Source: Quadrisphaera sp. RL12-1S (GTDB lineage Bacteria > Actinomycetota > Actinomycetes > Actinomycetales > Quadrisphaeraceae). From it: a stretch of DNA of 64,000 bases. The notes beneath the pieces are model-generated. The model searched no databases. It was not told where the DNA came from and saw only the letters and a list, made by a program, of their open reading frames with translations. Shown in pieces: positions 1-64,000 of this stretch. The translations under genes and the position numbers were made by a program. The first letter of the stretch is position 1, and the number at the start of each line of letters is the position of its first letter. The stretch lies in the NCBI RefSeq assembly GCF_014270065.1, contig NZ_JACNME010000006.1, positions 1 to 64,000 on the forward strand, given 5' to 3'.

Positions 1-91
1 CGGCCCGCGCCGCGAGCGCGGTCGGCACGCGGCACGGCCCCCCGCCGGCTCGCGTGCGGCGGCAGGGACTGGTCTGCGCCACCTCGACCAC

Positions 92-847
92 GTGGTCGAC
101 GGCCTGCTCGCCCTGCCCGGGCGGTGGGGCACCACGTCCCGCGCGAGCCGCGCCTGCGCGGCGGCGGTGGCGCTGGGCCTGCTCGCGGTGGGCGCCTCGG
201 CGGGGGTCAGCGCCCTGTCCCCGGCACCGGCCGCGACCTCCTCCTCCGCTGACCGGACGGCGGCCGTCGCCGCGCGGGCCGGCTCGGTGCGGGCCTCGTC
301 GTCGTCCTCAACGTCCTCGTCGTCCTCGCAGGCAGCGGCGGCGGTGCCGGCGCCGACCGCCGTCCCGCTGTCAGCGGGCCTGCCCTCCACCGTCCCGGCG
401 CCGACCGCGCTGCGGATCCCCTCCCTCGGCGTCTCCTCGCCCCTGGTGCGCCTAGGCATCCGGCCCGACGGCTCCCTGGAGGTCCCGGCGGACGCGCAGC
501 GGGCGGGGTGGTTCGCGCAGGGCGTCGCCCCGGGGGGCGTCGGGCCGGCGGTCATCGCGGGCCACGTGGACTCCCGCACCGGGCCCGGGGTCTTCGCGCA
601 CCTGGCGGGGATCGGGGTGGGCGCGCTGGTGGAGGTGGGCCGCGCTGACGGCAGCACCGCCGAGTTCGTGGTCACCAGCGTCCAGCAGGTGGCCAAGGAC
701 GCCTTCCCCACCCAGTCCGTCTACGGCCCGGTGGCCGGTCCGGAGCTGCGCCTCATCACGTGCGGCGGGGCCTTCGACCAGAGCACCGGGCACTACGTGG
801 ACAACGTGGTCGTCTACGCCCGGCAGGCGCAGACGACCACGTCGTAG
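92..847 (+). CDS. Class F-like sortase (transpeptidase), start uncertain
   Basis: Sortases cleave a sorting motif and join surface proteins to the cell wall or to each other outside the membrane. From the GTG at 92 the protein is 251 residues: one hydrophobic segment at about 22-42, a Ser/Ala-rich linker at 45-100, and a sortase beta-barrel from about 105. The catalytic His lies in AGHVDS (His158) and the Cys in LITCGG (Cys224), followed by the YVDNVVVYA strand typical of class F enzymes. The frame stays open upstream to the window edge, so a longer N-terminus cannot be excluded. No sorting-signal substrate gene lies beside it, so it is probably a housekeeping orphan sortase. The stop lies 9 bases from the convergent ndk stop. 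Confidence 0.85.
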   Translation: MVDGLLALPGRWGTTSRASRACAAAVALGLLAVGASAGVSALSPAPAATSSSADRTAAVAARAGSVRASSSSSTSSSSSQAAAAVPAPTAVPLSAGLPSTVPAPTALRIPSLGVSSPLVRLGIRPDGSLEVPADAQRAGWFAQGVAPGGVGPAVIAGHVDSRTGPGVFAHLAGIGVGALVEVGRADGSTAEFVVTSVQQVAKDAFPTQSVYGPVAGPELRLITCGGAFDQSTGHYVDNVVVYARQAQTTTS

Positions 848-856
848 GTCCGGGCG

Positions 857-1306
857 TCAGAGCGAGGGGAACCAGATCCCGATCTCGCGGGCCGCGGACT
901 CCGGCGAGTCCGAGCCGTGCACGAGGTTCTGCTGCACCTTCAGGCCCCAGTCGCGGCCGAGGTCACCGCGGATGGTGCCGGGAGCGGCGGTGGTCGGGTC
1001 GGTCGTCCCGGCCAGGGAACGGAACCCCTCGATGCAGCGCTCCCCCTCGACCACCACGGCCACGAGCGGACCGGAGGCCATGAACTCCAGCAGCGGGGCG
1101 TAGAACGGCTTGCCCTCGTGCTCGGCGTAGTGGGCGGCCAGCTCGGCCTGCGTCGCCTCGCGCTGCTGCAGGGCCACGATCCGGTACCCCTTCGCCTCGA
1201 TGCGGGACAGCACGGCCCCGGTGAGGCCGCGGCGCACGCCGTCGGGCTTGACGAGGACGAGGCTGCGCTCGGTGGCGGCGGAGTCGGTGGTCGGCTCAGT
1301 GGTCAC
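857..1306 (-). CDS. ndk: Nucleoside diphosphate kinase
   Basis: Transfers the gamma-phosphate of ATP to nucleoside diphosphates through a phospho-histidine, keeping NTP and dNTP pools balanced in the cytoplasm. The 149-residue product is close to the usual 135-150. It begins with RSLVLVKPDGV and carries the active-site signature NLVHGSDS, with the catalytic His at about residue 130. The GTG start at 1306 is the only start that gives a normal-length protein; the open frame continues far upstream but that part is not NDK-like. In other actinobacteria ndk follows folC and a DUF4233 gene on the same strand. Here the same order holds, but a heme oxygenase gene on the other strand separates ndk from DUF4233, so ndk must have its own promoter in the 87-base divergent gap. 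Confidence 0.97.
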   Translation of the reverse strand: MTTEPTTDSAATERSLVLVKPDGVRRGLTGAVLSRIEAKGYRIVALQQREATQAELAAHYAEHEGKPFYAPLLEFMASGPLVAVVVEGERCIEGFRSLAGTTDPTTAAPGTIRGDLGRDWGLKVQQNLVHGSDSPESAAREIGIWFPSL

Positions 1307-1393
1307 GGCCCGGACCCTAGCGGCGCACGGGGTCGGGGCCGACCCGACGGCCCCCTGGCGGGTGAGCGCGCGACCCCGGGAGAGCATGGGGAC

Positions 1394-2074
1394 GTGGACG
1401 ACGACGAGGCGCGCGGCGGCTCCCCCGTGACGGGTGAGGGCTTCGCCGCGCGCCTGCGCCGGGAGACGGCGCAGGCGCACGCGGGCGCGGAGCGCTCGCC
1501 GTTCATGGCCGAGCTGCTCGCCGGGGACCTGGCGCCGGAGGCGCTGACGGCGCTGCTGCTGCAGGTGCACCACCTCTACGCCGTGCTCGAGCCCGCCGTC
1601 GACGCGATGCGCGGCGACGTCGTCGTCGCCCCGTTCGCCGATGAGCACCTGCGGCGGCTGCCCGCGGTCTCCGAGGACCTGCGGGCCCGGCTCGGCGAGG
1701 GGTGGCGCTCCCACCTCGTGCCGCTGCCCGCCACCGAGCGCTACGCGCAGCGGCTCCAGGAGGTGGCGGGGTGGCCCGGCGGGCTGGTGGCCCACCACTA
1801 CCTGCGCTACCTCGGGGACCTGTCCGGCGGCCAGGTGGTGCGCCGGCTGCTCGCCCGCGCGTACGGGGTGGCCGAGGAGGAGCTGCGCTCGTGGGACTTC
1901 CCCGGCGTGCCCTCGCCGAAGCGGTACCGCGACCACTACCGCTCGCTGCTGGACGCGGCCCCGTGGGACGAGGCCGAGCGCGACCGCGTGGTGGCGGAGG
2001 CCAGCCGCGGCTACCGGCTCAACGAGGACCTGTTCGCCGACCTCGGCGGCTCGCTGCCCGCCTGGCGCCGCTAG
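1394..2074 (+). CDS. Heme oxygenase (biliverdin-producing)
   Basis: Cleaves heme oxidatively to biliverdin, CO and Fe(II), usually to recover iron. The product is 226 residues, the normal size for HmuO/HO-1-type enzymes. The proximal heme ligand is the His at about 29 in ETAQAHAGAERSPFM, matching the family pattern. The distal-helix glycine motif YLGDLSGGQVV is at about 139-149, and the C-terminal YRDHYRSLLD region is also conserved. The start is the GTG at 1394; a second GTG at 1427 (VTGEGFAAR) is possible and would give 215 residues. The gene is divergent from ndk and runs into the end of the DUF4233 gene, sharing the four bases CTAG. No heme uptake or ferredoxin gene is adjacent, so its electron donor is unknown. 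Confidence 0.93.
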   Translation: MDDDEARGGSPVTGEGFAARLRRETAQAHAGAERSPFMAELLAGDLAPEALTALLLQVHHLYAVLEPAVDAMRGDVVVAPFADEHLRRLPAVSEDLRARLGEGWRSHLVPLPATERYAQRLQEVAGWPGGLVAHHYLRYLGDLSGGQVVRRLLARAYGVAEEELRSWDFPGVPSPKRYRDHYRSLLDAAPWDEAERDRVVAEASRGYRLNEDLFADLGGSLPAWRR

Positions 2075-2562
2075 CCCTGTCGCGCCTGGCGCTGCGCCGC
2101 GACCTGCTCGGCGAGCTGCGCAGCCCAGCGCCGCCGGTCGCGGTCGATGCGGTGGCCGATGGAGACCAGCCACCACCACAGCGCCGCGAAGCCGAGCGCC
2201 ACGACGAGGGCCGCGACGCCCGCGTCGACCACCACCAGCGCCAGCCCCGCGCCGACCACCACGAGGAGCAGCTGGACGGCGGTGCCGACCGCCACGCCGC
2301 GCGGGCTGCGCGCGGCACCGCTCGCCACGACGCAGACGACGACGAGCGCCAGGCCCACGCCCCAGGTCCACCCGCGGCCGACGCCCTGCCCCGGCAGGAA
2401 GGCGGCGGCCACCATGGTCCCGAAGAGGACGGCGAAGGCCTCCAGCAGCAGCGTGGTGGACGCGAGCCGCGCGGTCATCGTGGGCGGCGGCACCGTCAGC
2501 TCACCCTGCTGCGCCGGACCCTGGCCCGCGGGGGCGCTCGACGGCTCGGGGCTCTGCGACAC
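2071..2562 (-). CDS. DUF4233 membrane protein
   Basis: A 163-residue protein with a polar Pro/Gln/Ser-rich N-terminus, four hydrophobic segments between about 32 and 140 (for example LLLEAFAVLFGTMVAAAF and VGLALVVVCVVASGAA), and a basic C-terminal helix ending in RQARQG. It matches the DUF4233 proteins found between folC and ndk in mycobacteria and streptomycetes. The family has no established biochemical role. The start is the GTG at 2562 (VSQSPEP). It lies 164 bases downstream of folC on the same strand, and its stop overlaps the stop of the convergent heme oxygenase. Identification rests on hydropathy and synteny, since the family has few invariant residues. Confidence 0.85.
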   Translation of the reverse strand: MSQSPEPSSAPAGQGPAQQGELTVPPPTMTARLASTTLLLEAFAVLFGTMVAAAFLPGQGVGRGWTWGVGLALVVVCVVASGAARSPRGVAVGTAVQLLLVVVGAGLALVVVDAGVAALVVALGFAALWWWLVSIGHRIDRDRRRWAAQLAEQVAAQRQARQG

Positions 2563-2593
2563 GCCTGCCAGCCTACGTCGCCCCTCCCCCACC

Positions 2594-2610
2594 GCGACGA
2601 TCACGGAAGT
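2594..2610 (+). repeat. Short intergenic repeat, copy 1
   Basis: GCGACGATCACGGAAGT preceded by the pyrimidine tract CCCCTCCCCC at about 2581. The same arrangement occurs at 16097, 16166 and (inverted) 17235. This copy lies between the DUF4233 start and the folC stop. Confidence 0.6.
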
Positions 2611-2698
2611 CCGCGCCACCACCGCCGCACACCCCCCGCAGCTCCCGACACCAGGGGTCCGGCGGACGACCTCCGAGTGCGCCGGAGCGCACCCGGTC

Positions 2699-2726
2699 GG
2701 GACAGGGACAGGGGCAGGGGTCGGGG
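2699..2726 (+). other. G-quadruplex-forming tract
   Basis: Five G-runs (2699-2701, 2705-2707, 2711-2714, 2717-2720, 2723-2726) are separated by loops of only two or three bases, built from degenerate hexamers such as GACAGG and GGCAGG. This is a canonical intramolecular G4 pattern on the plus strand, which is the template strand for folC. It ends directly at the folC stop codon (2727). A role in stalling RNA polymerase or separating folC from DUF4233 is inference. Confidence 0.6.
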
Positions 2727-4145
2727 TCAGCGGGCGGTGGGGGCCCGCAGCAGCGTCCGCGCGTCGCCGACGAGCGTGATCGACCCGGTGACGAGCACGC
2801 CGGCGCCGAGACCGCCGGGCGCCTCGGACTCCGACCTGTCCACGGCCACCTGGAGGGCCTCGTCGAGCCGCTCGGCCACGTGGACGCGCTCGCCGAGGTC
2901 GCCGCCGAAGATGTCCAGGGCGATGTCGGCGAGGTCGTCGACCTCCATGGCGCGCGGCGAGCTGGACCGGGTGATCACCACCTCGTCGAGCACGGGCTCG
3001 AGCACCTCGAGCATGCCGAGCGCGTCCTTGCCCTCGAGGACCGCGACCACGCCCACCAGCCGCGTGTACTCGAAGGAGTCCTCCAGGGCCGCCACCAGCG
3101 ACTGCGCACCGCCGGTGTTGTGGGCGGCGTCGACGAGCACCACCGGCGAGCGGCGCACCACCTCCAGGCGCCCCGGCGTGGTGACGTCGGCGTAGGCGGC
3201 GCGCACGACGTCGGGCTCGAGGCCCTCCCCGCCGAGGAACGCCTCCACGGCGGCCAGCGCCACGGCCGCGTTGTGCCCCTGGTGCTCCCCGAACGCCGTG
3301 AGCAGCACGTCGGAGTACGTCGTCCCGCCGATGCCCTGCAGCTCCAGCACCTGCCCGCCGACGGCGACCACGCGCGAGGTGACCCCGAACTCCAGGCCCT
3401 CGCGGGCCACCGTGGCGCCCACCTCGACGGCGCGGCGCAGCAGCACCTGCGCGGCCTCGACGGGCTGCTGGGCGAGCACCACGGCGCAGCCTTCGGTGAA
3501 GATGCCGGACTTCGTCTCGGCGATCTCCTCGACGGTGTCGCCCAGCAGCTCGGTGTGGTCCAGGGAGATCGGCGTGACCACGGCGACGGTGGCGTCGGCG
3601 ACGTTGGTGGCGTCCCACGTGCCACCGACCCCGACCTCGACCACGGCGACGTCCACCGGCGCGTCGGCGAACGCCGCGAAGGCCAGTACGGCGAGCGCCT
3701 CGAAGTACGTCAGCGGCACCTGCCCGTCCTGGCGCAGGCGACCGTCGACGATGGCGAGGTAGGGCGCGACGTCCTCGTGGACCGCCACGAACGCCTCGTC
3801 GGAGATCGGCTCGCCGTCGATGCTGATGCGCTCGGTCACGCTGGACAGGTGCGGGCTGGTGAAGCGCCCGGTGCGCAGGTTCATCTCGCGCAGCAGCCGC
3901 TCGGCGAACCGCGAGGTCGACGTCTTGCCGTTGGTGCCCGTCAGGTGGATGACCGGGTAGGCGCGCTGCGGGTCCCCCAGCAGCTCCAGCACCTGCCGGA
4001 CCGGCTCCAGGCGCGGCTGGACCGCGCTCTCCGGGGTGCGCGCGAGCAGCTCGGCGTGCACGGCGCGCAGCCGCGCGGCCGCCTCGCGGCGCTCCTCGGC
4101 CTGCTGCGCCGCCCGCTCCGGCGAGCCGCCCTCGACGCGGCTCAT
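2727..4145 (-). CDS. folC: Folylpolyglutamate synthase / dihydrofolate synthase
   Basis: Adds glutamate to dihydropteroate and extends the glutamate tail of folates in an ATP-dependent Mur-ligase reaction in the cytoplasm. The 472-residue product has the P-loop LTGTNGKTS at about 68-76, the folate-binding [12 protein letters not shown] segment near 100, [24 protein letters not shown], and the C-terminal Mur-ligase domain with [12 protein letters not shown]. The ATG start overlaps the ileS stop as ATGA (4142-4145), so the two genes are very likely translationally coupled. DUF4233 follows after 164 bases that contain a G-quadruplex tract and a short repeat. Actinobacterial folC usually follows valS; here it follows ileS. 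Confidence 0.96.
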
Positions 4146-7100
4146 CGCGCGCTCGCAGCGGCAGCGGCCTTGGTGACCTCGACGAGCACGTCGTCCGAGC
4201 CGGGCCTCACCTCGACGCTCGTGGCGAGCACCTCCTCGGCGATGCGGCCGGCGTGGGCGCGGGCCCACGCCTCCCGCTCGTCCGGCACGTCGAGCACCAG
4301 CGCGATCCTGTCGGAGACGTGCAGGCCGGCGGTCTTGCGGGCGTCCTGGACGAGCCTGACGACGTCGTTGGCCCAGCCCTCGGCCGCCAGCGCGTCGTCC
4401 ACGGCGGTCTCCAGGACGACGAAGCCGCCGCCCGGCAGCGTGGCGGTGGCGCGCTCCGACGCTCCCTCGGTGTCCTGGGCGACGACCGTGCTCAGCTCGT
4501 ACTCCCCGGGGAGCAGCTCGATCCCGCCGGCGACCACGCTCTCGGTCCCGTCGGGTGCCGTGCGGACCTCGAAGGCGCCGCTGCGGGAGGCCTGGATGGC
4601 CTGCTGCACCTGCTTGCCGATGCGCGGGCCGGCGGCCCGGGCGTTGACGGTGAGCTTCTGCGTCACGCCGAACCTCTCGGCGGCGGAGTCCTCCGCGTCG
4701 AGCAGGACGACGTCCTTGACGTTGACCTCGTCCGCGACGAGCGAGACCAGCTGCGCCAGCGCCCCCTCGGAGCCACCGCCGGGGACGGCGACCGTGAGGC
4801 GCGGCAGCGGCTGCCGCACGCGCAGACCGCCGGCCTTGCGCAGGCCCAGGGCCGCCGAGCACGCGGCGCGCACGGCGTCCATGGCCTCCACGAGGTCCGG
4901 GTCGCCCGGGAGGTCCTCCACGGAGGGGTAGTCGGCCAGGTGCACGCTGCGTCCGCCGGTCAGGCCGCGCCACACCTCCTCCGCGGTGAGCGGCAGCAGC
5001 GGCGCCACCACGCGGGTGAGCACCTCCAGCACCGTGTGGAGGGTGTCGACGGCGTCGACGGCGTCCGGGCCGTTGCCCCAGAACCGCTCCCGCGAGCGCC
5101 GCACGTACCAGTTGGTGAGCAGGTCGAGGAAGACGCGGACGCTCTCGCAGGCCCCGGCGACGTCGAGGGCGTCGAGCTGGCCGCGCACCTGGCCGACCAG
5201 GTCGCGCAGGCTGGCGAGGACGTACCTGTCGAGCTCGTGGGGCGAGTCGGTGCGCCAGCGGCCGACGATCCCTGCGCCGTCGTCGTCCTGAGCGCCGTCG
5301 GGACGCAAGGCGCCGGCGTAGAGGGCGAGGAAGTACCAGGTGCTCCACAGCGGCAGCAGCACCTGGCGCACGCCGTCGCGGATGCCGGCCTCGGTGGTGA
5401 CGAGGTTGCCGCCGCGCAGGATGGGGCTGGACATGAGGAACCAGCGCATGGCGTCGGCGCCGTCGCGGGCGAAGACCTCCGAGACGTCCGGGTAGTTGCG
5501 CAGGCTCTTGGACATCTTGCGGCCGTCGTCGCCGAGCACGATGCCGTGCACGAGCGCGGTGCGGAACGCCGGACGGTCGAACAGCGCGGTGGCCAGCACG
5601 TGCAGCGTGTAGAACCAGCCGCGCGTCTGGCCGACGTACTCGACGATGAAGTCGCCCGGGTAGTGGTCCTCGAACCACTCGGCGTTCTCGAACGGGTAGT
5701 GGACCTGGGCGAACGGCATCGAGCCGGACTCGAACCAGCAGTCGAGCACCTCGGGCACGCGGCGCATGGTCGAGCGCTCCCCCTCAGGACGGGGGTCGTC
5801 GGGGTTCGGGCGGGTCAGCTCGTCGACGAACGGCCGATGGAGGTCGGTGACCTGCACGCCGAAGTCGCGCTCGAGCTCGGCCAGGGAGCCGTAGACGTCG
5901 ACCCGCGGGTAGGTGGGGTCGTCGCTGGTCCACACCGGGATCGGGCTGCCCCAGAAGCGGTTGCGGCTGATGGACCAGTCGCGGGCGCCCTCGAGCCACT
6001 TGCCGAAGGAGCCGTCCTTGACGTGGCCGGGCACCCAGTCGATCTGCTGGTTGAGCTCGACCATGCGGTCGCGGAACTGGGAGACGGCCACGAACCAGCT
6101 GCTCACGGCGCGGTAGATGAGCGCGTTGCCGCAGCGCCAGCAGTGCGGGTACGGGTGGTCGTAGGTCTCCTGGCGGACGAGCACCGTGCCGTCGGTGACC
6201 GGGCTGCTGGCGGCCTCGTCCCCTCCGCGGGTGGCGGCCTTGAGGTCCTTGATGATCACCGTGTTGGCGTCGAAGACGTGCTGGCCCTCGTAGTCGGAGA
6301 CGCGGGCGTCGAACCTCCCCTGCCCGTCCACGGGCACGACCGCCTCGATGCCGGCGGCGTCGGTGACGAGCTTGTCGTCCTCGCCGAAGGCGGGAGCGAT
6401 GTGCACCACGCCGGTGCCGTCGTCGGTGGTGACGTAGTCGGCCAGGAGCACCTGGTGGGCGTTCTCCCGGCCGGTGAAGTAGGAGAAGGCCGGGGTGTAG
6501 GTGGTGCCGAGCAGCTCGCGGCCGACCTTGGTGGCGAGCACCACCGGCGACTCGCCCAGCTCGCGGGCGTAGGCGCCGACGCGCGCCGCGGCCATCACGA
6601 GGCGCTGCCCCGCGAAGGCGCCCTCGGAGGGCTCCACGAGGGCGTACTCGACGTCCGGGCCGACGGCCATGGCGAGGTTGGAGGGCAGCGTCCACGGCGT
6701 CGTCGTCCAGACGAGCGCCTTCGCGCCGGCCCACTCGCCGCTGGTCAGCGTCATGCCGACGGTGACGGCCGGGTCCTGCCGCTGGCGGTAGACGTCGTCC
6801 ATGCGGGTCTCGGTGTTGGACAGCGGCGTCTCGCAGCGCCAGCAGTACGCCAGCACGCGGAAGCCCTCGTAGACCAGGCCCTTGTCCCACAGGGTCTTGA
6901 ACGCCCACATCACCGACTCCATGTAGTCGGTGTCGAGGGTCTTGTAGTCGTGGTCGAAGTCGACCCAGCGGGCCTGGCGGGTGACGTAGTCGCGCCACTC
7001 GTCGGTGTACTTCAGCACCGAGGTGCGGCACGCGTCGTTGAACGCCGCGACGCCCAGCTCCTCGATCTGGCTCTTGTGCGTGATGCCCAGCTGGCGCTCG

Positions 7101-7453
7101 GCCTCGACCTCGGCGGGCAGGCCGTGGCAGTCCCACCCGAAGCGCCGCTCGACGCGCTTGCCGAGCATCGTCTGGTAGCGGGGCACGACGTCCTTGACGT
7201 ACCCGGTGAGCAGGTGGCCGTAGTGGGGCAGGCCGTTGGCGAAGGGCGGTCCGTCGTAGAAGACGTACTCGTTGCTCCCCTTCTCGCCGGCCTCGCGGGC
7301 GCCGACCGAGGCCTCGAAGGTGTCGTCGGCCTTCCAGTGCGCCAGCACCGCGGCCTCGAGGTCGGGGAAGCTCGGGGAGGCCGGCACGCCGGTGCCGTCG
7401 CCCAGGGCCGAGGCCAGGGGGTAGGACTTCTTCTGCTCGCCGAGCTCGGTCAC
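4142..7453 (-). CDS. ileS: Isoleucyl-tRNA synthetase
   Basis: Charges tRNA-Ile with isoleucine in the cytoplasm and edits mischarged valine. The product has 1103 residues. The class I signatures are HYGH (about 77-80, the HIGH motif, within [16 protein letters not shown]) and KMSKS (about residue 645, in [15 protein letters not shown]). The editing domain lies between, with [11 protein letters not shown] and [15 protein letters not shown], and a C-terminal anticodon-binding domain follows ([18 protein letters not shown]). The sequence resembles the eukaryote-like long IleS type found in many actinobacteria. The GTG start at 7453 is preceded by GGAAGG (7460-7465) with 6 bases spacing, which decides it over the in-frame GTG at 7474. 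Expression is controlled by the T-box leader upstream; folC overlaps the end. Confidence 0.98.
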
Positions 7454-7714
7454 GTCACACCTTCCGCGATCCACCAGATCAGGTCGGTGCGAGGACGACG
7501 CCCGCCGTGCTGGCCGGGCCCCGCGGTACCACCCCGCTTGCCGCCACCGCCCTCCCCGGACCCGCCGGGGACGACGACGACGACCGCTCGTCGCGCAGCG
7601 CTGACGGGCTGCTCCCGTCCGGTTCTACTGGGGGTCCGCGCCTGCCGGTGCGGGCCCTGTTCTTCCGGAGGCTCACCGGTGATGGCCGGGTCGGTGCCTG
7701 TGCTGGCGATCCTA
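7454..7714 (-). promoter_or_regulatory. T-box riboswitch (tRNA-Ile sensing, translational) with promoter -10
   Basis: Read on the minus strand, the leader holds the core features of actinobacterial ileS T-boxes. The specifier triplet ATC (7681-7683) sits in GGCCATCACCGGTGAG, followed by CCTCCGGAAGAACA, then AGTAGAACCGGACGGG, and the T-box bulge TGGTACCGCGG (7521-7531), whose TGG pairs with the tRNA acceptor end. ATC is an Ile codon, matching the downstream gene. The Shine-Dalgarno GGAAGG (7460-7465) follows, and no U-tract terminator is visible, which fits the translational class. A good -10 hexamer TAGGAT (7709-7714) places the RNA start near 7702, only about 20 bases before the specifier, as in ultrashort stem I T-boxes. 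Confidence 0.9.
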
Positions 7715-7894
7715 CGCCGCCGTCCCCCCTGACCGCCTCCCCCTTCCCGACGGTCGAGGACCCCCGCGCCGCACCAGCACGACCCCGCAGCGGCTCGGGC
7801 CTCCGGCCACCTCGCCGCGCTGGCACGGCCGTGGTCGTCGGGGCGGTGGCGGGTGGGGGTGCGAGAACAGCCCGGGGCGGTGAGGGTGGCGGGC

Positions 7895-8788
7895 GTGACC
7901 GAGACCAGCGCTGAGAACAGCGCCACCAGCACCGCCCGACCCGCCGTCGCCCTGCTGGGCACGGGGATCATGGGCACCGGCATGGCGCGCAACATCGCCG
8001 CCGCCGGCCTGCCGCTGACCGTCTGGAACCGCACGCGCGAACGGGCCGAGCCGCTGGCCGACGTCGCCACCGTGGCGGGCTCCCCCGCCGACGCCGTCCG
8101 CGGCGCCGACGTGGTGGTGGTGATGCTCATGGACGCCGACGCCGTCCTCGACGTCCTGGCGCAGGCGGAGCCGGGGCTGCGCGACGGCGTCGTCGTCGTC
8201 CAGACCAGCACCATCGGGCCGGACGGCACCCGGCGGGTCGCGGACTGGGCGGGCCAGCGCGGCGTGCAGCTGCTCGACGCGCCGGTGCTCGGGACGAAGG
8301 GCCCGGCCGAGCAGGGGAAGCTCGTGGTGCTGGCGTCCGGACCGGCGGCGGCCCGCGAGGCGGCCCGCCCGGTGCTCGAGGCGGTGGGGGCGCGCGCGGT
8401 CGAGCAGGACGAGGTCGGGTCGGGCAGCGCGCTGAAGCTGGCGTGCAACAACCTCGTCGCGACGCTCGTGGAGTCCGTGGCGGAGTCGCTGGTGCTGGCC
8501 CGCGCCCTCGGCGTCGACCCGCACCTGGTGCTGGAGGCCGTGCGCGGCGGCGCGATGGACTCCCCGTACGTGCAGCTCAAGGGCACGGCCATGCTCGAGG
8601 ACGCGCTCGACGACGCGGCGTTCCCACTGGCGGGGGCCGCCAAGGACACCCGGCTCATCGTCGAGGCCGCCCGTGCCGCCGGTGTGGAGCTGGCGGTGGC
8701 CGAGGCGGTGCAGCGGCGCTTCGCCGCGGCGGTGGAGGCCGGTCAGGGCAGCGCCGACCTCGCCGCCACCTTCCGCGCGCCCCGCTGA
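7895..8788 (+). CDS. NAD(P)-dependent beta-hydroxyacid dehydrogenase
   Basis: Belongs to the 3-hydroxyisobutyrate / 6-phosphogluconate dehydrogenase superfamily, which oxidises beta-hydroxyacids such as 3-hydroxyisobutyrate or tartronate semialdehyde derivatives. The product is 297 residues. It has a Rossmann nucleotide site LLGTGIMGTGMARN (about 20-33), the substrate motif DAPVLGTKGPAEQGKL, and the catalytic Lys at about 181 in GSALKLACNN, with the conserved Asn four residues later. The canonical substrate loop is usually D-A-P-V-S-G-G; here it is DAPVLGTKG, so the exact substrate cannot be read off. The GTG at 7895 is preceded by GAGGG at a spacing of 8. The gene stands alone, divergent from ileS and convergent with the NRPS-like gene across a strong hairpin. 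Confidence 0.88.
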   Translation: MTETSAENSATSTARPAVALLGTGIMGTGMARNIAAAGLPLTVWNRTRERAEPLADVATVAGSPADAVRGADVVVVMLMDADAVLDVLAQAEPGLRDGVVVVQTSTIGPDGTRRVADWAGQRGVQLLDAPVLGTKGPAEQGKLVVLASGPAAAREAARPVLEAVGARAVEQDEVGSGSALKLACNNLVATLVESVAESLVLARALGVDPHLVLEAVRGGAMDSPYVQLKGTAMLEDALDDAAFPLAGAAKDTRLIVEAARAAGVELAVAEAVQRRFAAAVEAGQGSADLAATFRAPR

Positions 8789-8794
8789 CGGGCC

Positions 8795-8830
8795 GCAGCC
8801 GCCCCTCCCGGTCCGGGGAGGGGCGGCTGC
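8795..8830. terminator. Bidirectional hairpin terminator
   Basis: Perfect 15-bp inverted repeat (GCAGCCGCCCCTCCC, 8795-8809, with 8816-8830) around a 6-base loop, between the converging ends of the dehydrogenase and the NRPS-like gene. There is no U-tract, as is common in actinobacteria. Confidence 0.8.
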
Positions 8831-8840
8831 CGGCCGTGCG

Positions 8841-11459
8841 TCAGGCGGCGCCGACCGAGCGGTGCCCGGCGCCCGCTCCGCGCCCGTCGAGGGCGTCGAG
8901 GGCGGCGAGCTCGGCGCGGACGAGGTCGGCCAGGGGGCCGACGTGGGGCTCCTGCAGCACCCCGGTGTGGTCGCCGCCGGTGCGGTGCATCGACCAGGGG
9001 CCGCTGAGGTGGTCCGCCCAGCGGGAGCGGGCCTCGGCGTCGGGGTCGTCGGCGGCCACCAGCACCAGGGCGCGGCCGTCCCACGGCTGCGTCCGGTAGC
9101 GGCGCTGCAGCAGCTTGCCCTGCAGGTGGAACCTGTCGTAGTGCCCGAGCCCGTGGCTCTGGACCACGCCGGTGAGCAGGATCGAGGCCAGCACCTTGGC
9201 GCGCCGCAGCAGCGGCCCGTCCAGCGCCGGCGGCGCGAGGTCGGGGTCGGGCGGGAAGGAGTCGATGACCACCAGCGACTCGACCTGCTCCCCCGCCTCG
9301 CGCAGCTGCTGGGCGAGGTCGAGCGCCACCAGGGCGCCCAGGGAGTGGCCGGCCAGGCGGTAGGGGCCGTGCGGCTGCACCTGGCGCAGCTGCGCCAGGT
9401 GGTGGCGGGCCCGGCTGCGGACCGACCACTCCGGGCGTCCACCGCCCTCCAGGCCGCGCGCCTGCAGGGCGACCACCGGCTGGTCCTGGCCGAGGCGCTC
9501 GGCGAGGCGCCGGAACGCCAGCGCCACGCCACCGGCCCCGGCCACTACGAACAGCGGGCGGCGCGAGCCGGACCCGTTGAACGTCACCACCGCCGCGTCC
9601 CGGCCGGCGCGGCGGCGCCGGCGCAGCGCCTCGGCGAGCTCGGCGACCGTCGGGTTCTCGGCGATGAGGCCGGTGGTGAGCACGTCGGAGGGCACGTCCA
9701 GCGAGGACGCCATCGAGGCCAGGAGCGCCTCGGCGGCCAGGGAGTCACCGCCCAGCTCGAAGAAGTCGTCGTGGGCGCCCACGCCGTCGAGGTCGAGGGC
9801 GCGCGCCACGAAGGCGGCCACCACCCGCTCCCAGTCCGTGCGCGGCGCGACCCCCCCCACCACCACGGCAGGCGGCGTGGGCAGCGCGGACCTGTCGAGC
9901 TTGCCGCGCTCGGTGCGCGGCAGCGCCTCCAGGAGCACCACCTGCTCGGGGACCATGAACGCCGGCAGCGCGGACCGCACGGCGCGCCGCAGCTGCGGCA
10001 CCTGCACCGCCGGCCCCTCGGGGACCACGTAGGCCACGAGGCGGGCGCGGCCGCCCTCGTCGTCGTCGGTGGGGACGACGCCCACCACCACGGCCTCGCG
10101 CACCTCCGGCAGCGCGTGCAGCACGGCGTCGACCTCACCCGGCTCGACGAGGTGGCCGCGGATCTTCACGCTGTGGTCGACCCGCCCCAGCAGCCGCACC
10201 ACGCCGTCGGCGCCGATGCTGGCGGTGTCGCTGGTGAGGTAGCTGGTGGAGCCGTCGGGGCCGGCCGTGAAGACGGCGGCCGTGGCCTCGGGGGCCCTCC
10301 AGTAGCCGTCGGTCAACCAGCGCGAGGTCACCACGAGACGCCCCGTGCCGGTGGCGTGGCGCTGGCCGTCCTCGCCCACCACCTGCAGCGACACCCCGTC
10401 GACGGGGCGGCCCACGGGCACCGCGCCGGTGGGCCCGGCCTCGCCGGGGGCGATGACGTGCTCGGCGATGAGCCAGGTCTCGGAGGAGCCGTAGCGGTTG
10501 TGCACGGTGCACCCCGGCCCCAGCGCGGTGCGCAGGCGGTCCATCTCGGCGGCGTGGATGGTCTCGCCGGCGGTGGTCACCGCGGTGAGGCGCCCGAGCT
10601 GCTCGCCGGGGGCGAGGGCGGCCACCGCGCCGCGCAGGATGGCGGGGCTGGCGGCCAGCACGGTCGCGCCGGTCTCGAGCAGCCAGGCGGGCAGCTCCGA
10701 GACGGGGCGGGTGCGGGGGTCGAAGAGGACCTGGGCCGACCCGGTCGCCAGGCCCGCCAGCAGCAGGCCGATGCCGGCGCTGAACGCCATCGGCAGGAGG
10801 TTCGCGATGACCGCGCCGGGCCCGTAGCAGCCGCGGCCGTTGGTGGTGGCGTCGTGCAGGACCGACTCCGAGTGCGCCACCACGCCCTTCGGGCGCCCGG
10901 TGGACCCGGAGGTGTAGACGATGACGGCCGGTGCGCGGCTGTCGAGCTGGTCCTCGGGCACCGGCCAGGCGCAGCCGGCCGCGGCGCCCCCGGCGTCGTC
11001 GTCGGCCAGGGCGACCAGCGCGCGGTCGGTGCGGACCACCCGCGGGGCCAGCTCGGCGGCGTCCGCGGCGCGGGAGCCGTCGGTGACCACGGTGGTGGTG
11101 CCGGACTGCTCGACGTAGTGGCGCAGCCGCGCCACCGGGGTGGTGGGGTCCAGGACGACGACGGGCGCGCCCGTGCCGAGCACCGCCAGCACCGCGACGG
11201 CGGCGGGCGCCCCGTGGCCCAGCAGCACCGCGACCGGCTCGCCGGACGGCGCCGCGGCGGCGATCCTGGACGACAGCGCGGCGGCGCGGCGCTCCAGCTC
11301 GGCGTAGTCGAGGCGCACCGCCCCGTCGTCCACCGCCAGCGCGTCCGGCAGGGCGGCCGCCACGTGGCGGACCCGGCTGACGACGTGCTGGGACACCCCT
11401 TGCGCCGTCAGGGCGACGAACTCCCCGTCGCTCACCCCATCAGCCTCCGACCTGCTCAT
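8841..11459 (-). CDS. NRPS-like synthetase, A-T-TE architecture
   Basis: An 872-residue single-module protein with no condensation domain. The adenylation domain occupies about 20-535: A3 VYTSGSTGRPKG (181-192), A5 NRYGSSET, A7 YLTSDTASI (a variant of the usual Y-RTGD), A8 GRVDHSVKIRGHLVEPGEV, and A10 RTERGKLDR. A carrier domain follows with the phosphopantetheine Ser in FFELGGDSL (about Ser572). The C-terminal thioesterase has GHSLGALVALDL (Ser about 704) and a likely catalytic His in GGDHTG. Such proteins activate one carboxylic or amino acid, load it on the carrier and release it by hydrolysis, cyclisation or dimerisation. It is divergent from a TIM-barrel isomerase gene across 81 bases. 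No phosphopantetheinyl transferase or MbtH-like gene lies nearby. The substrate is unknown. Confidence 0.92.
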   Translation of the reverse strand: MSRSEADGVSDGEFVALTAQGVSQHVVSRVRHVAAALPDALAVDDGAVRLDYAELERRAAALSSRIAAAAPSGEPVAVLLGHGAPAAVAVLAVLGTGAPVVVLDPTTPVARLRHYVEQSGTTTVVTDGSRAADAAELAPRVVRTDRALVALADDDAGGAAAGCAWPVPEDQLDSRAPAVIVYTSGSTGRPKGVVAHSESVLHDATTNGRGCYGPGAVIANLLPMAFSAGIGLLLAGLATGSAQVLFDPRTRPVSELPAWLLETGATVLAASPAILRGAVAALAPGEQLGRLTAVTTAGETIHAAEMDRLRTALGPGCTVHNRYGSSETWLIAEHVIAPGEAGPTGAVPVGRPVDGVSLQVVGEDGQRHATGTGRLVVTSRWLTDGYWRAPEATAAVFTAGPDGSTSYLTSDTASIGADGVVRLLGRVDHSVKIRGHLVEPGEVDAVLHALPEVREAVVVGVVPTDDDEGGRARLVAYVVPEGPAVQVPQLRRAVRSALPAFMVPEQVVLLEALPRTERGKLDRSALPTPPAVVVGGVAPRTDWERVVAAFVARALDLDGVGAHDDFFELGGDSLAAEALLASMASSLDVPSDVLTTGLIAENPTVAELAEALRRRRRAGRDAAVVTFNGSGSRRPLFVVAGAGGVALAFRRLAERLGQDQPVVALQARGLEGGGRPEWSVRSRARHHLAQLRQVQPHGPYRLAGHSLGALVALDLAQQLREAGEQVESLVVIDSFPPDPDLAPPALDGPLLRRAKVLASILLTGVVQSHGLGHYDRFHLQGKLLQRRYRTQPWDGRALVLVAADDPDAEARSRWADHLSGPWSMHRTGGDHTGVLQEPHVGPLADLVRAELAALDALDGRGAGAGHRSVGAA

Positions 11460-11540
11460 CTGCGTCCCCCTCGATCAGCGACCAACCCTACGGTCCCCAG
11501 CAGAAGCCGCCAGGTCTCGTCGACCGCTCGGAGTACGCCT

Positions 11541-12425
11541 GTGATCCAGACCCAGCCGTCCGCACCAGTCCGCATACCGCCGTTGCACCTGTCGGCGCTG
11601 ACGCTCAAGACCACGGGGTTCGCCCAGCGCGTGCGTGCCGCGGCCTCGGCCGGGTACGCCGGCATCGGTCTGGGCGCCGCCGACTACCTCAGCGCGCGCC
11701 GCAGCGGCATCGCGGAGGACGACATCCGCGGCTACCTGACCCGTGCGGGTCTGGAGGTGGTGGAGCTGGAGTTCCTGCGCGACTGGTGGACCGAGGCCGA
11801 CGTGCGGGGCACGCGCCTGGAGGAGGACATCCTCCTGCACCTGGCCGACCTCACCGGGGCCCAGCAGATCAACGTCGGCCTCTTCGACGTGGTCCCCGAC
11901 GACGTGGTGCGCCGCGGCTTCGAGCGGCTCTGCACCCGCGCGGCCCGCCACGGGCTGCGGATCGGCGTGGAGTTCATGCCCTACGCCGAGCTCCGCACCC
12001 TGGCCGCGGCGCGAGCGCTGGTCGAGGACGTCGGCGCCCCGAACTCCGGGCTGATCCTCGACGCCTGGCACTGGCACCGCTCCGGCGGCTCGCTGGAGGA
12101 GGTCGCGGCCGTGGCCGAGGACGGCCTCGTGGTCTCGGTGCAGCTGTGCGACGCGCTGCCCGAGCCGCTGGCGGACCTGCGCGAGGAGGGCCGCCACCAC
12201 CGCCAGCTCCCCGGGACCGGCGCGGTGGACCTGCAGGCCTGGCTCGAAGCGCTCGCCCCGGCGCTGGAGGGCTCCTCCGCCCGGCCCGCGGCCACCGTGG
12301 CCACCGAGGTGCTGTCCGACGCGGTGGTCGCCGACGGCGCGGGCGAGGCCTGCCGGCTGACCTTCGACGCCGGACGGCGCGTGCTCGAGGCCTTCGCCGA
12401 CCGGCGGGACGCGCTGGACCGGTGA
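11541..12425 (+). CDS. Sugar phosphate isomerase/epimerase-like TIM-barrel protein
   Basis: A 294-residue AP-endonuclease-2-fold (xylose isomerase-like) TIM barrel. Members bind divalent metals and act as sugar isomerases, epimerases, inosose or dehydroshikimate dehydratases. Recognisable pieces are GYAGIGLGAADY, the metal-binding strands GVEFMPYAELRT and LILDAWHWHRSGGS, VSVQLCDALPEP, and the C-terminal LPGTGAVDLQAWL. The GTG start at 11541 has GGAG (11530-11533) at 7 bases spacing. It is transcribed away from the A-T-TE synthetase, so a shared divergent promoter region (11460-11540) is likely and a joint pathway is possible, although nothing in the sequence proves it. The stop lies 16 bases from the convergent dehydrogenase stop. 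Confidence 0.85.
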   Translation: MIQTQPSAPVRIPPLHLSALTLKTTGFAQRVRAAASAGYAGIGLGAADYLSARRSGIAEDDIRGYLTRAGLEVVELEFLRDWWTEADVRGTRLEEDILLHLADLTGAQQINVGLFDVVPDDVVRRGFERLCTRAARHGLRIGVEFMPYAELRTLAAARALVEDVGAPNSGLILDAWHWHRSGGSLEEVAAVAEDGLVVSVQLCDALPEPLADLREEGRHHRQLPGTGAVDLQAWLEALAPALEGSSARPAATVATEVLSDAVVADGAGEACRLTFDAGRRVLEAFADRRDALDR

Positions 12426-12440
12426 CGGCGCCGCGCCGTC
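12424..12440. terminator. Small hairpin between convergent genes
   Basis: GACGGCG (12424-12430), loop CCG, CGCCGTC (12434-12440). It overlaps the last codon of the TIM-barrel gene and fills the gap to the convergent dehydrogenase. It is short, so termination is only plausible. Confidence 0.4.
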
Positions 12441-12441
12441 G

Positions 12442-13230
12442 TCACCGCTGCTCGCGCACCACCTTGTGCTGCGCGGCCTGCGCCAGCGGGCGCACCACGA
12501 GCAGGTCCACGTTGACGTGGCGGGGCCGCGTGAGCATCCACGCCACGCAGTCGGCGACGTCCTCGGCCACCAGCGGCTCCCGCACGCCCGCGTAGACGGC
12601 CTCGGCCCTCGCGCGGTCACCGCCGGTGCGGTTGAGGGCGAACTCGTCGGTCTTCACCATCCCCGGCGCCACCTCGAGCACGCGGACGGGGTCACCGGCC
12701 AGCTCCAGGCGCAGCGTCTCGGCCATGACGGACTCGGCGTGCTTGGCCGCCGTGTACCCGCCGCCGCCCTCGTAGGCGATGCGCGCGGCGGTGGAGCTCA
12801 TCACCAGCACGTCGCCGCCGCGGCCCGCGCGCAGCGCCGGCAGCAGGGCCTGGGTGGTGCGCAGGGTGGCGAGCACGTTGACGTCGAACATGCGCTGCCA
12901 GTCCTCGACCTTCCCGTGCTCCACGGTCTCGGTGCCGAAGGCGCCCCCGGCGTTGTTGACCAGCGCCGTGAGGTCCCCGTCGAAGCGCTCCGCCACGGCG
13001 GCGCGCAGCGCGTCGACGTCGCTGGGGTCGGTGAGGTCGGCGGTGAGGGTCTCGCAGCCGGTCTCGCCGGCGAGGGCGGTCAGGCGGTCGGTGCGGCGGG
13101 CGACGGCGAGCACGCGGTAGCCCTCGGCGCGCAGGCGGCGCACGGTGGCCGCTCCGATGCCCGAGCTGGCTCCCGTCACGACGGCGGTGGGGCTCTGGGG
13201 GTCGCGGGTGCGGGCGGCGTCGGAGCTCAT
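12442..13230 (-). CDS. Short-chain dehydrogenase/reductase (SDR)
   Basis: A classical SDR of 262 residues: cofactor motif TGASSGIG (19-26), NNAGG near 92-96, and the catalytic Ser146, Tyr159 and Lys163 (YTAAK). The Arg-rich region after the second beta strand (ARRTDRL) favours NADP(H). It resembles the YdfG / serine 3-dehydrogenase branch, for which 3-hydroxy acids are typical substrates, but this does not fix the function. The gene is monocistronic, convergent with the TIM-barrel gene and divergent from valS across about 109 bases. Confidence 0.88.
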   Translation of the reverse strand: MSSDAARTRDPQSPTAVVTGASSGIGAATVRRLRAEGYRVLAVARRTDRLTALAGETGCETLTADLTDPSDVDALRAAVAERFDGDLTALVNNAGGAFGTETVEHGKVEDWQRMFDVNVLATLRTTQALLPALRAGRGGDVLVMSSTAARIAYEGGGGYTAAKHAESVMAETLRLELAGDPVRVLEVAPGMVKTDEFALNRTGGDRARAEAVYAGVREPLVAEDVADCVAWMLTRPRHVNVDLLVVRPLAQAAQHKVVREQR

Positions 13231-13339
13231 GCGCCGATCCCACCACGACCGAGCCGATCACCACCCGCCCGGTGCGGAGGGGGGCTGGTCCGCTGGTGCG
13301 CCGGGCGGGCCGACCCGGCTGGTCTGGGAGGATGGCGGC

Positions 13340-15991
13340 GTGTCCGTGACCGACCGCCCCACCTCCCCGACCGGCAGCCCGACCGGCGTCCCCGACCGCC
13401 CGGCCCTGGAGGGCCTGGAGCAGGCGTGGGACGCCGCGTGGACCGAGCGCGGCACCTACGCCTTCCCCCGCGCCGAGGCCCTGGCCGCGCCTGCCGGCGT
13501 CTTCGCCGTCGACACCCCGCCGCCGACCGTGTCCGGCTCGCTGCACGTGGGGCACGTCTTCAGCTACACGCACACCGACGTCGTCGCCAGGTTCCAGCGG
13601 ATGCGCGGGCGCACGGTCTTCTACCCGATGGGGTGGGACGACAACGGCCTGCCCACCGAGCGCCGGGTCCAGAACTACTACGGCGTGCGCTGCGACCCGT
13701 CGCTGCCCTACGAGGGCGAGGGGTTCACCCCGCCGCACTCCGGTGACGCGGGCTCGGTCAAGGCCGCCGACCAGGTGCCGGTCTCGCGGCGCACCTTCGT
13801 GGCGCTGTGCGAGCAGCTGACCGCCGAGGACGAGAAGGAGTTCGAGGCGCTGTGGCGCCGCCTGGGCCTGTCGGTCGACTGGTCGCTGACGTACTCCACC
13901 ATCGGCGGGCCGGCCCGCGCGGCGTCGCAGCGCATGTTCCTGCGCGACCTCACCCGCGGCGCCGCCTACCAGGCGCAGGCCCCGGGCCTGTGGGACGTGA
14001 CGTTCCAGACCGCCGTCGCCCAGGCCGAGCTGGAGGCCCGCGACTACCCGGGCGCCTACCACGAGGTCGCCTTCACGAAGGCCGACGGCAGCGGCGAGGT
14101 GGTCATCGAGACCACCCGCCCGGAGCTGCTGCCCGCGTGCGTGGCGCTCATCGCCCACCCCGACGACGAGCGCTACCAGGCGCTGTTCGGCACCACCGTG
14201 GTCTCCCCCGTCTTCGGGGTCGAGCTGCCGGTGCTCGCGCACCCGGCCGCCGAGCCCGACAAGGGCGCGGGCATCGCGATGTGCTGCACCTTCGGCGACC
14301 TCACCGACGTCACGTGGTGGCGCGACCTCGACCTGCCGACCCGCCCCGTCGTCGCCCGCGACGGCCGGCTGGTGCGCGAGGTGCCGTCGTGGCTGTCCGG
14401 TGGTGGTGCTGCGGCGTACGGCGAGCTCGCCGGCAAGACCACGCACTCCGCGCGCATCGCCGTCGTCGACGCCCTCAAGGCCTCCGGCGCACTGAAGGCG
14501 GACCCGAAGCCCACCCAGCGCAAGGCCAACTTCTTCGAGAAGGGCGACAAGCCCCTCGAGATCGTCACCTCGCGCCAGTGGTACCTGCGCAACGGGGGCC
14601 GCTCCGCGGCCGGGTACGAGTCCCTGCGCGACGAGCTGCTGGCCCGCGGCAAGGAGCTCGGCTTCCACCCCGACTTCATGCGCGTGCGCTACGAGAACTG
14701 GGTCGGCGGGCTCACCGGTGACTGGCTGGTCTCCCGCCAGCGGTTCTTCGGCGTGCCGATCCCGGTCTGGTACCGCGTCGGGGAGTCCGGTGAGGTGTCC
14801 TACGAGGACGTGCTGGTGCCGTCCGAGGACTCGCTCCCGGTGGACCCCTCCAGCGACGTGCCGCCGGGCTTCGAGGAGTCGCAGCGCGGGGTGGCCGGCG
14901 GCTTCGTCGGTGAGACCGACGTCTTCGACACCTGGGCCACCTCGTCGCTGACCCCGCAGATCGCCGGCGGGTGGGAGCGCGACCCGGAGCTGTTCTCCGC
15001 GGTCTTCCCCTTCGACCTGCGCCCCCAGGGCCAGGACATCATCCGCACCTGGCTGTTCTCCACCGTGGTGCGCGCCCACCACGAGCACGGGTCGCTGCCC
15101 TGGTCGGACGCCGCCATCAGCGGCTGGATCCTCGACCCGGACCGCAAGAAGATGAGCAAGTCCAAGGGCAACGTCGTCACGCCGCTGGGCCTGCTGGAGG
15201 AGCACGGCGCCGACGGCGTCCGCTACTGGGCGGCCTCGGCGCGCCTGGGCACCGACGCCGCCTTCGAGGTCGGGCAGATGAAGATCGGGCGCCGCCTGGC
15301 GCTCAAGCTGCTCAACGTCTCCAAGTTCGCCCTGTCCATGGGCGCCACCGACCCGACCGCGCCGGTCACGGAGGCGATCGACAGGTCGGTGCTGGCCGGG
15401 CTGGCCTCCGTGGTGAGGACGGCGACGGACGCGCTCGAGCGCTACGAGCACACCGCGGCGCTCCAGGCGGCCGAGGCGTTCTTCTGGGCGTTCTGCGACG
15501 ACTACGTCGAGCTGGTCAAGGACCGCGCCTACGGCGCCCAGGGCGAGGAGGCCGCCGCCTCCGCGCGGGCGACCCTGGCCCGGTCCCTCGACACGATGCT
15601 GCGCCTGTTCGCGCCGTTCCTGCCCTTCGCCACCGAGGAGGTCTGGAGCTGGTGGCGCGCCGACGAGGAGGGCTCGGTGCACACCGCGCCCTGGCCGAGC
15701 GCGGAGCCGCTGTCCGAGGCTGCCGACGGCGCCGACCCGGTGCTGCTCGCCACGGTCGGCCGGGCGCTCGCCGGTGTGCGGAAGGCCAAGAGCGAGGCGA
15801 AGGCCTCCATGCGCACCGAGGTCGTCACCGCCACGGTGACGGCGCCGGCCGCGCTGGTGCCGCTGCTCGAGGCCGGCTCCGCCGACCTCGCCGCGGCGGG
15901 TCGCGTGCGCGACCTGCGCATCACCGCCGGCAGCGCGGACGAGGTCGCGGTGACCGACGTCGAGCTGGCGCCCCCCGCCCCCACCGCCTGA
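13340..15991 (+). CDS. valS: Valyl-tRNA synthetase
   Basis: Charges tRNA-Val and edits mischarged threonine. The 883-residue product has the HIGH-type motif HVGH (69-72, in GSLHVGHVFSYTHTD), the editing domain containing IETTRPELLPACVALIAHP, and KMSKS (604-608, in DRKKMSKSKGNVVTP). The C-terminus ends soon after a short domain and lacks the long coiled-coil arm usual in bacterial ValS, so this is the short type shared with archaea and some other bacteria. The GTG start at 13340 follows GGGAGG (13326-13331) with 8 bases spacing; an earlier in-frame extension carries no synthetase features. No T-box is visible upstream. It is monocistronic with a strong terminator at 16041. Confidence 0.97.
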   Translation: MSVTDRPTSPTGSPTGVPDRPALEGLEQAWDAAWTERGTYAFPRAEALAAPAGVFAVDTPPPTVSGSLHVGHVFSYTHTDVVARFQRMRGRTVFYPMGWDDNGLPTERRVQNYYGVRCDPSLPYEGEGFTPPHSGDAGSVKAADQVPVSRRTFVALCEQLTAEDEKEFEALWRRLGLSVDWSLTYSTIGGPARAASQRMFLRDLTRGAAYQAQAPGLWDVTFQTAVAQAELEARDYPGAYHEVAFTKADGSGEVVIETTRPELLPACVALIAHPDDERYQALFGTTVVSPVFGVELPVLAHPAAEPDKGAGIAMCCTFGDLTDVTWWRDLDLPTRPVVARDGRLVREVPSWLSGGGAAAYGELAGKTTHSARIAVVDALKASGALKADPKPTQRKANFFEKGDKPLEIVTSRQWYLRNGGRSAAGYESLRDELLARGKELGFHPDFMRVRYENWVGGLTGDWLVSRQRFFGVPIPVWYRVGESGEVSYEDVLVPSEDSLPVDPSSDVPPGFEESQRGVAGGFVGETDVFDTWATSSLTPQIAGGWERDPELFSAVFPFDLRPQGQDIIRTWLFSTVVRAHHEHGSLPWSDAAISGWILDPDRKKMSKSKGNVVTPLGLLEEHGADGVRYWAASARLGTDAAFEVGQMKIGRRLALKLLNVSKFALSMGATDPTAPVTEAIDRSVLAGLASVVRTATDALERYEHTAALQAAEAFFWAFCDDYVELVKDRAYGAQGEEAAASARATLARSLDTMLRLFAPFLPFATEEVWSWWRADEEGSVHTAPWPSAEPLSEAADGADPVLLATVGRALAGVRKAKSEAKASMRTEVVTATVTAPAALVPLLEAGSADLAAAGRVRDLRITAGSADEVAVTDVELAPPAPTA

Positions 15992-16040
15992 CGGACGGTC
16001 CACGCGCCGCCCGACCGCGCTCGTCAGGAGCACCGACCGA

Positions 16041-16075
16041 CGAGGCCCCGCCCGACTCCCTCGGGCGGGGCCTCG
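16041..16075 (+). terminator. valS terminator hairpin
   Basis: Perfect 15-bp inverted repeat CGAGGCCCCGCCCGA (16041-16055) with 16061-16075 around CTCCC, 50 bases after the valS stop. Confidence 0.8.
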
Positions 16076-16096
16076 CTCGGTCCCCCCTCCCCCTCC

Positions 16097-16113
16097 GCGA
16101 CGATCAAGGAAGT
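16097..16113 (+). repeat. Short intergenic repeat, copy 2
   Basis: GCGACGATCAAGGAAGT directly after a pyrimidine tract (CCCCCTCCCCCTCC), in the valS to DUF559 gap. Confidence 0.6.
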
Positions 16114-16165
16114 TGCACCCAGTCCGACCGCCCCCGCGGCCCCACAGCCCCACGCGCCCCCTTCC

Positions 16166-16182
16166 CTGACGATCAAGGAAGT
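16166..16182 (+). repeat. Short intergenic repeat, copy 3
   Basis: CTGACGATCAAGGAAGT after CGCCCCCTTCC, a direct copy 69 bases from copy 2. It shares TGACGATCAAGGAAGTCG with the inverted copy at 17235, so the gene at 16253 is bracketed by an 18-bp inverted repeat. Confidence 0.6.
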
Positions 16183-16252
16183 CGTCCACAGCCGCCACTG
16201 CGCCTGTGCACGACGCCAGCGGCGATCACGCCCGAGTCGTGACAGTGGGTGC

Positions 16253-17188
16253 ATGATCGATCCGTTGCTGCCCGACGAGCCTCTCCCGCCCTTCCAACGC
16301 TCAGACCTGCACAGGCTCGGCCTCTCGCAACGACAGCTGGAGGCTGCGCTGGCTGTCGGCGCCGTCGTGCAACCCATGACCGGCGTCTACCTCGACGCCC
16401 GCACCGCGCACCACGGCACCACCCGCGCCAGGGCGGTCGCCCTCGCCGTCGGGGAGGACGCCGTCATCACCCGGTCCCTCGCCGCCTGGCTGCACGGCTT
16501 CGACCCTCGCGCACCCCACGAGCGCGAGCAGCCGCTGCCCCTCGAGTGCCTGGTCCTGCCTGGACGGCGCGCACCCGACCGGCGGGGTCTCGCCACCCAC
16601 GTCGACAGGCTCCCCGATGACGACGTCGTGCTGCTCCACGGCATCCCCGTGACCACCATCGAGCGGACGGTGCTGGACACGTCCCGGTTCCTCAGGCCCC
16701 ACATGGGTCTCGCGGTGGCCGACGCCGTGGCGCACGCCGGTCTCATCAACCCGGCGGAGCTGCTGCCCCGCTACGACGAGTGGCCGCCCCGCCAGCGCTG
16801 GATGGCGCGCGGCAAGAGGTGCCTGGACCTCTGCGAGCCGGACACCGAGTCGTACGGAGAGTCGTGGACCCGGCTGCGCATCGTCGATGCCGGCTTCCCC
16901 CGCCCCCGCCCGCAGATCTGGGTGCCAGAGCAGCGCCAGGGCGCCTACCGGCTCGACATGGGCTGGGAAGAGGTCCGCACGGCGATCGAGTACGACGGCG
17001 AGGAGGACCACAGCGAGCAGGAGGACCGCGACCACGACGACGACCGCCGACAGGACCTGCACGACCGCTACGGGTGGACGGTGTGGCCAGTCCGCAAGGG
17101 CGACGTGCTGGGGTACGACATGGCGGTCGAGCGGGCGGTCGGCGAGCTCCTGAGCAGGGAACCGACGATCAGGAAGCGGCTCTGGTGA
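16253..17188 (+). CDS. AbiEi-like / DUF559-type protein of unknown function
   Basis: A 311-residue protein of a type frequent in actinobacteria. The N-terminus (about 12-50, FQRSDLHRLGLSQRQLEAAL followed by a basic GVYLDA turn) looks like the winged-helix AbiEi antitoxin domain. A middle domain has TIERTVLDTSRFL. The C-terminus (about 195-311) resembles the DUF559/very-short-patch-repair nuclease fold: ESWTRLRIVDAGFPRPRPQ, RLDMGWEEVRTAIEYDGEEDH and a basic-acidic helix, then TVWPVRKGDV. The Asp and Glu of AIEYDGEEDH sit where such nucleases keep metal ligands. No toxin partner (AbiEii) is adjacent. Copies of a short repeat flank it in inverted orientation. Activity as nuclease or regulator is inference. 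Confidence 0.75.
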   Translation: MIDPLLPDEPLPPFQRSDLHRLGLSQRQLEAALAVGAVVQPMTGVYLDARTAHHGTTRARAVALAVGEDAVITRSLAAWLHGFDPRAPHEREQPLPLECLVLPGRRAPDRRGLATHVDRLPDDDVVLLHGIPVTTIERTVLDTSRFLRPHMGLAVADAVAHAGLINPAELLPRYDEWPPRQRWMARGKRCLDLCEPDTESYGESWTRLRIVDAGFPRPRPQIWVPEQRQGAYRLDMGWEEVRTAIEYDGEEDHSEQEDRDHDDDRRQDLHDRYGWTVWPVRKGDVLGYDMAVERAVGELLSREPTIRKRLW

Positions 17189-17234
17189 ACCCCTCCACCT
17201 CGATCAGCACGGAGGGCGACGGCCGCCGGTGGCG

Positions 17235-17262
17235 ACTTCCTTGATCGTCACGGACGGGGGGG
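17235..17262 (-). repeat. Short intergenic repeat, copy 4 (inverted)
   Basis: On the minus strand a C-tract is followed by GTGACGATCAAGGAAGTCG, the same order as copies 1-3. It lies between the DUF559-type gene and the convergent clpX. Confidence 0.6.
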
Positions 17263-17298
17263 TCCCGGCTACGACGCGGCGGACGTCGTGGGGGTGGG

Positions 17299-18582
17299 TC
17301 AGGCGGACTTGTCGCGGCGCTCGCGCTTGCGGGCCTCGGAGGCCTTGTCCTTGGGCACCAGGGTCGGGTTGACGTTCGTCAGCACGACGTCGCGGTCCAC
17401 CACCACGCGCGCGACGTCGTCGCGGCTGGGGAGGTCGAACATCACCGGGAGGAGGACCTCCTCCATGATCGCGCGCAGGCCGCGGGCGCCGGTGCCGCGC
17501 AGGATGGCCTGCTCGGCGACGGCGACGAGCGCCTCGTCGGAGAACTCCAGCTCCACGCCGTCGATCTCGAACATGCGCTGGTACTGCTTCACCAGGGCGT
17601 TGCGCGGCTCGGTGAGGATCCGGACCAGCGCCTCGGCGTCGAGCTCTCGCACCGTGGTGATGACCGGAAGGCGGCCGATGAACTCCGGGATGAGCCCGAA
17701 CTTCAGCAGGTCCTCGGGCATGACCTTGCCGAACATGCTGGGCAGGTCGGACGCCGCGTGCAGCGGGGCGCCGAAGCCGATGCCCTTCTTGCCCATGCGG
17801 CCCTGGATCATCTCCTCCAGGCCTGCGAAGGCGCCGCCCACGATGAACAGCACGTTCGTCGTGTCGATCTGGATGAACTCCTGGTGCGGGTGCTTGCGGC
17901 CGCCCTGCGGCGGCACCGACGCCGTCGTCCCCTCGAGGATCTTCAGCAGCGCCTGCTGCACGCCCTCGCCGGAGACGTCGCGGGTGATCGACGGGTTCTC
18001 GCTCTTGCGGGCGATCTTGTCGACCTCGTCGATGTAGATGATGCCCGTCTCGGCCTTCTTGACGTCGTAGTCAGCGGCCTGGATGAGCTTGAGGAGGATG
18101 TTCTCGACGTCCTCACCGACGTAGCCCGCCTCGGTGAGGGCCGTGGCGTCGGCGATGGCGAACGGGACGTTCAGCATCTTGGCGAGGGTCTGCGCCAGGT
18201 ACGTCTTGCCGCAGCCGGTGGGGCCGATGAGCAGGATGTTCGACTTGGCGATGTCGACGGGCTCCTCGACCTTCTTGGCCGGGTCGGACGCCTGGATGCG
18301 CTTGTAGTGGTTGTAGACGGCCACGCTCAGCGCCCGCTTGGCGTCGTCCTGGCCGATGATGTACTGCTCGAGGAAGCTGAAGATCTCGCGCGGCTTGGGC
18401 AGCTCGACCAGGCCCAGCTCGCTGGCCTCGGCGAGCTCCTCCTCGATGATCTCGTTGCAGAGGTCGATGCACTCGTCGCAGATGTAGACCCCGGGGCCCG
18501 CGATGAGCTTCTTGACCTGCTTCTGGCTCTTCCCGCAGAACGAGCACTTGAGCAGGTCCGCACCATCGCCGATCCGTGCCAC
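17299..18582 (-). CDS. clpX: ATP-dependent Clp protease ATPase subunit ClpX
   Basis: Hexameric AAA+ unfoldase that feeds substrates to ClpP. The 427-residue product has the N-terminal zinc-binding domain (Cys13, Cys16, Cys35, Cys38), Walker [10 protein letters not shown] (119-127), Walker [11 protein letters not shown], the pore loop GYVGED, the ClpP-docking loop containing IGFGAP, and sensor and R-finger regions of normal spacing. The ATG start at 18582 gives the standard [19 protein letters not shown]-terminus. It is downstream of clpP1-clpP2 on the same strand, but a strong hairpin at 18674-18716 lies between, so clpX probably has its own promoter in 18583-18673. The highly charged [17 protein letters not shown] tail is ordinary. 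Confidence 0.99.
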
Positions 18583-18673
18583 GTGGGGGGCCTCCTCGAG
18601 TAGTCCCGCGCGCCTGCGCGGATGGGTCCATGGAACACCACTGACGACGCTGTGTCAGCGGGACGAGCGGAGT

Positions 18674-18716
18674 TGCGGGCGGTGCCCGGCGGTGTGTCCG
18701 CCGGGCACCGCCCGCA
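18674..18716 (-). terminator. Terminator after clpP2
   Basis: Perfect 19-bp stem (TGCGGGCGGTGCCCGGCGG, 18674-18692, with 18698-18716), loop TGTGT, starting 4 bases beyond the clpP2 stop. It separates the clpP pair from clpX. Confidence 0.85.
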
Positions 18717-18719
18717 GGC

Positions 18720-19370
18720 TCACGCGGAGGCCAGCGCGGAGGCCTTGCGGCTCTCGAGCACCTGGTCGACGAGGCCGTAGTCCTTGGCCTGGTCAGCGGT
18801 GAGGATCTTGTCGCGCTCGATGTCGACCTTGACCTGCTCGGTGGAGCGGCCGGTGTGCTTGGCCAGCGTGGTCTCCAGCCAGGAGCGCATGCGCAGCACC
18901 TCGGCGGCCTGGATCTCGATGTCGGAGGCCTGGCCGTAGTCACCGCCCGGGCTCGCCGGCTGGTGGATGAGGACGCGGGCGTTCGGCAGCGCGAGGCGCT
19001 TGCCGGGGCTGCCCGCGGCCAGCAGGACGGCCGCCGCGGAGGCCGCCTGCCCGAGGCAGACGGTCTGGATGTCGGGCCGGATGTACTGCATCGTGTCGTA
19101 GATCGCGGTCAGCGCGGTCATCGAGCCACCGGGGCTGTTGATGTACAGCGTGATGTCGCGGTCCGGGTCCTGCGCCTCGAGGACGAGGAGCTGGGCCATG
19201 ACGTCGTCGGCCGACGCGTCGTCGACCTGGACGCCCAGGAAGATCACGCGGTCCTCGAAGAGGCGCGTGTAGGGGTCCTGGCGCTTGAAGCCGTACGCCG
19301 TGCGCTCCTCGAACTGCGGGAGGACGTAGCGGGACGACGGCGCGCCGTGCGGGAAGGTGGGGTTGCTCAT
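18720..19370 (-). CDS. clpP2: ATP-dependent Clp protease proteolytic subunit ClpP2
   Basis: Serine protease subunit. In actinobacteria ClpP2 pairs with ClpP1 to form a mixed two-ring tetradecamer. The product is 216 residues with the catalytic triad Ser111 ([12 protein letters not shown]), His136 (VLIHQPA) and Asp187 (VDIERD), plus the substrate-binding [10 protein letters not shown]. It begins [20 protein letters not shown], a typical ClpP2 N-terminus. The ATG at 19370 has AGGAG at 7 bases, favoured over an upstream in-frame start at 19415 inside the clpP1 coding end. It follows clpP1 after 28 bases in one operon and ends at a strong hairpin. Confidence 0.98.
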
Positions 19371-19398
19371 CTCGGGGCTCCTGACTCTGCTCGCGTGC

Positions 19399-20052
19399 TC
19401 AGGCCGCGGCCGCACCGGTGCCGCCGCCCTCGGGGACGTCGGCGGCGCTGGTGATGACGTGGTCGATGAAGCCGTACTCCTTGGCCTGCGCCGCGGTGAA
19501 CCAGCGGTCGCGGTCGTTGTCCTTGTTGATCTGCTCGATCGTCTGGCCGGTCTGGTCAGCGGTGAGCTGGGACAGCGTGCGCTTCATGTCGAGGATCAGC
19601 TCGGCCTGGATGGCGATGTCGCTGGCCGTGCCGCCGATGCCGCCCGAGGGCTGGTGCATCATGATCCGCGCGTGGGGGGTGGCGTAGCGCTTGCCCTTGG
19701 CGCCGCTGGCCAGCAGGAACTGGCCCATCGACGCGGCCAGGCCCATCGCCACCGTCGCGACGTCGGGCTTGACGTACTGCATGGTGTCGTAGATGGCCAT
19801 GCCCGCGGTCACCGAGCCGCCGGGGCTGTTGATGTACAGCCAGATGTCGCGGTCGGGGTCCTCCGCGGCGAGCAGCATCAGCTGGGCGCAGATGGCGTTG
19901 GCGTTGTCATCGCGGACGTCGGAGCCCAGCCAGATGATCCGCTCGCGCAGGAGGCGCTGGTAGATGTGCTCGTCGAGCCCCATGGGGGACGAGGGCTGGC
20001 TGCGGGCCGTCACGTCGGCAGCCTCGTGACCGCGCGGCCGGGAATCGCTCAC
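19399..20052 (-). CDS. clpP1: ATP-dependent Clp protease proteolytic subunit ClpP1
   Basis: First gene of the clpP pair, 217 residues. The catalytic triad is Ser108 (MGLAASMGQ), His133 (IMMHQPSGG) and Asp182 (NDRDRW). The oxyanion/substrate motif [20 protein letters not shown] is intact. The N-terminal 20 residues are a processed-type leader. The C-terminus ends in a small-residue tail (GGGTGAAAA). The start is a GTG at 20052. The 371-base gap upstream carries a dyad resembling a ClgR operator and the tig terminator. An essential protease in other actinobacteria. Confidence 0.98.
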
Positions 20053-20183
20053 GGGAGTCGCTCTCCATCCGTCTGGGCCGGGTTCGCTTGCCGGCCACCG
20101 TCGTGGTCGCCCCCGGTGACGGGTCGGCGACGCTGTCGACCCTAGCGCCGGGCGCGGGCGGGGCAGTCCCGGTCTGCGCCCCT

Positions 20184-20200
20184 GTTCGCTGCGAGCGCAC
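20184..20200. promoter_or_regulatory. Possible ClgR operator upstream of clpP1
   Basis: GTTCGC-TGCGA-GCGCAC: half-sites related by inversion with one mismatch and five bases between, about 132 bases before the clpP1 start. Actinobacterial ClgR activators bind CGC-N5-GCG-type dyads in front of clpP1P2 operons, so site and location agree. No clgR gene is in the window. Confidence 0.45.
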
Positions 20201-20331
20201 GTCCCCGGCAGGTGCCGGCCGGCCGCACGCGGTCACCGGACGGACCTGAGCAGGACGACGACGAGCGCCGCCGGCGCCCGCCCCGGCTGCGCCGCGCGGG
20301 CCGTCCCGGGCGGCACTGGTCCCGTCCCGGA

Positions 20332-20386
20332 CGAGCACAGGGTGGCCCTGGTCCCGTCTGACGGGACCAGGGCCACCCTGTGCTCG
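20332..20386 (-). terminator. Very long terminator hairpin after tig
   Basis: Perfect 27-bp inverted repeat (20332-20358 with 20360-20386) around a single base, starting 38 bases past the tig stop. In practice the innermost pairs open into a small loop. Confidence 0.85.
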
Positions 20387-20423
20387 ACGGGTGGCGGCTC
20401 CGCACGGTGCGCGGAGCGCCGGG

Positions 20424-22058
20424 TCAGCTCTGGGTGCCGGCGCCCTCGGCGCCCTCAGCGGCCTCCGCCGAGCCGGCGGCCTCCGCGGCCTCCGCCTTCG
20501 GCTTGCGGGTGCGCTTGGGCTTCTCCTCCGCGGCCGGCGCCTCAGCGCCCTCGGACGAGCCCTCGGCAGCGGCCTCGGCGTCAGCGGCCGGCTTCTTGGC
20601 ACGGGTGCGCTTCGGCTTCTCCTCCGCGGCCGGCGCCTCGGCGGCCTCGGCGGCCTCGTCAGCCGAGCCCTCGGCGTCAGCGGCCGGCTTCTTGGCACGG
20701 GTGCGCTTGGGCTTCTCCTCGGCGGCCGGCGCCTCAGCGCCCTCGGACGAGCCCTCGGCGGCCTCGTCGGAGGAGCCCTCGGCGTCGTCGTCCTCGTCGC
20801 CGAGGTCGACGACCTTGCCGGAGGCGTCCGTGACGGTGGCCTTCTCCAGCACCGAGGCCAGCGCCTTGCGACGGGCGACCTCCTGCACCAGGGCGGGCAC
20901 CTGGCCGGCCTGGTCCATCGCCTGGGCGAAGGAGTTCGGGTCCATGCCGTAGGCGGGGGCCTGGGCGACGATGTACTCGACCAGCTCCTGCTGGCCCACC
21001 GTGACCTCCTCGGCCTCGGCCACGGCGTCCAGGAGGAACTGCGTGCGCAGCACGCGGCGGGTCTCCTCGGTCACCTCGGCGCGGTGCTCGTCGTCCTCGA
21101 GGCGGGACTCGTTCTCGAGGTGGCGGTGCACCTCGTCCTCGACGACGCCGTCCGGCACGGGGATCTCGACCTGCTCCAGCAGCGCCTCGAGCACCTTGTC
21201 GCGCGCCTGCACGCCCTGGCGGAACTCGGCCTCGTCCTGGGCCTTGGCGCGCAGGTCGGCGCGGAGCTCGTCCACGGTGTCGAACTCGCTGGCCAGCTGC
21301 GCGAAGTCGTCGTCGAGCTCGGGCAGCTCACGCACCTTGACCGACTTCACGACGACGGTGACCTCGGCGGACTCGCCGGCGTGCTCGCCACCGGCGAGCG
21401 TGGTGGTGAAGGAGCGCTCCTCGTCCACGGAGGCGCCCTCGAGGGCGTCGTCCATGCCCTCGAGCATGGTGCCGCGGCCCACGACGTAGGTGATGCCCTC
21501 GGCGGAGTCGATCTGCTCGCCGTCGATCTCGGCCTTGAGGTCGAGGGTGACGGAGTCCTCGGTCTGCACGGCGCGCTCGACGGGCACCAGGGTGCCGAAG
21601 CGGACGCGGAGCTCCTCGAGCTTGGCGTCGACGTCGGCGTCGGTGACCTCGACGTCGTCCACGGAGACGGCGATGGTGGAGAAGTCGGGCAGGTCGATGG
21701 TCGGGCGGACGTCCACCTCGGCGGTGAACTTCAGCTCGCCGGCGTCGGCGCCCTCGCCGACCGGCACCTCGGTGATCTCCACGTCGGGCTGGCCCAGCGG
21801 GCGGACCGAGCTCTCCTGCACGGCCTGCTGGTAGAAGCCGGGCAGCGCGTCGTTGACGGCCTCCTGGATGACGACGCCGCGCCCGAAGCGCTGGTCGATG
21901 ACGCGCGCGGGAACCTTGCCGCGGCGGAAGCCCGGCACCGTGACCTGGCCGCCGATCGACTTGTACGCCTTGTCGAGGCTCGGCTTCAGCTCGGCGAAGG
22001 ACACCTCGACGGTGAGCTTGACCCGCGTCGGGTTGAGGGTCTCGACGTCGCTCTTCAC
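20424..22058 (-). CDS. tig: Trigger factor with long Lys/Ala/Glu-rich tail
   Basis: Ribosome-bound chaperone and prolyl isomerase. The first about 420 residues are a full trigger factor: ribosome-binding domain with GFRRGKVPARVIDQRFG (the GFRxGxxP signature), a PPIase-like middle domain, and the helical C-terminal chaperone domain. The product is 544 residues against the usual 430-480, because of a tail of about 120 residues: first acidic (DEDDDAEGSSDEAAEGSSEG), then three copies of APAAEEKPKRTR, two of them followed by AKKPAADAE. At DNA level the copies are spaced exactly 96 bases. The ATG start at 22058 gives MKSDVETLNPTRVKLTVEV, as in homologues. A clpP operon follows after a strong terminator. 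Confidence 0.97.
   Translation of the reverse strand: MKSDVETLNPTRVKLTVEVSFAELKPSLDKAYKSIGGQVTVPGFRRGKVPARVIDQRFGRGVVIQEAVNDALPGFYQQAVQESSVRPLGQPDVEITEVPVGEGADAGELKFTAEVDVRPTIDLPDFSTIAVSVDDVEVTDADVDAKLEELRVRFGTLVPVERAVQTEDSVTLDLKAEIDGEQIDSAEGITYVVGRGTMLEGMDDALEGASVDEERSFTTTLAGGEHAGESAEVTVVVKSVKVRELPELDDDFAQLASEFDTVDELRADLRAKAQDEAEFRQGVQARDKVLEALLEQVEIPVPDGVVEDEVHRHLENESRLEDDEHRAEVTEETRRVLRTQFLLDAVAEAEEVTVGQQELVEYIVAQAPAYGMDPNSFAQAMDQAGQVPALVQEVARRKALASVLEKATVTDASGKVVDLGDEDDDAEGSSDEAAEGSSEGAEAPAAEEKPKRTRAKKPAADAEGSADEAAEAAEAPAAEEKPKRTRAKKPAADAEAAAEGSSEGAEAPAAEEKPKRTRKPKAEAAEAAGSAEAAEGAEGAGTQS
20511..20770 (-). repeat. 96-bp tandem repeat inside tig
   Basis: The segment beginning GCGCTTGGGCTTCTCC (plus-strand reading; the second copy reads GCGCTTCGGC) recurs at 20511, 20607 and 20703 with a period of 96 bases (32 codons). 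It encodes the repeated KPKRTRAKKP tail of trigger factor. The third unit is partial. Confidence 0.8.
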
Positions 22059-22203
22059 GGCAGGGGTTCTCCAGGTCTTGAGACGGTCGGTCAGTCAGGC
22101 GTTCCGGTCCAGCGGGCGGTGCGCGCCGGCGACGCGGTGGTGCGAGCTCGCGCGGGCAGCACCGAACCGCGCCGGGCACTGCCGGCCACCTTATCGCCGC
22201 TCG

Positions 22204-22277
22204 TCGGGGTACCCGGATTCGAACCGGGGGCCTTCCGCTCCCAAAGCGGACGCGCTACCTGGCTGCGCCACACCCCG
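22204..22277 (-). tRNA. tRNA-Pro (UGG)
   Basis: 74-base cloverleaf on the minus strand: acceptor CGGGGTG pairs with TACCCCG, discriminator A, D-arm GCGCAGCCAGGTAGCGC, anticodon stem TCCGC/GCGGA with loop TTTGGGA (anticodon TGG), and T-arm GGTTCGAATCC. CCA is not encoded. Confidence 0.97.
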
Positions 22278-22390
22278 TGCCCAGCGGGCGGTGTGAAGGC
22301 TACGCGCCCGCGACCGCGCGCCGTGCCGGTACGCTGCTGCCCGCGCCGTCCGCCTCGGCCCCGGAACCCGGGGTCGTGACTGACGGTCAT

Positions 22391-22461
22391 GCGGATGTAG
22401 CTCAATGGTAGAGCCTCAGTCTTCCAAACTGATTACGCGGGTTCGATTCCCGTCATCCGCT
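22391..22461 (+). tRNA. tRNA-Gly (UCC)
   Basis: 71-base cloverleaf: acceptor GCGGATG with CATCCGC, D-arm AGCTCAATGGTAGAGC, anticodon stem TCAGT/ACTGA with loop CTTCCAA (anticodon TCC), and T-arm GGTTCGATTCC, discriminator T. CCA is not encoded. It is divergent from tRNA-Pro. Confidence 0.97.
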
Positions 22462-22487
22462 CCGCTGCCGGCGGCAGGATGCCCCGC

Positions 22488-22976
22488 ATGTCCCGCCCCG
22501 TCGACTTCTCGACCGTCTCCACCGCCGGGCTGGAGTCCTCCCCCGTCGCCGGGGCCCTCGCCGGCCTGCGCGCCAACGAGGCCCGCTACTTCCACACGAA
22601 GTTCGGCCACGCCTTCACCACCGAGCCGGCCGGGCCGGGGCAGCCGGGCGCGGAGCTCGCCGGCTGGGTCGCCTCGCTGCTCGCCTCCGAGCGCGACCTC
22701 GTCATCACCTCACCGCCGCTGGAGGCCACCACCTTCGTGGTCGAGGGCACCAGCTGGACGTACGTCTTCCACGCGTCCGGTCTGAGCGTGAACGTGCTCT
22801 ACGGCCTGGAGGAGGGCTCCAAGCGCGCCGTCGGGTTCAAGCTCTGCGACGGCATGGAGGTGCCGGCGGAGCTGGCCGACCGGTTCAGGTTCGCCCGGCA
22901 GCGCTCGAAGCTCGCCGGCACCATCCGCGGCTCGTTCTTCGTCATCAAGGGCGAGCACACCCCGCCGCGGCTCTGA
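22488..22976 (+). CDS. Conserved-looking hypothetical protein
   Basis: I do not recognise a family. The 162-residue product is soluble, with no signal peptide or membrane segment. It has alternating beta-like stretches in the middle (RDLVITSPPLEATTFVVEG, SWTYVFHASGLSVNVLYGLE) and a basic C-terminus (FARQRSKLAGTIRGSFFVIK). Codon use is strongly GC3-biased and no competing frame is plausible. The ATG at 22488 (MSRPVDFSTV) with GGCAGGATG upstream is chosen; an in-frame ATG at 22479 is possible. It begins 26 bases after tRNA-Gly on the same strand, so it may be read through from the tRNA transcript. Confidence 0.7.
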   Translation: MSRPVDFSTVSTAGLESSPVAGALAGLRANEARYFHTKFGHAFTTEPAGPGQPGAELAGWVASLLASERDLVITSPPLEATTFVVEGTSWTYVFHASGLSVNVLYGLEEGSKRAVGFKLCDGMEVPAELADRFRFARQRSKLAGTIRGSFFVIKGEHTPPRL

Positions 22977-23050
22977 GGAGCCCACCGCGCCGAGCGGCCC
23001 CCGCCGGAGCTCCGGCGACGACTCCGGCCGCCAGCCCGCCTCCGGGAGGG

Positions 23051-24310
23051 TCAGGACGCGACGAGCACGGCGGTGAGGGAGGCCCCCACGCCGACGACCG
23101 TGACGACGGCGCCCAGCAGCAGGCCGCGGCGCGCGCCGGCGAAGCGCGGTGACGTGCGGAACGGCTGCTCGACCACCACCAGCGTCAGGGCGGCGAGCGG
23201 ACCCGCCACGAAGAGCTCCAGCGCGAGCAGCGCGGGCCAGCCCGACAGGCCCAGCCGCTCCCCGGCGAAGGTCACCGGCACGTGCCACAGGTACCAGGAG
23301 TAGGAGGCGCGCCCCGCCCACCGCACCGGGGCCCACGCGAGCAGGCGCCCCACCCCGAGCCGGGCTCCCCGGGCGTCGGCGAGCCCGGGCGTGCCGACGG
23401 CGACGAGCGCCACGGTCGCCAGGGTGGGCACGAGGGCTGCCGACCCGGGGTAGGTGACCGACCCGGTCCACACGGCGCTCGTGAGCACCACGAGCAGCGC
23501 CCCCCACCCGAGCAGCGGCACCCAGCGCCGGACCGGGTCCAGCCGGCCGCCCGCCGCGAGCTGCTCGAGGCGCGGAGCCGCCAGCGCGAGCAGGGCCCCC
23601 GCTGCCAGCTGCCACGCGCGGGTCGGCGAGGACAGGTAGGCCAGTGCGGGCACGAGGGGCGTGAACACCACCGAGCAGGCCAGGGAGACCACGGCCACCG
23701 CGCCCGCCGCCAGGGCGAGGGAGCGGCGCAGCGAGGTCCCGCGCCGGCGGGCCGCCGCCACCGCGAGCAGCACCAGCGGCGGCCACAGCAGGTAGAACTG
23801 CTCCTCCACCGCCAGCGACCAGTAGTGGATGAGCGGGCTGCCGGCGGCGTCGGGGTGCAGCTCCACCGGGTCAGCCAGGCCCGAGCGCCAGTTGGCCACC
23901 TGGAGCGCGGCCGCCAGGCCGTCGCGTCCGGTGGTGGCGAGCATCCCCGGGGCGAGGACCGCCGTCGTGGCCAGGGTCACGAGCAGGACGACGACGGCCG
24001 CGGGCAGGATCCGCCGCGCGCGCCGGGCGTAGAAGTCGGCCAGGCGCACCCGGCCGGTGCGCTCCACCTCGCGGACCAGCAGACCGGTGATGAGGAAGCC
24101 GGAGATGACGAAGAAGACGTCCACCCCGAGTCGGCCGCCGCCGGCGCCGGGCACGCCGGCGTGGAAGAGGAGGACCAGGCCGAGCGCGACGGCGCGCAGG
24201 CCCTCGACGTCGGGGCGGAACCCGCCCGACGTCGCGGCGGGCGGTCGCCCGCTCGCGCGGGCTGCGGTGCGTGCGCTGGTCGGCGCCACCGGCGCCGGCG
24301 GTCGTGCCAC
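23051..24310 (-). CDS. Acyltransferase 3 family membrane protein (OafA-type)
   Basis: Integral membrane O-acyltransferase of 419 residues with about ten hydrophobic segments. Family landmarks are FRPDVEGLRAVALGLVLLFH near 31-50 (with the putative catalytic His), VDVFFVISGFLITGLL, YARRARRILPA, and HYWSLAVEEQFYLLWP. Such proteins acetylate or acylate sugars, peptidoglycan or antibiotics at the membrane. Unlike OafA or OatA it has no C-terminal SGNH domain, so a soluble partner or direct transfer must be assumed. The start is GTG at 24310. A 7-7-7 dyad CTACTAC/GTAGTAG lies 18 bases upstream, and an M56 peptidase and BlaI-type repressor are upstream on the same strand, so control by that pair is plausible. 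Confidence 0.92.
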   Translation of the reverse strand: MARPPAPVAPTSARTAARASGRPPAATSGGFRPDVEGLRAVALGLVLLFHAGVPGAGGGRLGVDVFFVISGFLITGLLVREVERTGRVRLADFYARRARRILPAAVVVLLVTLATTAVLAPGMLATTGRDGLAAALQVANWRSGLADPVELHPDAAGSPLIHYWSLAVEEQFYLLWPPLVLLAVAAARRRGTSLRRSLALAAGAVAVVSLACSVVFTPLVPALAYLSSPTRAWQLAAGALLALAAPRLEQLAAGGRLDPVRRWVPLLGWGALLVVLTSAVWTGSVTYPGSAALVPTLATVALVAVGTPGLADARGARLGVGRLLAWAPVRWAGRASYSWYLWHVPVTFAGERLGLSGWPALLALELFVAGPLAALTLVVVEQPFRTSPRFAGARRGLLLGAVVTVVGVGASLTAVLVAS

Positions 24311-24327
24311 GAGGTCCCCCTGCTCGT

Positions 24328-24348
24328 CTACTACTCAGAACGTAGTAG
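24328..24348. promoter_or_regulatory. BlaI/MecI-like dyad operator
   Basis: CTACTAC (24328-24334) and GTAGTAG (24342-24348) form a perfect inverted repeat around TCAGAAC. BlaI/MecI operators use the same TACTAC/GTAGTA half-sites, normally 4 bases apart; here the distance is 7. It sits between the M56 peptidase stop and the acyltransferase start. The AT content is striking against its surroundings. Confidence 0.55.
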
Positions 24349-24407
24349 TGGTGCGGGAGGGTGCGCACGCGGGGTGCGAGCCCGCTGCGCCGATCGGGTG
24401 GCCGGCG

Positions 24408-25406
24408 CTAGGGGACGAGGCGCTCCAGGGCCCGCTGGCCGGCCTCGTGCAGCAGGTGCACCGAGGCGAGGCCGGCGCGGTCGTGCCCTCCGCTGCGCAC
24501 GTGCTGGAGCACCTCGGCGGTGTCCTCGACGGCGTGACCGCCCGCGGCCAGCAGCAGCGCCAGGCACAGGGCCCCCGCGACCGCCAGCGGACGACCGCTC
24601 CCGGGTCGCCCGGCGAGCAGGGCCCGCACGCGCTGCACCACGTCGCCCTCGCCACCGGCCAGGGCCACGCTGCGCCACCCCGGACGGCCCGAGAGCGCGG
24701 TGCGCAGCAGACCGGCCCGCGCCACGGCCCGCGCCACCAGCGGCCGGTCACCGCCGAGGGACGCGGCCGCGGACTCGTCCGCCCAGCGCTCGCTGGCGTA
24801 CCGCACAGCGGGCAGCAGCCCGACGAGCAGCGGGTCCAGCGCGGCCGACCAGGCGGTGGCAGCGCGCAGGAGGTCGTGGTGGTCGCGCAGGTGGGCGCGC
24901 TCGTGGGCCAGCAGGGCCGCGCGCTCCTGCACCGGGAGGGCGTCCATGAGCGCGCGCGAGACCACCACGCGCCCGCCGCGGCTGGGCAGCGCGAACGCCT
25001 CGGCGCCGTCGTCCACCACCACGACACCGCCGACGGCACCGCCCAGGCGGGAGCAGAGCTCGTCCGCGGCGCGCAGCGCCCGCGCCCTGCGGCGCCACAG
25101 CACCAGCGCCCGCACGAGACCCGCCGCCAGCAGGCCCACCGCCGCCAGCGAGGCCGCAGCGGGCACGGGGACGTGGTGGGCGAAGCGGCCGGCGTCGTAG
25201 CCGAGCAGCGAGGCCACCGCGTGCACCCGGGCCACGAGGACGAACAGGTGCAGCACCAGCGCGAGCGAGGTGGTCACCGCGCTGCCGACGGCGCAGGCCG
25301 CCAGCACCAGGGTGGCCGCCTGCGGCGGGCAGCGGCGCGCCACCAGGGGCGCCGCCAGCGCGAGCAGGACGCTGGCGACCAGGGGCGCCTGCAGCGCGTA
25401 GAGCAC
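24408..25406 (-). CDS. M56 family metallopeptidase (BlaR1-like, no sensor domain)
   Basis: A 332-residue membrane protein with hydrophobic segments at about 6-25, 31-58, 84-105 and about 263-280. The zinc metalloprotease motif is HERAH at 168-172 (LLAHERAHLRDHHD), and the downstream third-ligand region is RWADESAAASLGGDRP. In BlaR1/MecR1 such a domain cleaves the BlaI repressor after the sensor binds a beta-lactam. Here there is no C-terminal penicillin-binding sensor (BlaR1 is near 590 residues), so the signal, if any, is different or absent. The GTG start lies 10 bases after the BlaI-type gene, so they form one operon, as is common in actinobacteria. Confidence 0.92.
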   Translation of the reverse strand: MLYALQAPLVASVLLALAAPLVARRCPPQAATLVLAACAVGSAVTTSLALVLHLFVLVARVHAVASLLGYDAGRFAHHVPVPAAASLAAVGLLAAGLVRALVLWRRRARALRAADELCSRLGGAVGGVVVVDDGAEAFALPSRGGRVVVSRALMDALPVQERAALLAHERAHLRDHHDLLRAATAWSAALDPLLVGLLPAVRYASERWADESAAASLGGDRPLVARAVARAGLLRTALSGRPGWRSVALAGGEGDVVQRVRALLAGRPGSGRPLAVAGALCLALLLAAGGHAVEDTAEVLQHVRSGGHDRAGLASVHLLHEAGQRALERLVP

Positions 25407-25416
25407 GCCGGTCCCC

Positions 25417-25782
25417 TCAGCCGCGCCGCTCGGCGTCGCGCAGGAGCCGCTCGAGCACCGGCACGTCCTCCGGGGCGAGGTCTCCCACGAAGCGGGCGAG
25501 CACGGCGTCGCGCCGGTCGCTCGTCTCCAGCGCCTGGCGCATGCGGGCCGCGGCGACCTCGGCGGCGTCGGCCACCCGGTAGCGGTGCGCCCGCCCGTCG
25601 CGCTCCCGCGCCGCGAGGCCCTTGTCGTGCAGGCGGGCCAGCGTCGTCATGACGGTGGTGTACGCCAGGTCCGCACCCAGGCGCTCGCGCACCTCGGCGG
25701 GGGTGGACGGGACACCAGCGGCGGTGAGCGCCGCGAGGACCTCCCGCTCGAGGTCACCTCGCGCGCGTCGCGCGCCGTCCAT
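25417..25782 (-). CDS. BlaI/MecI/CopY family transcriptional repressor
   Basis: A 121-residue winged-helix protein. The recognition region is AYTTVMTTLARLHDKGLAARERDGRAHRYR, which matches the family pattern T-V-x-T-x-x-x-R-L-x-x-K-G-x-x-x-R and the wing. The C-terminal helix (DAVLARFVGDLAPEDVPVLERLL) is the dimerisation part cleaved in BlaI. The start is ATG at 25782 (MDGARRARGD), with GTG codons just before it as alternatives. It is the first or second gene of an operon with the M56 peptidase. The only BlaI-like dyad I see nearby is not in front of this gene but in front of the acyltransferase. Confidence 0.93.
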   Translation of the reverse strand: MDGARRARGDLEREVLAALTAAGVPSTPAEVRERLGADLAYTTVMTTLARLHDKGLAARERDGRAHRYRVADAAEVAAARMRQALETSDRRDAVLARFVGDLAPEDVPVLERLLRDAERRG

Positions 25783-25795
25783 CACCACCGGCCCA

Positions 25796-25963
25796 TCATG
25801 CCTGCTCAGCGGCCCAGTCCTCCAGCGGGACGACCTGCGAGGTCGGCCCGTCCAGGCTGGCGGCGTCGAGCAGCGCCTCGAGCGAGGCGATGAGCTGCTC
25901 CGTCGCGGTGTCCACGTCGGCGAGGATCGACGCGCGGCGGAGGGGATGTCCACCGGTGAGCAC
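25796..25963 (-). CDS. Possible small protein upstream of blaI-type gene
   Basis: A 55-residue frame starting at GTG 25963 and ending 13 bases before the repressor start. The composition is protein-like rather than shadow-like: an acidic amphipathic stretch ATEQLIASLEALLDAAS, then VVPLEDWAAEQA. An in-frame stop lies just upstream, so it cannot be longer. The ribosome binding site is poor (GGA abuts the start), which lowers confidence. I recognise no family. It could be a leader peptide, a remnant of a larger gene or chance. Confidence 0.35.
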   Translation of the reverse strand: MLTGGHPLRRASILADVDTATEQLIASLEALLDAASLDGPTSQVVPLEDWAAEQA

Positions 25964-26037
25964 TCCGACCGGGGGACGCGGTCACCGTCGCGGGCGCCGC
26001 ACCTCCCCCGAGCGGACGCCTGCGGACCACCGCCCCC

Positions 26038-26463
26038 TCACCCGGCCGGAGCCGCCGCGCCCGGGTCCGACGGCCCCGGCGCCAGCACGGCGCCCAGGAG
26101 GCCGGGGAAGCGCCGCTCGAGGTCGTCGCGGCGGAGGGTGACCATCCGGTGCCGGCCCGCGGGGGTGGTGCGGACCACGCCGGCCTCGCGCAGCACCTTG
26201 AGCTGGTGGGACCGCGTGGACTTCGGGACCACGCCGCCGACCGCCTCGCAGGCCAGCCCGGCGGGCGGAGCGGCGGCGACGGCGCGCACGATGGCCAGCC
26301 TCGCCGGGTCGGCGAGAGCGGCCAGGACGGCGGTGACCTCGAGCTCCCCCACGTCCGGGTGCGGGAGCTCGCGTCCCGGGGGCCGCTCCGGACCCGCTCC
26401 CGCGTCGCCCCCGGCGGGCCCTCGCGCGGCCCGCTCGCGCGCCTCCTGCGCCACCTCGTCCAC
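26038..26463 (-). CDS. ArsR-family helix-turn-helix regulator
   Basis: A 141-residue winged-helix protein with the ArsR pattern: LADPARLAIVRAVAA (helix 1-2 with the D-P-x-R signature), and the recognition helix PKSTRSHQLKVLREAGVVRTTPAGRHRMVTLRRDDL. No Cys-rich metal site (ELCVCDL) is visible, so it is probably not a classic metal sensor. The start taken is GTG at 26463; a GTG a few codons later is possible. It is divergent from an MFS exporter with a 115-base gap, the usual layout for a local repressor of that exporter. No clear dyad operator is visible in the gap. Confidence 0.88.
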   Translation of the reverse strand: MDEVAQEARERAARGPAGGDAGAGPERPPGRELPHPDVGELEVTAVLAALADPARLAIVRAVAAAPPAGLACEAVGGVVPKSTRSHQLKVLREAGVVRTTPAGRHRMVTLRRDDLERRFPGLLGAVLAPGPSDPGAAAPAG

Positions 26464-26578
26464 GCCGCCAGCGTAGGGCGGCGCCGCATGCTCGGTCCGG
26501 CGTGCGTGGAACTGTCCGCCCGCTCGGTCTACGCTCCGACTGTTCGACTCCCGTCGTACCGAGAGGTCGGAGGTCCCC

Positions 26579-27874
26579 GTGGACAGCCCGTCGCACCCGA
26601 GCCGGACCCGGCCGCACCGGAGGGCCTGGCCGCGCTGGGGCAGACGGCCCGCCTTCGCCCTCGTCGGTGGGCTGGTCGTGCTCTTCCTCGCGGCGTCGGC
26701 GGCGCCCTCCCCGCTGTACCCGCTCTGGGCGTCGCAGTGGGGAGCGTCCCAGGGGGCCCTCACCGCCGTGTTCGCCGTCTACGCCCTCGCGCTGCTCGCC
26801 GCGCTGCTCGTCTTCGGCCGGGCCTCCGACGTGGTGGGCCGCCGCCCGGTGCTCCTGGTCGCCACCGCCCTCGAGCTGGTGAGCCTGCTGGTCTTCCTCG
26901 CGGCGTCCGACGTGCCGCTGCTGCTCCTGGCGCGCGCCGTCCAGGGCGTCGCCACCGGCCTGGCCGTCGGCACGGCCGGTGCCGCGCTGCTCGACCTCGC
27001 GCCGCCCGGGCGACCGGCTCGGGGAGCGCTGGTGAACAGCGCCGCCCCCACGTTCGGCCTGGGGCTGGGGGCGCTCGGGTCGGGCACCGTCGTGGAGCTG
27101 TCCGCCGGACCGGCTCGCATCGTCTTCGGAGCCCTCGCCGCCCTGGTCGCCCTCGCCCTGGTGGCGCTGGTCGCCCTGCCGGAGACCTCGGGCACCGGGC
27201 CTGGGCCTCAGCGCCGCGCCGCGCTGCTGCGCTCGCTGCGCCCCAGCGCCGCGGTGCCGGTCGCGTCCCGGCGGCGCTTCACCTCGGCCGTCCCGGTGTT
27301 CGTCGCCACCTGGGCGCTGGGCGCCCTGCAGCTGTCGCTGGGGCCGTCGGTGGCGCGAGAGGTGCTCCGCGTCGAGCACCCGCTGGCGGGCGCAGCGCTG
27401 GTGGCCTCCTTCAGCGTGGCCGGTGGGACCGCAGCCCTCCTGGGCGCCCGTGCCGGCAGCAGGGCCCTGGAGCTGGGCGGAGCGCTCGCCCTCGCCGCAG
27501 GCAGCCTGGTCAGCGCCGCGGGCCTGGTGACCGCGTCCCTGCCCGCCTACGCCGCAGGGACCGCCGTGGCGGGCGCGGGCTTCGGCGCAGCCTTCGCCGG
27601 CGCTCTGCGAGCCGTGGCCGCCACCGCCGCAGCCGACCGGCGCGGCGGCCTGCTCACCAGCGTCTACGTGGTCAGCTACCTCGCCTTCAGCCTGCCCGCG
27701 CTGGCCGCCGGGGAGCTGTCCGGCCGGCTCGGGCTGCTGCCGGTGGTGGTGGCCTACACCGCCGCCGTCGTCGTCCTCGCCGCGGTCGCGGCGGTGGTGG
27801 CCGGGCGAGCCCCAGCACCCGCCCGCGCAGCCGTCTCCACCTCCGCGACCTGCTCACCGGTGCAGACGCCGTAG
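26579..27874 (+). CDS. MFS transporter (drug-efflux type)
   Basis: A 431-residue major facilitator with about 12 membrane segments. The loop 2-3 signature is FGRASDVVGRRPVLLVA (a form of G-x-x-x-D-x-x-G-R-R), and the motif C-like region is GTAGAALLDLAPPGRPARGALVNSAAP. The basic N-terminus (about 28 residues, RTRPHRRAWPRWGRRP) is cytoplasmic. The GTG start at 26579 has GGAGG at 6 bases. The divergent ArsR-type regulator probably controls it. Substrate unknown. The SAM riboswitch aptamer begins about 10 bases after its stop with no hairpin terminator between, so read-through into the riboswitch region is possible. Confidence 0.9.
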   Translation: MDSPSHPSRTRPHRRAWPRWGRRPAFALVGGLVVLFLAASAAPSPLYPLWASQWGASQGALTAVFAVYALALLAALLVFGRASDVVGRRPVLLVATALELVSLLVFLAASDVPLLLLARAVQGVATGLAVGTAGAALLDLAPPGRPARGALVNSAAPTFGLGLGALGSGTVVELSAGPARIVFGALAALVALALVALVALPETSGTGPGPQRRAALLRSLRPSAAVPVASRRRFTSAVPVFVATWALGALQLSLGPSVAREVLRVEHPLAGAALVASFSVAGGTAALLGARAGSRALELGGALALAAGSLVSAAGLVTASLPAYAAGTAVAGAGFGAAFAGALRAVAATAAADRRGGLLTSVYVVSYLAFSLPALAAGELSGRLGLLPVVVAYTAAVVVLAAVAAVVAGRAPAPARAAVSTSATCSPVQTP

Positions 27875-27883
27875 GATCGCCTC

Positions 27884-27980
27884 GACCATCCCGAGCGGCC
27901 GAGAGACCTGGCTCAGCGACGCCGCAGCAACCACCCGTGGGGCCCCCGCGGACCGGTGCTACCGCCAGGACCGATGGAGG
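27884..27980 (+). promoter_or_regulatory. SAM-I (S-box) riboswitch
   Basis: Plus-strand aptamer: P1 CCATC (27886-27890) pairs with GATGG (27973-27977). Inside are the conserved GAGCGGCCGAGAGACCTGGC (P2 with kink-turn), GACGCCGCAGCAACC and CGGTGCTACCGCCAGGACC blocks of the SAM-I class in high-GC genomes. The Shine-Dalgarno GGAGG (27976-27980) overlaps the 3' strand of P1, so ligand-stabilised P1 would hide it: translational control. No terminator with a U-tract follows. Confidence 0.88.
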
Positions 27981-27985
27981 CCGTC

Positions 27986-28066
27986 GTGTCCAGCGCCGTC
28001 AGCGCACCCGCGCACCAGCCCGCCCGCTCCGGGGCGCAGCAGCCACCCTCGCCGCTCAGCGCGTGA
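27986..28066 (+). CDS. 26-residue reading frame under the SAM riboswitch
   Basis: GTG start 5 bases after the GGAGG of the riboswitch, encoding VSSAVSAPAHQPARSGAQQP plus six residues, then TGA at 28064. The start signals are strong, but the peptide is Ala/Pro/Ser-rich and has no family I know. Its end overlaps the end of the convergent membrane gene by 11 bases. It may be a regulatory leader peptide, or the surviving N-terminus of a methionine-pathway gene that was lost. Confidence 0.5.
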   Translation: MSSAVSAPAHQPARSGAQQPPSPLSA

Positions 28067-28544
28067 CGAGCGGCACCGCGGCCGCGGCGGCGGCCAGGGC
28101 AGCCACCGCGGCGAACAGCAGCCGCACCGCGTCCGCCCGGCGCAGCCGGCGCACCAGCGCCTCGGACCGGCCGCTGCTGGCGAGCCGCCCGTGGGCCGGG
28201 CCGGCCGTCGTGGCCGTCACGAGGACGACGACGGCGGCGGCGGCCACCGACACCAGCGCCGCCGCGCCGGGCCACCCCGCCGGCGGTCCCGCGACGAGCA
28301 CCCACCCGTCGGCGAGGCCGAGCAGCCCGTACACGAGCCCGACGACGGGCGTGATCCGCCGGCGGTGCAGGTCGTGCGCCCGGCGCCAGCGGGCCGCGGC
28401 TCCCCCGCCGTCGTCGTCCTGCTCCGGACCGGCCGCGAGCAGCACCGGGTAGACCAGCGCGGTCACCACCAGCTGGAACCCCAGGTGCAGCGCGGTGGCC
28501 GCCACCAGCAGCACGAGCCCGGCACTCCCCGCCCCAGCGACCAC
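28056..28544 (-). CDS. Small integral membrane protein, unknown function
   Basis: A 162-residue protein with four hydrophobic segments: about 8-36 (LVLLVAATALHLGFQLVVTALVYP without its first and last residues is the core), about 65-82 (VVGLVYGLLGLADGWVL), about 88-110, and about 138-160. The polar loops contain RWRRAHDLHRRR. The first segment resembles DUF1772-like membrane proteins, but I cannot assign a function. The start is GTG at 28544. It is divergent from acs across 50 bases and converges on the riboswitch-controlled frame, overlapping its end. Composition and hydropathy make it a real gene rather than a shadow. Confidence 0.75.
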   Translation of the reverse strand: MVAGAGSAGLVLLVAATALHLGFQLVVTALVYPVLLAAGPEQDDDGGGAAARWRRAHDLHRRRITPVVGLVYGLLGLADGWVLVAGPPAGWPGAAALVSVAAAAVVVLVTATTAGPAHGRLASSGRSEALVRRLRRADAVRLLFAAVAALAAAAAAVPLVTR

Positions 28545-28594
28545 TCCCCCAGCCTGACCCCTGACCCCCGCCCCCGCCCGGAGGACCCGTCCCG

Positions 28595-30706
28595 ATGTCC
28601 CGCCCCCTCGCCGCGCCCCTGTCGGCGCAGCCCTCGAACGCCACCCTCACCACCCTGCTCGCCGAGGAGCGCGCGTTCCGCGCGCCGGGGGCCGTCGCGC
28701 AGGTCGCCAACCTCGACGCCGCCACCGCGGAGGCCTGGCGCCAGCGCGGCGAGGAGGACCCGGAGGGCTTCTGGGCCGAGCAGGCCGCGCACCTGGAGTG
28801 GGAGACGCCGTGGCACACGGTGCTGCAGTGGTCGCCGCCGCAGCTCGCCGACGGAGCCGACCCGGCCGACCCGCTGGCGGAGCTGTCCGTGCCGTCGGCG
28901 CGCTGGTTCGACGGCGGCACCCTCAACGCTGCCGTCAACTGCCTGGACCGGCACGTGGCCGCAGGCCACGGGGACCGGGTGGCCACGCACTTCGAGGGCG
29001 AGCGCGGCGACACCCGCACGATCACCTACGCCGACCTGCTCGCCGAGGTCAGCCGGGCCGCCAACGCGCTCACGGCGCTCGGCGTGGAGCCGGGCGACCG
29101 CGTGGTGCTGTACCTGCCCGTCATCCCCGAGACGCTGGTGACGGTGCTGGCGTGCGCGCGCATCGGCGCCGTCCACTCGCTGGTGTTCGGCGGCTTCTCC
29201 GCGGAGGCCCTGCGGTTCCGGGTGGCGGACACGACGGCGAAGGTGGTGGTCGCCACCGACGGGCAGTTCCGCCGCGGCAAGGCGGTGCCGGTGAAGGCGG
29301 CCGTCGACGAGGCCGTTGCCGGGCTCGACCACGTCGAGCACGTGCTGGTGGTCCGCCGCACCGGCGAGGAGGCCTACGCCGGGGAGCCCATCCCCTGGAC
29401 CGAGGGGCGCGACGTGTGGTGGCACGACGTGGTCGACACCGCGGACGCCGTCCACGAGGCCGTCGCGTTCCCCGCCGAGCACCCGCTCTTCATCATCTAC
29501 ACGTCGGGCTCCACCGGGAAGCCGAAGGGCCTGCTGCACACCACGGGCGGCTACCTCACCCACGCCCGGTACGCGCACTGGGCGCACTTCGACGCCCACC
29601 CGGAGACCGACGTCCACTGGTGCACCGCCGACCTCGCGTGGGTGACGGCGCACTCCTTCGCCATCTACGGGCCGCTGCTCAACGGCGTCACGCAGGTCAT
29701 GTACGAGGGCGTGCCCGACTTCCCCGCCCCGGGCCGGCACTTCGAGATCATCGAGAGGTACCGGGCCACCACGTACTACACCGCGCCGACCCTCATCAGG
29801 GCCTGCATGACCTGGGGCGACGACGTGCCCGCCCGCCACGACCTGTCGAGCCTGAAGCTGCTCGGCAGCGTCGGGGAGCCCATCAACCCCGAGGTGTGGA
29901 TGTGGTTCCGCGAGAACGTCGGCGGCGGCACCGCGCCCGTCGTCGACACGTGGTGGCAGTCCGAGACCGGCGCCACCGTCGTGGCGCCGCTGCCCGGCGC
30001 GACCACCCTCAAGCCGGGTTCGGCCACCCGCCCGCTGCCGGGCCTGGACGCCGCCGTCGTCGACGACACCGGCGCCGAGGTGCAGCCCGGCCAGGGCGGC
30101 TGGCTCGTGGTGAGGAAGCCGTGGCCGGGCATGGCCCGCACGGTGTGGGGGAACCCTGAGCGCTACCGCGACGCCTACTGGCGGCAGTTCGCCGCGCAGG
30201 GCTACTACGCCGCCGGTGACGGCGCCCGTTACGACGCCGACCGGTACCTGTGGCTGCTCGGGCGCCTGGACGACGTCGTCAACGTCTCCGGGCACCGCCT
30301 GTCGACCACCGAGGTGGAGTCGGCGCTGGTGGCGCACCCCGACGTCGCCGAGGCCGGCGTGGTGGGCGTCGCCGACGAGCTGACCGGCCAGGCGGTGGCC
30401 GCCTTCGTCATCCCGTCGCGCCGGTCGGTGCTCGACGACGACGACGCCCACCCCGCGCTGGAGGCCGCGCTGCGCGCCCAGGTCGCGACCGTCATCGGGC
30501 CGGTGGCCAAGCCCAAGCACGTCGTGGTGGTGCGCGACCTGCCCAAGACCCGCAGCGGCAAGATCATGCGGCGCATCCTCGGCGACCTGCTCGAGGGCAG
30601 GCCGCCGGGCGACACGACGTCGCTGTCCGACGAGCGCGCCGTCGACGCCGTCCGCGACGGCATCGCCGCCCGCCGCGCCAGGACGACCACCACCGCAGCC
30701 CGCTGA
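28595..30706 (+). CDS. acs: Acetyl-CoA synthetase (AMP-forming)
   Basis: Activates acetate to acetyl-AMP and then acetyl-CoA. The product is 703 residues (typical 640-660, with a longer N-terminus and tail). Landmarks: RWFDGGTLNAAVNCLDRHV, the adenylate loop IIYTSGSTGKPKGLLHTTGGY, DTWWQSETG, YAAGDGARYDADRYLWLLGR, and the regulatory acetylation site KTRSGKIMRRIL (Lys656). These are Acs rather than acetoacetyl-CoA synthetase features, although propionate could be used. ATG at 28595 with GGAGG upstream. metY follows after 31 bases and the CoA-binding gene after that, so the three may be an operon. A SAM riboswitch lies 600 bases upstream on the same strand. Confidence 0.94.
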   Translation: MSRPLAAPLSAQPSNATLTTLLAEERAFRAPGAVAQVANLDAATAEAWRQRGEEDPEGFWAEQAAHLEWETPWHTVLQWSPPQLADGADPADPLAELSVPSARWFDGGTLNAAVNCLDRHVAAGHGDRVATHFEGERGDTRTITYADLLAEVSRAANALTALGVEPGDRVVLYLPVIPETLVTVLACARIGAVHSLVFGGFSAEALRFRVADTTAKVVVATDGQFRRGKAVPVKAAVDEAVAGLDHVEHVLVVRRTGEEAYAGEPIPWTEGRDVWWHDVVDTADAVHEAVAFPAEHPLFIIYTSGSTGKPKGLLHTTGGYLTHARYAHWAHFDAHPETDVHWCTADLAWVTAHSFAIYGPLLNGVTQVMYEGVPDFPAPGRHFEIIERYRATTYYTAPTLIRACMTWGDDVPARHDLSSLKLLGSVGEPINPEVWMWFRENVGGGTAPVVDTWWQSETGATVVAPLPGATTLKPGSATRPLPGLDAAVVDDTGAEVQPGQGGWLVVRKPWPGMARTVWGNPERYRDAYWRQFAAQGYYAAGDGARYDADRYLWLLGRLDDVVNVSGHRLSTTEVESALVAHPDVAEAGVVGVADELTGQAVAAFVIPSRRSVLDDDDAHPALEAALRAQVATVIGPVAKPKHVVVVRDLPKTRSGKIMRRILGDLLEGRPPGDTTSLSDERAVDAVRDGIAARRARTTTTAAR

Positions 30707-30737
30707 CCCCCCTGACACGCAGAGAGAGGATGGACGC

Positions 30738-32156
30738 ATGAGCCAGGACACCCCCGGCGGCGCTGCCGTGAACCCGGAGACCGCCGGCCAGGTCGGCACC
30801 GAGGACGCCGCCCCGCAGACCGTGCCCGGAGCGGTCTCCCCCGACCCGCTCGCGGAGCGGCCCAGCGGTGAGCGCACGTGGGGCTTCCGCACCCGCTCGC
30901 TGCACGCCGGCGGCACCCCCGACTCGGCGACCGGCGCCCGCGCCGTCCCGATCTACCAGTCGACGTCGTTCGTGTTCGAGGACACCGCCGACGCCGCCAA
31001 CCTCTTCAGCCTGCAGAAGTACGGGAACATCTACTCCCGCCTGGCCAACCCCACGGTCGCGGCGTTCGAGGAGCGCATCGCGTCCCTGGAGGGCGGCATC
31101 GGCGCCGTGGCCACGGCCAGCGGCATGAGCGCGGAGTTCATCACCCTCGCCGCGCTGGCCGGGGCGGGTGACCACGTCGTCGCCAGCTCGCAGCTGTACG
31201 GCGGCACGGTGACGCTGCTCGACGTGACGCTGCGCCGCTTCGGCGTGGACACGACGTTCGTGGCCGGCACCGACCCGGCCGACTACGCCGCCGCCATCCG
31301 CCCGAACACCAAGGCGGTCTACACCGAGGTCGTGGCCAACCCCTCGGGGCAGGTGGCCGACCTGGAGGGCCTGGCGCGCGTCGCGCACGCCGAGCACGTG
31401 CCGCTGGTCGTCGACGCCACGCTCACCCCGCCGTACCTCGTGCGCCCGATCGAGCACGGCGCCGACATCGTCATCCACTCCGCCACCAAGTTCCTCGGCG
31501 GCCACGGGACGACGCTGGGCGGCGTGGTCGTCGAGAGCGGTCGCTTCGACTGGGGCAGCGGCCGCTTCCCGCAGATGACCGAGCCCGTGCCCAGCTACAA
31601 CGGCATCCGCTGGTGGCAGAACTTCGGCGAGTACGGCTTCCTCACCAAGCTGCGCTCCGAGCAGCTGCGCGACACCGGCCCGTCGCTGTCCGCGCAGTCG
31701 GCGTTCCAGCTGCTGCAGGGCGTCGAGACGCTCGCCCCGCGCATGGAGGAGCACCTGCGCAACGCCCGCGGCGTGGCCGAGTGGCTGGACGGCGACCCCC
31801 GCGTCGCGTGGGTCAACTGGGCCGGGCTGCCCTCGCACGTGCACCACGAGCGGGCCAAGAAGTACCTGCCGCTGGGGCCGAGCTCGGTGTTCTCCTTCGG
31901 CGTCGCGGGTGACCGGGAGGCCGGGCGCCGCTTCATCGAGGCGGTGCAGCTCGCGAGCCACCTGGCGAACGTGGGCGACACCCGCACCCTCGTCATCCAC
32001 CCCGCGTCCACCACGCACCAGCAGCTGAGCGCCGAGCAGCTCGAGGCCGGCGGCGTGAAGCCGGAGCTGGTCCGCATCTCCGTCGGGCTGGAAGACCTCG
32101 ACGACATCCTCTGGGACCTCGACCAGGCCCTGACCGCCGCCGTCAAGGAGGGCTGA
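30738..32156 (+). CDS. metY: O-acetylhomoserine sulfhydrylase (aminocarboxypropyltransferase)
   Basis: PLP enzyme that makes homocysteine from O-acetylhomoserine and sulfide. The product is 472 residues, including a 40-residue polar N-terminal extension. Motifs: TRSLHAGGTPDSATGARAVP, YQSTSFVFEDT, YSRLANPTVAAFEERIASLE, and the PLP lysine in HSATKFLGGHG (Lys251). The long insertion PVPSYNGIRWWQNFGEYGFL is typical of MetY as opposed to MetB/MetC. The ATG follows AGAGAGAGG. It overlaps no neighbour and is followed 3 bases later by the CoA-binding gene. Its presence close to a SAM riboswitch is suggestive, but the riboswitch is separated by acs and a convergent gene. Confidence 0.95.
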   Translation: MSQDTPGGAAVNPETAGQVGTEDAAPQTVPGAVSPDPLAERPSGERTWGFRTRSLHAGGTPDSATGARAVPIYQSTSFVFEDTADAANLFSLQKYGNIYSRLANPTVAAFEERIASLEGGIGAVATASGMSAEFITLAALAGAGDHVVASSQLYGGTVTLLDVTLRRFGVDTTFVAGTDPADYAAAIRPNTKAVYTEVVANPSGQVADLEGLARVAHAEHVPLVVDATLTPPYLVRPIEHGADIVIHSATKFLGGHGTTLGGVVVESGRFDWGSGRFPQMTEPVPSYNGIRWWQNFGEYGFLTKLRSEQLRDTGPSLSAQSAFQLLQGVETLAPRMEEHLRNARGVAEWLDGDPRVAWVNWAGLPSHVHHERAKKYLPLGPSSVFSFGVAGDREAGRRFIEAVQLASHLANVGDTRTLVIHPASTTHQQLSAEQLEAGGVKPELVRISVGLEDLDDILWDLDQALTAAVKEG

Positions 32157-32159
32157 CGC

Positions 32160-32687
32160 ATGACGCTGACCGTGGACAACACCCGCACCTGGGTGGGACC
32201 GACCGCCCCCGAGCGCCTCGCGCTGCTGCGCGAGGCGAAGAGCATCGCCATCGTCGGCGCGTCGGAGAACCAGGCCCGCGCCAGCTTCTTCGTGGCGACG
32301 TACCTGCTCTCCAGCTCCCCGTACGACGTGTACTTCATCAACCCGCGCGCCACGGAGATCCTCGGGCGCCCGGTGTACCCGAGCCTCGCCGACCTGCCGG
32401 TGGTGCCCGACGTCGTGGACGTGTTCCGCCGCCACGACGACCTGCCGAGCGTGCTCGACGAGGTGCTGGAGCTGCGGGAGTCGAAGGGCGGCGGCACGTC
32501 GCCGTCCGTGCTGTGGCTGCAGCTGGGCTCCTGGCACGAGGAGGTCGCCCACCGCGCCGAGGCCGCCGGCCTGTCGGTGGTCATGGACCGCTGCGTCAAG
32601 ATCGAGCACGCCCGCTTCCACGGCGGCCTGCACCTCGCGGGCTTCGACACCGGCGTCATCTCCAGCAGGCGGCAGATCCGCGCCTGA
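32160..32687 (+). CDS. CoA-binding (YccU-type) Rossmann protein
   Basis: A 175-residue protein of the CoA_binding family. It has the Rossmann core SIAIVGASENQARASFFVATY, then DVYFINPRATEILGRPVYPSLADLP, VVDVFRRHDDLPSV, LWLQLGSWHEEVAHRAEAAGL and VMDRCVKIEHARF with a conserved Cys. The fold binds CoA, but the physiological role is unsettled. It starts 3 bases after the metY stop and is certainly cotranscribed. metY and a CoA-binding gene are neighbours in many actinobacteria, which suggests a link to sulfur amino acid metabolism. A hairpin terminator follows. Confidence 0.9.
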   Translation: MTLTVDNTRTWVGPTAPERLALLREAKSIAIVGASENQARASFFVATYLLSSSPYDVYFINPRATEILGRPVYPSLADLPVVPDVVDVFRRHDDLPSVLDEVLELRESKGGGTSPSVLWLQLGSWHEEVAHRAEAAGLSVVMDRCVKIEHARFHGGLHLAGFDTGVISSRRQIRA

Positions 32688-32702
32688 TCCAGCGTTGCAG
32701 TC

Positions 32703-32735
32703 GGGGGCGGTGCTCAGCACCGCAGCACCGCCCCC
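32703..32735 (+). terminator. Terminator after the metY unit
   Basis: Perfect 12-bp inverted repeat GGGGGCGGTGCT (32703-32714) with 32724-32735, 9-base loop, 15 bases after the stop. Confidence 0.75.
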
Positions 32736-32786
32736 ACCCCGGCACCCCCGGGGTCCTCGCACCACCCACGACCCCGGAGGTCACCT

Positions 32787-33608
32787 GTGCTCCGCCGCTC
32801 GCCCTTCGTCCTGCTCGCCGCTGCCGCCGCGCTGGCCCTGTCCGCCTGCGGCGGAGGGTCCCCGGCCGACAGCATCGTCGGCGGCGCCAGCTCCAGCGCC
32901 GCGCCGTCCGGCTCCCCCTCCGGCACGGGCGGCGTCCTGCGCGTGGCCTCCGAGGGCACCTACGCACCGTTCACGTACCACGACCAGAAGGACGGCGGGA
33001 AGCTCACCGGGTACGACGTCGACGTCATCACCGCGGTCGCCCAGAAGATGGGGATGCAGGTGCAGTTCACCGACGTCACCTGGGACGCCATCTTCGCGGG
33101 GCTGCAGGCCGGCCGGTACGACGTGGTCGCCAACCAGGTCACCGTCAACCCCGAGCGCCAGGCCCTGTACGACTTCTCCACGCCGTACACCACGTCCACC
33201 GGCGCGATCATCACCCGCGCCGACGACACCTCCATCACGTCCCTGGCCGGCCTGAAGGGCAAGACCACCGCCCAGTCTCTGACCAGCAACTGGGCCCAGG
33301 TGGCCAAGGACGCCGGCGCGAACGTCGAGGGCGTGGAGGGCTTCACCCAGGCCGTCACCCTGCTCAAGCAGGGCCGCGTGGACGCCACCGTCAACGACGA
33401 CCTCGCTGTGCTGGACTACCTCAAGACCACCGGCGACACCTCGGTGAAGGTGGCCGCCAAGACCACGGACACCAGTCAGCAGGCCTTCGCCCTGACCAAG
33501 GGCTCGGCGCTGACCCCGAAGGTCGACGAGGCGCTCGCCGAGCTCAAGGCGGACGGCACCCTGGCCACGATCTCGAAGAAGTACTTCGGCGAGGACGTCT
33601 CGGGCTGA
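32787..33608 (+). CDS. Amino acid ABC transporter substrate-binding lipoprotein
   Basis: Captures a polar amino acid outside the membrane and delivers it to the permease. The 273-residue product has a lipoprotein signal (LALSACGGG, lipid Cys about 21), a Ser/Gly linker, and a family 3 solute-binding domain: LRVASEGTYAPFTYHD, LTGYDVDVITAVAQKMG, FTDVTWDAIFAGLQAGRYDV, YDFSTPYTTSTGAIITR. The order binding protein, permease, ATPase on one strand with tight spacing marks one operon. The closest functional class is cystine/glutamine-type importers. Given the metY unit just upstream cystine is an attractive guess, but the binding residues do not prove it. Confidence 0.93.
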   Translation: MLRRSPFVLLAAAAALALSACGGGSPADSIVGGASSSAAPSGSPSGTGGVLRVASEGTYAPFTYHDQKDGGKLTGYDVDVITAVAQKMGMQVQFTDVTWDAIFAGLQAGRYDVVANQVTVNPERQALYDFSTPYTTSTGAIITRADDTSITSLAGLKGKTTAQSLTSNWAQVAKDAGANVEGVEGFTQAVTLLKQGRVDATVNDDLAVLDYLKTTGDTSVKVAAKTTDTSQQAFALTKGSALTPKVDEALAELKADGTLATISKKYFGEDVSG

Positions 33609-33642
33609 CGCCGGGGTCGGGGCGAGGCCGCGGAGGAGACCG

Positions 33643-34305
33643 GTGGTCGACTGGGACCTGGTGCGCAGCTCGGCGTGGCCGCTGCTGCAGGGGCTGGTGC
33701 TGGGCACCATCCCCCTGACGGCGCTGTCGTTCGCGTTCGGGCTGGCCATCGCCGTCGTCGTCGCCCTCATGCGGCTCTCGCCCGTGGCGCTGGTCTCGGG
33801 CGCCGCGCGGGTGTACGTCTCGGCCATCCGCGGCACGCCGCTGCTCGTGCAGCTGTTCATCGTGTTCTACGCGCTGCCTGCGGTCGGCCTGACCATCGCG
33901 CCGTGGCCGAGCGCGATCCTCGCCCTGAGCCTCAACGTGGGCGGGTACGCCGCGGAGGTGGTGCGCAGCGCGATCCTCTCGGTGCCCCGCGGGCAGTGGG
34001 AGGCGGCCGCCACCGTCGGCATGGGCTACGGCACCACGCTGCGGCGCGTGGTGGCCCCGCAGGCCGCGCGCCTGGCGGTGCCGCCGCTGAGCAACACGCT
34101 GATCTCGCTGCTCAAGGACACCTCGCTGGTGTCGGTGGTGCTGGTGACGGAGATGTTCCGGGTGGCGCAGCAGATCGCGGCGCCCACCTTCCAGTTCCTC
34201 ACGCTGTACGGCCTGGCCGCCGTCTACTACTGGGTGGTCTGCGCGGTCCTCGCGGCGCTGCAGGACCGGCTGGAGGTCCGCTTGAACAGGTACGTGACCC
34301 AGTGA
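33643..34305 (+). CDS. Amino acid ABC transporter permease (HisM/TcyL type)
   Basis: A 220-residue permease with about five membrane segments. The EAA loop that docks on the ATPase is WEAAATVGMGYGTTLRRVVA followed by PQAARLAVPPL. The N-terminal segment PLLQGLVLGTIPLTALSFAF and the RGTPLLVQLFIVFYALP signature are characteristic of polar amino acid permeases. The GTG start at 33643 is preceded by GGAGGAG. Its stop overlaps the ATPase start as GTGA. A single permease gene implies a homodimeric channel. Confidence 0.94.
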   Translation: MVDWDLVRSSAWPLLQGLVLGTIPLTALSFAFGLAIAVVVALMRLSPVALVSGAARVYVSAIRGTPLLVQLFIVFYALPAVGLTIAPWPSAILALSLNVGGYAAEVVRSAILSVPRGQWEAAATVGMGYGTTLRRVVAPQAARLAVPPLSNTLISLLKDTSLVSVVLVTEMFRVAQQIAAPTFQFLTLYGLAAVYYWVVCAVLAALQDRLEVRLNRYVTQ

Positions 34306-35078
34306 GCGCGCACCCCCTGCTGGAGGCCGCGGGCCTGCAGAAGTCCTTCGGGCAGACCCGCGTGCTGCGCGGCGTCGACCTCGCCGTGCCCGCCGGCACC
34401 GTGAGCGTGCTCATCGGTCCGTCCGGGTCGGGCAAGACCACCGTGCTGCGCTGCCTCAACGCCCTCGAGCGCCCCGAGTCCGGTGTCGTGCGCATCGGGG
34501 ACGTCTCGGTGGACTTCTCCGCCCTGCCGCAGCAGGGACGCCGCGCTGCCGTGCGCGCCGAGGCGCGGCTGCGGGCCCAGAGCGGCATGGTCTTCCAGGC
34601 CCACCACCTCTTCCCGCACCGCACGGCGCTGGAGAACCTCCTCGAGGGGCCCGTCGTCGTCCAGGGCCGCCCGCGGGAGGAGGCCCGGGCCGAGGCGCTG
34701 GTCCTCCTGGAGCGGGTGGGCCTCGCAGGCCGCGAGGACGCCCTGCCGTCGCAGCTCTCAGGCGGGCAGCAGCAGCGCGTGGGCATCGCGCGGGCGCTCG
34801 CGATCCGCCCGCAGGTGGTGCTCTTCGACGAGCCGACCTCCGCGCTCGACCCGGAGCTGGTGGGCGAGGTGCTCGCCGTGATGCGGGACCTCGCCGAGCA
34901 GGGCACCACGATGGTGGTGGTCACCCACGAGATCCGCTTCGCCCAGCAGGTCGCCGACCAGGTGCTGTTCCTCGACGGCGGCGTCGTGGTGGAGCGCGGA
35001 CCGGCGGCGCAGGTGATCGCGGACCCGCGTGAGGAGCGCACCCGCCGCTTCCTGCGGCGCCTGCTCGACCCGCTCTGA
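34302..35078 (+). CDS. Amino acid ABC transporter ATP-binding protein
   Basis: A 258-residue ATPase: Walker A IGPSGSGKTT (about 38-47), Q-loop MVFQAHHLFPH, signature LSGGQQQRVGIARAL, Walker B VVLFDEPTSALDPE and H-loop VVTHE. The sequence between Walker A and the Q-loop is longer than in GlnQ, with a basic insert (AAVRAEARLRAQS) seen in TcyN-type ATPases. The GTG start overlaps the permease stop by four bases, indicating translational coupling. Confidence 0.96.
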   Translation: MSAHPLLEAAGLQKSFGQTRVLRGVDLAVPAGTVSVLIGPSGSGKTTVLRCLNALERPESGVVRIGDVSVDFSALPQQGRRAAVRAEARLRAQSGMVFQAHHLFPHRTALENLLEGPVVVQGRPREEARAEALVLLERVGLAGREDALPSQLSGGQQQRVGIARALAIRPQVVLFDEPTSALDPELVGEVLAVMRDLAEQGTTMVVVTHEIRFAQQVADQVLFLDGGVVVERGPAAQVIADPREERTRRFLRRLLDPL

Positions 35079-35126
35079 GCCTGCCTCGACGGGCGGCACC
35101 GGCTCCGAGCGGGTAGATGTTCCGAG

Positions 35127-36761
35127 GTGGCTGACGACGACACGACCCCCGACCTCACCCGCGGAGTCCCGCTGCGCGACCTCCCCCTCGACGGCGTGCT
35201 CGCGGGCGCCCTCGGCACCGGTGAGGACGCCGAGCAGGTGCTGCTGACCCGGTACACCGACGACGACGGCGAGACCCGCGTCTCCGCGGTCTCCGGCGCC
35301 TGCACGCACGTCGGTGCGCCGCTGGCCAAGGGCCTGCGCACGGGGAACCTCGTGCGCTGCCCGTTCCACCACGCGTGCTTCGACCTGCGCACCGGCGAGG
35401 CGCTGCTGGCCCCGGCCTACGCGCCGCTGACCCGGTACGAGGTCGAGGTCGACGGCACCGGTGAGGACGCCGTCGTGCGCGTCACCGGGCCCGCCGACGA
35501 GCCGGCGCCCGGCCCGGACGCCGCCGCCAGCGCAGCGGGCGGGACCCTGCAGCGCGTCGTCGTCGTCGGCGGTGGTGCCGCGGGGTTCGCCGCCGTGGAG
35601 CGGCTGCGCCGGGAGGGCTACGAGGGTGAGCTGATGCTGGTCTCGGCGGAGCCGCACGCCCCCATCGACAGGACCCAGCTGAGCAAGTTCTACCTGGCCG
35701 GGGCCAAGCCCAAGGACGCGCTGCCGCTGCTGGGCGAGGACTGGTACGCCGAGCACGGCGTGGAGCTGCGCCTGGGCACCGAGGCGACGGTGCTCGACAC
35801 CGCGCAGAAGCGCCTCACGGTGCGCGGCGCCGACGACGCCACCACGGTGCTCGGCTACGACGCCCTCGTGCTGGCACCGGGCTCGGAGCCGGTCCGGCCG
35901 CCCCTGCCGGGCTTCGGGCGCGACGACGTGCGGGTGCTGCGCACCCTGGACGACGCCGACGCGCTGCTCGCCACCGTCGGCGACTCCCCCGAGGGCCGGC
36001 GCGCGGTGGTGCTGGGCGCCGGGTTCATCGGCCTGGAGGCCGCCGCGGTGCTGCGCGAGAAGGGCGTGGACGTCACCGTGGTGTCGACCTCCGAGGTGCC
36101 GCTGGCCCGGCAGATGGGCGAGGACGTGGGCCGGGCGGTCCGGTCCGCCCACGAGTCCGAGGGGGTCGCCTTCGTCACCGGGCGCGCCGCCCGCTGGAAC
36201 GACGGGGTGCTGGAGCTGGAGGACGGGTCGCGGGCCCCGGCGGAGGGCCGCGCGGACCTGCTGGTGGTCGGCACGGGCGTGAAGCCCCGCCTGGACCTGG
36301 CCCGCAGCGCGGACCTGGAGCTGGCCGACGAGGACGCCGGGGGCGGCGTGGTGGTCGACGCCCGCGGGCGCACCTCCGCGGACGGCGTGTGGGCGGCGGG
36401 CGACGTGGCGGCGTGGCCGGACGCCACCACGGGGCGCCGGCGCCGGGTGGAGCACTGGGCGCAGGCGCAGCGGCAGGGCGCCGCGGCGGCCCTCGACGTC
36501 CTCGGTCGCGGCGACGACGACGGCCTGACCGAGCCGGCGTTCTTCTGGACCAAGCAGTTCAGCAAGCAGTACCGGCTGGCCGGTGAGGTCCCGGACCTCA
36601 GCGGCGGCGAGGGCAGCGGCTCGGCCGAGGTGGACGGCTCCCTGGCCGACGGCGACGCCGTGGTCCGCTACCGGGACGGCGAGGGCCGCGTCACCGCCGT
36701 GGCCGGGGTCGGCCGGGACCTCGAGGTGCTGCGCCTGGAGGAGGAGCTGCTGCGCCCCTGA
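35127..36761 (+). CDS. Rieske-containing FAD-dependent ferredoxin reductase-like oxidoreductase
   Basis: A 544-residue fusion. The N-terminal Rieske domain (about 10-120) has both ligand pairs, Cys59-x-His61 (ACTHVGAPL) and Cys78-x-x-His81 (CPFHHACFD), to hold a [2Fe-2S] cluster. From about 140 a pyridine nucleotide-disulfide oxidoreductase follows: FAD site VVVVGGGAAGFAAVERLRR, RTQLSKFYLAG, NAD site VVLGAGFIGLEAAAVLREKG, and GVWAAGDVAAWPD. The C-terminus resembles the reductase/AIF-type dimerisation domain. The same layout is found in AIFM3-like and ferredoxin reductase proteins, which move electrons from NAD(P)H to an iron-sulfur or haem partner. The GTG start at 35127 has no strong ribosome site. 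It stands alone before a large terminator. Confidence 0.92.
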   Translation: MADDDTTPDLTRGVPLRDLPLDGVLAGALGTGEDAEQVLLTRYTDDDGETRVSAVSGACTHVGAPLAKGLRTGNLVRCPFHHACFDLRTGEALLAPAYAPLTRYEVEVDGTGEDAVVRVTGPADEPAPGPDAAASAAGGTLQRVVVVGGGAAGFAAVERLRREGYEGELMLVSAEPHAPIDRTQLSKFYLAGAKPKDALPLLGEDWYAEHGVELRLGTEATVLDTAQKRLTVRGADDATTVLGYDALVLAPGSEPVRPPLPGFGRDDVRVLRTLDDADALLATVGDSPEGRRAVVLGAGFIGLEAAAVLREKGVDVTVVSTSEVPLARQMGEDVGRAVRSAHESEGVAFVTGRAARWNDGVLELEDGSRAPAEGRADLLVVGTGVKPRLDLARSADLELADEDAGGGVVVDARGRTSADGVWAAGDVAAWPDATTGRRRRVEHWAQAQRQGAAAALDVLGRGDDDGLTEPAFFWTKQFSKQYRLAGEVPDLSGGEGSGSAEVDGSLADGDAVVRYRDGEGRVTAVAGVGRDLEVLRLEEELLRP

Positions 36762-36773
36762 GAGTGAACGGCA

Positions 36774-36818
36774 GTGGCCGACTGCCCATGATCGTCGTGA
36801 TCATGGGCAGTCGGCCAC
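36774..36818. terminator. Bidirectional terminator with 20-bp perfect stem
   Basis: GTGGCCGACTGCCCATGATC (36774-36793) pairs perfectly with 36799-36818 around GTCGT, between the convergent reductase and alcohol dehydrogenase genes. The tip contains GATCGTCGTGATC, related to the GACGATCA intergenic repeat. Confidence 0.85.
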
Positions 36819-36836
36819 CTGGCGGTCCGGCTGGAG

Positions 36837-37892
36837 TCAGGCGGAGGGCGCCAGGGTCTTGGTGTCGATGACGAAGCGGTAGCGGACGTCGGAGTTCACG
36901 ACCCGGTCCCACGCCTCGTCCACCTGGTCGGCGCTGATGACCTCGACCTCGGCGCCGATGTGGTGCTCGGCGCAGAAGTCGAGCATCTCCTGCGTCTCCT
37001 TGATGGAGCCGATGTTGGAGCCCGCGAGGGACTTGCGGCCCATGATCAGGGCGCCGGCGGGCACCTCGAACGGCTTGCTCGGCAGGCCCACGGTGCACAG
37101 CACGCCCTCGGGCTTGAGCGCGGCGATGTAGGGCTTGATGTCGACGTCGGCCGAGATCGTCGTGACGATGAGGTCGAAGGTGCCCTTGAGGGACTCCAGC
37201 GCACCCTCGTCACCGGTGGCCACGTAGTGGTCGGCGCCCAGGCGCAGCCCGTCCTCCTGCTTCTTGAGCGACTGCGACAGCACGGTCACCTCGGCGCCCA
37301 TGGCGTGAGCGATCTTCACGCCCATGTGGCCCAGGCCGCCCATGCCGACGATGCCGACCTGCTTGCCGGGCCCCGCGCCCCAGAAGCTCAGCGGAGAGTA
37401 CAGCGTGATGCCGGCGCACAGCAGCGGCGCGGCGACGTCGAGGTCGATGCCCTCGGGGATGCGCAGCACGAAGTCCTCGTCGACGACGATCTTCTCGCTG
37501 TACCCGCCCTCGGTGGGGCGCCCGTCCTTGCCGATGGCGTTGTAGGTGCCGACGTTGCCCTTCTTGCAGTTCTGCTCGCGGCCGGCGGTGCACTCGGAGC
37601 ACTCGCGGCAGGAGTCGACCATGCAGCCGACGCCGACGCGGTCGCCCACGGCGTGCTTGGTGACCTCGGAGCCGACCTCGGAGACGACGCCGGCGATCTC
37701 GTGGCCGGGGGTCAGGGGGAAGAGGGTCTCGCCCCACTCGCCGCGGCCGGTGTGGATGTCGGAGTGGCAGATGCCCGCGTAGGCGATGTCGATGAGGACG
37801 TCCTTCGGGCCGAGGTCGCGGCGCTCGATGGTGGTCGCCTCGAAGGGCTGGCCGGGGCCGGCGGTGCTGCGGGCGTGAACGGTGGTGGGCAC
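36837..37892 (-). CDS. Zinc-dependent alcohol dehydrogenase (YahK/cinnamyl-type)
   Basis: Medium-chain NADP(H)-dependent aldehyde reductase of 351 residues. The catalytic zinc ligands are Cys42 (GICHSDIH), His64-Glu65 (PGHEIAG) and the Cys of [12 protein letters not shown]. The structural zinc is held by Cys95, Cys98, Cys101 and Cys109. The coenzyme motif is [13 protein letters not shown]. The GTG at 37892 has GGAGG at 6 bases, which decides it over longer frames. The family reduces a broad set of aldehydes and the natural substrate cannot be told. It is divergent from an MFS transporter (38011) across 118 bases, which may indicate a shared stress or detoxification role. Confidence 0.94.
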
Positions 37893-38010
37893 GGTTCTCC
37901 TCCGTCTGCTGGGGGTTCGGATGGGGTTGCCGTCCATCCTGCGGGAGGGGCGCGGGTCGCGCACGACGGGTCGCGGGGCCCCCGCGCAGCGGGCTGCCTA
38001 CCGTGGGGTC

Positions 38011-39291
38011 GTGGTCACCGGTCCCGCCCCCGAGGGCTACCTGCCCGGGTCGGCGGGGCTCCGGCGCGCCTCCTGGGCGCTGTTCCTCGCCGGGGTGGCG
38101 GTCTTCGCCCTGCTCTACGCACCGCAGCCGCTGCTGCCGCTGCTGTCGGCCGACTTCGCCGTCACCCCCGCCGGCGCCACGCTCGCGGTGTCGGCCGCCA
38201 CCGCCGCCCTCGCCGTCGGCCTGCTCGTGGCGGGGCCGCTGTCGGAGCGCCTCGGGCGCACCCGCCTCGTGCACGCCTCCCTGGTGGCCTCCAGCGCCCT
38301 GGGGCTGCTGGCGCTGCTCGCCCCCACGTGGGACTGGCTCGTGGCGGTGCGGGCGGTGCAGGGACTGGCGCTGGCGGGGCTGCCCGCCGTGGCCGTCGCC
38401 TACCTGCGCGAGGAGGTGCACCCGCTGGCCGCTGGCCGGGCGACCGGGCTCTACGTGGGCGGCAACGCCATCGGCGGCATGCTCGGCCGCCTCCTCTCCT
38501 CCGGTCTGGCGGAGCTGGGCGGGTGGCGGGCCGCGCAGGGCGGGGTGGCCGCGCTGGGCCTGGTCTGCGCAGCGCTGGTGTGGTGGCTGCTGCCGCGCTC
38601 GCGCCGGTTCGCCCCGGCCCCGTCGGGGCTGCGGGCCCTGGGCCGGCGCACCCGCGGCGTCGTCAGCGACCCCGCGCTGCTGGGCCTGTACGGCCTGTCG
38701 CTGGCGCTCATGGGCTCCTTCGTGGCCGTCTGGAACGCCATCGGCTTCAGGCTGGAGTCACCCCCGTACTCCCTCGGGCCGGCCGTCGCCGGGCTCGTGT
38801 TCACCGTCTACGCGCTGGGGTCGGTGAGCTCGGCGCAGGGCGGCCGGCTCGCGGACGCGCTCGGCCGGCGCGTCGTCGTCCCGGTCGCCGTGGTGGTCAT
38901 GGCCGCGGGGCTGGCCGTGACGGCCGCGCCGCCGCTGTGGGCCGTGGTGGCGGGGATGGCCCTGTTCACCGCGGGCTTCTTCGCCGCGCACGGCGTGGCC
39001 AGCGGGTGGGTGGCAGCGCGCGCCGGCGCCGCCGGCCGGGCCACGGCGCAGGCCGCGTCCACCTACCTGTTCGCCTACTACGTCGGCTCCTCCCTGGGCG
39101 GCACGGCCGGTGGCGCGGCGTGGTCGGCCGGGGGCTGGGGCGCGGTGGTGCTGCTCGCGGGCGGGGCGGCGCTCCTGGCGCTGGTGCTGGCGGTCCTGCT
39201 CGCGCGCACGCGCTCCCTCCTCACCGCCCCCGACGACGACGAGGGGCGTCGCGGACCGCAGGTGCCGCCACCGGCACCGCCGACCGGGTGA
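38011..39291 (+). CDS. MFS transporter (YnfM/AraJ-like)
   Basis: A 426-residue major facilitator with 12 predicted membrane segments. Motif A in loop 2-3 is GPLSERLGRTRLVHAS, then LALAGLPAVAVAYLREEV and GRATGLYVGGNAIGGMLGRLL, the last being characteristic of the YnfM/CynX-like branch. A second motif A copy, GGRLADALGRRVVVPV, follows segment 8. The start is GTG at 38011 (VVTGPAPEGY) with GGGG just before it. Substrate unknown; possibly efflux. The gene stands between the divergent dehydrogenase and the GGDEF-EAL gene 59 bases downstream, which could be cotranscribed. Confidence 0.9.
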   Translation: MVTGPAPEGYLPGSAGLRRASWALFLAGVAVFALLYAPQPLLPLLSADFAVTPAGATLAVSAATAALAVGLLVAGPLSERLGRTRLVHASLVASSALGLLALLAPTWDWLVAVRAVQGLALAGLPAVAVAYLREEVHPLAAGRATGLYVGGNAIGGMLGRLLSSGLAELGGWRAAQGGVAALGLVCAALVWWLLPRSRRFAPAPSGLRALGRRTRGVVSDPALLGLYGLSLALMGSFVAVWNAIGFRLESPPYSLGPAVAGLVFTVYALGSVSSAQGGRLADALGRRVVVPVAVVVMAAGLAVTAAPPLWAVVAGMALFTAGFFAAHGVASGWVAARAGAAGRATAQAASTYLFAYYVGSSLGGTAGGAAWSAGGWGAVVLLAGGAALLALVLAVLLARTRSLLTAPDDDEGRRGPQVPPPAPPTG

Positions 39292-39350
39292 GCCCGCCGG
39301 GCACCGCCTCCAGACGGGGTCCGTGGTGGACGAAGCCCGTAGAGGTGCCC

Positions 39351-40901
39351 ATGCGGGGCGCCGCGCTGGAGGGAGGCCGGGCAGTGGAGAGGACCGTTGC
39401 GCTGGCGCCCCTGCCGGGGCTGCTGACGGGGCTGCTGACGGGGCTGCCGGCGGGCGAGCTGTGGGCCGTGGCGGGCGCGTCCCTCTCCTGCGCCGCGCTC
39501 GTGGCGCTGCTCGTCCTCCTGCGCCGGCAGCAGGTCCGGCAGACGGCTCTGCTGCGCACGGACCCGCTCACCGGCCTGGGCAACCGCGTGCTGCTCGCCG
39601 AGGCCGGCGAGCGCGTGCTGGCCGGGCTGCCCGACCTCGACGGCGACGGCCGCCACGGCCCCGGCCTGCTGCTGCTGGACCTGGACGGCTTCAAGGACGT
39701 CAACGACACGCTCGGCCACGCCGCCGGCGACACCCTCCTCGTGCAGGTCGCCCACCGGCTGTCCAGCGCCGCGCCGGCGGGTGCCGTGGTCGCGCGCCTC
39801 GGCGGTGACGAGTTCGCCGTCCTGCTGACCACTCCCGTCACCACCGCGCAGGCGGTCCTGCACGGCAAGCGGCTGCTCGCCGCGCTCGGCGCCGGAGGGT
39901 TCACCGCCGACGGCGTGGACCTGGACATCACCAGCAGCATCGGCGCCGCCGTGGCCCCCTCGGCCGGCCGCACCGTGGGAGAGCTGCTGCGGCACGCCGA
40001 CCTGGCCATGTACGAGGCCAAGCGGTCCCGCTCCGGCGTGCTCCCGTACACCCCTGACCTGGCGCCGGACAGCAGCGACGGCCTCACCACCCTCGCGCTG
40101 CTGCGCCAGGCGATGGACCAGGGCGAGCTGCGGCTGCTCTACCAGCCCGTCGTCGACGCCGGCACGCGAGAGCTCCGCGCGTTCGAGGCGCTGCTGCGCT
40201 GGGACCACCCCACCCGCGGGCTGCTCATGCCCACCGAGTTCCTCCCGCTGGCCGAGCGCACCACCCTGGTGCGCCCGCTGACGCGCTGGGTGGTGCTCAC
40301 GGCCGTGCGCCAGGCCGCCGCGTGGCGCCGCGCCGGCCTCGACACCACCGTGGCCGTCAACGTCTCGGCGTCCGTCCTGGAGCCCGGCCTGCTGGGCATC
40401 GTCGACGAGGCCCTCGCCCGCAGCTCCTGGCCCACCTCGCAGCTGGTGCTGGAGATCACCGAGACGGCCGTGGCCAGCGACGCCGGCGAGGCGCTCGAGG
40501 TGGTCCGCGCCCTGGCCGACCGCGGCATCCGGATCTCCGTGGACGACTTCGGCGCCGGCTACACCAGCCTGGGCCAGCTGCGCGAGCTCACCGCGCACCA
40601 GCTCAAGGTGGACCGGCAGTTCGTCACCGACCTGCTCGGCGGTCCCGAGGACGAGGCCATCGCGGCCAGCATCATCGACCTGGGCCACCGCCTGGGCCTG
40701 CAGGTCATCGCCGAGGGCGTCGAGAGCAGCGCTGTGGCGGACCGCCTGCGCGACCTCGGCTGCGACGAGCTGCAGGGCTACTGGGTGGGCCGGCCGATGG
40801 GCGCGGAGCTGGCGCTGGCGCGCTGGCAGCCCCAGCCGGAACCCGGGCCCGGGGCGGCGGCGCAGACCGCGCAGAACGGGTCAGCGGCCACCAGCGCCTG
40901 A
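39351..40901 (+). CDS. Cyclic di-GMP diguanylate cyclase/phosphodiesterase (GGDEF-EAL)
   Basis: A 516-residue signalling protein. A short N-terminus with two hydrophobic stretches (about 10-58) probably anchors it in the membrane and no sensory domain is seen. The GGDEF domain has an intact active site RLGGDEFAV (Gly151 onward), metal-binding LLLLDLDGFKDVND and DLAMYEAKRSRSG. I see no RxxD inhibitory site in front of it. The EAL domain has FEALLRWDHP (about 277), ETAVA, DDFGAGYTSLGQL and IAEGVES, all needed for c-di-GMP hydrolysis. Both activities could therefore be present. ATG at 39351 with AGAGG at 5 bases. It runs tail-to-tail into a SpoIIE-type phosphatase gene only 6 bases away. Confidence 0.95.
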   Translation: MRGAALEGGRAVERTVALAPLPGLLTGLLTGLPAGELWAVAGASLSCAALVALLVLLRRQQVRQTALLRTDPLTGLGNRVLLAEAGERVLAGLPDLDGDGRHGPGLLLLDLDGFKDVNDTLGHAAGDTLLVQVAHRLSSAAPAGAVVARLGGDEFAVLLTTPVTTAQAVLHGKRLLAALGAGGFTADGVDLDITSSIGAAVAPSAGRTVGELLRHADLAMYEAKRSRSGVLPYTPDLAPDSSDGLTTLALLRQAMDQGELRLLYQPVVDAGTRELRAFEALLRWDHPTRGLLMPTEFLPLAERTTLVRPLTRWVVLTAVRQAAAWRRAGLDTTVAVNVSASVLEPGLLGIVDEALARSSWPTSQLVLEITETAVASDAGEALEVVRALADRGIRISVDDFGAGYTSLGQLRELTAHQLKVDRQFVTDLLGGPEDEAIAASIIDLGHRLGLQVIAEGVESSAVADRLRDLGCDELQGYWVGRPMGAELALARWQPQPEPGPGAAAQTAQNGSAATSA

Positions 40902-40907
40902 GGCCCG

Positions 40908-42041
40908 TCAGCAGTCGCGCCACACCAGCACGAGGGCGCGGTCGTCGGACTCCTCCACCCCCGCGGCGTCCACCAGCCGCTCCGCCGCCCCCTCGCGCCA
41001 CCCCGACCGGCCCGCCTCCTCGGCGAGCGCCCGCAGCGCCTCGGTGCCCACCGACAGGTCCTCTCCGGGCACCTCCACCATGCCGTCGGTGCACAGGTAC
41101 AGCGCCTGCCCCGGCAGCAGCCGGCCCGTGACCTCCGGGAAGTCGACGTCGGGCACCAGGCCCAGCGCCGGGCCACCCTCGTCGTCGAGGAGGCGCCACG
41201 GCTGGCCCGCGCCCCCCGTCCCCGGCGCCGGGTGCCCCGCGCACCGCACGCGGAAGTCACCCGAGACCAGGTCGACCGCCAGGTGCACGGCCGTGGCGAA
41301 CCCCTCCGGCCAGTCCTGCCGCAGCAGGTAGGCGTTGGCCGCGGGCAGGAAGCCCTCGACGGGCATCGCCCCCAGCAGTCCCCCGAACGCCCCCGAGAGC
41401 AGCAGCGCCCGCGTCCCCGCGCCCTGCCCCTTGCCGGACACGTCCACCAGCACCACCTCGAGCAGGTCCCCCTGCCGGCCGCGCGTGCGGGTGGCCACCA
41501 CGAAGTCGCCGCTGAAGGCGTCGCCGAAGGCCGGCCGCAGCTCCGTCTCCACGTGCCACTGCCCCGGCAGCGCAGGCACCCGCCCCTGGCTGCGCAGCCG
41601 GTCCCGCAGGTCCACGAGCATCGCGTCGCCCAGGGTGCCCTGGACGCCCAGCCGCTCCCGGCTGCGCACGAACAGGGCCACGAGCACACCGGTGGCCCCG
41701 AGCAGCAGCAGGTCCCCCGGCCGCGTCCCGATCCCGCCCAGCGCGGGCACCGACGTGGTCAGCGCGGCCCCGGCGGCGGCCACGAGGTACAGCAGCACCA
41801 TCGTGCGCATCCGCAGGAAGAAGCCGCCCAGGAGCAGCACGAACACCATGGCGCTGGTCGGCGCCCACCGGGGCGCCAGCGCCCCGGTGACGGCGACGAC
41901 GACGGCGAGCGCGGTCAGCCACAGCAGCAGCCAGGCCTGGCGCGGCATGGTGCGGGGCATGAAGCGAGCGCCCAGCCGGCGGACGACCCGTCGGCGGCGC
42001 CGGTCGAGCCAGCGCGCGGCGCGGTGGAGGCGCAGGCGCAC
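40908..42041 (-). CDS. PP2C-family (SpoIIE-type) serine phosphatase, membrane-anchored
   Basis: A 377-residue protein: a very basic N-terminus (RRARWLDRRRR-like), about four hydrophobic segments between 37 and 125 (LLLWLTALAVVVAVTGAL, MVFVLLLGGFF, VLLYLVAAAGAAL, LLLLGATGVLVALF), and a SpoIIE/RsbU phosphatase domain from about 165. Metal-binding motifs are FGDAFSGDFVVA, VVLVDVSGKGQGAG, LYLCTDGMVEVP and the final DDRALVLVWRD. Such phosphatases act on anti-anti-sigma factors in partner-switching. No anti-sigma or STAS gene is adjacent, so the partner is elsewhere. Convergent with the c-di-GMP gene. Confidence 0.93.
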   Translation of the reverse strand: MRLRLHRAARWLDRRRRRVVRRLGARFMPRTMPRQAWLLLWLTALAVVVAVTGALAPRWAPTSAMVFVLLLGGFFLRMRTMVLLYLVAAAGAALTTSVPALGGIGTRPGDLLLLGATGVLVALFVRSRERLGVQGTLGDAMLVDLRDRLRSQGRVPALPGQWHVETELRPAFGDAFSGDFVVATRTRGRQGDLLEVVLVDVSGKGQGAGTRALLLSGAFGGLLGAMPVEGFLPAANAYLLRQDWPEGFATAVHLAVDLVSGDFRVRCAGHPAPGTGGAGQPWRLLDDEGGPALGLVPDVDFPEVTGRLLPGQALYLCTDGMVEVPGEDLSVGTEALRALAEEAGRSGWREGAAERLVDAAGVEESDDRALVLVWRDC

Positions 42042-42117
42042 GGCCCGACCCTAGCCGGGGCCCAGCCGGCCATCCGGCGTTCACCGACTCCCGCGCGCGT
42101 CCCCCACGCCTTCCCCA

Positions 42118-42141
42118 GCGCACTCGCGCACCCGAGTGCGC
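42118..42141. terminator. Tandem hairpin A
   Basis: GCGCACTCG (42118-42126), loop CGCACC, CGAGTGCGC (42133-42141). It is the first of two hairpins sharing the core GCACTCG-CGCACC-CGAGTGC, downstream of the Nei-like gene. Confidence 0.55.
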
Positions 42142-42155
42142 CTTCTACCGGCTCC

Positions 42156-42187
42156 GAACCAGCACTCGCGCACCCGAGTGCTGGTTC
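42156..42187. terminator. Tandem hairpin B
   Basis: GAACCAGCACTCG (42156-42168), loop CGCACC, CGAGTGCTGGTTC (42175-42187). A perfect 13-bp stem with the same loop as hairpin A. The 214-base gap between the Nei-like and SpoIIE-type genes holds nothing else I can name. Confidence 0.65.
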
Positions 42188-42255
42188 GACGGCCTTGGGA
42201 GGTCACGGAGGAGCGGCGCGGAGGCCCGTGGTCGTCACGAGCCTCGTGGCGGACG

Positions 42256-43209
42256 TCAGGCGTCGAAGGGCGAGACCTGCGTGCCCGGCGCCTGGCAGGT
42301 GGGGCACCAGAAGAGGTTGCGGCCCTCCACCACGGTGGTGGAGACCGGCGTCGAGCAGATCCGGCACGGCAGCCCGGTGCGCCGGTAGACGTAGTGGGCG
42401 CCCGCCTGGCCCCGGCGCACGGGCGTGCCGTCGGCCTCGTCGTCGCGCTTGCCGCGGTCCACCGGACGCGTGGTGACGATGCGCCCGGACCTCACGCCCG
42501 CCTTCATGAGCACGCGCAGGTCGGCGTAGACGCCCTCCAGGCGCTCGGGCTCGACGTCGCGCCCGCTGGCGAACGGGTCGATACCGGCCCGGAACAGCGC
42601 CTCGGCGCGGTAGATGTTCCCGGCGCCGGCCAGCACGTCCTGGTGCATGAGCAGCGCGCCGATCGTCACCCGCGAGCGCCGCGCTCGCTCCACGAAGCGC
42701 TCCGCGCCGTCGTCGGCACGCAGCGGGTCGGGGCCGAGCCGGTGGCGCAGCTCGTCGACCTCGGGGCGGACCATGACCTCGCACGCCGTCGGGCCGCGCA
42801 GGTCGGCCCAGCGCAGCGGGCCGGCGCCCTCGGCGGCGTCCAGCGTCACCAGCCGCAGCCGGACCTGGCCCACGGGGGCCGGAGGCCCGGCCGGCGCGCG
42901 GCCGCCGCCGTCGTCGTCCTGCTCGCCCTCGCCGACGGAGGCGTCGGAGGTGCCGAAGAAGACTTTGCCGTACAGGCCCAGGTGCACGTGCAGCCACCGC
43001 TGCGGCTCGCGGCGGGTGCTCGCGGCGGCCGGGGAGAACCCCACGAGGAGGTGCTTGCCCACGGCATCGGAGCGGACCACCCGGTGGCCGTCGAGCAGGG
43101 CGGCGCCGTCGGCGAACCTGCCCTGGGGGCTGCTCGCCTCGACGACGCGGCCGCCGAAGGCGTCGCGGACGGAGCGGGCGAGGCGGTGGAGGGTGTGACC
43201 TTCAGGCAC
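42256..43209 (-). CDS. Fpg/Nei-family DNA glycosylase (Nei2-like)
   Basis: Removes oxidised bases and cuts the abasic site. The 317-residue product starts MPEGHTLHRLA, giving the catalytic Pro2 and Glu3 after Met removal. The helix-two-turn-helix region is ALLMHQDVLAGAGNIYRAEALF. The C-terminal zinc finger has four Cys: GLPCRICST and WCPTCQ. The MPEGHT start and the Nei-type zinc finger point to the endonuclease VIII branch (actinobacterial Nei2) rather than MutM. An acidic Gly-rich insert (GEGEQDDDGGGRAPAGPPAP) is likely a loop. It sits 28 bases after rpiB on the same strand, a pairing seen in other actinobacteria. Confidence 0.94.
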   Translation of the reverse strand: MPEGHTLHRLARSVRDAFGGRVVEASSPQGRFADGAALLDGHRVVRSDAVGKHLLVGFSPAAASTRREPQRWLHVHLGLYGKVFFGTSDASVGEGEQDDDGGGRAPAGPPAPVGQVRLRLVTLDAAEGAGPLRWADLRGPTACEVMVRPEVDELRHRLGPDPLRADDGAERFVERARRSRVTIGALLMHQDVLAGAGNIYRAEALFRAGIDPFASGRDVEPERLEGVYADLRVLMKAGVRSGRIVTTRPVDRGKRDDEADGTPVRRGQAGAHYVYRRTGLPCRICSTPVSTTVVEGRNLFWCPTCQAPGTQVSPFDA

Positions 43210-43223
43210 GAGGGTCGAGCCTG

Positions 43224-43240
43224 CCCCCTCGCGACGATCA
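43224..43240 (+). repeat. Short intergenic repeat, divergent copy
   Basis: CCCCCTCGCGACGATCA, the pyrimidine-tract plus GACGATCA core without the GGAAGT part, between the Nei-like start and the rpiB stop (its last bases overlap the stop). Confidence 0.4.
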
Positions 43241-43720
43241 GCGCTCGGTGAGGTGCTCGGTCTCCCACGCGGTCATGAGGTCGAGGCGGCGCTGGTGGCG
43301 CTCGTCACCGCTGAACGGGGTGGCGAGGAACGCGTCGACGATGGCGGTGGCGTCCTCGACGGAGTGCATGCGCGCGCCCACGCTGACGATGTGCGCGTCG
43401 TTGTGCTGGCGCGCCAGCTGCGCGGTCTCCAGGCTCCACGCGAGCGCCGCGCGGATGCCGGGCACGCGGTTGGCGGCCAGCTGCTCGCCGTTGCCCGAGC
43501 CGCCCAGGACGATGCCGAGGGCCTCCACACCGGCGCGCACGTCAGAGCGGACCGCCACCGAGCAGGGGATGCAGAAGTCGGGGTAGTCGTCGAGCGCGTC
43601 GTAGGCCTCGGGCCCGTGGTCGACGACCTCGTGGCCCTCCGCGGTGAGGTGCTCCACGAGGTGCTGCTTGAGCTCGAAGGCGGCGTGGTCGCTGGCGATG
43701 TGGACGCGCACGGCGCTCAT
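43238..43720 (-). CDS. rpiB: Ribose-5-phosphate isomerase B
   Basis: Interconverts ribulose 5-phosphate and ribose 5-phosphate in the pentose phosphate pathway. The 160-residue product has VHIASDHAAFELKQHL, DYPDFCIPCSVAV (the CSVAV-type active site region), GIVLGGSGNGEQLAANRVPGI without its last residue as phosphate loop, and HNDAHIVSVGARM. The length matches the LacA/RpiB family. The start is ATG at 43720 (MSAVRVHIASD); an upstream in-frame ATG at 43777 would add a non-conserved leader. First gene of a two-gene unit with the Nei-like glycosylase. Confidence 0.96.
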   Translation of the reverse strand: MSAVRVHIASDHAAFELKQHLVEHLTAEGHEVVDHGPEAYDALDDYPDFCIPCSVAVRSDVRAGVEALGIVLGGSGNGEQLAANRVPGIRAALAWSLETAQLARQHNDAHIVSVGARMHSVEDATAIVDAFLATPFSGDERHQRRLDLMTAWETEHLTER

Positions 43721-43758
43721 CCTGGCACTGCCGCGTCCACCGGCCCCACCCCGTCCGC

Positions 43759-43804
43759 GATCACGGGCGTCCGCCACCCCGGGTGGTGGCGGACGCCCGT
43801 GGTC
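43759..43804 (-). terminator. Terminator after the DsbA-like gene
   Basis: GATCACGGGCGTCCGCCACC (43759-43778) pairs with 43785-43804 with one G-T pair and a 6-base loop, 16 bases past the stop. Confidence 0.8.
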
Positions 43805-43820
43805 GTGGACGGGTGGTCGG

Positions 43821-44465
43821 TCAGTCGAAGACCGGGCCCTGCGTGCGGGTGCGCTTCAGCTCGTAGAAGCCCGGGTAGGCGGCCACCGCGGTGACGCCGT
43901 CCCAGAGGCGCCCGGCCTCCTCGCCCTTCGGGGCGGGGGTGATGACGGGGCCGAAGAAGGCCGGCCCCTGCTCGCCGTCCTTCCCGGCCACGCCGATGAC
44001 CGGGGTGCCGACGTCGTCGCCGACGCGGCTGATCGCCTCGTGGTGGGAGGCCTTGAGCTGCTCGTCGTACTCGGTGCTGTCCGCGAAGCGGACGAGGTCC
44101 GCCGGCAGGCCCGCGTCGGCGAGCCCACCGACCACCGCGGCGTGGAAGTCCTTCTCGCCGCCGGGGTGGATGCGGGTGCCGATGGCGGTGTAGAGCGGCT
44201 CGACGACCTCCTGGCCGTGCAGCTCCTTGGCGGCGGTGACCACGCGCACCGGGCCCCACGCCTTCTTCATCATCTCGGCGTACTCCTCGGGCAGGTCGCG
44301 CCCGTCGTTGAGCACCGCGAGGCTCATCACGCGGAAGGTCACGTCGATGTCGCGGACCTTCGCGGCCTCGAGGATCCAGCGGGAGGTCATCCACGCCCAC
44401 GGGCAGATGGGGTCGAACCAGAAGTCGACGGGGCTCTTGGAGGCGCTCTGCGCTGCGTCAGTCAT
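43821..44465 (-). CDS. DsbA-family protein, Rv2466c-like (mycothiol-linked)
   Basis: A 214-residue thioredoxin-fold protein whose N-terminus [18 protein letters not shown] and following [18 protein letters not shown] match the family of mycobacterial Rv2466c, a mycothiol-dependent nitroreductase induced by oxidative stress. The active site here reads CPWA (Cys21), not CPWC, so a one-cysteine mechanism relying on a low-molecular-weight thiol is implied. The helical insertion and the TPVIGV cis-Pro loop ([10 protein letters not shown]) are present. ATG start at 44465. It is monocistronic, divergent from pepN, with a terminator downstream. Confidence 0.9.
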
Positions 44466-44586
44466 GCCACCGATAACACCACTGGACCGGCTCGTCTGCC
44501 CGGCCTGCCTGCGTGGCAGCATCTCCCGGGTGCTGAGCAGCCACCACGAGGACGGGGCCGGGCAGCCGGCCGACCACCAGCAGGGC

Positions 44587-47238
<2,652 letters not shown>

Positions 47239-47259
47239 CGGCGCTGATCGGCGCGACCC

Positions 47260-47305
47260 GACGTCAGGGCCCGTCCTCGCACGTGCGAGGGCGGGCCCTG
47301 ACGTC
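47260..47305. terminator. Bidirectional terminator
   Basis: A 23-bp inverted repeat (47260-47282 with 47283-47305) with one G-T pair and no separate loop, between the convergent pepN and PBP genes. Confidence 0.85.
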
Positions 47306-47355
47306 CTTCCCCTTCCCGCACTCTCCGCGGCGAGTGCGGAGGGGGTGAGGGCGGG

Positions 47356-49848
47356 TCAGCCCTGGGCGGCGCCGCTGGCTGCGGGCTGGTCGCCCGCGGC
47401 TCCGCCCCCGGGCGCGGGCGCCGCGCCCGGGCCGCTCTGACCGCCCTGAGCGGTCTGGCCGGGCTGGGCTGTCTGGCCGGGCTGGGCTGTCTGGCCGGGC
47501 TGGGCGGGCTGGGCGGTCGGGCTGCCGCCGGTAGCCGGGGTGGCAGCGGGACCGCCACCGCCACCGCCACCGGAGGCAGGAGCAGGTGCAGGAGCGGGCA
47601 CGTACACCGGCGGCGGGGTGCCGATCTCGCTCTGCGGCGGGTCCGTGAAGCCCTGCTGGGGGGTGCCCGCCAGCGCCCGGTCCATGTAGGCCTTCCACAG
47701 GGGCGCCGCCAGGGTGCCGCCGTACATCTGCGGGTAGTAGCGGCCAGCGATCCGGGCGCCGTTCAGCGACGTGCTGCTGCCGGGCACCCCGATCCACACC
47801 GAGGTCGCCAGCTGGGGCGTGTAGCCGGTGAACCACGCGGCCACGGAGCCGTCGGTGGTGCCGGTCTTGCCGGCGGCCACCCGGCCGTCCGCGAGGCCGT
47901 CGCCGGTCGCGGTGCCCTCCGTGAGCACGTGCTCCAGCGCGTACGTGACGCCGTTGGCGACGTCCTGCGAGATCGCCTGGTGGCACTGCGGGCCGGGCAC
48001 CGGCAGGGCCTTGCCGTCGGCGCCCGTGATCGAGGTGATGGTCATCGGCGCGCAGTACGAGCCCTGCGCGGCGAAGCCCGCGTACGCCGCGGCGACCGTC
48101 AGCGGTGAGACGCTGTCGATGCCGAGGGTCATCGCCGGGGTGACGGTGAGGTCGGTGCTCGGCGTCCCGGTCGGGTTGCTGCTGTCCGGCTGGGCCTTGT
48201 GCATGCCCAGCGCCTGCGCGGTGGCCGCGACGTCGCACAGCGGCAGCTGGTCCTCCATCGCGGCGTAGCCGGTGTTGATGGAGTCCGCGGTGGCGTGCAG
48301 CACCGTCATCGAGGAGCTGCCTTCACCGTCCCCGGCGTTCTTCGGGTCCCACGGCGGGCCGGTGTAGTGCGCGCCGGCCGGCTCGCAGCTGCCGTACTGC
48401 CAGCTGCTGTCGGGGAAGGCGCGCTGGCTGCCGTCCACCGTGTCGTACAGGGAGCCGCCGGCGGCGAGCCAGGTGGCCAGCACGAAGGGCTTGAAGGTGG
48501 ACCCGGGCTGGAAGCCGGAGGAGCCGCCGCTGCTCCTGTCGGTGTTGAAGTCGACCGAGGTGGCCGTGGCGGGTGCGTCCGGGGAGGTGCTGTACGTGCG
48601 GTCCTGCGCCATCGCCACGACCTTCCCGGTGCCGGGTTGCACCGAGACGATGGACGCCCCGACGTGCTGGCCCGCCACCGTCGAGCTGTCGGCGGGCACG
48701 GCGCGGTCCACCTCCTCGGACGCGGCCCTCTGCTTGGCGGGGTCCAGGGTGGTGGTGATGGTCAGGCCACCGCGGTAGAGCTCCTGCAGGCGCTGCGCCT
48801 GCGTGCCGCCGAACGCGTCGTCGGTGCGGAACTGGGTCACGACGTCGTCGCAGAAGTACGCGGCGGACCCGGCCTGGGCGCAGCCGTTGGGGGTCGGCTG
48901 CACGTCGAGCTCCTGCGCGACCGGCAGCGCCTCGGCGGCGTCGTGGTCGGCCTGGGAGATGGTGCCCAGCTGCAGCATGCGGTCCAGGACGGTGTCCCGC
49001 CGCTGCTGGGCGGCCTGCGGGTGCTGCACCGGGTCGTACCCGGACGGGTCCTGCACCAGGCCGGCCAGCAGAGCCGCCTGCGGCAGGTCGAGCTGGGAGG
49101 CCGGCTTGCCGAACCAGTGCTCGCTGGCGGCCTCCACGCCGTACTGGCCGCCGCCGAAGTTCGCGATGTTGAGGTAGTCCTCCAGGATCTGGTCCTTGGA
49201 GAGCTCCTTCTCCGCGGCGATCGCCAGCCTCATCTCGCGCAGCTTGCGCACGTAGCCGTCCAGGCCCGAGCGCACCGTGACGTCGTCGAAGGCCTTCTGC
49301 CGGTCAGCGGCCGAGGCGTCGGGCGGCAGGGCCGCCAGCGCCTCCTCCACCTGCACGTTCTTGATCCACTGCTGGGTGAGCGTGGAGGCGCCCTGCACGT
49401 CGCCGCCCCTGGCGTCGTCCACGACGGCGCGCACCAGGCCCCGCGGGTCCACCCCGCCGTGCTCGTAGAAGCGGTCGTCCTCGATGTCGACGACGGCCTT
49501 CTGCATGACCGGTGCCACCTGGGCGAGCGGCACGTCGATGCGGTCCTCGTAGTAGAACGTGGCCATCAGCGAGCCGTCGGCGTAGAGGATCCGGGACTGC
49601 TGGCTCAGGGCCGGCTGGTCGAGCGAGGCCGGCAGCCCGTCGAACCCCGCGACGGTGTCGTTGCTGGCCTGGCCCACGGCGATGACAGCGGGGGCGGCGA
49701 GCCCGGCGGTGAGCACGCCGGCGCCGGTGCTGGCGGCCACGAAGCCCGCCAGCAGCCTCGCGGCGCGCCCCAGGGAGGTCCTGCGCCGGCGCTCGCTCCT
49801 GCCCGCGTCGCCGCCCTCTGCCGAGCCTCGGGTGGTGCGTAGCGGCAT
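47356..49848 (-). CDS. Class A penicillin-binding protein (transglycosylase/transpeptidase)
   Basis: Polymerises and cross-links peptidoglycan outside the membrane. The 830-residue product has a basic cytoplasmic start, one membrane anchor (about 30-58), a GT51 domain with VVDIEDDRFYEHGGVDPRGL and GASTLTQQWIKN, and a transpeptidase domain with SGFQPGSTFKPF (SxxK), SINTGY (SxN) and AGKTGTTDGS (KTG). The tail of about 100 residues is Pro/Gly/Gln-rich: a run of seven Gly and repeats of AQPGQT (18-bp unit, near 47455-47515). ATG at 49848; a longer open frame upstream is not protein-like. It is divergent from an ECF sigma factor gene, suggesting but not proving envelope-stress control. Confidence 0.95.
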   Translation of the reverse strand: MPLRTTRGSAEGGDAGRSERRRRTSLGRAARLLAGFVAASTGAGVLTAGLAAPAVIAVGQASNDTVAGFDGLPASLDQPALSQQSRILYADGSLMATFYYEDRIDVPLAQVAPVMQKAVVDIEDDRFYEHGGVDPRGLVRAVVDDARGGDVQGASTLTQQWIKNVQVEEALAALPPDASAADRQKAFDDVTVRSGLDGYVRKLREMRLAIAAEKELSKDQILEDYLNIANFGGGQYGVEAASEHWFGKPASQLDLPQAALLAGLVQDPSGYDPVQHPQAAQQRRDTVLDRMLQLGTISQADHDAAEALPVAQELDVQPTPNGCAQAGSAAYFCDDVVTQFRTDDAFGGTQAQRLQELYRGGLTITTTLDPAKQRAASEEVDRAVPADSSTVAGQHVGASIVSVQPGTGKVVAMAQDRTYSTSPDAPATATSVDFNTDRSSGGSSGFQPGSTFKPFVLATWLAAGGSLYDTVDGSQRAFPDSSWQYGSCEPAGAHYTGPPWDPKNAGDGEGSSSMTVLHATADSINTGYAAMEDQLPLCDVAATAQALGMHKAQPDSSNPTGTPSTDLTVTPAMTLGIDSVSPLTVAAAYAGFAAQGSYCAPMTITSITGADGKALPVPGPQCHQAISQDVANGVTYALEHVLTEGTATGDGLADGRVAAGKTGTTDGSVAAWFTGYTPQLATSVWIGVPGSSTSLNGARIAGRYYPQMYGGTLAAPLWKAYMDRALAGTPQQGFTDPPQSEIGTPPPVYVPAPAPAPASGGGGGGGPAATPATGGSPTAQPAQPGQTAQPGQTAQPGQTAQGGQSGPGAAPAPGGGAAGDQPAASGAAQG

Positions 49849-49999
49849 GTCGCGGACGGTACCCAGGGCACCCGAGCAGCACCTGGACGCGTCCTGGACG
49901 GGAGGTGGGTGCTCAAGGAGACGGACGGCGGCGCCGATGCTGCGGCGTGCACCACCCCGCTCCGCTCGCGGCCCCCCGGGGCCCGACGGTGGTCGCCTG

Positions 50000-50593
50000 G
50001 TGATCGGGCCGGCCTTCCCCCAGGTCCTGGAGGCGGCGCGCACCGGAGCGCCCTGGGCGCTGGAGGCGCTCTACCGCGAGCTCGCCGGTCCCGTCACCGG
50101 GTACCTGCGCCTGCACGGCGCCGCCGAGCCCGACGACCTCGCCAGCGAGGTCTTCGTCGGCGTGCTCACCGGCGTCGGCGGCTTCGTGGGTGACGAGGCC
50201 GGCTTCCGCGCGTGGGTCTTCACCATCGCCCACCGGCGCCTGGCCGACTCCTGGCGCCGCGCCTCGCGCCGGCCCGCGCTGGCCGACGTCGACGTGCACG
50301 ACCACGCGGCGACCGCGGCCCTCACCGGGGGTGACGCCGAGGAGGAGGCCCTCGCCTCCCTCGGCACCTCCCGCGTGCACGACCTGTGCGCGCGGCTGCC
50401 CCGCGAGCAGCGCGCCGTCGTCCTCCTGCGGGTGCTCGGCGACCTCTCCGTGGCCGAGGTCGCCCGCGTGCTCGGGAAGACGCCCGCGTCCGTGAAGGCC
50501 CTGCAGCACCGGGGCCTGCTCACCCTGTCGGCTCAGTGCGGAGACGACCGCGCGACCCCGCGGGCCTCCGCGGCGATGACGGAGACGAGATGA
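50000..50593 (+). CDS. ECF-type RNA polymerase sigma factor
   Basis: A 197-residue sigma-70 family protein with regions 2 and 4 only. Region 2: ALYRELAGPVTGYLRLHGA, EPDDLASEVFVGVLTGVGGF, and FRAWVFTIAHRRLADSWRR (region 2.4-like). Region 4: LPREQRAVVLLRVLGDLSVA followed by EVARVLGKTPASVKALQHRG, a normal helix-turn-helix. The start is uncertain: GTG at 50000 (VIGPAFPQV) gives a typical length, while an ATG at 49938 would add 21 residues. The stop overlaps the next gene as ATGA, typical for a sigma/anti-sigma pair. Targets are unknown; the divergent PBP gene is a candidate. Confidence 0.92.
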   Translation: MIGPAFPQVLEAARTGAPWALEALYRELAGPVTGYLRLHGAAEPDDLASEVFVGVLTGVGGFVGDEAGFRAWVFTIAHRRLADSWRRASRRPALADVDVHDHAATAALTGGDAEEEALASLGTSRVHDLCARLPREQRAVVLLRVLGDLSVAEVARVLGKTPASVKALQHRGLLTLSAQCGDDRATPRASAAMTETR

Positions 50594-51609
50594 CCGCAGA
50601 CCGCACGGGAACGAGCACCCGCTCCTTCGACGAGGACCTCCGCGCGCTGCGCGCGGACGGTGACGCGCTGTCGGCGGCGCGGCTGGAGGCCTTCGCGCGC
50701 GACGTGCGCGCCGAGGCCCGCCAGCCGCACCGCCCCAGCGCCGACCTCGCCGTCCTGCTGGCCACGGGTCACCTCAACGACACCGCCGCCGAGCCCGCCC
50801 GGGCCGGTGGCGCACACCCCGTCGCACCGTCCGCGGTGCGACCCGTGCTCTCGTGGAGGCACCCCGTGACCGCGACCCGCCAGCTCCTGTCCGCCACCGC
50901 CCGCCGCGTGGCCGCCGCCGGCGCCGCGCGCGCCTCCGCCGCTGCCGGCGCCGTGCTCGTCGTGAGCGTGGTCGGCGCGGGTGCCGCCGGCGCGCTGCCG
51001 GGCCCGGTGCAGGACCGCTTCGCCGCCACCGTCTCCGCGGTGACGCCGCTGGACCCACCGACCAGCGGCAGCACCAGCGGCCCCTCAGACACCCCGACCA
51101 CCGAACCGACCACCGAACCGACCAGCGAGCCGACCAGCGAGCCGACCAGCGAGCCGACCAGCGAGCCGACCGGCGCTCCCACCACGGCGCGCACGGACCT
51201 CCCCTCCGAGGCCCCGTCCGACACCGCGTCGATCCCCTCGGACGCGCCGACCACCGCTGAGCCCTCCGAGGACGACGGCGACCACGGCGGCTCGACTCCC
51301 TCGTCCAGCCCGACGTCGGTGCCCGTCGCCCCGCCGACCAGCGGCGGCATGGGCGGGTGGGTGAGCAGCCAGGCGCGCTCCGGTGGTGTGGACGGCCAGG
51401 CGGTCAGCGGCGCGGCCCACGCCCGCAACGACGCCCGCCGCGAGGGGCGCTCCGGTGCCACCGCGGCTCCCAGCAGCGCCCCCGCGCCGACGGCGGGCGG
51501 GCCCTGGGCAGCGCCCACCTCGTCGTCGTCCTCCTCCGCCGCGCTCCGCAGCGGTGACGACGGCGGCGCCTCCCACGGCCGCGGCAGCGGCTCCGGCAAG
51601 GACCGCTGA
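50590..51609 (+). CDS. Anti-sigma-like membrane protein with repetitive extracytoplasmic tail
   Basis: A 339-residue protein. The cytoplasmic N-terminus (about 1-100) contains SFDEDLRALRADGDALSAAR and DLAVLLATGHLND. One membrane segment follows at about 110-140 (ASAAAGAVLVVSVVGAGAAG). The remaining about 200 residues are Thr/Ser/Pro-rich and low in complexity, including six exact or near-exact TSEP/TTEP units. No ZAS zinc motif (HxxxCxxC) is present. Its coupling to the sigma gene by a four-base overlap and its topology suggest an anti-sigma factor or sensor, which I infer rather than see. The C-terminus is Gly/Ser/Arg-rich with no further membrane segment. Confidence 0.75.
   Translation: MTADRTGTSTRSFDEDLRALRADGDALSAARLEAFARDVRAEARQPHRPSADLAVLLATGHLNDTAAEPARAGGAHPVAPSAVRPVLSWRHPVTATRQLLSATARRVAAAGAARASAAAGAVLVVSVVGAGAAGALPGPVQDRFAATVSAVTPLDPPTSGSTSGPSDTPTTEPTTEPTSEPTSEPTSEPTSEPTGAPTTARTDLPSEAPSDTASIPSDAPTTAEPSEDDGDHGGSTPSSSPTSVPVAPPTSGGMGGWVSSQARSGGVDGQAVSGAAHARNDARREGRSGATAAPSSAPAPTAGGPWAAPTSSSSSSAALRSGDDGGASHGRGSGSGKDR
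51094..51165 (+). repeat. 12-bp minisatellite in the anti-sigma-like gene
   Basis: Six tandem 12-base units: CCGACCACCGAA twice, then CCGACCAGCGAG four times, and a degenerate seventh to 51177. They encode P-T-T-E or P-T-S-E. Being in-frame, copy changes would alter tail length without frameshift. Confidence 0.9.
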
Positions 51610-51616
51610 CCCCCCG

Positions 51617-51646
51617 CTCCCCGCCGCCGAGAGGGGCGGCGGGGAG
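51617..51646. terminator. Bidirectional terminator
   Basis: CTCCCCGCCGCC (51617-51628) pairs with 51635-51646 around GAGAGG, in the 46-base gap between two convergent genes. Confidence 0.75.
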
Positions 51647-51655
51647 GGCGGGGCC

Positions 51656-52531
51656 TCAGGAGGCGGGGGCGAGCAGCGCCTTCGCGTACGGGGTCAGGTA
51701 GGGCGTGACCGTGGTCCACGGGACCGTGTACTGCGGCATCCCGTGGGGGCCCAGCTGGTAGTCCTGGAAGGTGAAGGTCATGCCCTGGGAGCCGGTCTGC
51801 CAGGCCGACCAGTTGGCGGAGGTCGGCGCCAGCCCGTCGGAGCCGGACACGTCGAACCCGTCGGCCTTCGCCTGCTGCACGACCACCGGCGCGAACGCCT
51901 GCAGCGCCTTCTTCTGGTCGGTGAAGAGCTGGTCGAGCGTCACCGGCGCGCCGGTGGCCGCGACGAGCACCACGGTGTTGTCCACGTCGGTCGGGTGGGC
52001 GGCGCCCTCGAAGTAGTCGGCCATGGGGATGTCCACCTGCACGGTGCGGCCGTCGTTGGTGGTCAGCGACGCCTCACCGGCCAGCTGGTGCTTGCTCTCC
52101 GGGTCGTCGCCGTTCTCGGTGGCGGACCCCGTGATGGCGCTGCCCGCCGAGGCCTGGATGCGCCGGTTCACCTCGGCCACGGCGGCGGAGGGACCGGAGA
52201 AGGTCGGCACGCTGATGTCCCAGGTGAAGCCGCCCTTGGTCCCCTGGAGGTGCTTGACGGGTCCCGGGGTGAGCGGCGCCACCACCGTGACCGCCCTCGC
52301 CGCGGCCGAGGACGAGGACGACGACGGCGACGCCGAGGAGGCGCTGGCCGAAGCGGAGGTGGCCGCCGTGGACGCCTCCGGGGTGACCGTGGACAGCGGC
52401 GCGGTGGAGCGCGGGCCGGACGCGTCCGCGGAGCCGCCACCGCACGCGGTGAGCAGCAGCACCGAGGTCAGGGAGCCGGCGGCGAGCAGCGCGCGGGCGG
52501 GGATGGAGCCGCGGAGGAGGCGTAAGGGCAC
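51656..52531 (-). CDS. DUF3298 (RsiV-like) lipoprotein
   Basis: A 291-residue exported lipoprotein: signal peptide with lipobox LLLTACGGG, a Ser/Ala-rich linker (about 35-95), and a globular domain resembling DUF3298, the extracytoplasmic domain of the anti-sigma factor RsiV. Supporting pieces are VKHLQGTKGGFTWDISVPTF, VAEVNRRIQASAGSAI, AHPTDVDNTVVLVAATG, PVTLDQLFTDQKKALQAFAP and FTFQDYQLGPHGMPQYTVPW. In RsiV this domain binds lysozyme; here there is no membrane or sigma-binding part. GTG at 52531 with AAGG at 8 bases. It faces the sigma/anti-sigma pair, so a link to envelope sensing is possible. Confidence 0.85.
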   Translation of the reverse strand: MPLRLLRGSIPARALLAAGSLTSVLLLTACGGGSADASGPRSTAPLSTVTPEASTAATSASASASSASPSSSSSSAAARAVTVVAPLTPGPVKHLQGTKGGFTWDISVPTFSGPSAAVAEVNRRIQASAGSAITGSATENGDDPESKHQLAGEASLTTNDGRTVQVDIPMADYFEGAAHPTDVDNTVVLVAATGAPVTLDQLFTDQKKALQAFAPVVVQQAKADGFDVSGSDGLAPTSANWSAWQTGSQGMTFTFQDYQLGPHGMPQYTVPWTTVTPYLTPYAKALLAPAS

Positions 52532-52649
52532 GGCGCGGACCTTAGGCCCGCCACCTGGGGCAGCGCCTCCGACACGCCGCACGCCCACCCCACGGCGGAC
52601 ACCCCGTGATCACGGGCGTCGTGCGCGCCGCCCCGGCCACCGGGGGGGC

Positions 52650-53909
52650 TCAGAAGCCGGTGTGCGTGGGCCAGGCGGTGGGCTGCCACGCCAGCTGCGC
52701 CGAGAGCCTCGCCACGGCAGCCGCCTCGCCGCGCACCCGCCCGGCCGCCGCCAGCGCCACCAGCGGGGTCTCCCCCAGGTAGGCCGCGGAGAGCGCCCCG
52801 ACGTCGCAGGTGACGTCCGGCTCCGCCGCGGTCGGGACGGCCACCACGCGCCCGCCCTCGAGGTCGAGGCGCCACCGGCCGCCGGCCAGGCCGAGCGGGT
52901 CGTGGACCTCCAGCACGCACGCCCCGGGCGGCCCGAGCCAGCCGCGAGCCCCGAGCGCGGCGGGCACGTCGAGCAGCCGCGCCCAGAACTGGTCGCTGCC
53001 CTCCCCGCCGATCGCCCGGCGGGGGTCGTGCAGGAGGTGGGGCAGCGGGTCGTCGGCGGGACGCTCGGTGGCCCGCACCCGGTCGACCAGGTCCACCGAG
53101 AGCAGGTGCCGCCACAGGGCGGCGTGCGCGGCGCCGGTGGCGGCGAAGAGGTCGTGCACCTCCAGGACGGTGTCGTGCCGCATGCCCTCCCACCGCTCGC
53201 GGGTGCGGTACCGCGCGACGCCCACCGCCGCCCCGGCGGCGTCGCGGGCCAGCAGCGCCGGCCGCAGTGCCTTGGCGTCGTGGTCGGGGCCGGGCGCGAG
53301 ACCCAGCAGGTCGTCCCAGTAGTGGTCCGGGCGGCGCACCGCCCCCGGGCGCCCGGCGGCCACGGCGGCGTGCAGCGCGGGTGCGTCGGCGCGCAGGTCG
53401 GCGTCCTGGACCAGCTCGACGCCCACGTCCTCGGCGCCGGCGGGCAGGTGCGCCAGCGCCGCCGGGGCACGCACCTCCAGGGTCTGCCCGCTGACGGCGG
53501 GGCCGAACCCGTAGCGCCCGTAGATGGGCGCCTCCCCGGCCACGAGGTAGGCCAGCGGCACCCCGCGCTCGCGCGCCGCTCGCAGGTCGGCGGTGATCAT
53601 CTGCGTGAGCAGCCCGCGGCGGCGGTGCGTCGGCGCCACCGTCACGGTGCTCACGTGGTCGGCGAGCACCTGGTGGCCCGGCCCACCGGGCACAGGCAGC
53701 GGCCAGTCCCAGGACCGGTAGGTGCCCACCACCCGCGCGCCCTCGAAGGCGCCGGTCAGGCGCTGCCCCTGCCACGCCGGCCGCCGCTGCTCGACGTGCT
53801 CGGCGGTGACCTTGCCGGGGTTGAGGAACGTGCGCCGCGAGGCGCGGGCCCACTCCAGCTGCTCGCCCTCGGTGACCGCCCTGACCTCGACCCGCTGCCC
53901 GCCGTTCAC
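52650..53909 (-). CDS. Eis-like GNAT N-acetyltransferase
   Basis: A 419-residue protein of the Eis family (two GNAT domains plus a sterol-carrier-like C-terminal domain), which acetylates amines such as aminoglycosides, polyamines or peptides in homologues. The first GNAT domain has the acetyl-CoA loop VTVAPTHRRRGLLTQMI, and the Tyr region IYGRYGFG supplies the general acid. The chain ends in WPTHTGF; in Eis the C-terminal Phe carboxylate takes part in catalysis, so the conserved end is meaningful. GTG start at 53909. It is 41 bases downstream of malQ on the same strand and may be cotranscribed. The physiological substrate is not evident. Confidence 0.9.
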   Translation of the reverse strand: MNGGQRVEVRAVTEGEQLEWARASRRTFLNPGKVTAEHVEQRRPAWQGQRLTGAFEGARVVGTYRSWDWPLPVPGGPGHQVLADHVSTVTVAPTHRRRGLLTQMITADLRAARERGVPLAYLVAGEAPIYGRYGFGPAVSGQTLEVRAPAALAHLPAGAEDVGVELVQDADLRADAPALHAAVAAGRPGAVRRPDHYWDDLLGLAPGPDHDAKALRPALLARDAAGAAVGVARYRTRERWEGMRHDTVLEVHDLFAATGAAHAALWRHLLSVDLVDRVRATERPADDPLPHLLHDPRRAIGGEGSDQFWARLLDVPAALGARGWLGPPGACVLEVHDPLGLAGGRWRLDLEGGRVVAVPTAAEPDVTCDVGALSAAYLGETPLVALAAAGRVRGEAAAVARLSAQLAWQPTAWPTHTGF

Positions 53910-53950
53910 GCCCCCACGCTAGGGGTCGCGGCCGGGCGGGCAGTCAGCCG

Positions 53951-56236
53951 TCAGTCGTCGTCGCCGCGGCTGCTGACCAGCTCGGCCAGGGACAGCACCC
54001 GCGGGCGCTCGCGCAGCTGCTCCACGAGCACCACCTCACCGGCACCGTCCGTCAGCGGCACCCGCCAGTTGGGGTACTCGTCGGACGTGCCGGGCTGGTT
54101 CTGCGTGCGGCGGTCCCCGACGGCGTCCGTCAGCGCCACCCCGACCAGCTTGGCCGGCGTGGCCAGCAGGAACGCGTGCAGCGCCTCCACCACCTCGCGC
54201 TCGGTGGGCCGCTCCCCCAGCAGGCCGAGGTCGCGCAGCTGCGCGAGCACCGCGGCGCGGTCCGCCTCGTCGGCGGCGCGCTCCTCCTCGATGGACCGGG
54301 TGAGCAGGCCGAGCCGGTCGCGCAGCTCGATGTGCTCGCCCGCCAGGTACCCGGCGGTCGGCGGCAGGTCGTGCGTGTTGACGGTGGCCAGGCACAGCTC
54401 CCGCCAGGACTGCGGGGGCAGGGGCCGCCCCTCGCCGTCCTTCTCGAACCACAGCACGGACGTGCCGAGCACGCCGCGCTCGGTGAGGTAGCCGCGCACC
54501 CACGGCTCCACCAGGCCCAGGTCCTCCCCGACGACGACGGCGCCGGAGCGTGCGGCCTCCAGGCAGAGGATGCCGACGAGCGCGTCGTGGTCGTAGCGGA
54601 CGTAGGTGCCCATGCCGGGGCCGGAGCCGTTCGGCACCCACCACAGGCGGAACAGCCCGAGCACGTGGTCCACGCGCACGCCGCCGGCGTGGCGCAGGAT
54701 CGTGCGGACCATGTCGCGCCACGGCGCGTACCCGGCCTCCGCGAGGGCCACCGGCTGCCACGGGGGCTGTGACCAGTCCTGGCCCTGCTGGTTGAACGCG
54801 TCCGGCGGGGCGCCCACGGAGACGCCGGTGGCGAGCACGTCGCGCAGCGCCCACGCGTCGGCACCGGAGGGGTGCACGCCCACGGCGAGGTCGTGCATGA
54901 CGCCGAGCGCCATCCCGGCCTCGGTGGCGGTGGCCTGGGCGCGCGCGAGCTGCTCGTCGCACTGCCACTGCAGCCACTCGTGGAACTCGATGGCTCCGGA
55001 GAGCTCCTCGCGCAGGCGCTCCACCAGCGGCGACCCGACCCGTGCCGCCTCGGCCGGCCACGGCTGGCCCTCGCCGAAGTGCTCGATCATCGCCGCCCAC
55101 AGGGCGTAGTCGGCCAGGCCCCGCCCCTCGCGGACGCGGAAGGCGTCGAAGGCGGCCTGGCGGGCCTGGCTGCGGCCGGCGTCGAAGACGGTCTTCAGCG
55201 CGGCGCGCTTGGCGGCCCACACCGCGTCCCGGTCCAGCTGGCCGGCGTCGGTGTTGCGGGCCATGAGCGGCTCGGCCTGCCACTCGACCAGCGCGTGGTC
55301 GGTGGCGGGCAGGTAGGCGAACTCCCGGACGTCCTCGACCCGCAGGTAGATCGGGTTGGTGAAGCGCCGGGTGGTGGGCAGGTAGGGGCTGTCCTGCTGG
55401 TGGCCCACCGGCTCGGCGGCCAGCAGCGGGTTGATGAGCAGGAAGTCGGCGCCCAGGTCGCGCCCGGACCAGTCGAGCAGCTCCCCGAGGTCGGCCAGGT
55501 CACCCAGGCCCCACGAGGCGCGGCTGCGCACCGAGTACAGCTGGGCCATGAAGCCCCAGCGGTGACCGCCGCCGGCGATGGCCTCGGGCAGCTCCAGGTG
55601 GTCGGGGGTGACCACCAGCGACGCGGTGGCCGCTGCCGCGGCCTCGCCGCCCCCGGTGGTCACGAGCAGCTCGTGGTAGCCCGTCGGCAGGTCGGTGGGG
55701 AGGGCGAAGACCAGCTCCTCGCGGCGCTCGCCGTCCACCTCGCGGGCGACCGGGGCGCCCTCGGCGGCGCTGCGCTCCAGCTCGCGCTGCCCGCCGTCCT
55801 CCAGCACCACCGAGACCTGCACCTGCGCGCCGGCCGGCACGTGCACCGGCACGGTGGCCTCCCGGCCGGACCTCACGACGACGACGGGCGGCAGCGCCCG
55901 GCGCCACGGCGCCAGCTCGTGCGCGGCCAGAGCGGCCTCGACGTCGTCGTCGGTCAGGCAGGCGATGCCCATGGCGGACAGCACGGCGACGATCGTGGAG
56001 CGGGAGACCGTGATGTGGCCGCCCTTCCAGTCCCAGTACTCCGTGGCCACGCCGTTCGCGGCGGCCAGCTCCATGAGCCGGGCGGACGGCGCCTCGGAGG
56101 GGTCGATGACGATCGAGGGGGCGTCGGTGGGGTGCACGGAGGTGCGGACCTCCAGGTCCGGTCCGGAGGTGGTGACGGCCCCGCCCCGCCCGTCGTCCTC
56201 GCTGCGGGCCAGCACGGACTGCGGGCTGTCACTCAC
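53951..56236 (-). CDS. malQ: 4-alpha-glucanotransferase (amylomaltase)
   Basis: Transfers alpha-1,4-glucan segments in maltodextrin and glycogen metabolism (GH77). The 761-residue product has an N-terminal beta-rich extension (about 1-215) typical of long actinobacterial and E. coli-type MalQ. The catalytic barrel has RWGFMAQLYSVRSRASWGLG, the nucleophile Asp in GGVRVDHVLGLFRLWWVP, the acid Glu in VVVGEDLGLVEPWV, and VNTHDLPPTAGYLAG. GTG at 56236 with AGGAG at about 7 bases gives VSDSPQSVLARSEDD; the open frame further upstream is not conserved-looking. No other maltose gene is adjacent. The 198-base divergent gap to the S9 peptidase gene carries its promoter. Confidence 0.95.
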   Translation of the reverse strand: MSDSPQSVLARSEDDGRGGAVTTSGPDLEVRTSVHPTDAPSIVIDPSEAPSARLMELAAANGVATEYWDWKGGHITVSRSTIVAVLSAMGIACLTDDDVEAALAAHELAPWRRALPPVVVVRSGREATVPVHVPAGAQVQVSVVLEDGGQRELERSAAEGAPVAREVDGERREELVFALPTDLPTGYHELLVTTGGGEAAAAATASLVVTPDHLELPEAIAGGGHRWGFMAQLYSVRSRASWGLGDLADLGELLDWSGRDLGADFLLINPLLAAEPVGHQQDSPYLPTTRRFTNPIYLRVEDVREFAYLPATDHALVEWQAEPLMARNTDAGQLDRDAVWAAKRAALKTVFDAGRSQARQAAFDAFRVREGRGLADYALWAAMIEHFGEGQPWPAEAARVGSPLVERLREELSGAIEFHEWLQWQCDEQLARAQATATEAGMALGVMHDLAVGVHPSGADAWALRDVLATGVSVGAPPDAFNQQGQDWSQPPWQPVALAEAGYAPWRDMVRTILRHAGGVRVDHVLGLFRLWWVPNGSGPGMGTYVRYDHDALVGILCLEAARSGAVVVGEDLGLVEPWVRGYLTERGVLGTSVLWFEKDGEGRPLPPQSWRELCLATVNTHDLPPTAGYLAGEHIELRDRLGLLTRSIEEERAADEADRAAVLAQLRDLGLLGERPTEREVVEALHAFLLATPAKLVGVALTDAVGDRRTQNQPGTSDEYPNWRVPLTDGAGEVVLVEQLRERPRVLSLAELVSSRGDDD

Positions 56237-56434
56237 GCGGAGCTCCTGGGGTGGTGCGGGCGCGGCTGCGCGCGTCGTCTGGCGTCGGGGAGAGTACGTC
56301 GCCAGCCTGCCCGGCGGGGGCGCGCCGCGCGAGCGGGCGCGCCGGAGCGACCGAGCCCGCTCGAAGGACACCGGCGGAAGGACGGTGTCGCGAGCAGACC
56401 CGGCCGTCGGCCCCGGCGCCTAAGGTCGGGAGCC

Positions 56435-58708
56435 GTGTCGTCGTCGTCCTCCTCCCCCGCGCACCCCGTGGCGTACCCGCCCGCCGAGCGGCTCGACCTG
56501 GTCGAGGAGCTGCCGGCCGGTGCTCCCCGCTACCGAATCGCCGACCCCTACCGCTGGCTGGAGGACTCGGGCGACGAGCGCACCCGCGCCTGGTCCGCCG
56601 CGCAGGACGCGCTCTTCGCCGCGCAGCGGCAGACCTGGCCGGGCCGCGACGCCGTCGCTGCGCGCGTCGCGCAGCTGCTCAGCGCCGGGGCGGTGGGCCC
56701 GCCGGTGTGGCGCGGCGACCGGTGCTTCCGCGCCCGCCGCGACCCGGGCCGCGACCACCCCCAGCTGCTGGTCACCGAGGGGGGCGCGGAGCGGGTCCTC
56801 ATCGACCCGCTGGTCTGGGACCCCACCGGCCGCACCACGCTCGACTCCTGGCAGCCCTCGCGGGAGGGCCACCTGCTCGCCTTCCAGCTGTCCGAGGGCG
56901 GCAGCGAGGAGAGCGTGCTGCGCGTCCTCGACGTCGCCACCGGCGAGGTGGTGGACGGTCCGATCGACAGGGTCCGCTACACCCCCGTCTCCTGGCTGCC
57001 GGCGTCCGAGGACCCCGACGACGGCGCAGCGCGGTTCTTCTACGTCCGCCGGCTGCCGCCCGAGGGCCTGCCGGCCGGTGAGGAGAAGTACCACCGCCGG
57101 GTGTGGCTGCACCGCGTCGGCTCCGACCCCGACGCCGACCCCGGAGACGGCGGCGACGTCGAGGTCTTCGGCGCCGGCCAGCCCGTCACCACCTACTACG
57201 GCGTGGGCACGTCGCTGGACGGCCGGTGGCTGACGGTGACGACGTCGGTGGGCACCTCCCCGCGCTCGGACTGCTACCTCGCCGACCTGGCCGCCGACGG
57301 CGGTCTGGCAGCGGGTGTGCCGCAGCTGCGCGAGGTGGCCGTCGGCCTGGACGCGCACACCAGCGCGGGCGTCGGCCGCGACGGCCGCCTCTACGTGGGC
57401 ACGGACCTCGGCGCGCCCCGCGGGCGCCTCGCCGTCGCCGACCCCACCGGCGCCGCGTCGACCGGCGGCCTGGGCCCGGACCACTGGCGCGACCTCGTCG
57501 GCGAGCGCGAGGACGCCGTGCTGGAGGACTACGCCGTCCTCGACGGTCCCGAGCTGGACCAGCCGCTGCTGCTCGTCGCGTGGACCCAGCACGCCGTCGC
57601 CCAGCTCACCGTGCACGACCTCGTCAGCGGCGAGCAGCTGCCCGGCGAGCGCGGCGTGGTGGCGCTGCCCGGCGCCGGCAGCCTCGGTGGGCTGCGCGGC
57701 CGGCCCGAGGGCGGGCACGAGGCGTGGTTCACCTGGACCTCCACGGTCGAGCTGCCCAGCGTGCTGCGCTGGGACGCCCGGACGCGCGAGCTGGCGGTGG
57801 AGTCGACGGCTCCCGGGCTCGCGTCGATGGGTGAGCTGCCCGCCGTCGTCACCCGCCAGCTGGAGGTGACGAGCCTGGACGGCACCGTGGTGCGCGCCCT
57901 GGCCGTCGCCCGCGCCGACGCCTTCGCCACCCCCGACGCCTCCGCCCCCGCGGCCCCAGCGCCGACGGTGCTGTACGGCTACGGCGGCTTCGGCCACACC
58001 ATGACGCCCGGCTACTCCGCCACCGCGCTGGCGTGGGTGGAGGCCGGCGGGGTGTGGGTGGTCGCCGGGCTGCGCGGCGGCAACGAGGAGGGCGAGGCCT
58101 GGCACCGCGCCGGCATGCTCGCCGCCAAGCAGAACGTCTTCGACGACTTCCTCGCCGTCGCCGACGCCCTCACCGAGCGCGGCTGGACCACCCCCGCCCA
58201 GCTGACCATCAGCGGCGGCTCCAACGGCGGCCTGCTCGTCGGGGCGGCCCTCACGCAGAGGCCGCAGGCGTTCGCCGCGGTGCTGTGCTCGGCGCCGCTG
58301 CTCGACATGGTGAGGTACCAGCTGCACGGGCTGGGAGCCACGTGGTCACCGGAGTACGGCGACGCGAACGACCCCGACGACCTCGGCTGGCTCCTCGCCT
58401 ACTCCCCCTACCACGCGTGCTCGCCCGACCCGGCATCCGTGGAGTACCCCGCGGTGCTCTTCACCGTCTTCGACGGCGACTCCCGCGTCGACCCCCTCCA
58501 CGCCCGCAAGCTCTGCGCGGCGCTGCAGCACGCCACCCGCTCCGACCCCGCGGTCGCGCCGGTGCTGCTGCGGCGCGAGGCCGGCGTCGGCCACGGCGCC
58601 CGCGCGGTGTCGCGGACGGTGCAGCTGGCCGCTGACACGCTCTGCTTCGCCGCCGCGCACACCGGCCTGCGCCTGGGCCAGGACGACGACGCCGGAGCGC
58701 CCGCGTGA
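56435..58708 (+). CDS. S9 family prolyl oligopeptidase-like serine peptidase
   Basis: A 757-residue cytoplasmic peptidase. The N-terminal part has the prolyl oligopeptidase entry YRIADPYRWLEDSGDERTRAW without its last residue, then a beta-propeller domain. The C-terminal alpha/beta hydrolase has PTVLYGYGGFGHTMTPGY, the nucleophile Ser596 in SGGSNGGLLVGAALTQRP, the Asp region FDGDSRVDPLHARK, and the catalytic His in REAGVGHGAR. It cleaves short peptides, usually after proline, or acts like oligopeptidase B. The GTG start at 56435 is preceded by GGGAG. The stop overlaps the MscS gene start as GTGA, so the two are translationally coupled. Confidence 0.94.
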   Translation: MSSSSSSPAHPVAYPPAERLDLVEELPAGAPRYRIADPYRWLEDSGDERTRAWSAAQDALFAAQRQTWPGRDAVAARVAQLLSAGAVGPPVWRGDRCFRARRDPGRDHPQLLVTEGGAERVLIDPLVWDPTGRTTLDSWQPSREGHLLAFQLSEGGSEESVLRVLDVATGEVVDGPIDRVRYTPVSWLPASEDPDDGAARFFYVRRLPPEGLPAGEEKYHRRVWLHRVGSDPDADPGDGGDVEVFGAGQPVTTYYGVGTSLDGRWLTVTTSVGTSPRSDCYLADLAADGGLAAGVPQLREVAVGLDAHTSAGVGRDGRLYVGTDLGAPRGRLAVADPTGAASTGGLGPDHWRDLVGEREDAVLEDYAVLDGPELDQPLLLVAWTQHAVAQLTVHDLVSGEQLPGERGVVALPGAGSLGGLRGRPEGGHEAWFTWTSTVELPSVLRWDARTRELAVESTAPGLASMGELPAVVTRQLEVTSLDGTVVRALAVARADAFATPDASAPAAPAPTVLYGYGGFGHTMTPGYSATALAWVEAGGVWVVAGLRGGNEEGEAWHRAGMLAAKQNVFDDFLAVADALTERGWTTPAQLTISGGSNGGLLVGAALTQRPQAFAAVLCSAPLLDMVRYQLHGLGATWSPEYGDANDPDDLGWLLAYSPYHACSPDPASVEYPAVLFTVFDGDSRVDPLHARKLCAALQHATRSDPAVAPVLLRREAGVGHGARAVSRTVQLAADTLCFAAAHTGLRLGQDDDAGAPA

Positions 58709-59910
58709 TCGCCGCTGCGCTGACGCACGTCCTGGTCGCCTCGGCGTCCGCCACGGCGACGCCGAGCACGTCGGCGAGCACCACGACCAGCGCGATCGCG
58801 AGCGACGTCAGAGACTCCACCCAGGCCGCCTCGAACCTGGCGTGCTCTCCCGGGGACGGCACCTGGTGCGGCCTCATGGTCAACGCCGGCGTGAACGAGA
58901 CGTTCGCCAAGTTCCTCATGTACTACGGCTCACCGCTGCTGAAGATCGCCGTGATCCTCGTCGCCGGCCTGGTGATCCGGAACATCGCCCACAAGGCCAT
59001 CGGGGCCCTGGCGGAGCAGATCGCCAACGGCGAGGCCCAGCCGGGGCAGTCGCGGTGGTGGCGCGCCGGGCGGGGCCGCGAGACCCGCGCCTCGGAGTCC
59101 AGCACCGCCGCTTCCGGCGGCACGCTGGCGTTCGAGCGGCGCTCGCAGCGCGCGCGGACGCTCGGGTCGGTGCTGCGCAGCCTCACCACCGCGGTGCTCA
59201 TGACCGTGGTGGCGCTGCTCGTCATCGGGCAGCTGGGGATCCCGCTCGCCCCGCTGCTGGCCGGTGTCAGCGTGGTCGGCGTCGCGGTCGGCTTCGGCGC
59301 GCAGACGCTGGTCAAGGACTTCCTCGCCGGGATCTTCATCATCGCCGAGGACCAGTTCGGCGTCGGTGACTCGGTGAACCTCTCCGCGGACGCGCAGGGG
59401 ACCGTCGAGGCCGTGAGCCTGCGCGTGACCCGGCTGCGCGGCGTGGACGGCACCGTCTGGTACGTCCGCAACGGCGACGTGCTGCGGGTCGGCAACCGCT
59501 CGCAGGGCTGGTCGCGGGCGGTGCTCGACATCGACGTGCCGTACTCGGCTGACGCCGCGCGGGTGGCGGAGGTCCTCGACGAGGTCGGCGAGCAGCTCCA
59601 CGCCGACGAGGAGTGGCGCCGCCACCTGCTCGAGGAGCCCCAGGTGTGGGGCATCGAGGCGCTCAGCCTCGACAAGGTGGTGGTGCGCATCGCGGTGCGC
59701 ACGGCGCCGCTGCAGCAGTGGTCGGTCTCGCGGGAGCTGCGGGCGCGGATCAAGGCGCGCTTCGACGCGGAGGGCATCGGCCACCCCGTCGACGACGCCG
59801 ACGAGCCCGCCGACGCCCCCGCCACCGCACCTGCCGCTGCTGCACCGGCCGGCCCGTCGCTGCCGCCCGGCAACCAGGGCCCGCCCACCGGCCCCTCCTC
59901 CCACCGCTGA
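58705..59910 (+). CDS. MscS-family mechanosensitive ion channel
   Basis: Releases solutes on hypoosmotic shock. The 401-residue product has an N-terminal Ser/Thr/Ala-rich segment, membrane helices at about 70-92 (SPLLKIAVILVAGLVIRNIA) and about 160-200, the pore-lining helix with GVAVGFGAQTLVKDFLAGIFII, and the cytosolic domain with DQFGVGDSVNL and VDGTVWYVRNGDVLRVGNRSQG without its first and last residues as the MscS beta signature. The C-terminus is Ala/Pro-rich. GTG start overlapping the S9 peptidase stop by four bases. A 404-base gap follows. Confidence 0.94.
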   Translation: MIAAALTHVLVASASATATPSTSASTTTSAIASDVRDSTQAASNLACSPGDGTWCGLMVNAGVNETFAKFLMYYGSPLLKIAVILVAGLVIRNIAHKAIGALAEQIANGEAQPGQSRWWRAGRGRETRASESSTAASGGTLAFERRSQRARTLGSVLRSLTTAVLMTVVALLVIGQLGIPLAPLLAGVSVVGVAVGFGAQTLVKDFLAGIFIIAEDQFGVGDSVNLSADAQGTVEAVSLRVTRLRGVDGTVWYVRNGDVLRVGNRSQGWSRAVLDIDVPYSADAARVAEVLDEVGEQLHADEEWRRHLLEEPQVWGIEALSLDKVVVRIAVRTAPLQQWSVSRELRARIKARFDAEGIGHPVDDADEPADAPATAPAAAAPAGPSLPPGNQGPPTGPSSHR

Positions 59911-60070
59911 CGCTCCGCGGCGATCACGACGGTCCTGCACGCCGGCGGTCCAGCGTCCGCGCCCATCCCCCTCGACGATCGATCATGCAGCTGAGCGCCA
60001 TCCTGCAGACCTTCAGCGGCCCGCGAGGCAGCCCGCGGACGCTGCGAGCAGCCGACAGCTGCAGGAGGCG

Positions 60071-60133
60071 CCCCTTCGTTGCAGTTGACGCCCCATCGGT
60101 GCCCGCGAAGGGGCGTCAACTGCAGCGAAGGGG
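60071..60133. repeat. 24-bp inverted repeat
   Basis: CCCCTTCGTTGCAGTTGACG plus CCCC (60071-60094) pairs with 60110-60133 with a single G-T pair around a 15-base loop. Adjacent CTGCAG motifs (59996, 60059, 60120) echo the stem. It may be the mscS terminator, about 160 bases past the stop, or a small mobile repeat. Confidence 0.7.
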
Positions 60134-60227
60134 CCAGGACTGCACCGGGCCGCAGAGGCCGGCCCGCGACGAGCGGAGGTGACGCGGACCCGCATGATCG
60201 TCACAGCGACATGGCGCGCAGGTGCGT

Positions 60228-60247
60228 GATCGTCGTGGAGGGGTGGG
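60228..60247 (-). repeat. Short intergenic repeat, inverted divergent copy
   Basis: On the minus strand: CCACCCCTCCACGACGATCA, again a pyrimidine tract followed by GACGATCA. Confidence 0.45.
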
Positions 60248-60314
60248 GTGCGGAGGGGCGGAGCGGAGGCGTGGTCGGGGTGCGGGGAGCAGGGCGGCGG
60301 CGGAGGATCGCGGC

Positions 60315-61952
60315 ATGGCCGACTCGCCCGGCACCACGCCTGCTGCGCCCGCTGCCTCTGAGGACTGCGACGGCTCGCCCGACGCTCCCGACTGGGCGGG
60401 TGACTCCCCCGTCCCCGCCCGCATCGACCTCGCCGGGCTCCCCCGCGGCGAAGGTCGCCTCGCCCTCGTCACGGGCGTCACCGGCTACATCGGCGGGCGC
60501 CTCGTACCAGAGCTGCTCGCCGCCGGCTACCGGGTGCGGGCCTTCGCCCGCAACCCCCAGCGCCTGCGCGACAGGCCGTGGGCCGACCGCGTGGAGATGG
60601 TCGAGGGCGACGCCTCCGACGCGGAGTCGGTGACGAAGGCCCTCGACGGCGTCGACGTCGCCTACTACCTGCTGCACTCCCTCGGCACCGGGCGCAGCTT
60701 CGAGTCGCGCGACCGCCACCTCGCGCTGTGCTTCGGCAAGGCCGCCCGCGAGGCCCACGTCGGTCGCATCGTCTACCTCGGCGGCCTGTACCCCTCCGGC
60801 GAGGAGCTCTCGCCGCACCTGCTGGGGCGCAAGGAGGTGGAGGACATCCTCCTGGCCTCCGGCGTGCCGGTGACGGTGCTGCGCGCCGCCGTCATCCTCG
60901 GGTCCGGCTCGGCGAGCTTCGAGATGCTGCGCTACCTCACCGAGCGCCTCCCGATCATGATCCGTCCCAAGTGGCTGGCCAACCGGATCCAGCCGATCGC
61001 CGTCCGCGACGTCCTGCGCTACCTCGTGGGCGCGGCGGCCATCCCGGGCGACGTCAGCCGCGGCTTCGACATCGGCGGCCCGGACGTGGTCACGTACCTG
61101 CAGCTCATGCAGCGGTACGCCAAGGTGGCCGGGCTGCCCAAGCGGTACGCGATCCCGGTGCCGGTGCTCACGCCGCACCTGTCCAGCCACTGGGTCAACC
61201 TCGTGACGCCCGTGCCGCACACCATCGCGGGCGCCCTCATCGGCTCGATCGTCCACGAGGTGGTGGTCAAGGAGCGCGACATCACCGAGTTCGTGCCGGA
61301 CCCGCCCGGTGGCCTGCTCGGCGTGGACGACGCGATCACGCTGGCCCTGGCGCGGGTGCAGGAGTTCGACGTGCAGACGTCGTGGCGCTCGGCGTCCACG
61401 CCGGGGGCACCGTCCGACCCGCTCCCGAGCGACCCCGACTGGTCCGGCGGCGCCCTCTACGTAGACGACAGGTCCGGTCCGGTGGACGCGACCCCGCGCC
61501 AGCTGTGGACCGTCATCGAGGGCATCGGCGGCGTCAACGGCTGGTACTCGTGGTCCCTGGGCTGGCGCGTGCGCGGCCTCATGGACATCGGTGTCGGCGG
61601 TCCCGGGCTGCGGCGCGGTCGCGCCAACCCCTACGACCTCACGGTCGGCGACGCCCTCGACTGGTGGCGCGTGGAGGAGATCCGCGACCTCGAGCTGCTG
61701 CGGCTGCGCGCCGAGATGCGCCTGCCCGGCGAGGCGTGGCTCGACCTGTGCGTGGAGACCGACGACTTCGGGCGCACGGTCTTCCGCCAGCGCGCGATCT
61801 TCCACCCCAAGGGCCTGAGCGGCTTCCTCTACTGGCAGGCGATCAAGCCCTTCCACGGGGTGGTCTTCGGCGGCATGCAGCGCAACATCGCTTCGGCCGC
61901 CGCGGCGGTCAAGGAGAGCGACGAGCGCTGGAAGCCGTCGCGTGCCTCCTGA
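60315..61952 (+). CDS. NAD(P)-binding SDR fused to a DUF2867 domain
   Basis: A 545-residue protein. After a 45-residue polar leader, an extended-SDR/NmrA-like Rossmann domain starts with LVTGVTGYIGGRLVPELLAA (glycine motif 53-60), followed by YLLHSLGTGRSFESRDRHLA, GRIVYLGGLYPSGEELSPHL and VPVTVLRAAVILGSGSASFE. The C-terminal part (about 375-540: VDATPRQLWTVIEGIGGVNG, YSWSLGWRVRGLMD, LRLRAEMRLPGEAWLDL, FHPKGLSGFLYWQ) is the DUF2867 START-like domain. The combination is common in actinobacteria, but its substrate is not known. ATG at 60315 with GGAGG at 8 bases. The following SDR gene overlaps it by 11 bases. Confidence 0.92.
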   Translation: MADSPGTTPAAPAASEDCDGSPDAPDWAGDSPVPARIDLAGLPRGEGRLALVTGVTGYIGGRLVPELLAAGYRVRAFARNPQRLRDRPWADRVEMVEGDASDAESVTKALDGVDVAYYLLHSLGTGRSFESRDRHLALCFGKAAREAHVGRIVYLGGLYPSGEELSPHLLGRKEVEDILLASGVPVTVLRAAVILGSGSASFEMLRYLTERLPIMIRPKWLANRIQPIAVRDVLRYLVGAAAIPGDVSRGFDIGGPDVVTYLQLMQRYAKVAGLPKRYAIPVPVLTPHLSSHWVNLVTPVPHTIAGALIGSIVHEVVVKERDITEFVPDPPGGLLGVDDAITLALARVQEFDVQTSWRSASTPGAPSDPLPSDPDWSGGALYVDDRSGPVDATPRQLWTVIEGIGGVNGWYSWSLGWRVRGLMDIGVGGPGLRRGRANPYDLTVGDALDWWRVEEIRDLELLRLRAEMRLPGEAWLDLCVETDDFGRTVFRQRAIFHPKGLSGFLYWQAIKPFHGVVFGGMQRNIASAAAAVKESDERWKPSRAS

Positions 61953-62868
61953 GGCCGGCGCGCCGGCCGCGCCAGGTGCGCCGGGGGCGCCGTCCCCGCG
62001 GGTCGTCTGGATCACCGGCGCCAGCAGCGGCATCGGGTTGGCGACAGCACTCGCGTGCGCCCGGCGCGGCGACCGGCTGCTGCTCTCGAGCCGTGCTCCC
62101 GGCCCCCTGGAGGAGGCCGCCCGGCAGTGCCGCGCCCTCGGCGCCGCCGACGTGCAGGTCGCTCCCCTGGACACCGCCGACGACGACGCCGTCCGCCGCG
62201 CCTCCGCGGACGCCGTGCGGCGCTGGGGACGCCTCGACGTGGTCGTCCAGAACGCCGGGGTGGCGGCCTACGGCCGCGTCGACGAGGTGCCCGCGGACGT
62301 GCTCGCGGGGGTGTTGCGCACCAACGTGCTCGGTGCGGCGCTCGTGGCCGCCGAGGCGGTGCGGACCTTCAGGCACCAGGGCGAGGGCACCCTCGTGGTG
62401 GTCGGGTCGGTGCTCGGGCGGATCACCGTGCCGTGGATGGGCGCGTACAACGCGTCCAAGTTCGCGCTGCGCGGGCTGGTCCGCACCATGCAGCAGGAGA
62501 ACCGGGACGTCCCCGGCATCCGGATCTCGCTGGTGGCCCCGGGCGGGGTGGACACGCCCATCTACGACCAGTCGGCCACGGTGCTGGGGCGGCGCAACCG
62601 GCCGCCGTACCCCGTCTCCTCCCCGGGGCACGTCGCGGAGAAGGTGCTGCGCGCGGCCGACAGGTCCGCGGCGTGGCACCGCGAGCTGGACGCCGGGTGG
62701 GCCAACCCCGCCATGAAGGCCGCGTACGGGCTGGCGCCGGGCCTGTTCGACCTGCTCTCGCGCCCGGCGATGCGGGCGCTGGGGTTCACGCGGGCCGAGA
62801 GGCCGGACGGGCCGGGCAACGTGCTGGCCCCGCGGCCGCACGAGGAGGGCCTGCGCCAGCGGCGATGA
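61942..62868 (+). CDS. Short-chain dehydrogenase/reductase (SDR)
   Basis: A classical SDR of 308 residues: TGASSGIG (25-32), [11 protein letters not shown], and the catalytic Ser156, Tyr169 and Lys173 (YNASK). The C-terminal extension of about 70 residues includes [20 protein letters not shown] and a basic [11 protein letters not shown] end, giving a length above the usual 250, as in membrane-associated SDRs. The start is GTG at 61942, inside the end of the SDR-DUF2867 gene, so the two are translationally coupled and probably act in one pathway. The globin gene follows after about 10 bases. Confidence 0.9.
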
Positions 62869-62878
62869 TGGACGGGTG

Positions 62879-63343
62879 ATGCCGTCGTCGTCCTCCTCCC
62901 CCCAGCAGGGTCCCGCGCAGGGCGTCCGCCCCGGGCTGCGCGTGGGCCGGTCCGTGCCCGCCGAGCAGCAGAGCTTCTACGAGGCGGTGGGCGGGCACGT
63001 GACGTTCGTGCGGCTGGTCGACGCGTTCTACGAGGGCGTCGCGCAGGACCCGCTGCTGCGCCCCATGTACCCCGAGGAGCAGCTGGACGGCGCCCGCGAG
63101 CGCCTGACGCTCTTCCTCGAGCAGTACTGGGGCGGTCCGACCACGTACTCCGAGACCCGGGGGCACCCGCGGCTGCGGATGCGGCACGCGGGGTTCCACA
63201 TCGGTCCGGCGGCGCGGGACGCGTGGCTGGCGCACATGCGCGCCGCGGTCGACTCCCTCGGGCTGCCGCCGCTGCAGCACGAGGTGCTGTGGGACTACCT
63301 GGAGCGGGCGGCGCACAGCCTGCTCAACACCTTCGAGGACTGA
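62879..63343 (+). CDS. glbO: Group II truncated haemoglobin (GlbO type)
   Basis: A haem protein binding O2, possibly with peroxidase or redox roles at the membrane. The 154-residue product aligns well with mycobacterial trHb[21 protein letters not shown], TyrB10 (about 51), TyrCD1 (about 64 in MYPEEQ), [20 protein letters not shown], proximal His about 103 (MRHAGFHIG) and TrpG8 about 116 (RDAWLAHM), and the C-terminal [13 protein letters not shown] 28-residue Ser/Gln/Pro-rich leader precedes the globin fold. The start is ATG at 62879, with GTG at 62876 as an alternative. It is the last gene of a three-gene run with two dehydrogenases. Confidence 0.95.
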
Positions 63344-63403
63344 CCGCTCCCCCTGCGCACCCTCCGCGGCACGTGCGGGAGGGGCCGGGGGCGGACGTGC
63401 CGC

Positions 63404-63436
63404 GAGGCCCCCGTCCCCATCGGGGGCGAGGGCCTC
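63404..63436. terminator. Bidirectional terminator
   Basis: GAGGCCCCCGTCCCC (63404-63418) pairs with 63422-63436 with one mismatch and one G-T pair, between convergent glbO and the PRC-barrel gene. Confidence 0.65.
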
Positions 63437-63467
63437 GGGCCGTCTCGGTGGTGCGGGACGCCGTGCG

Positions 63468-63821
63468 TCAGCGGCGCCCGAGGCGCCGCTCGGAGGGCGC
63501 CGCGGTGTAGGTGAGCCCGTAGTGGGAGAAGACCTCGCCCTCGGACTCGGCGCGCAGCTCACCGTCGGTCTCGATGGACGGCGCGTCCTTCACCTGGTTC
63601 TTGGAGTACGGCACCTTGACGTACCCGGGCCCGACCACGGCGTCGTCGATGGGCACGAACACGAGCTTCTTGCTCATGAGGCCCACCGTGACGGTGGCGA
63701 AGGCGGGCTGGTCGGAGGTGGTGTCGACGTACACCGACTCGAGCTTGCCGATCTTGTCACCGGCCTCGTCGAGCACGTCCTCGCCGCTCCACTCACGGAT
63801 GTTCCCCACGCGCACTGGCAT
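63468..63821 (-). CDS. PRC-barrel domain protein
   Basis: A 117-residue protein. The first about 85 residues form a PRC-barrel: VGNIREWSGEDVLDEAGDKI, GKLESVYVDTTSDQPAFATV, SKKLVFVPIDDAVVGPGYVK, then VPYSKNQVKDAPSI and a short tail ending in SERRLGRR. PRC-barrel proteins bind RNA, photosystem parts or stress complexes; small actinobacterial ones have no settled role. The start is ATG at 63821 (MPVRVGNIREW); the open frame beyond it is not conserved-looking. It is divergent from the gene that begins at the window end. Confidence 0.9.
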   Translation of the reverse strand: MPVRVGNIREWSGEDVLDEAGDKIGKLESVYVDTTSDQPAFATVTVGLMSKKLVFVPIDDAVVGPGYVKVPYSKNQVKDAPSIETDGELRAESEGEVFSHYGLTYTAAPSERRLGRR

Positions 63822-63975
63822 GGTGCGAACGCTAGCGATCAGGGCCCGTGACCGCCCGCCGAGCCGGCCGGCGCGCCGCTCCGCGCGAGGATGCCCCCTG
63901 GATCCGTCCGGACGCGCATCCCGCCGTGGGCCGCCGGCGCTGCGCGCGGTCCCCGCTGCGGTCGCGGTCGTGGGC

Positions 63976-64000
63976 ATGTACCTGGGGGTGGACGCCGGCG
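63976..64000 (+). CDS. Start of a possible BadF/BadG-type ATPase or sugar kinase (truncated by window)
   Basis: Only eight codons are present: M-Y-L-G-V-D-A-G. This matches the phosphate-1 loop that opens BadF/BadG/BcrA-type N-acetylglucosamine kinases (usually YLGVDGGGTKT). A GTG two codons earlier is an alternative start. The rest lies outside the window, so the call is tentative. Confidence 0.45.

Follow-up and report, generated by a model that had tools for sequence, protein, structure and literature searches.

A SAM-I riboswitch in Quadrisphaera sp. RL12-1S probably orphaned by deletion of the ssuBAC operon behind it

The riboswitch locus in Quadrisphaera sp. RL12-1S

The window analysed here is a 64,000-nucleotide stretch of the Quadrisphaera sp. 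RL12-1S genome, in which a SAM-I riboswitch is followed by a 26-codon frame that runs into the 3' end of a convergent membrane-protein gene, with further genes of the riboswitch strand beyond. The features of the locus, compared with those of five congeners (G001 to G005), are as follows.

26579-27874, + strand: upstream MFS transporter gene (PF07690; flank comparison)
27872-27877, + strand: -10-like hexamer, here TAGGAT, lying 11-12 nt upstream of the aptamer in each of the six genomes of the genus
27883-27980, + strand: SAM-I riboswitch aptamer (RF00162, 44.7 bits; 98/98 bases equal to G003)
27976-27980, + strand: Shine-Dalgarno GGAGG, the last five aptamer bases, the first GG paired in P1
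27986-28066, + strand: 26-codon frame, beginning as the SsuB N-terminus (VSSAVSAPA) and continuing as a variable linker and the putative junction (compared with G001-G003)
28032-28055, no strand: candidate deletion junction, 24 bp against about 2839 bp in G003, between the end of BLAST homology (28031) and the membrane-gene stop (28056)
28056-28544, - strand: intact convergent membrane-protein gene of 162 codons, also found between ssuC and acs in G001-G003
28595-30706, + strand: acs, acetate--CoA ligase (NF001208 and TIGR02188, above cut-off)
30738-32156, + strand: metY, O-acetylhomoserine sulfhydrylase (TIGR01326, above cut-off)
32160-32687, + strand: CoA-binding domain protein gene (PF13380), behind metY in relatives too

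A covariance-model search of the window returned an RF00162 match over model positions 1-108, that is, the whole model (E 5.9e-7), confirming the complete aptamer described by the first-pass annotation; only its start shifts, from 27884 to 27883. Against the gathering score of 44.4 bits the match passes marginally, and the orthologous aptamer of G002, at 42.2 bits, lies under that score. The marginal score is offset because the window aptamer is identical over its whole length to that of another species, G003, where an intact operon comes next. In P1, six of eight positions are paired, and the expression platform is tied to this helix: GGAGG forms its 3' end, as had been noted before, and GTG follows 5 nt on. 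A hairpin of Shine-Dalgarno and GTG was predicted by minimum-free-energy folding in RL12-1S, G002, G003, G004 and G005, the same pairing being absent from G001; the folds of the remaining loci varied, and this kind of folding cannot represent the SAM-bound state.

The -10-like box has the same position in all six genomes and reads TAAGAT in G001, the background for TANNNT being 0.057 on average per 616 nt of the + strand of the window. It shares bases with the stop codon (TAG) of the upstream MFS gene, which among the five congeners is present at this site in G002 only. The RL12-1S genome holds five SAM-I matches, three of them above the cut-off. The other four lie before genes for a solute-binding protein, a metY-like protein (cut by the end of the locus and just under the TIGR01326 cut-off), a flavin reductase and the dimethylsulfone monooxygenase SfnG, which is above its model cut-off.

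The short frame, of 26 codons as previously annotated, runs from GTG 27986 to TGA 28064-28066; starting instead at the in-frame ATG at 27974, which lies within P1, it would have 30 codons. The 11-base overlap with the convergent gene, which ends at 28056, was likewise found as described. The peptide shares VSSAVSAPA with SsuB of G003, contains no Cys and has no match to the NCBIfam leader-peptide models (NF042934 and relatives). The membrane gene is 77-81% identical in three congeners and has no Pfam or NCBIfam match. At this place no match to it was found in G004, G005, or two genomes of other genera, G006 (genus g2) and G008 (genus g3); its site is exactly the point of the ssuC-acs overlap seen in G004, G005 and G008. 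More distant relatives of the gene are found at another place in strain INWT6 (L052), with 61% identity, and in Cellulomonas (L051) and Nocardioides (L054), with 50-52%. The first-pass annotation had also listed acs, metY and a CoA-binding gene as the next genes on the riboswitch strand, and all three were recovered.

The orthologous riboswitch precedes ssuBAC in congeners

Comparison of the locus in related genomes, suggested as a check by the first-pass annotation, was carried out with six Quadrisphaera genomes including that of RL12-1S, all of which have SAM-I matches. The orthologous riboswitch, marked by CCATCCCGAGC, was found in all five other genomes (L016, L024, L026, L028 and L030), followed in each by a GTG 5-6 nt behind the aptamer and by ssuB-ssuA-ssuC, the genes of an aliphatic-sulfonate ABC importer. 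In four of the five, this GTG opens ssuB in frame (275-278 codons). In G004 (L026 / L034), the ssuB core is out of the conserved GTG frame and in frame with the ATG inside P1, for which a frameshift, a sequencing error or a switch of start site are possible causes. SsuA, tested in G001, scores above the curated TIGR01728 cut-off; for SsuB (G003) and SsuC (G001), the aliphatic-sulfonate models score best, yet below their equivalog cut-offs. G003 is filed as Streptomyces sp. NP160, groups in the same genus as Quadrisphaera granulorum and is probably misnamed.

The same arrangement extends beyond the genus, to G006 and to G008, where a short Cys-containing leader frame stands between riboswitch and ssuBAC, and to other families of the order (G111, G079 and G144); this extra-genus scope covers these five genomes, not the whole order. 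At the end of ssuC, its stop codon and the probable start codon of acs overlap as ATGA in G004 and G005 and as GTGA in G008, and in G006 metY follows ssuC directly, acs being absent between them. The CoA-binding gene stands behind metY in G004, G006 and G008, and the G005 contig stops within metY. Thus, in relatives without the membrane gene, acs (where present), metY and the CoA-binding gene continue the ssuBAC operon, and we consider acs-metY-CoA-binding likely to be the distal part of the ancestral operon that this riboswitch headed. That would account for the methionine gene that lies 2.8 kb behind the switch.

About 2.8 kb are missing behind the riboswitch

Positions 6512-9350 of G003 (about 2839 bp) begin around ssuB codon 16, stop one base short of the membrane-gene stop codon and correspond to 24 bp in the window, so that some 2.8 kb, comprising ssuB from codon ~16 on and everything up to the end of ssuC, are missing here. 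The G003 membrane gene ends at 9351, which was equated with the stop at 28056 in the window by length and neighbouring letters. When each relative was compared with the window by BLAST, left-flank homology ended at 28029-28031 (28008 for G005), and right-flank homology restarted at 28074-28090 in G001-G003 and at 28641-28643, within acs, for G004 and G005, both of which have no membrane gene; breakpoints are placed no finer than about 24 bp. Both flanks are colinear, with G002 1-6429 corresponding to 21633-28029 and G002 9303-16001 to 28090-34801.

The RL12-1S genome has a completeness rating of 100%, and searching it with SsuA, SsuB and SsuC gave no closely similar copy. The best matches were 24% identical for ssuA (a single match over part of the query), 53% for ssuB and 25-34% for ssuC, compared with 85-95% between the ssuBAC proteins of the congeners, self-matches excluded. 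Since ssuBAC is present in the five other genomes, loss in the lineage of RL12-1S is the simple reading. One loss is enough, because the acs+metY tree (unrooted, six rows) places the window as sister to G001+G002+G003, with G004+G005 on the opposite side.

With a probability of roughly 0.88, we read the locus as a SAM-I riboswitch orphaned by deletion of its operon, whose direct output would be a stump without function. The 26-codon frame, as judged from the alignments, would consist of the beginning of SsuB joined to the distal edge of the deletion, with the overlap made by the junction; it is most likely the stump of the first lost gene and not a new type of target. Counting against this reading, the conserved GTG opens ssuB directly in four, not five, congeners, G004 being the exception. 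The earlier suggestion that a methionine gene had been lost therefore stands as to the loss, given the orthologous riboswitch before ssuBAC in five congeners with ssuB in frame in four, and not as to the gene: the first gene lost would have encoded the ATPase of a sulfonate importer and not an enzyme of methionine biosynthesis, though metY belongs to the same gene string in relatives.

No decay is seen in the aptamer or in the 31 bases after it, RL12-1S and G003 being equal across 129 bases. Because of this identity, set against differences from G003 of 8 and 10% in acs and metY, respectively, we take the loss of ssuBAC to be recent, although this aptamer is in any case conserved within the genus, and the absence of decay would also fit selection for a remaining role.

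Proposed history and mechanism

In the history that we propose, the riboswitch would have headed an ancestral operon ssuB-ssuA-ssuC-acs-metY-CoA-binding. Going by its anatomy and the established logic of SAM-I riboswitches, P1 would open at low SAM, freeing the Shine-Dalgarno for ssuB translation, and would close over the Shine-Dalgarno at high SAM. The membrane gene would have arrived between ssuC and acs, in antisense orientation, in the common ancestor of RL12-1S and G001-G003. Afterwards, in the RL12-1S lineage alone of the six genomes, a deletion of about 2.8 kb would have begun at ssuB codon ~16 and reached the ssuC stop, leaving the promoter box, aptamer, Shine-Dalgarno, start codon and SsuB N-terminus, from which the reading frame by chance runs on to 26 codons and into the 3' end of its neighbour. 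The aptamer, -10-like box, Shine-Dalgarno and start codon are intact. Folding and transcription of the switch are probably preserved; its RNA would today be SAM-responsive at the level of translation and translate only the SsuB stump.

Other SAM-I riboswitches precede short Cys-containing frames

A side result concerns the frames that open behind SAM-I riboswitches in this order. Sixty-four SAM-I loci from genus, family and order were classed, a capped, best-scoring subset in which 37 loci come from the 42 family matches and 27 from a longer list for the order. Frames were classed mechanically at the Shine-Dalgarno, with those under 60 codons called short, giving 25 short frames, 32 long frames and 7 unclassable loci. 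Cys is present in 21 of the 24 short frames other than that of the window, against 9.5 expected from base composition, a comparison among related loci that carries no strict probability. Among these 64 best-scoring loci, then, SAM-I riboswitches often precede short Cys-containing frames. Of six Cys-containing short peptides compared with the leader-peptide model NF042934, four gave a match, each scoring under the cut-off.

Short Cys frames occur at L001, L002, L006, L007, L009-L012, L015, L017, L018, L029, L044, L048, L064-L066, L069, L079, L081 and L082, and several carry an RRLHIDL-like motif. The genes behind them include those for a solute-binding protein (L001), a metY-like protein (L002) and SsuB (L048), the others having been judged by eye. 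It is possible that at such loci a SAM switch is stacked on a cysteine attenuator; if SAM-I switches gate a Cys leader peptide, two sulfur signals would be stacked. The stump in the window does not belong among these loci.

Alternative explanations

The deletion history is shared by an explanation that differs on present function, namely that the riboswitch remains at the head of an operon that is now shortened and noncontiguous, in which a transcript from TAGGAT crosses the antisense membrane gene to reach acs-metY-CoA-binding, SAM acting via translation of the stump and Rho-type polarity. Cotranscription of these genes with the riboswitch is the likely ancestral state, because the probable acs start shares bases with the ssuC stop in G004, G005 and G008, and noncontiguous operons are reported from S. 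aureus (PMC7154746). However, the translational switch works on ssuB, which is now gone, and the roughly 500 nt past the stump are untranslated and would be a poor template for read-through. We consider this explanation unlikely. More doubtful again is that the switch is under selection as promoter and SAM sensor of such an operon, producing a SAM-gated RNA that would be antisense to the membrane gene and supply acs-metY-CoA-binding by read-through.

Over the ~615-650 nt upstream of acs, the + strand contains no TANNNT box in any of the four genomes with the membrane gene. An argument for read-through from this absence was dropped, zero such hexamers in 614 nt having P 0.88 in shuffles; the absence is uninformative, and the hexamer is also missing before the membrane gene. 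No terminator-like or sigma-70 consensus sites were found in 27700-28700, and the shuffles of the scan gave none either, so these absences are equally uninformative.

An RNA antisense to 28056-28544 had been put forward as one output of the riboswitch, and a SAM-dependent antisense RNA acting on the membrane gene would suit the convergent layout, with the + strand aptamer at the 3' end of a - strand gene and an 11-base overlap. Antisense-acting SAM riboswitches are described, a survey giving 56 antisense and 8,039 sense SAM cases (PMC9943018). In G001-G003, however, this aptamer serves ssuBAC as a sense switch and lies some 2.9 kb from the membrane gene. The closeness of the two in RL12-1S would be a by-product of the deletion, and the antisense layout is not conserved, all five congeners having the sense operon. 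The membrane gene has no family match in Pfam or NCBIfam and no known sulfur link, and the same survey proposes that antisense cases beside pseudogenes are fortuitous. We therefore regard an antisense output as improbable.

The other proposed output, the short peptide acting as a functional leader or small protein of 26 (or 30) residues, gains some plausibility from the 25 of 64 SAM-I loci, window included, that open a short frame here (Cys in 21 of the 25). The window peptide, which is without Cys and without a leader-model match, is shared with the congeners only over the first SsuB residues, and such a function is very improbable. An assembly error in this draft of 27 contigs is hardly credible, the junction lying inside a 273-kb contig of a genome rated complete in which searches with SsuA, SsuB and SsuC gave distant relatives only.

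Comparison with known systems

An orphaned riboswitch at this locus would mean that the arrangement sought by screens for antisense or peptide outputs, a riboswitch with a tiny frame and a convergent gene, can also be produced by the deletion of an operon, recognisable only through close relatives. The relatives also point to a SAM-riboswitch-headed operon for sulfonate import and metY in this order. In the literature searched, covered in part and mostly as titles and beginnings of abstracts, no paper was evidently about actinobacterial SAM-I riboswitches that precede ssuBAC or Cys leader peptides.

Compared with other SAM-I (S-box) riboswitches of RF00162, the window copy is alike in its complete aptamer, which matches the whole model and in relatives stands before a sulfur-uptake gene, and unlike them in that no complete gene lies behind it. 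Relative to an SsuBAC operon, it retains the promoter box, riboswitch, start codon and beginning of ssuB, the remainder having apparently been deleted. With the S. aureus noncontiguous operon menE-menC-MW1733-ytkD-MW1731 (PMC7154746), the locus shares a gene order with an opposite-strand gene, here between the riboswitch and acs-metY-CoA-binding, whereas its own cotranscription is putative. It resembles the antisense-acting SAM riboswitch of the C. acetobutylicum ubiG-mccB-mccA operon (PMC9943018) in that the riboswitch lies where a gene converging on it has its 3' end. Unlike that system, the layout in the window appears to be deletion-made, no sulfur link of the convergent gene was found, and the congeners of RL12-1S are not antisense at close range. 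The locus fits the proposal made in the survey that antisense riboswitches beside pseudogenes are fortuitous.
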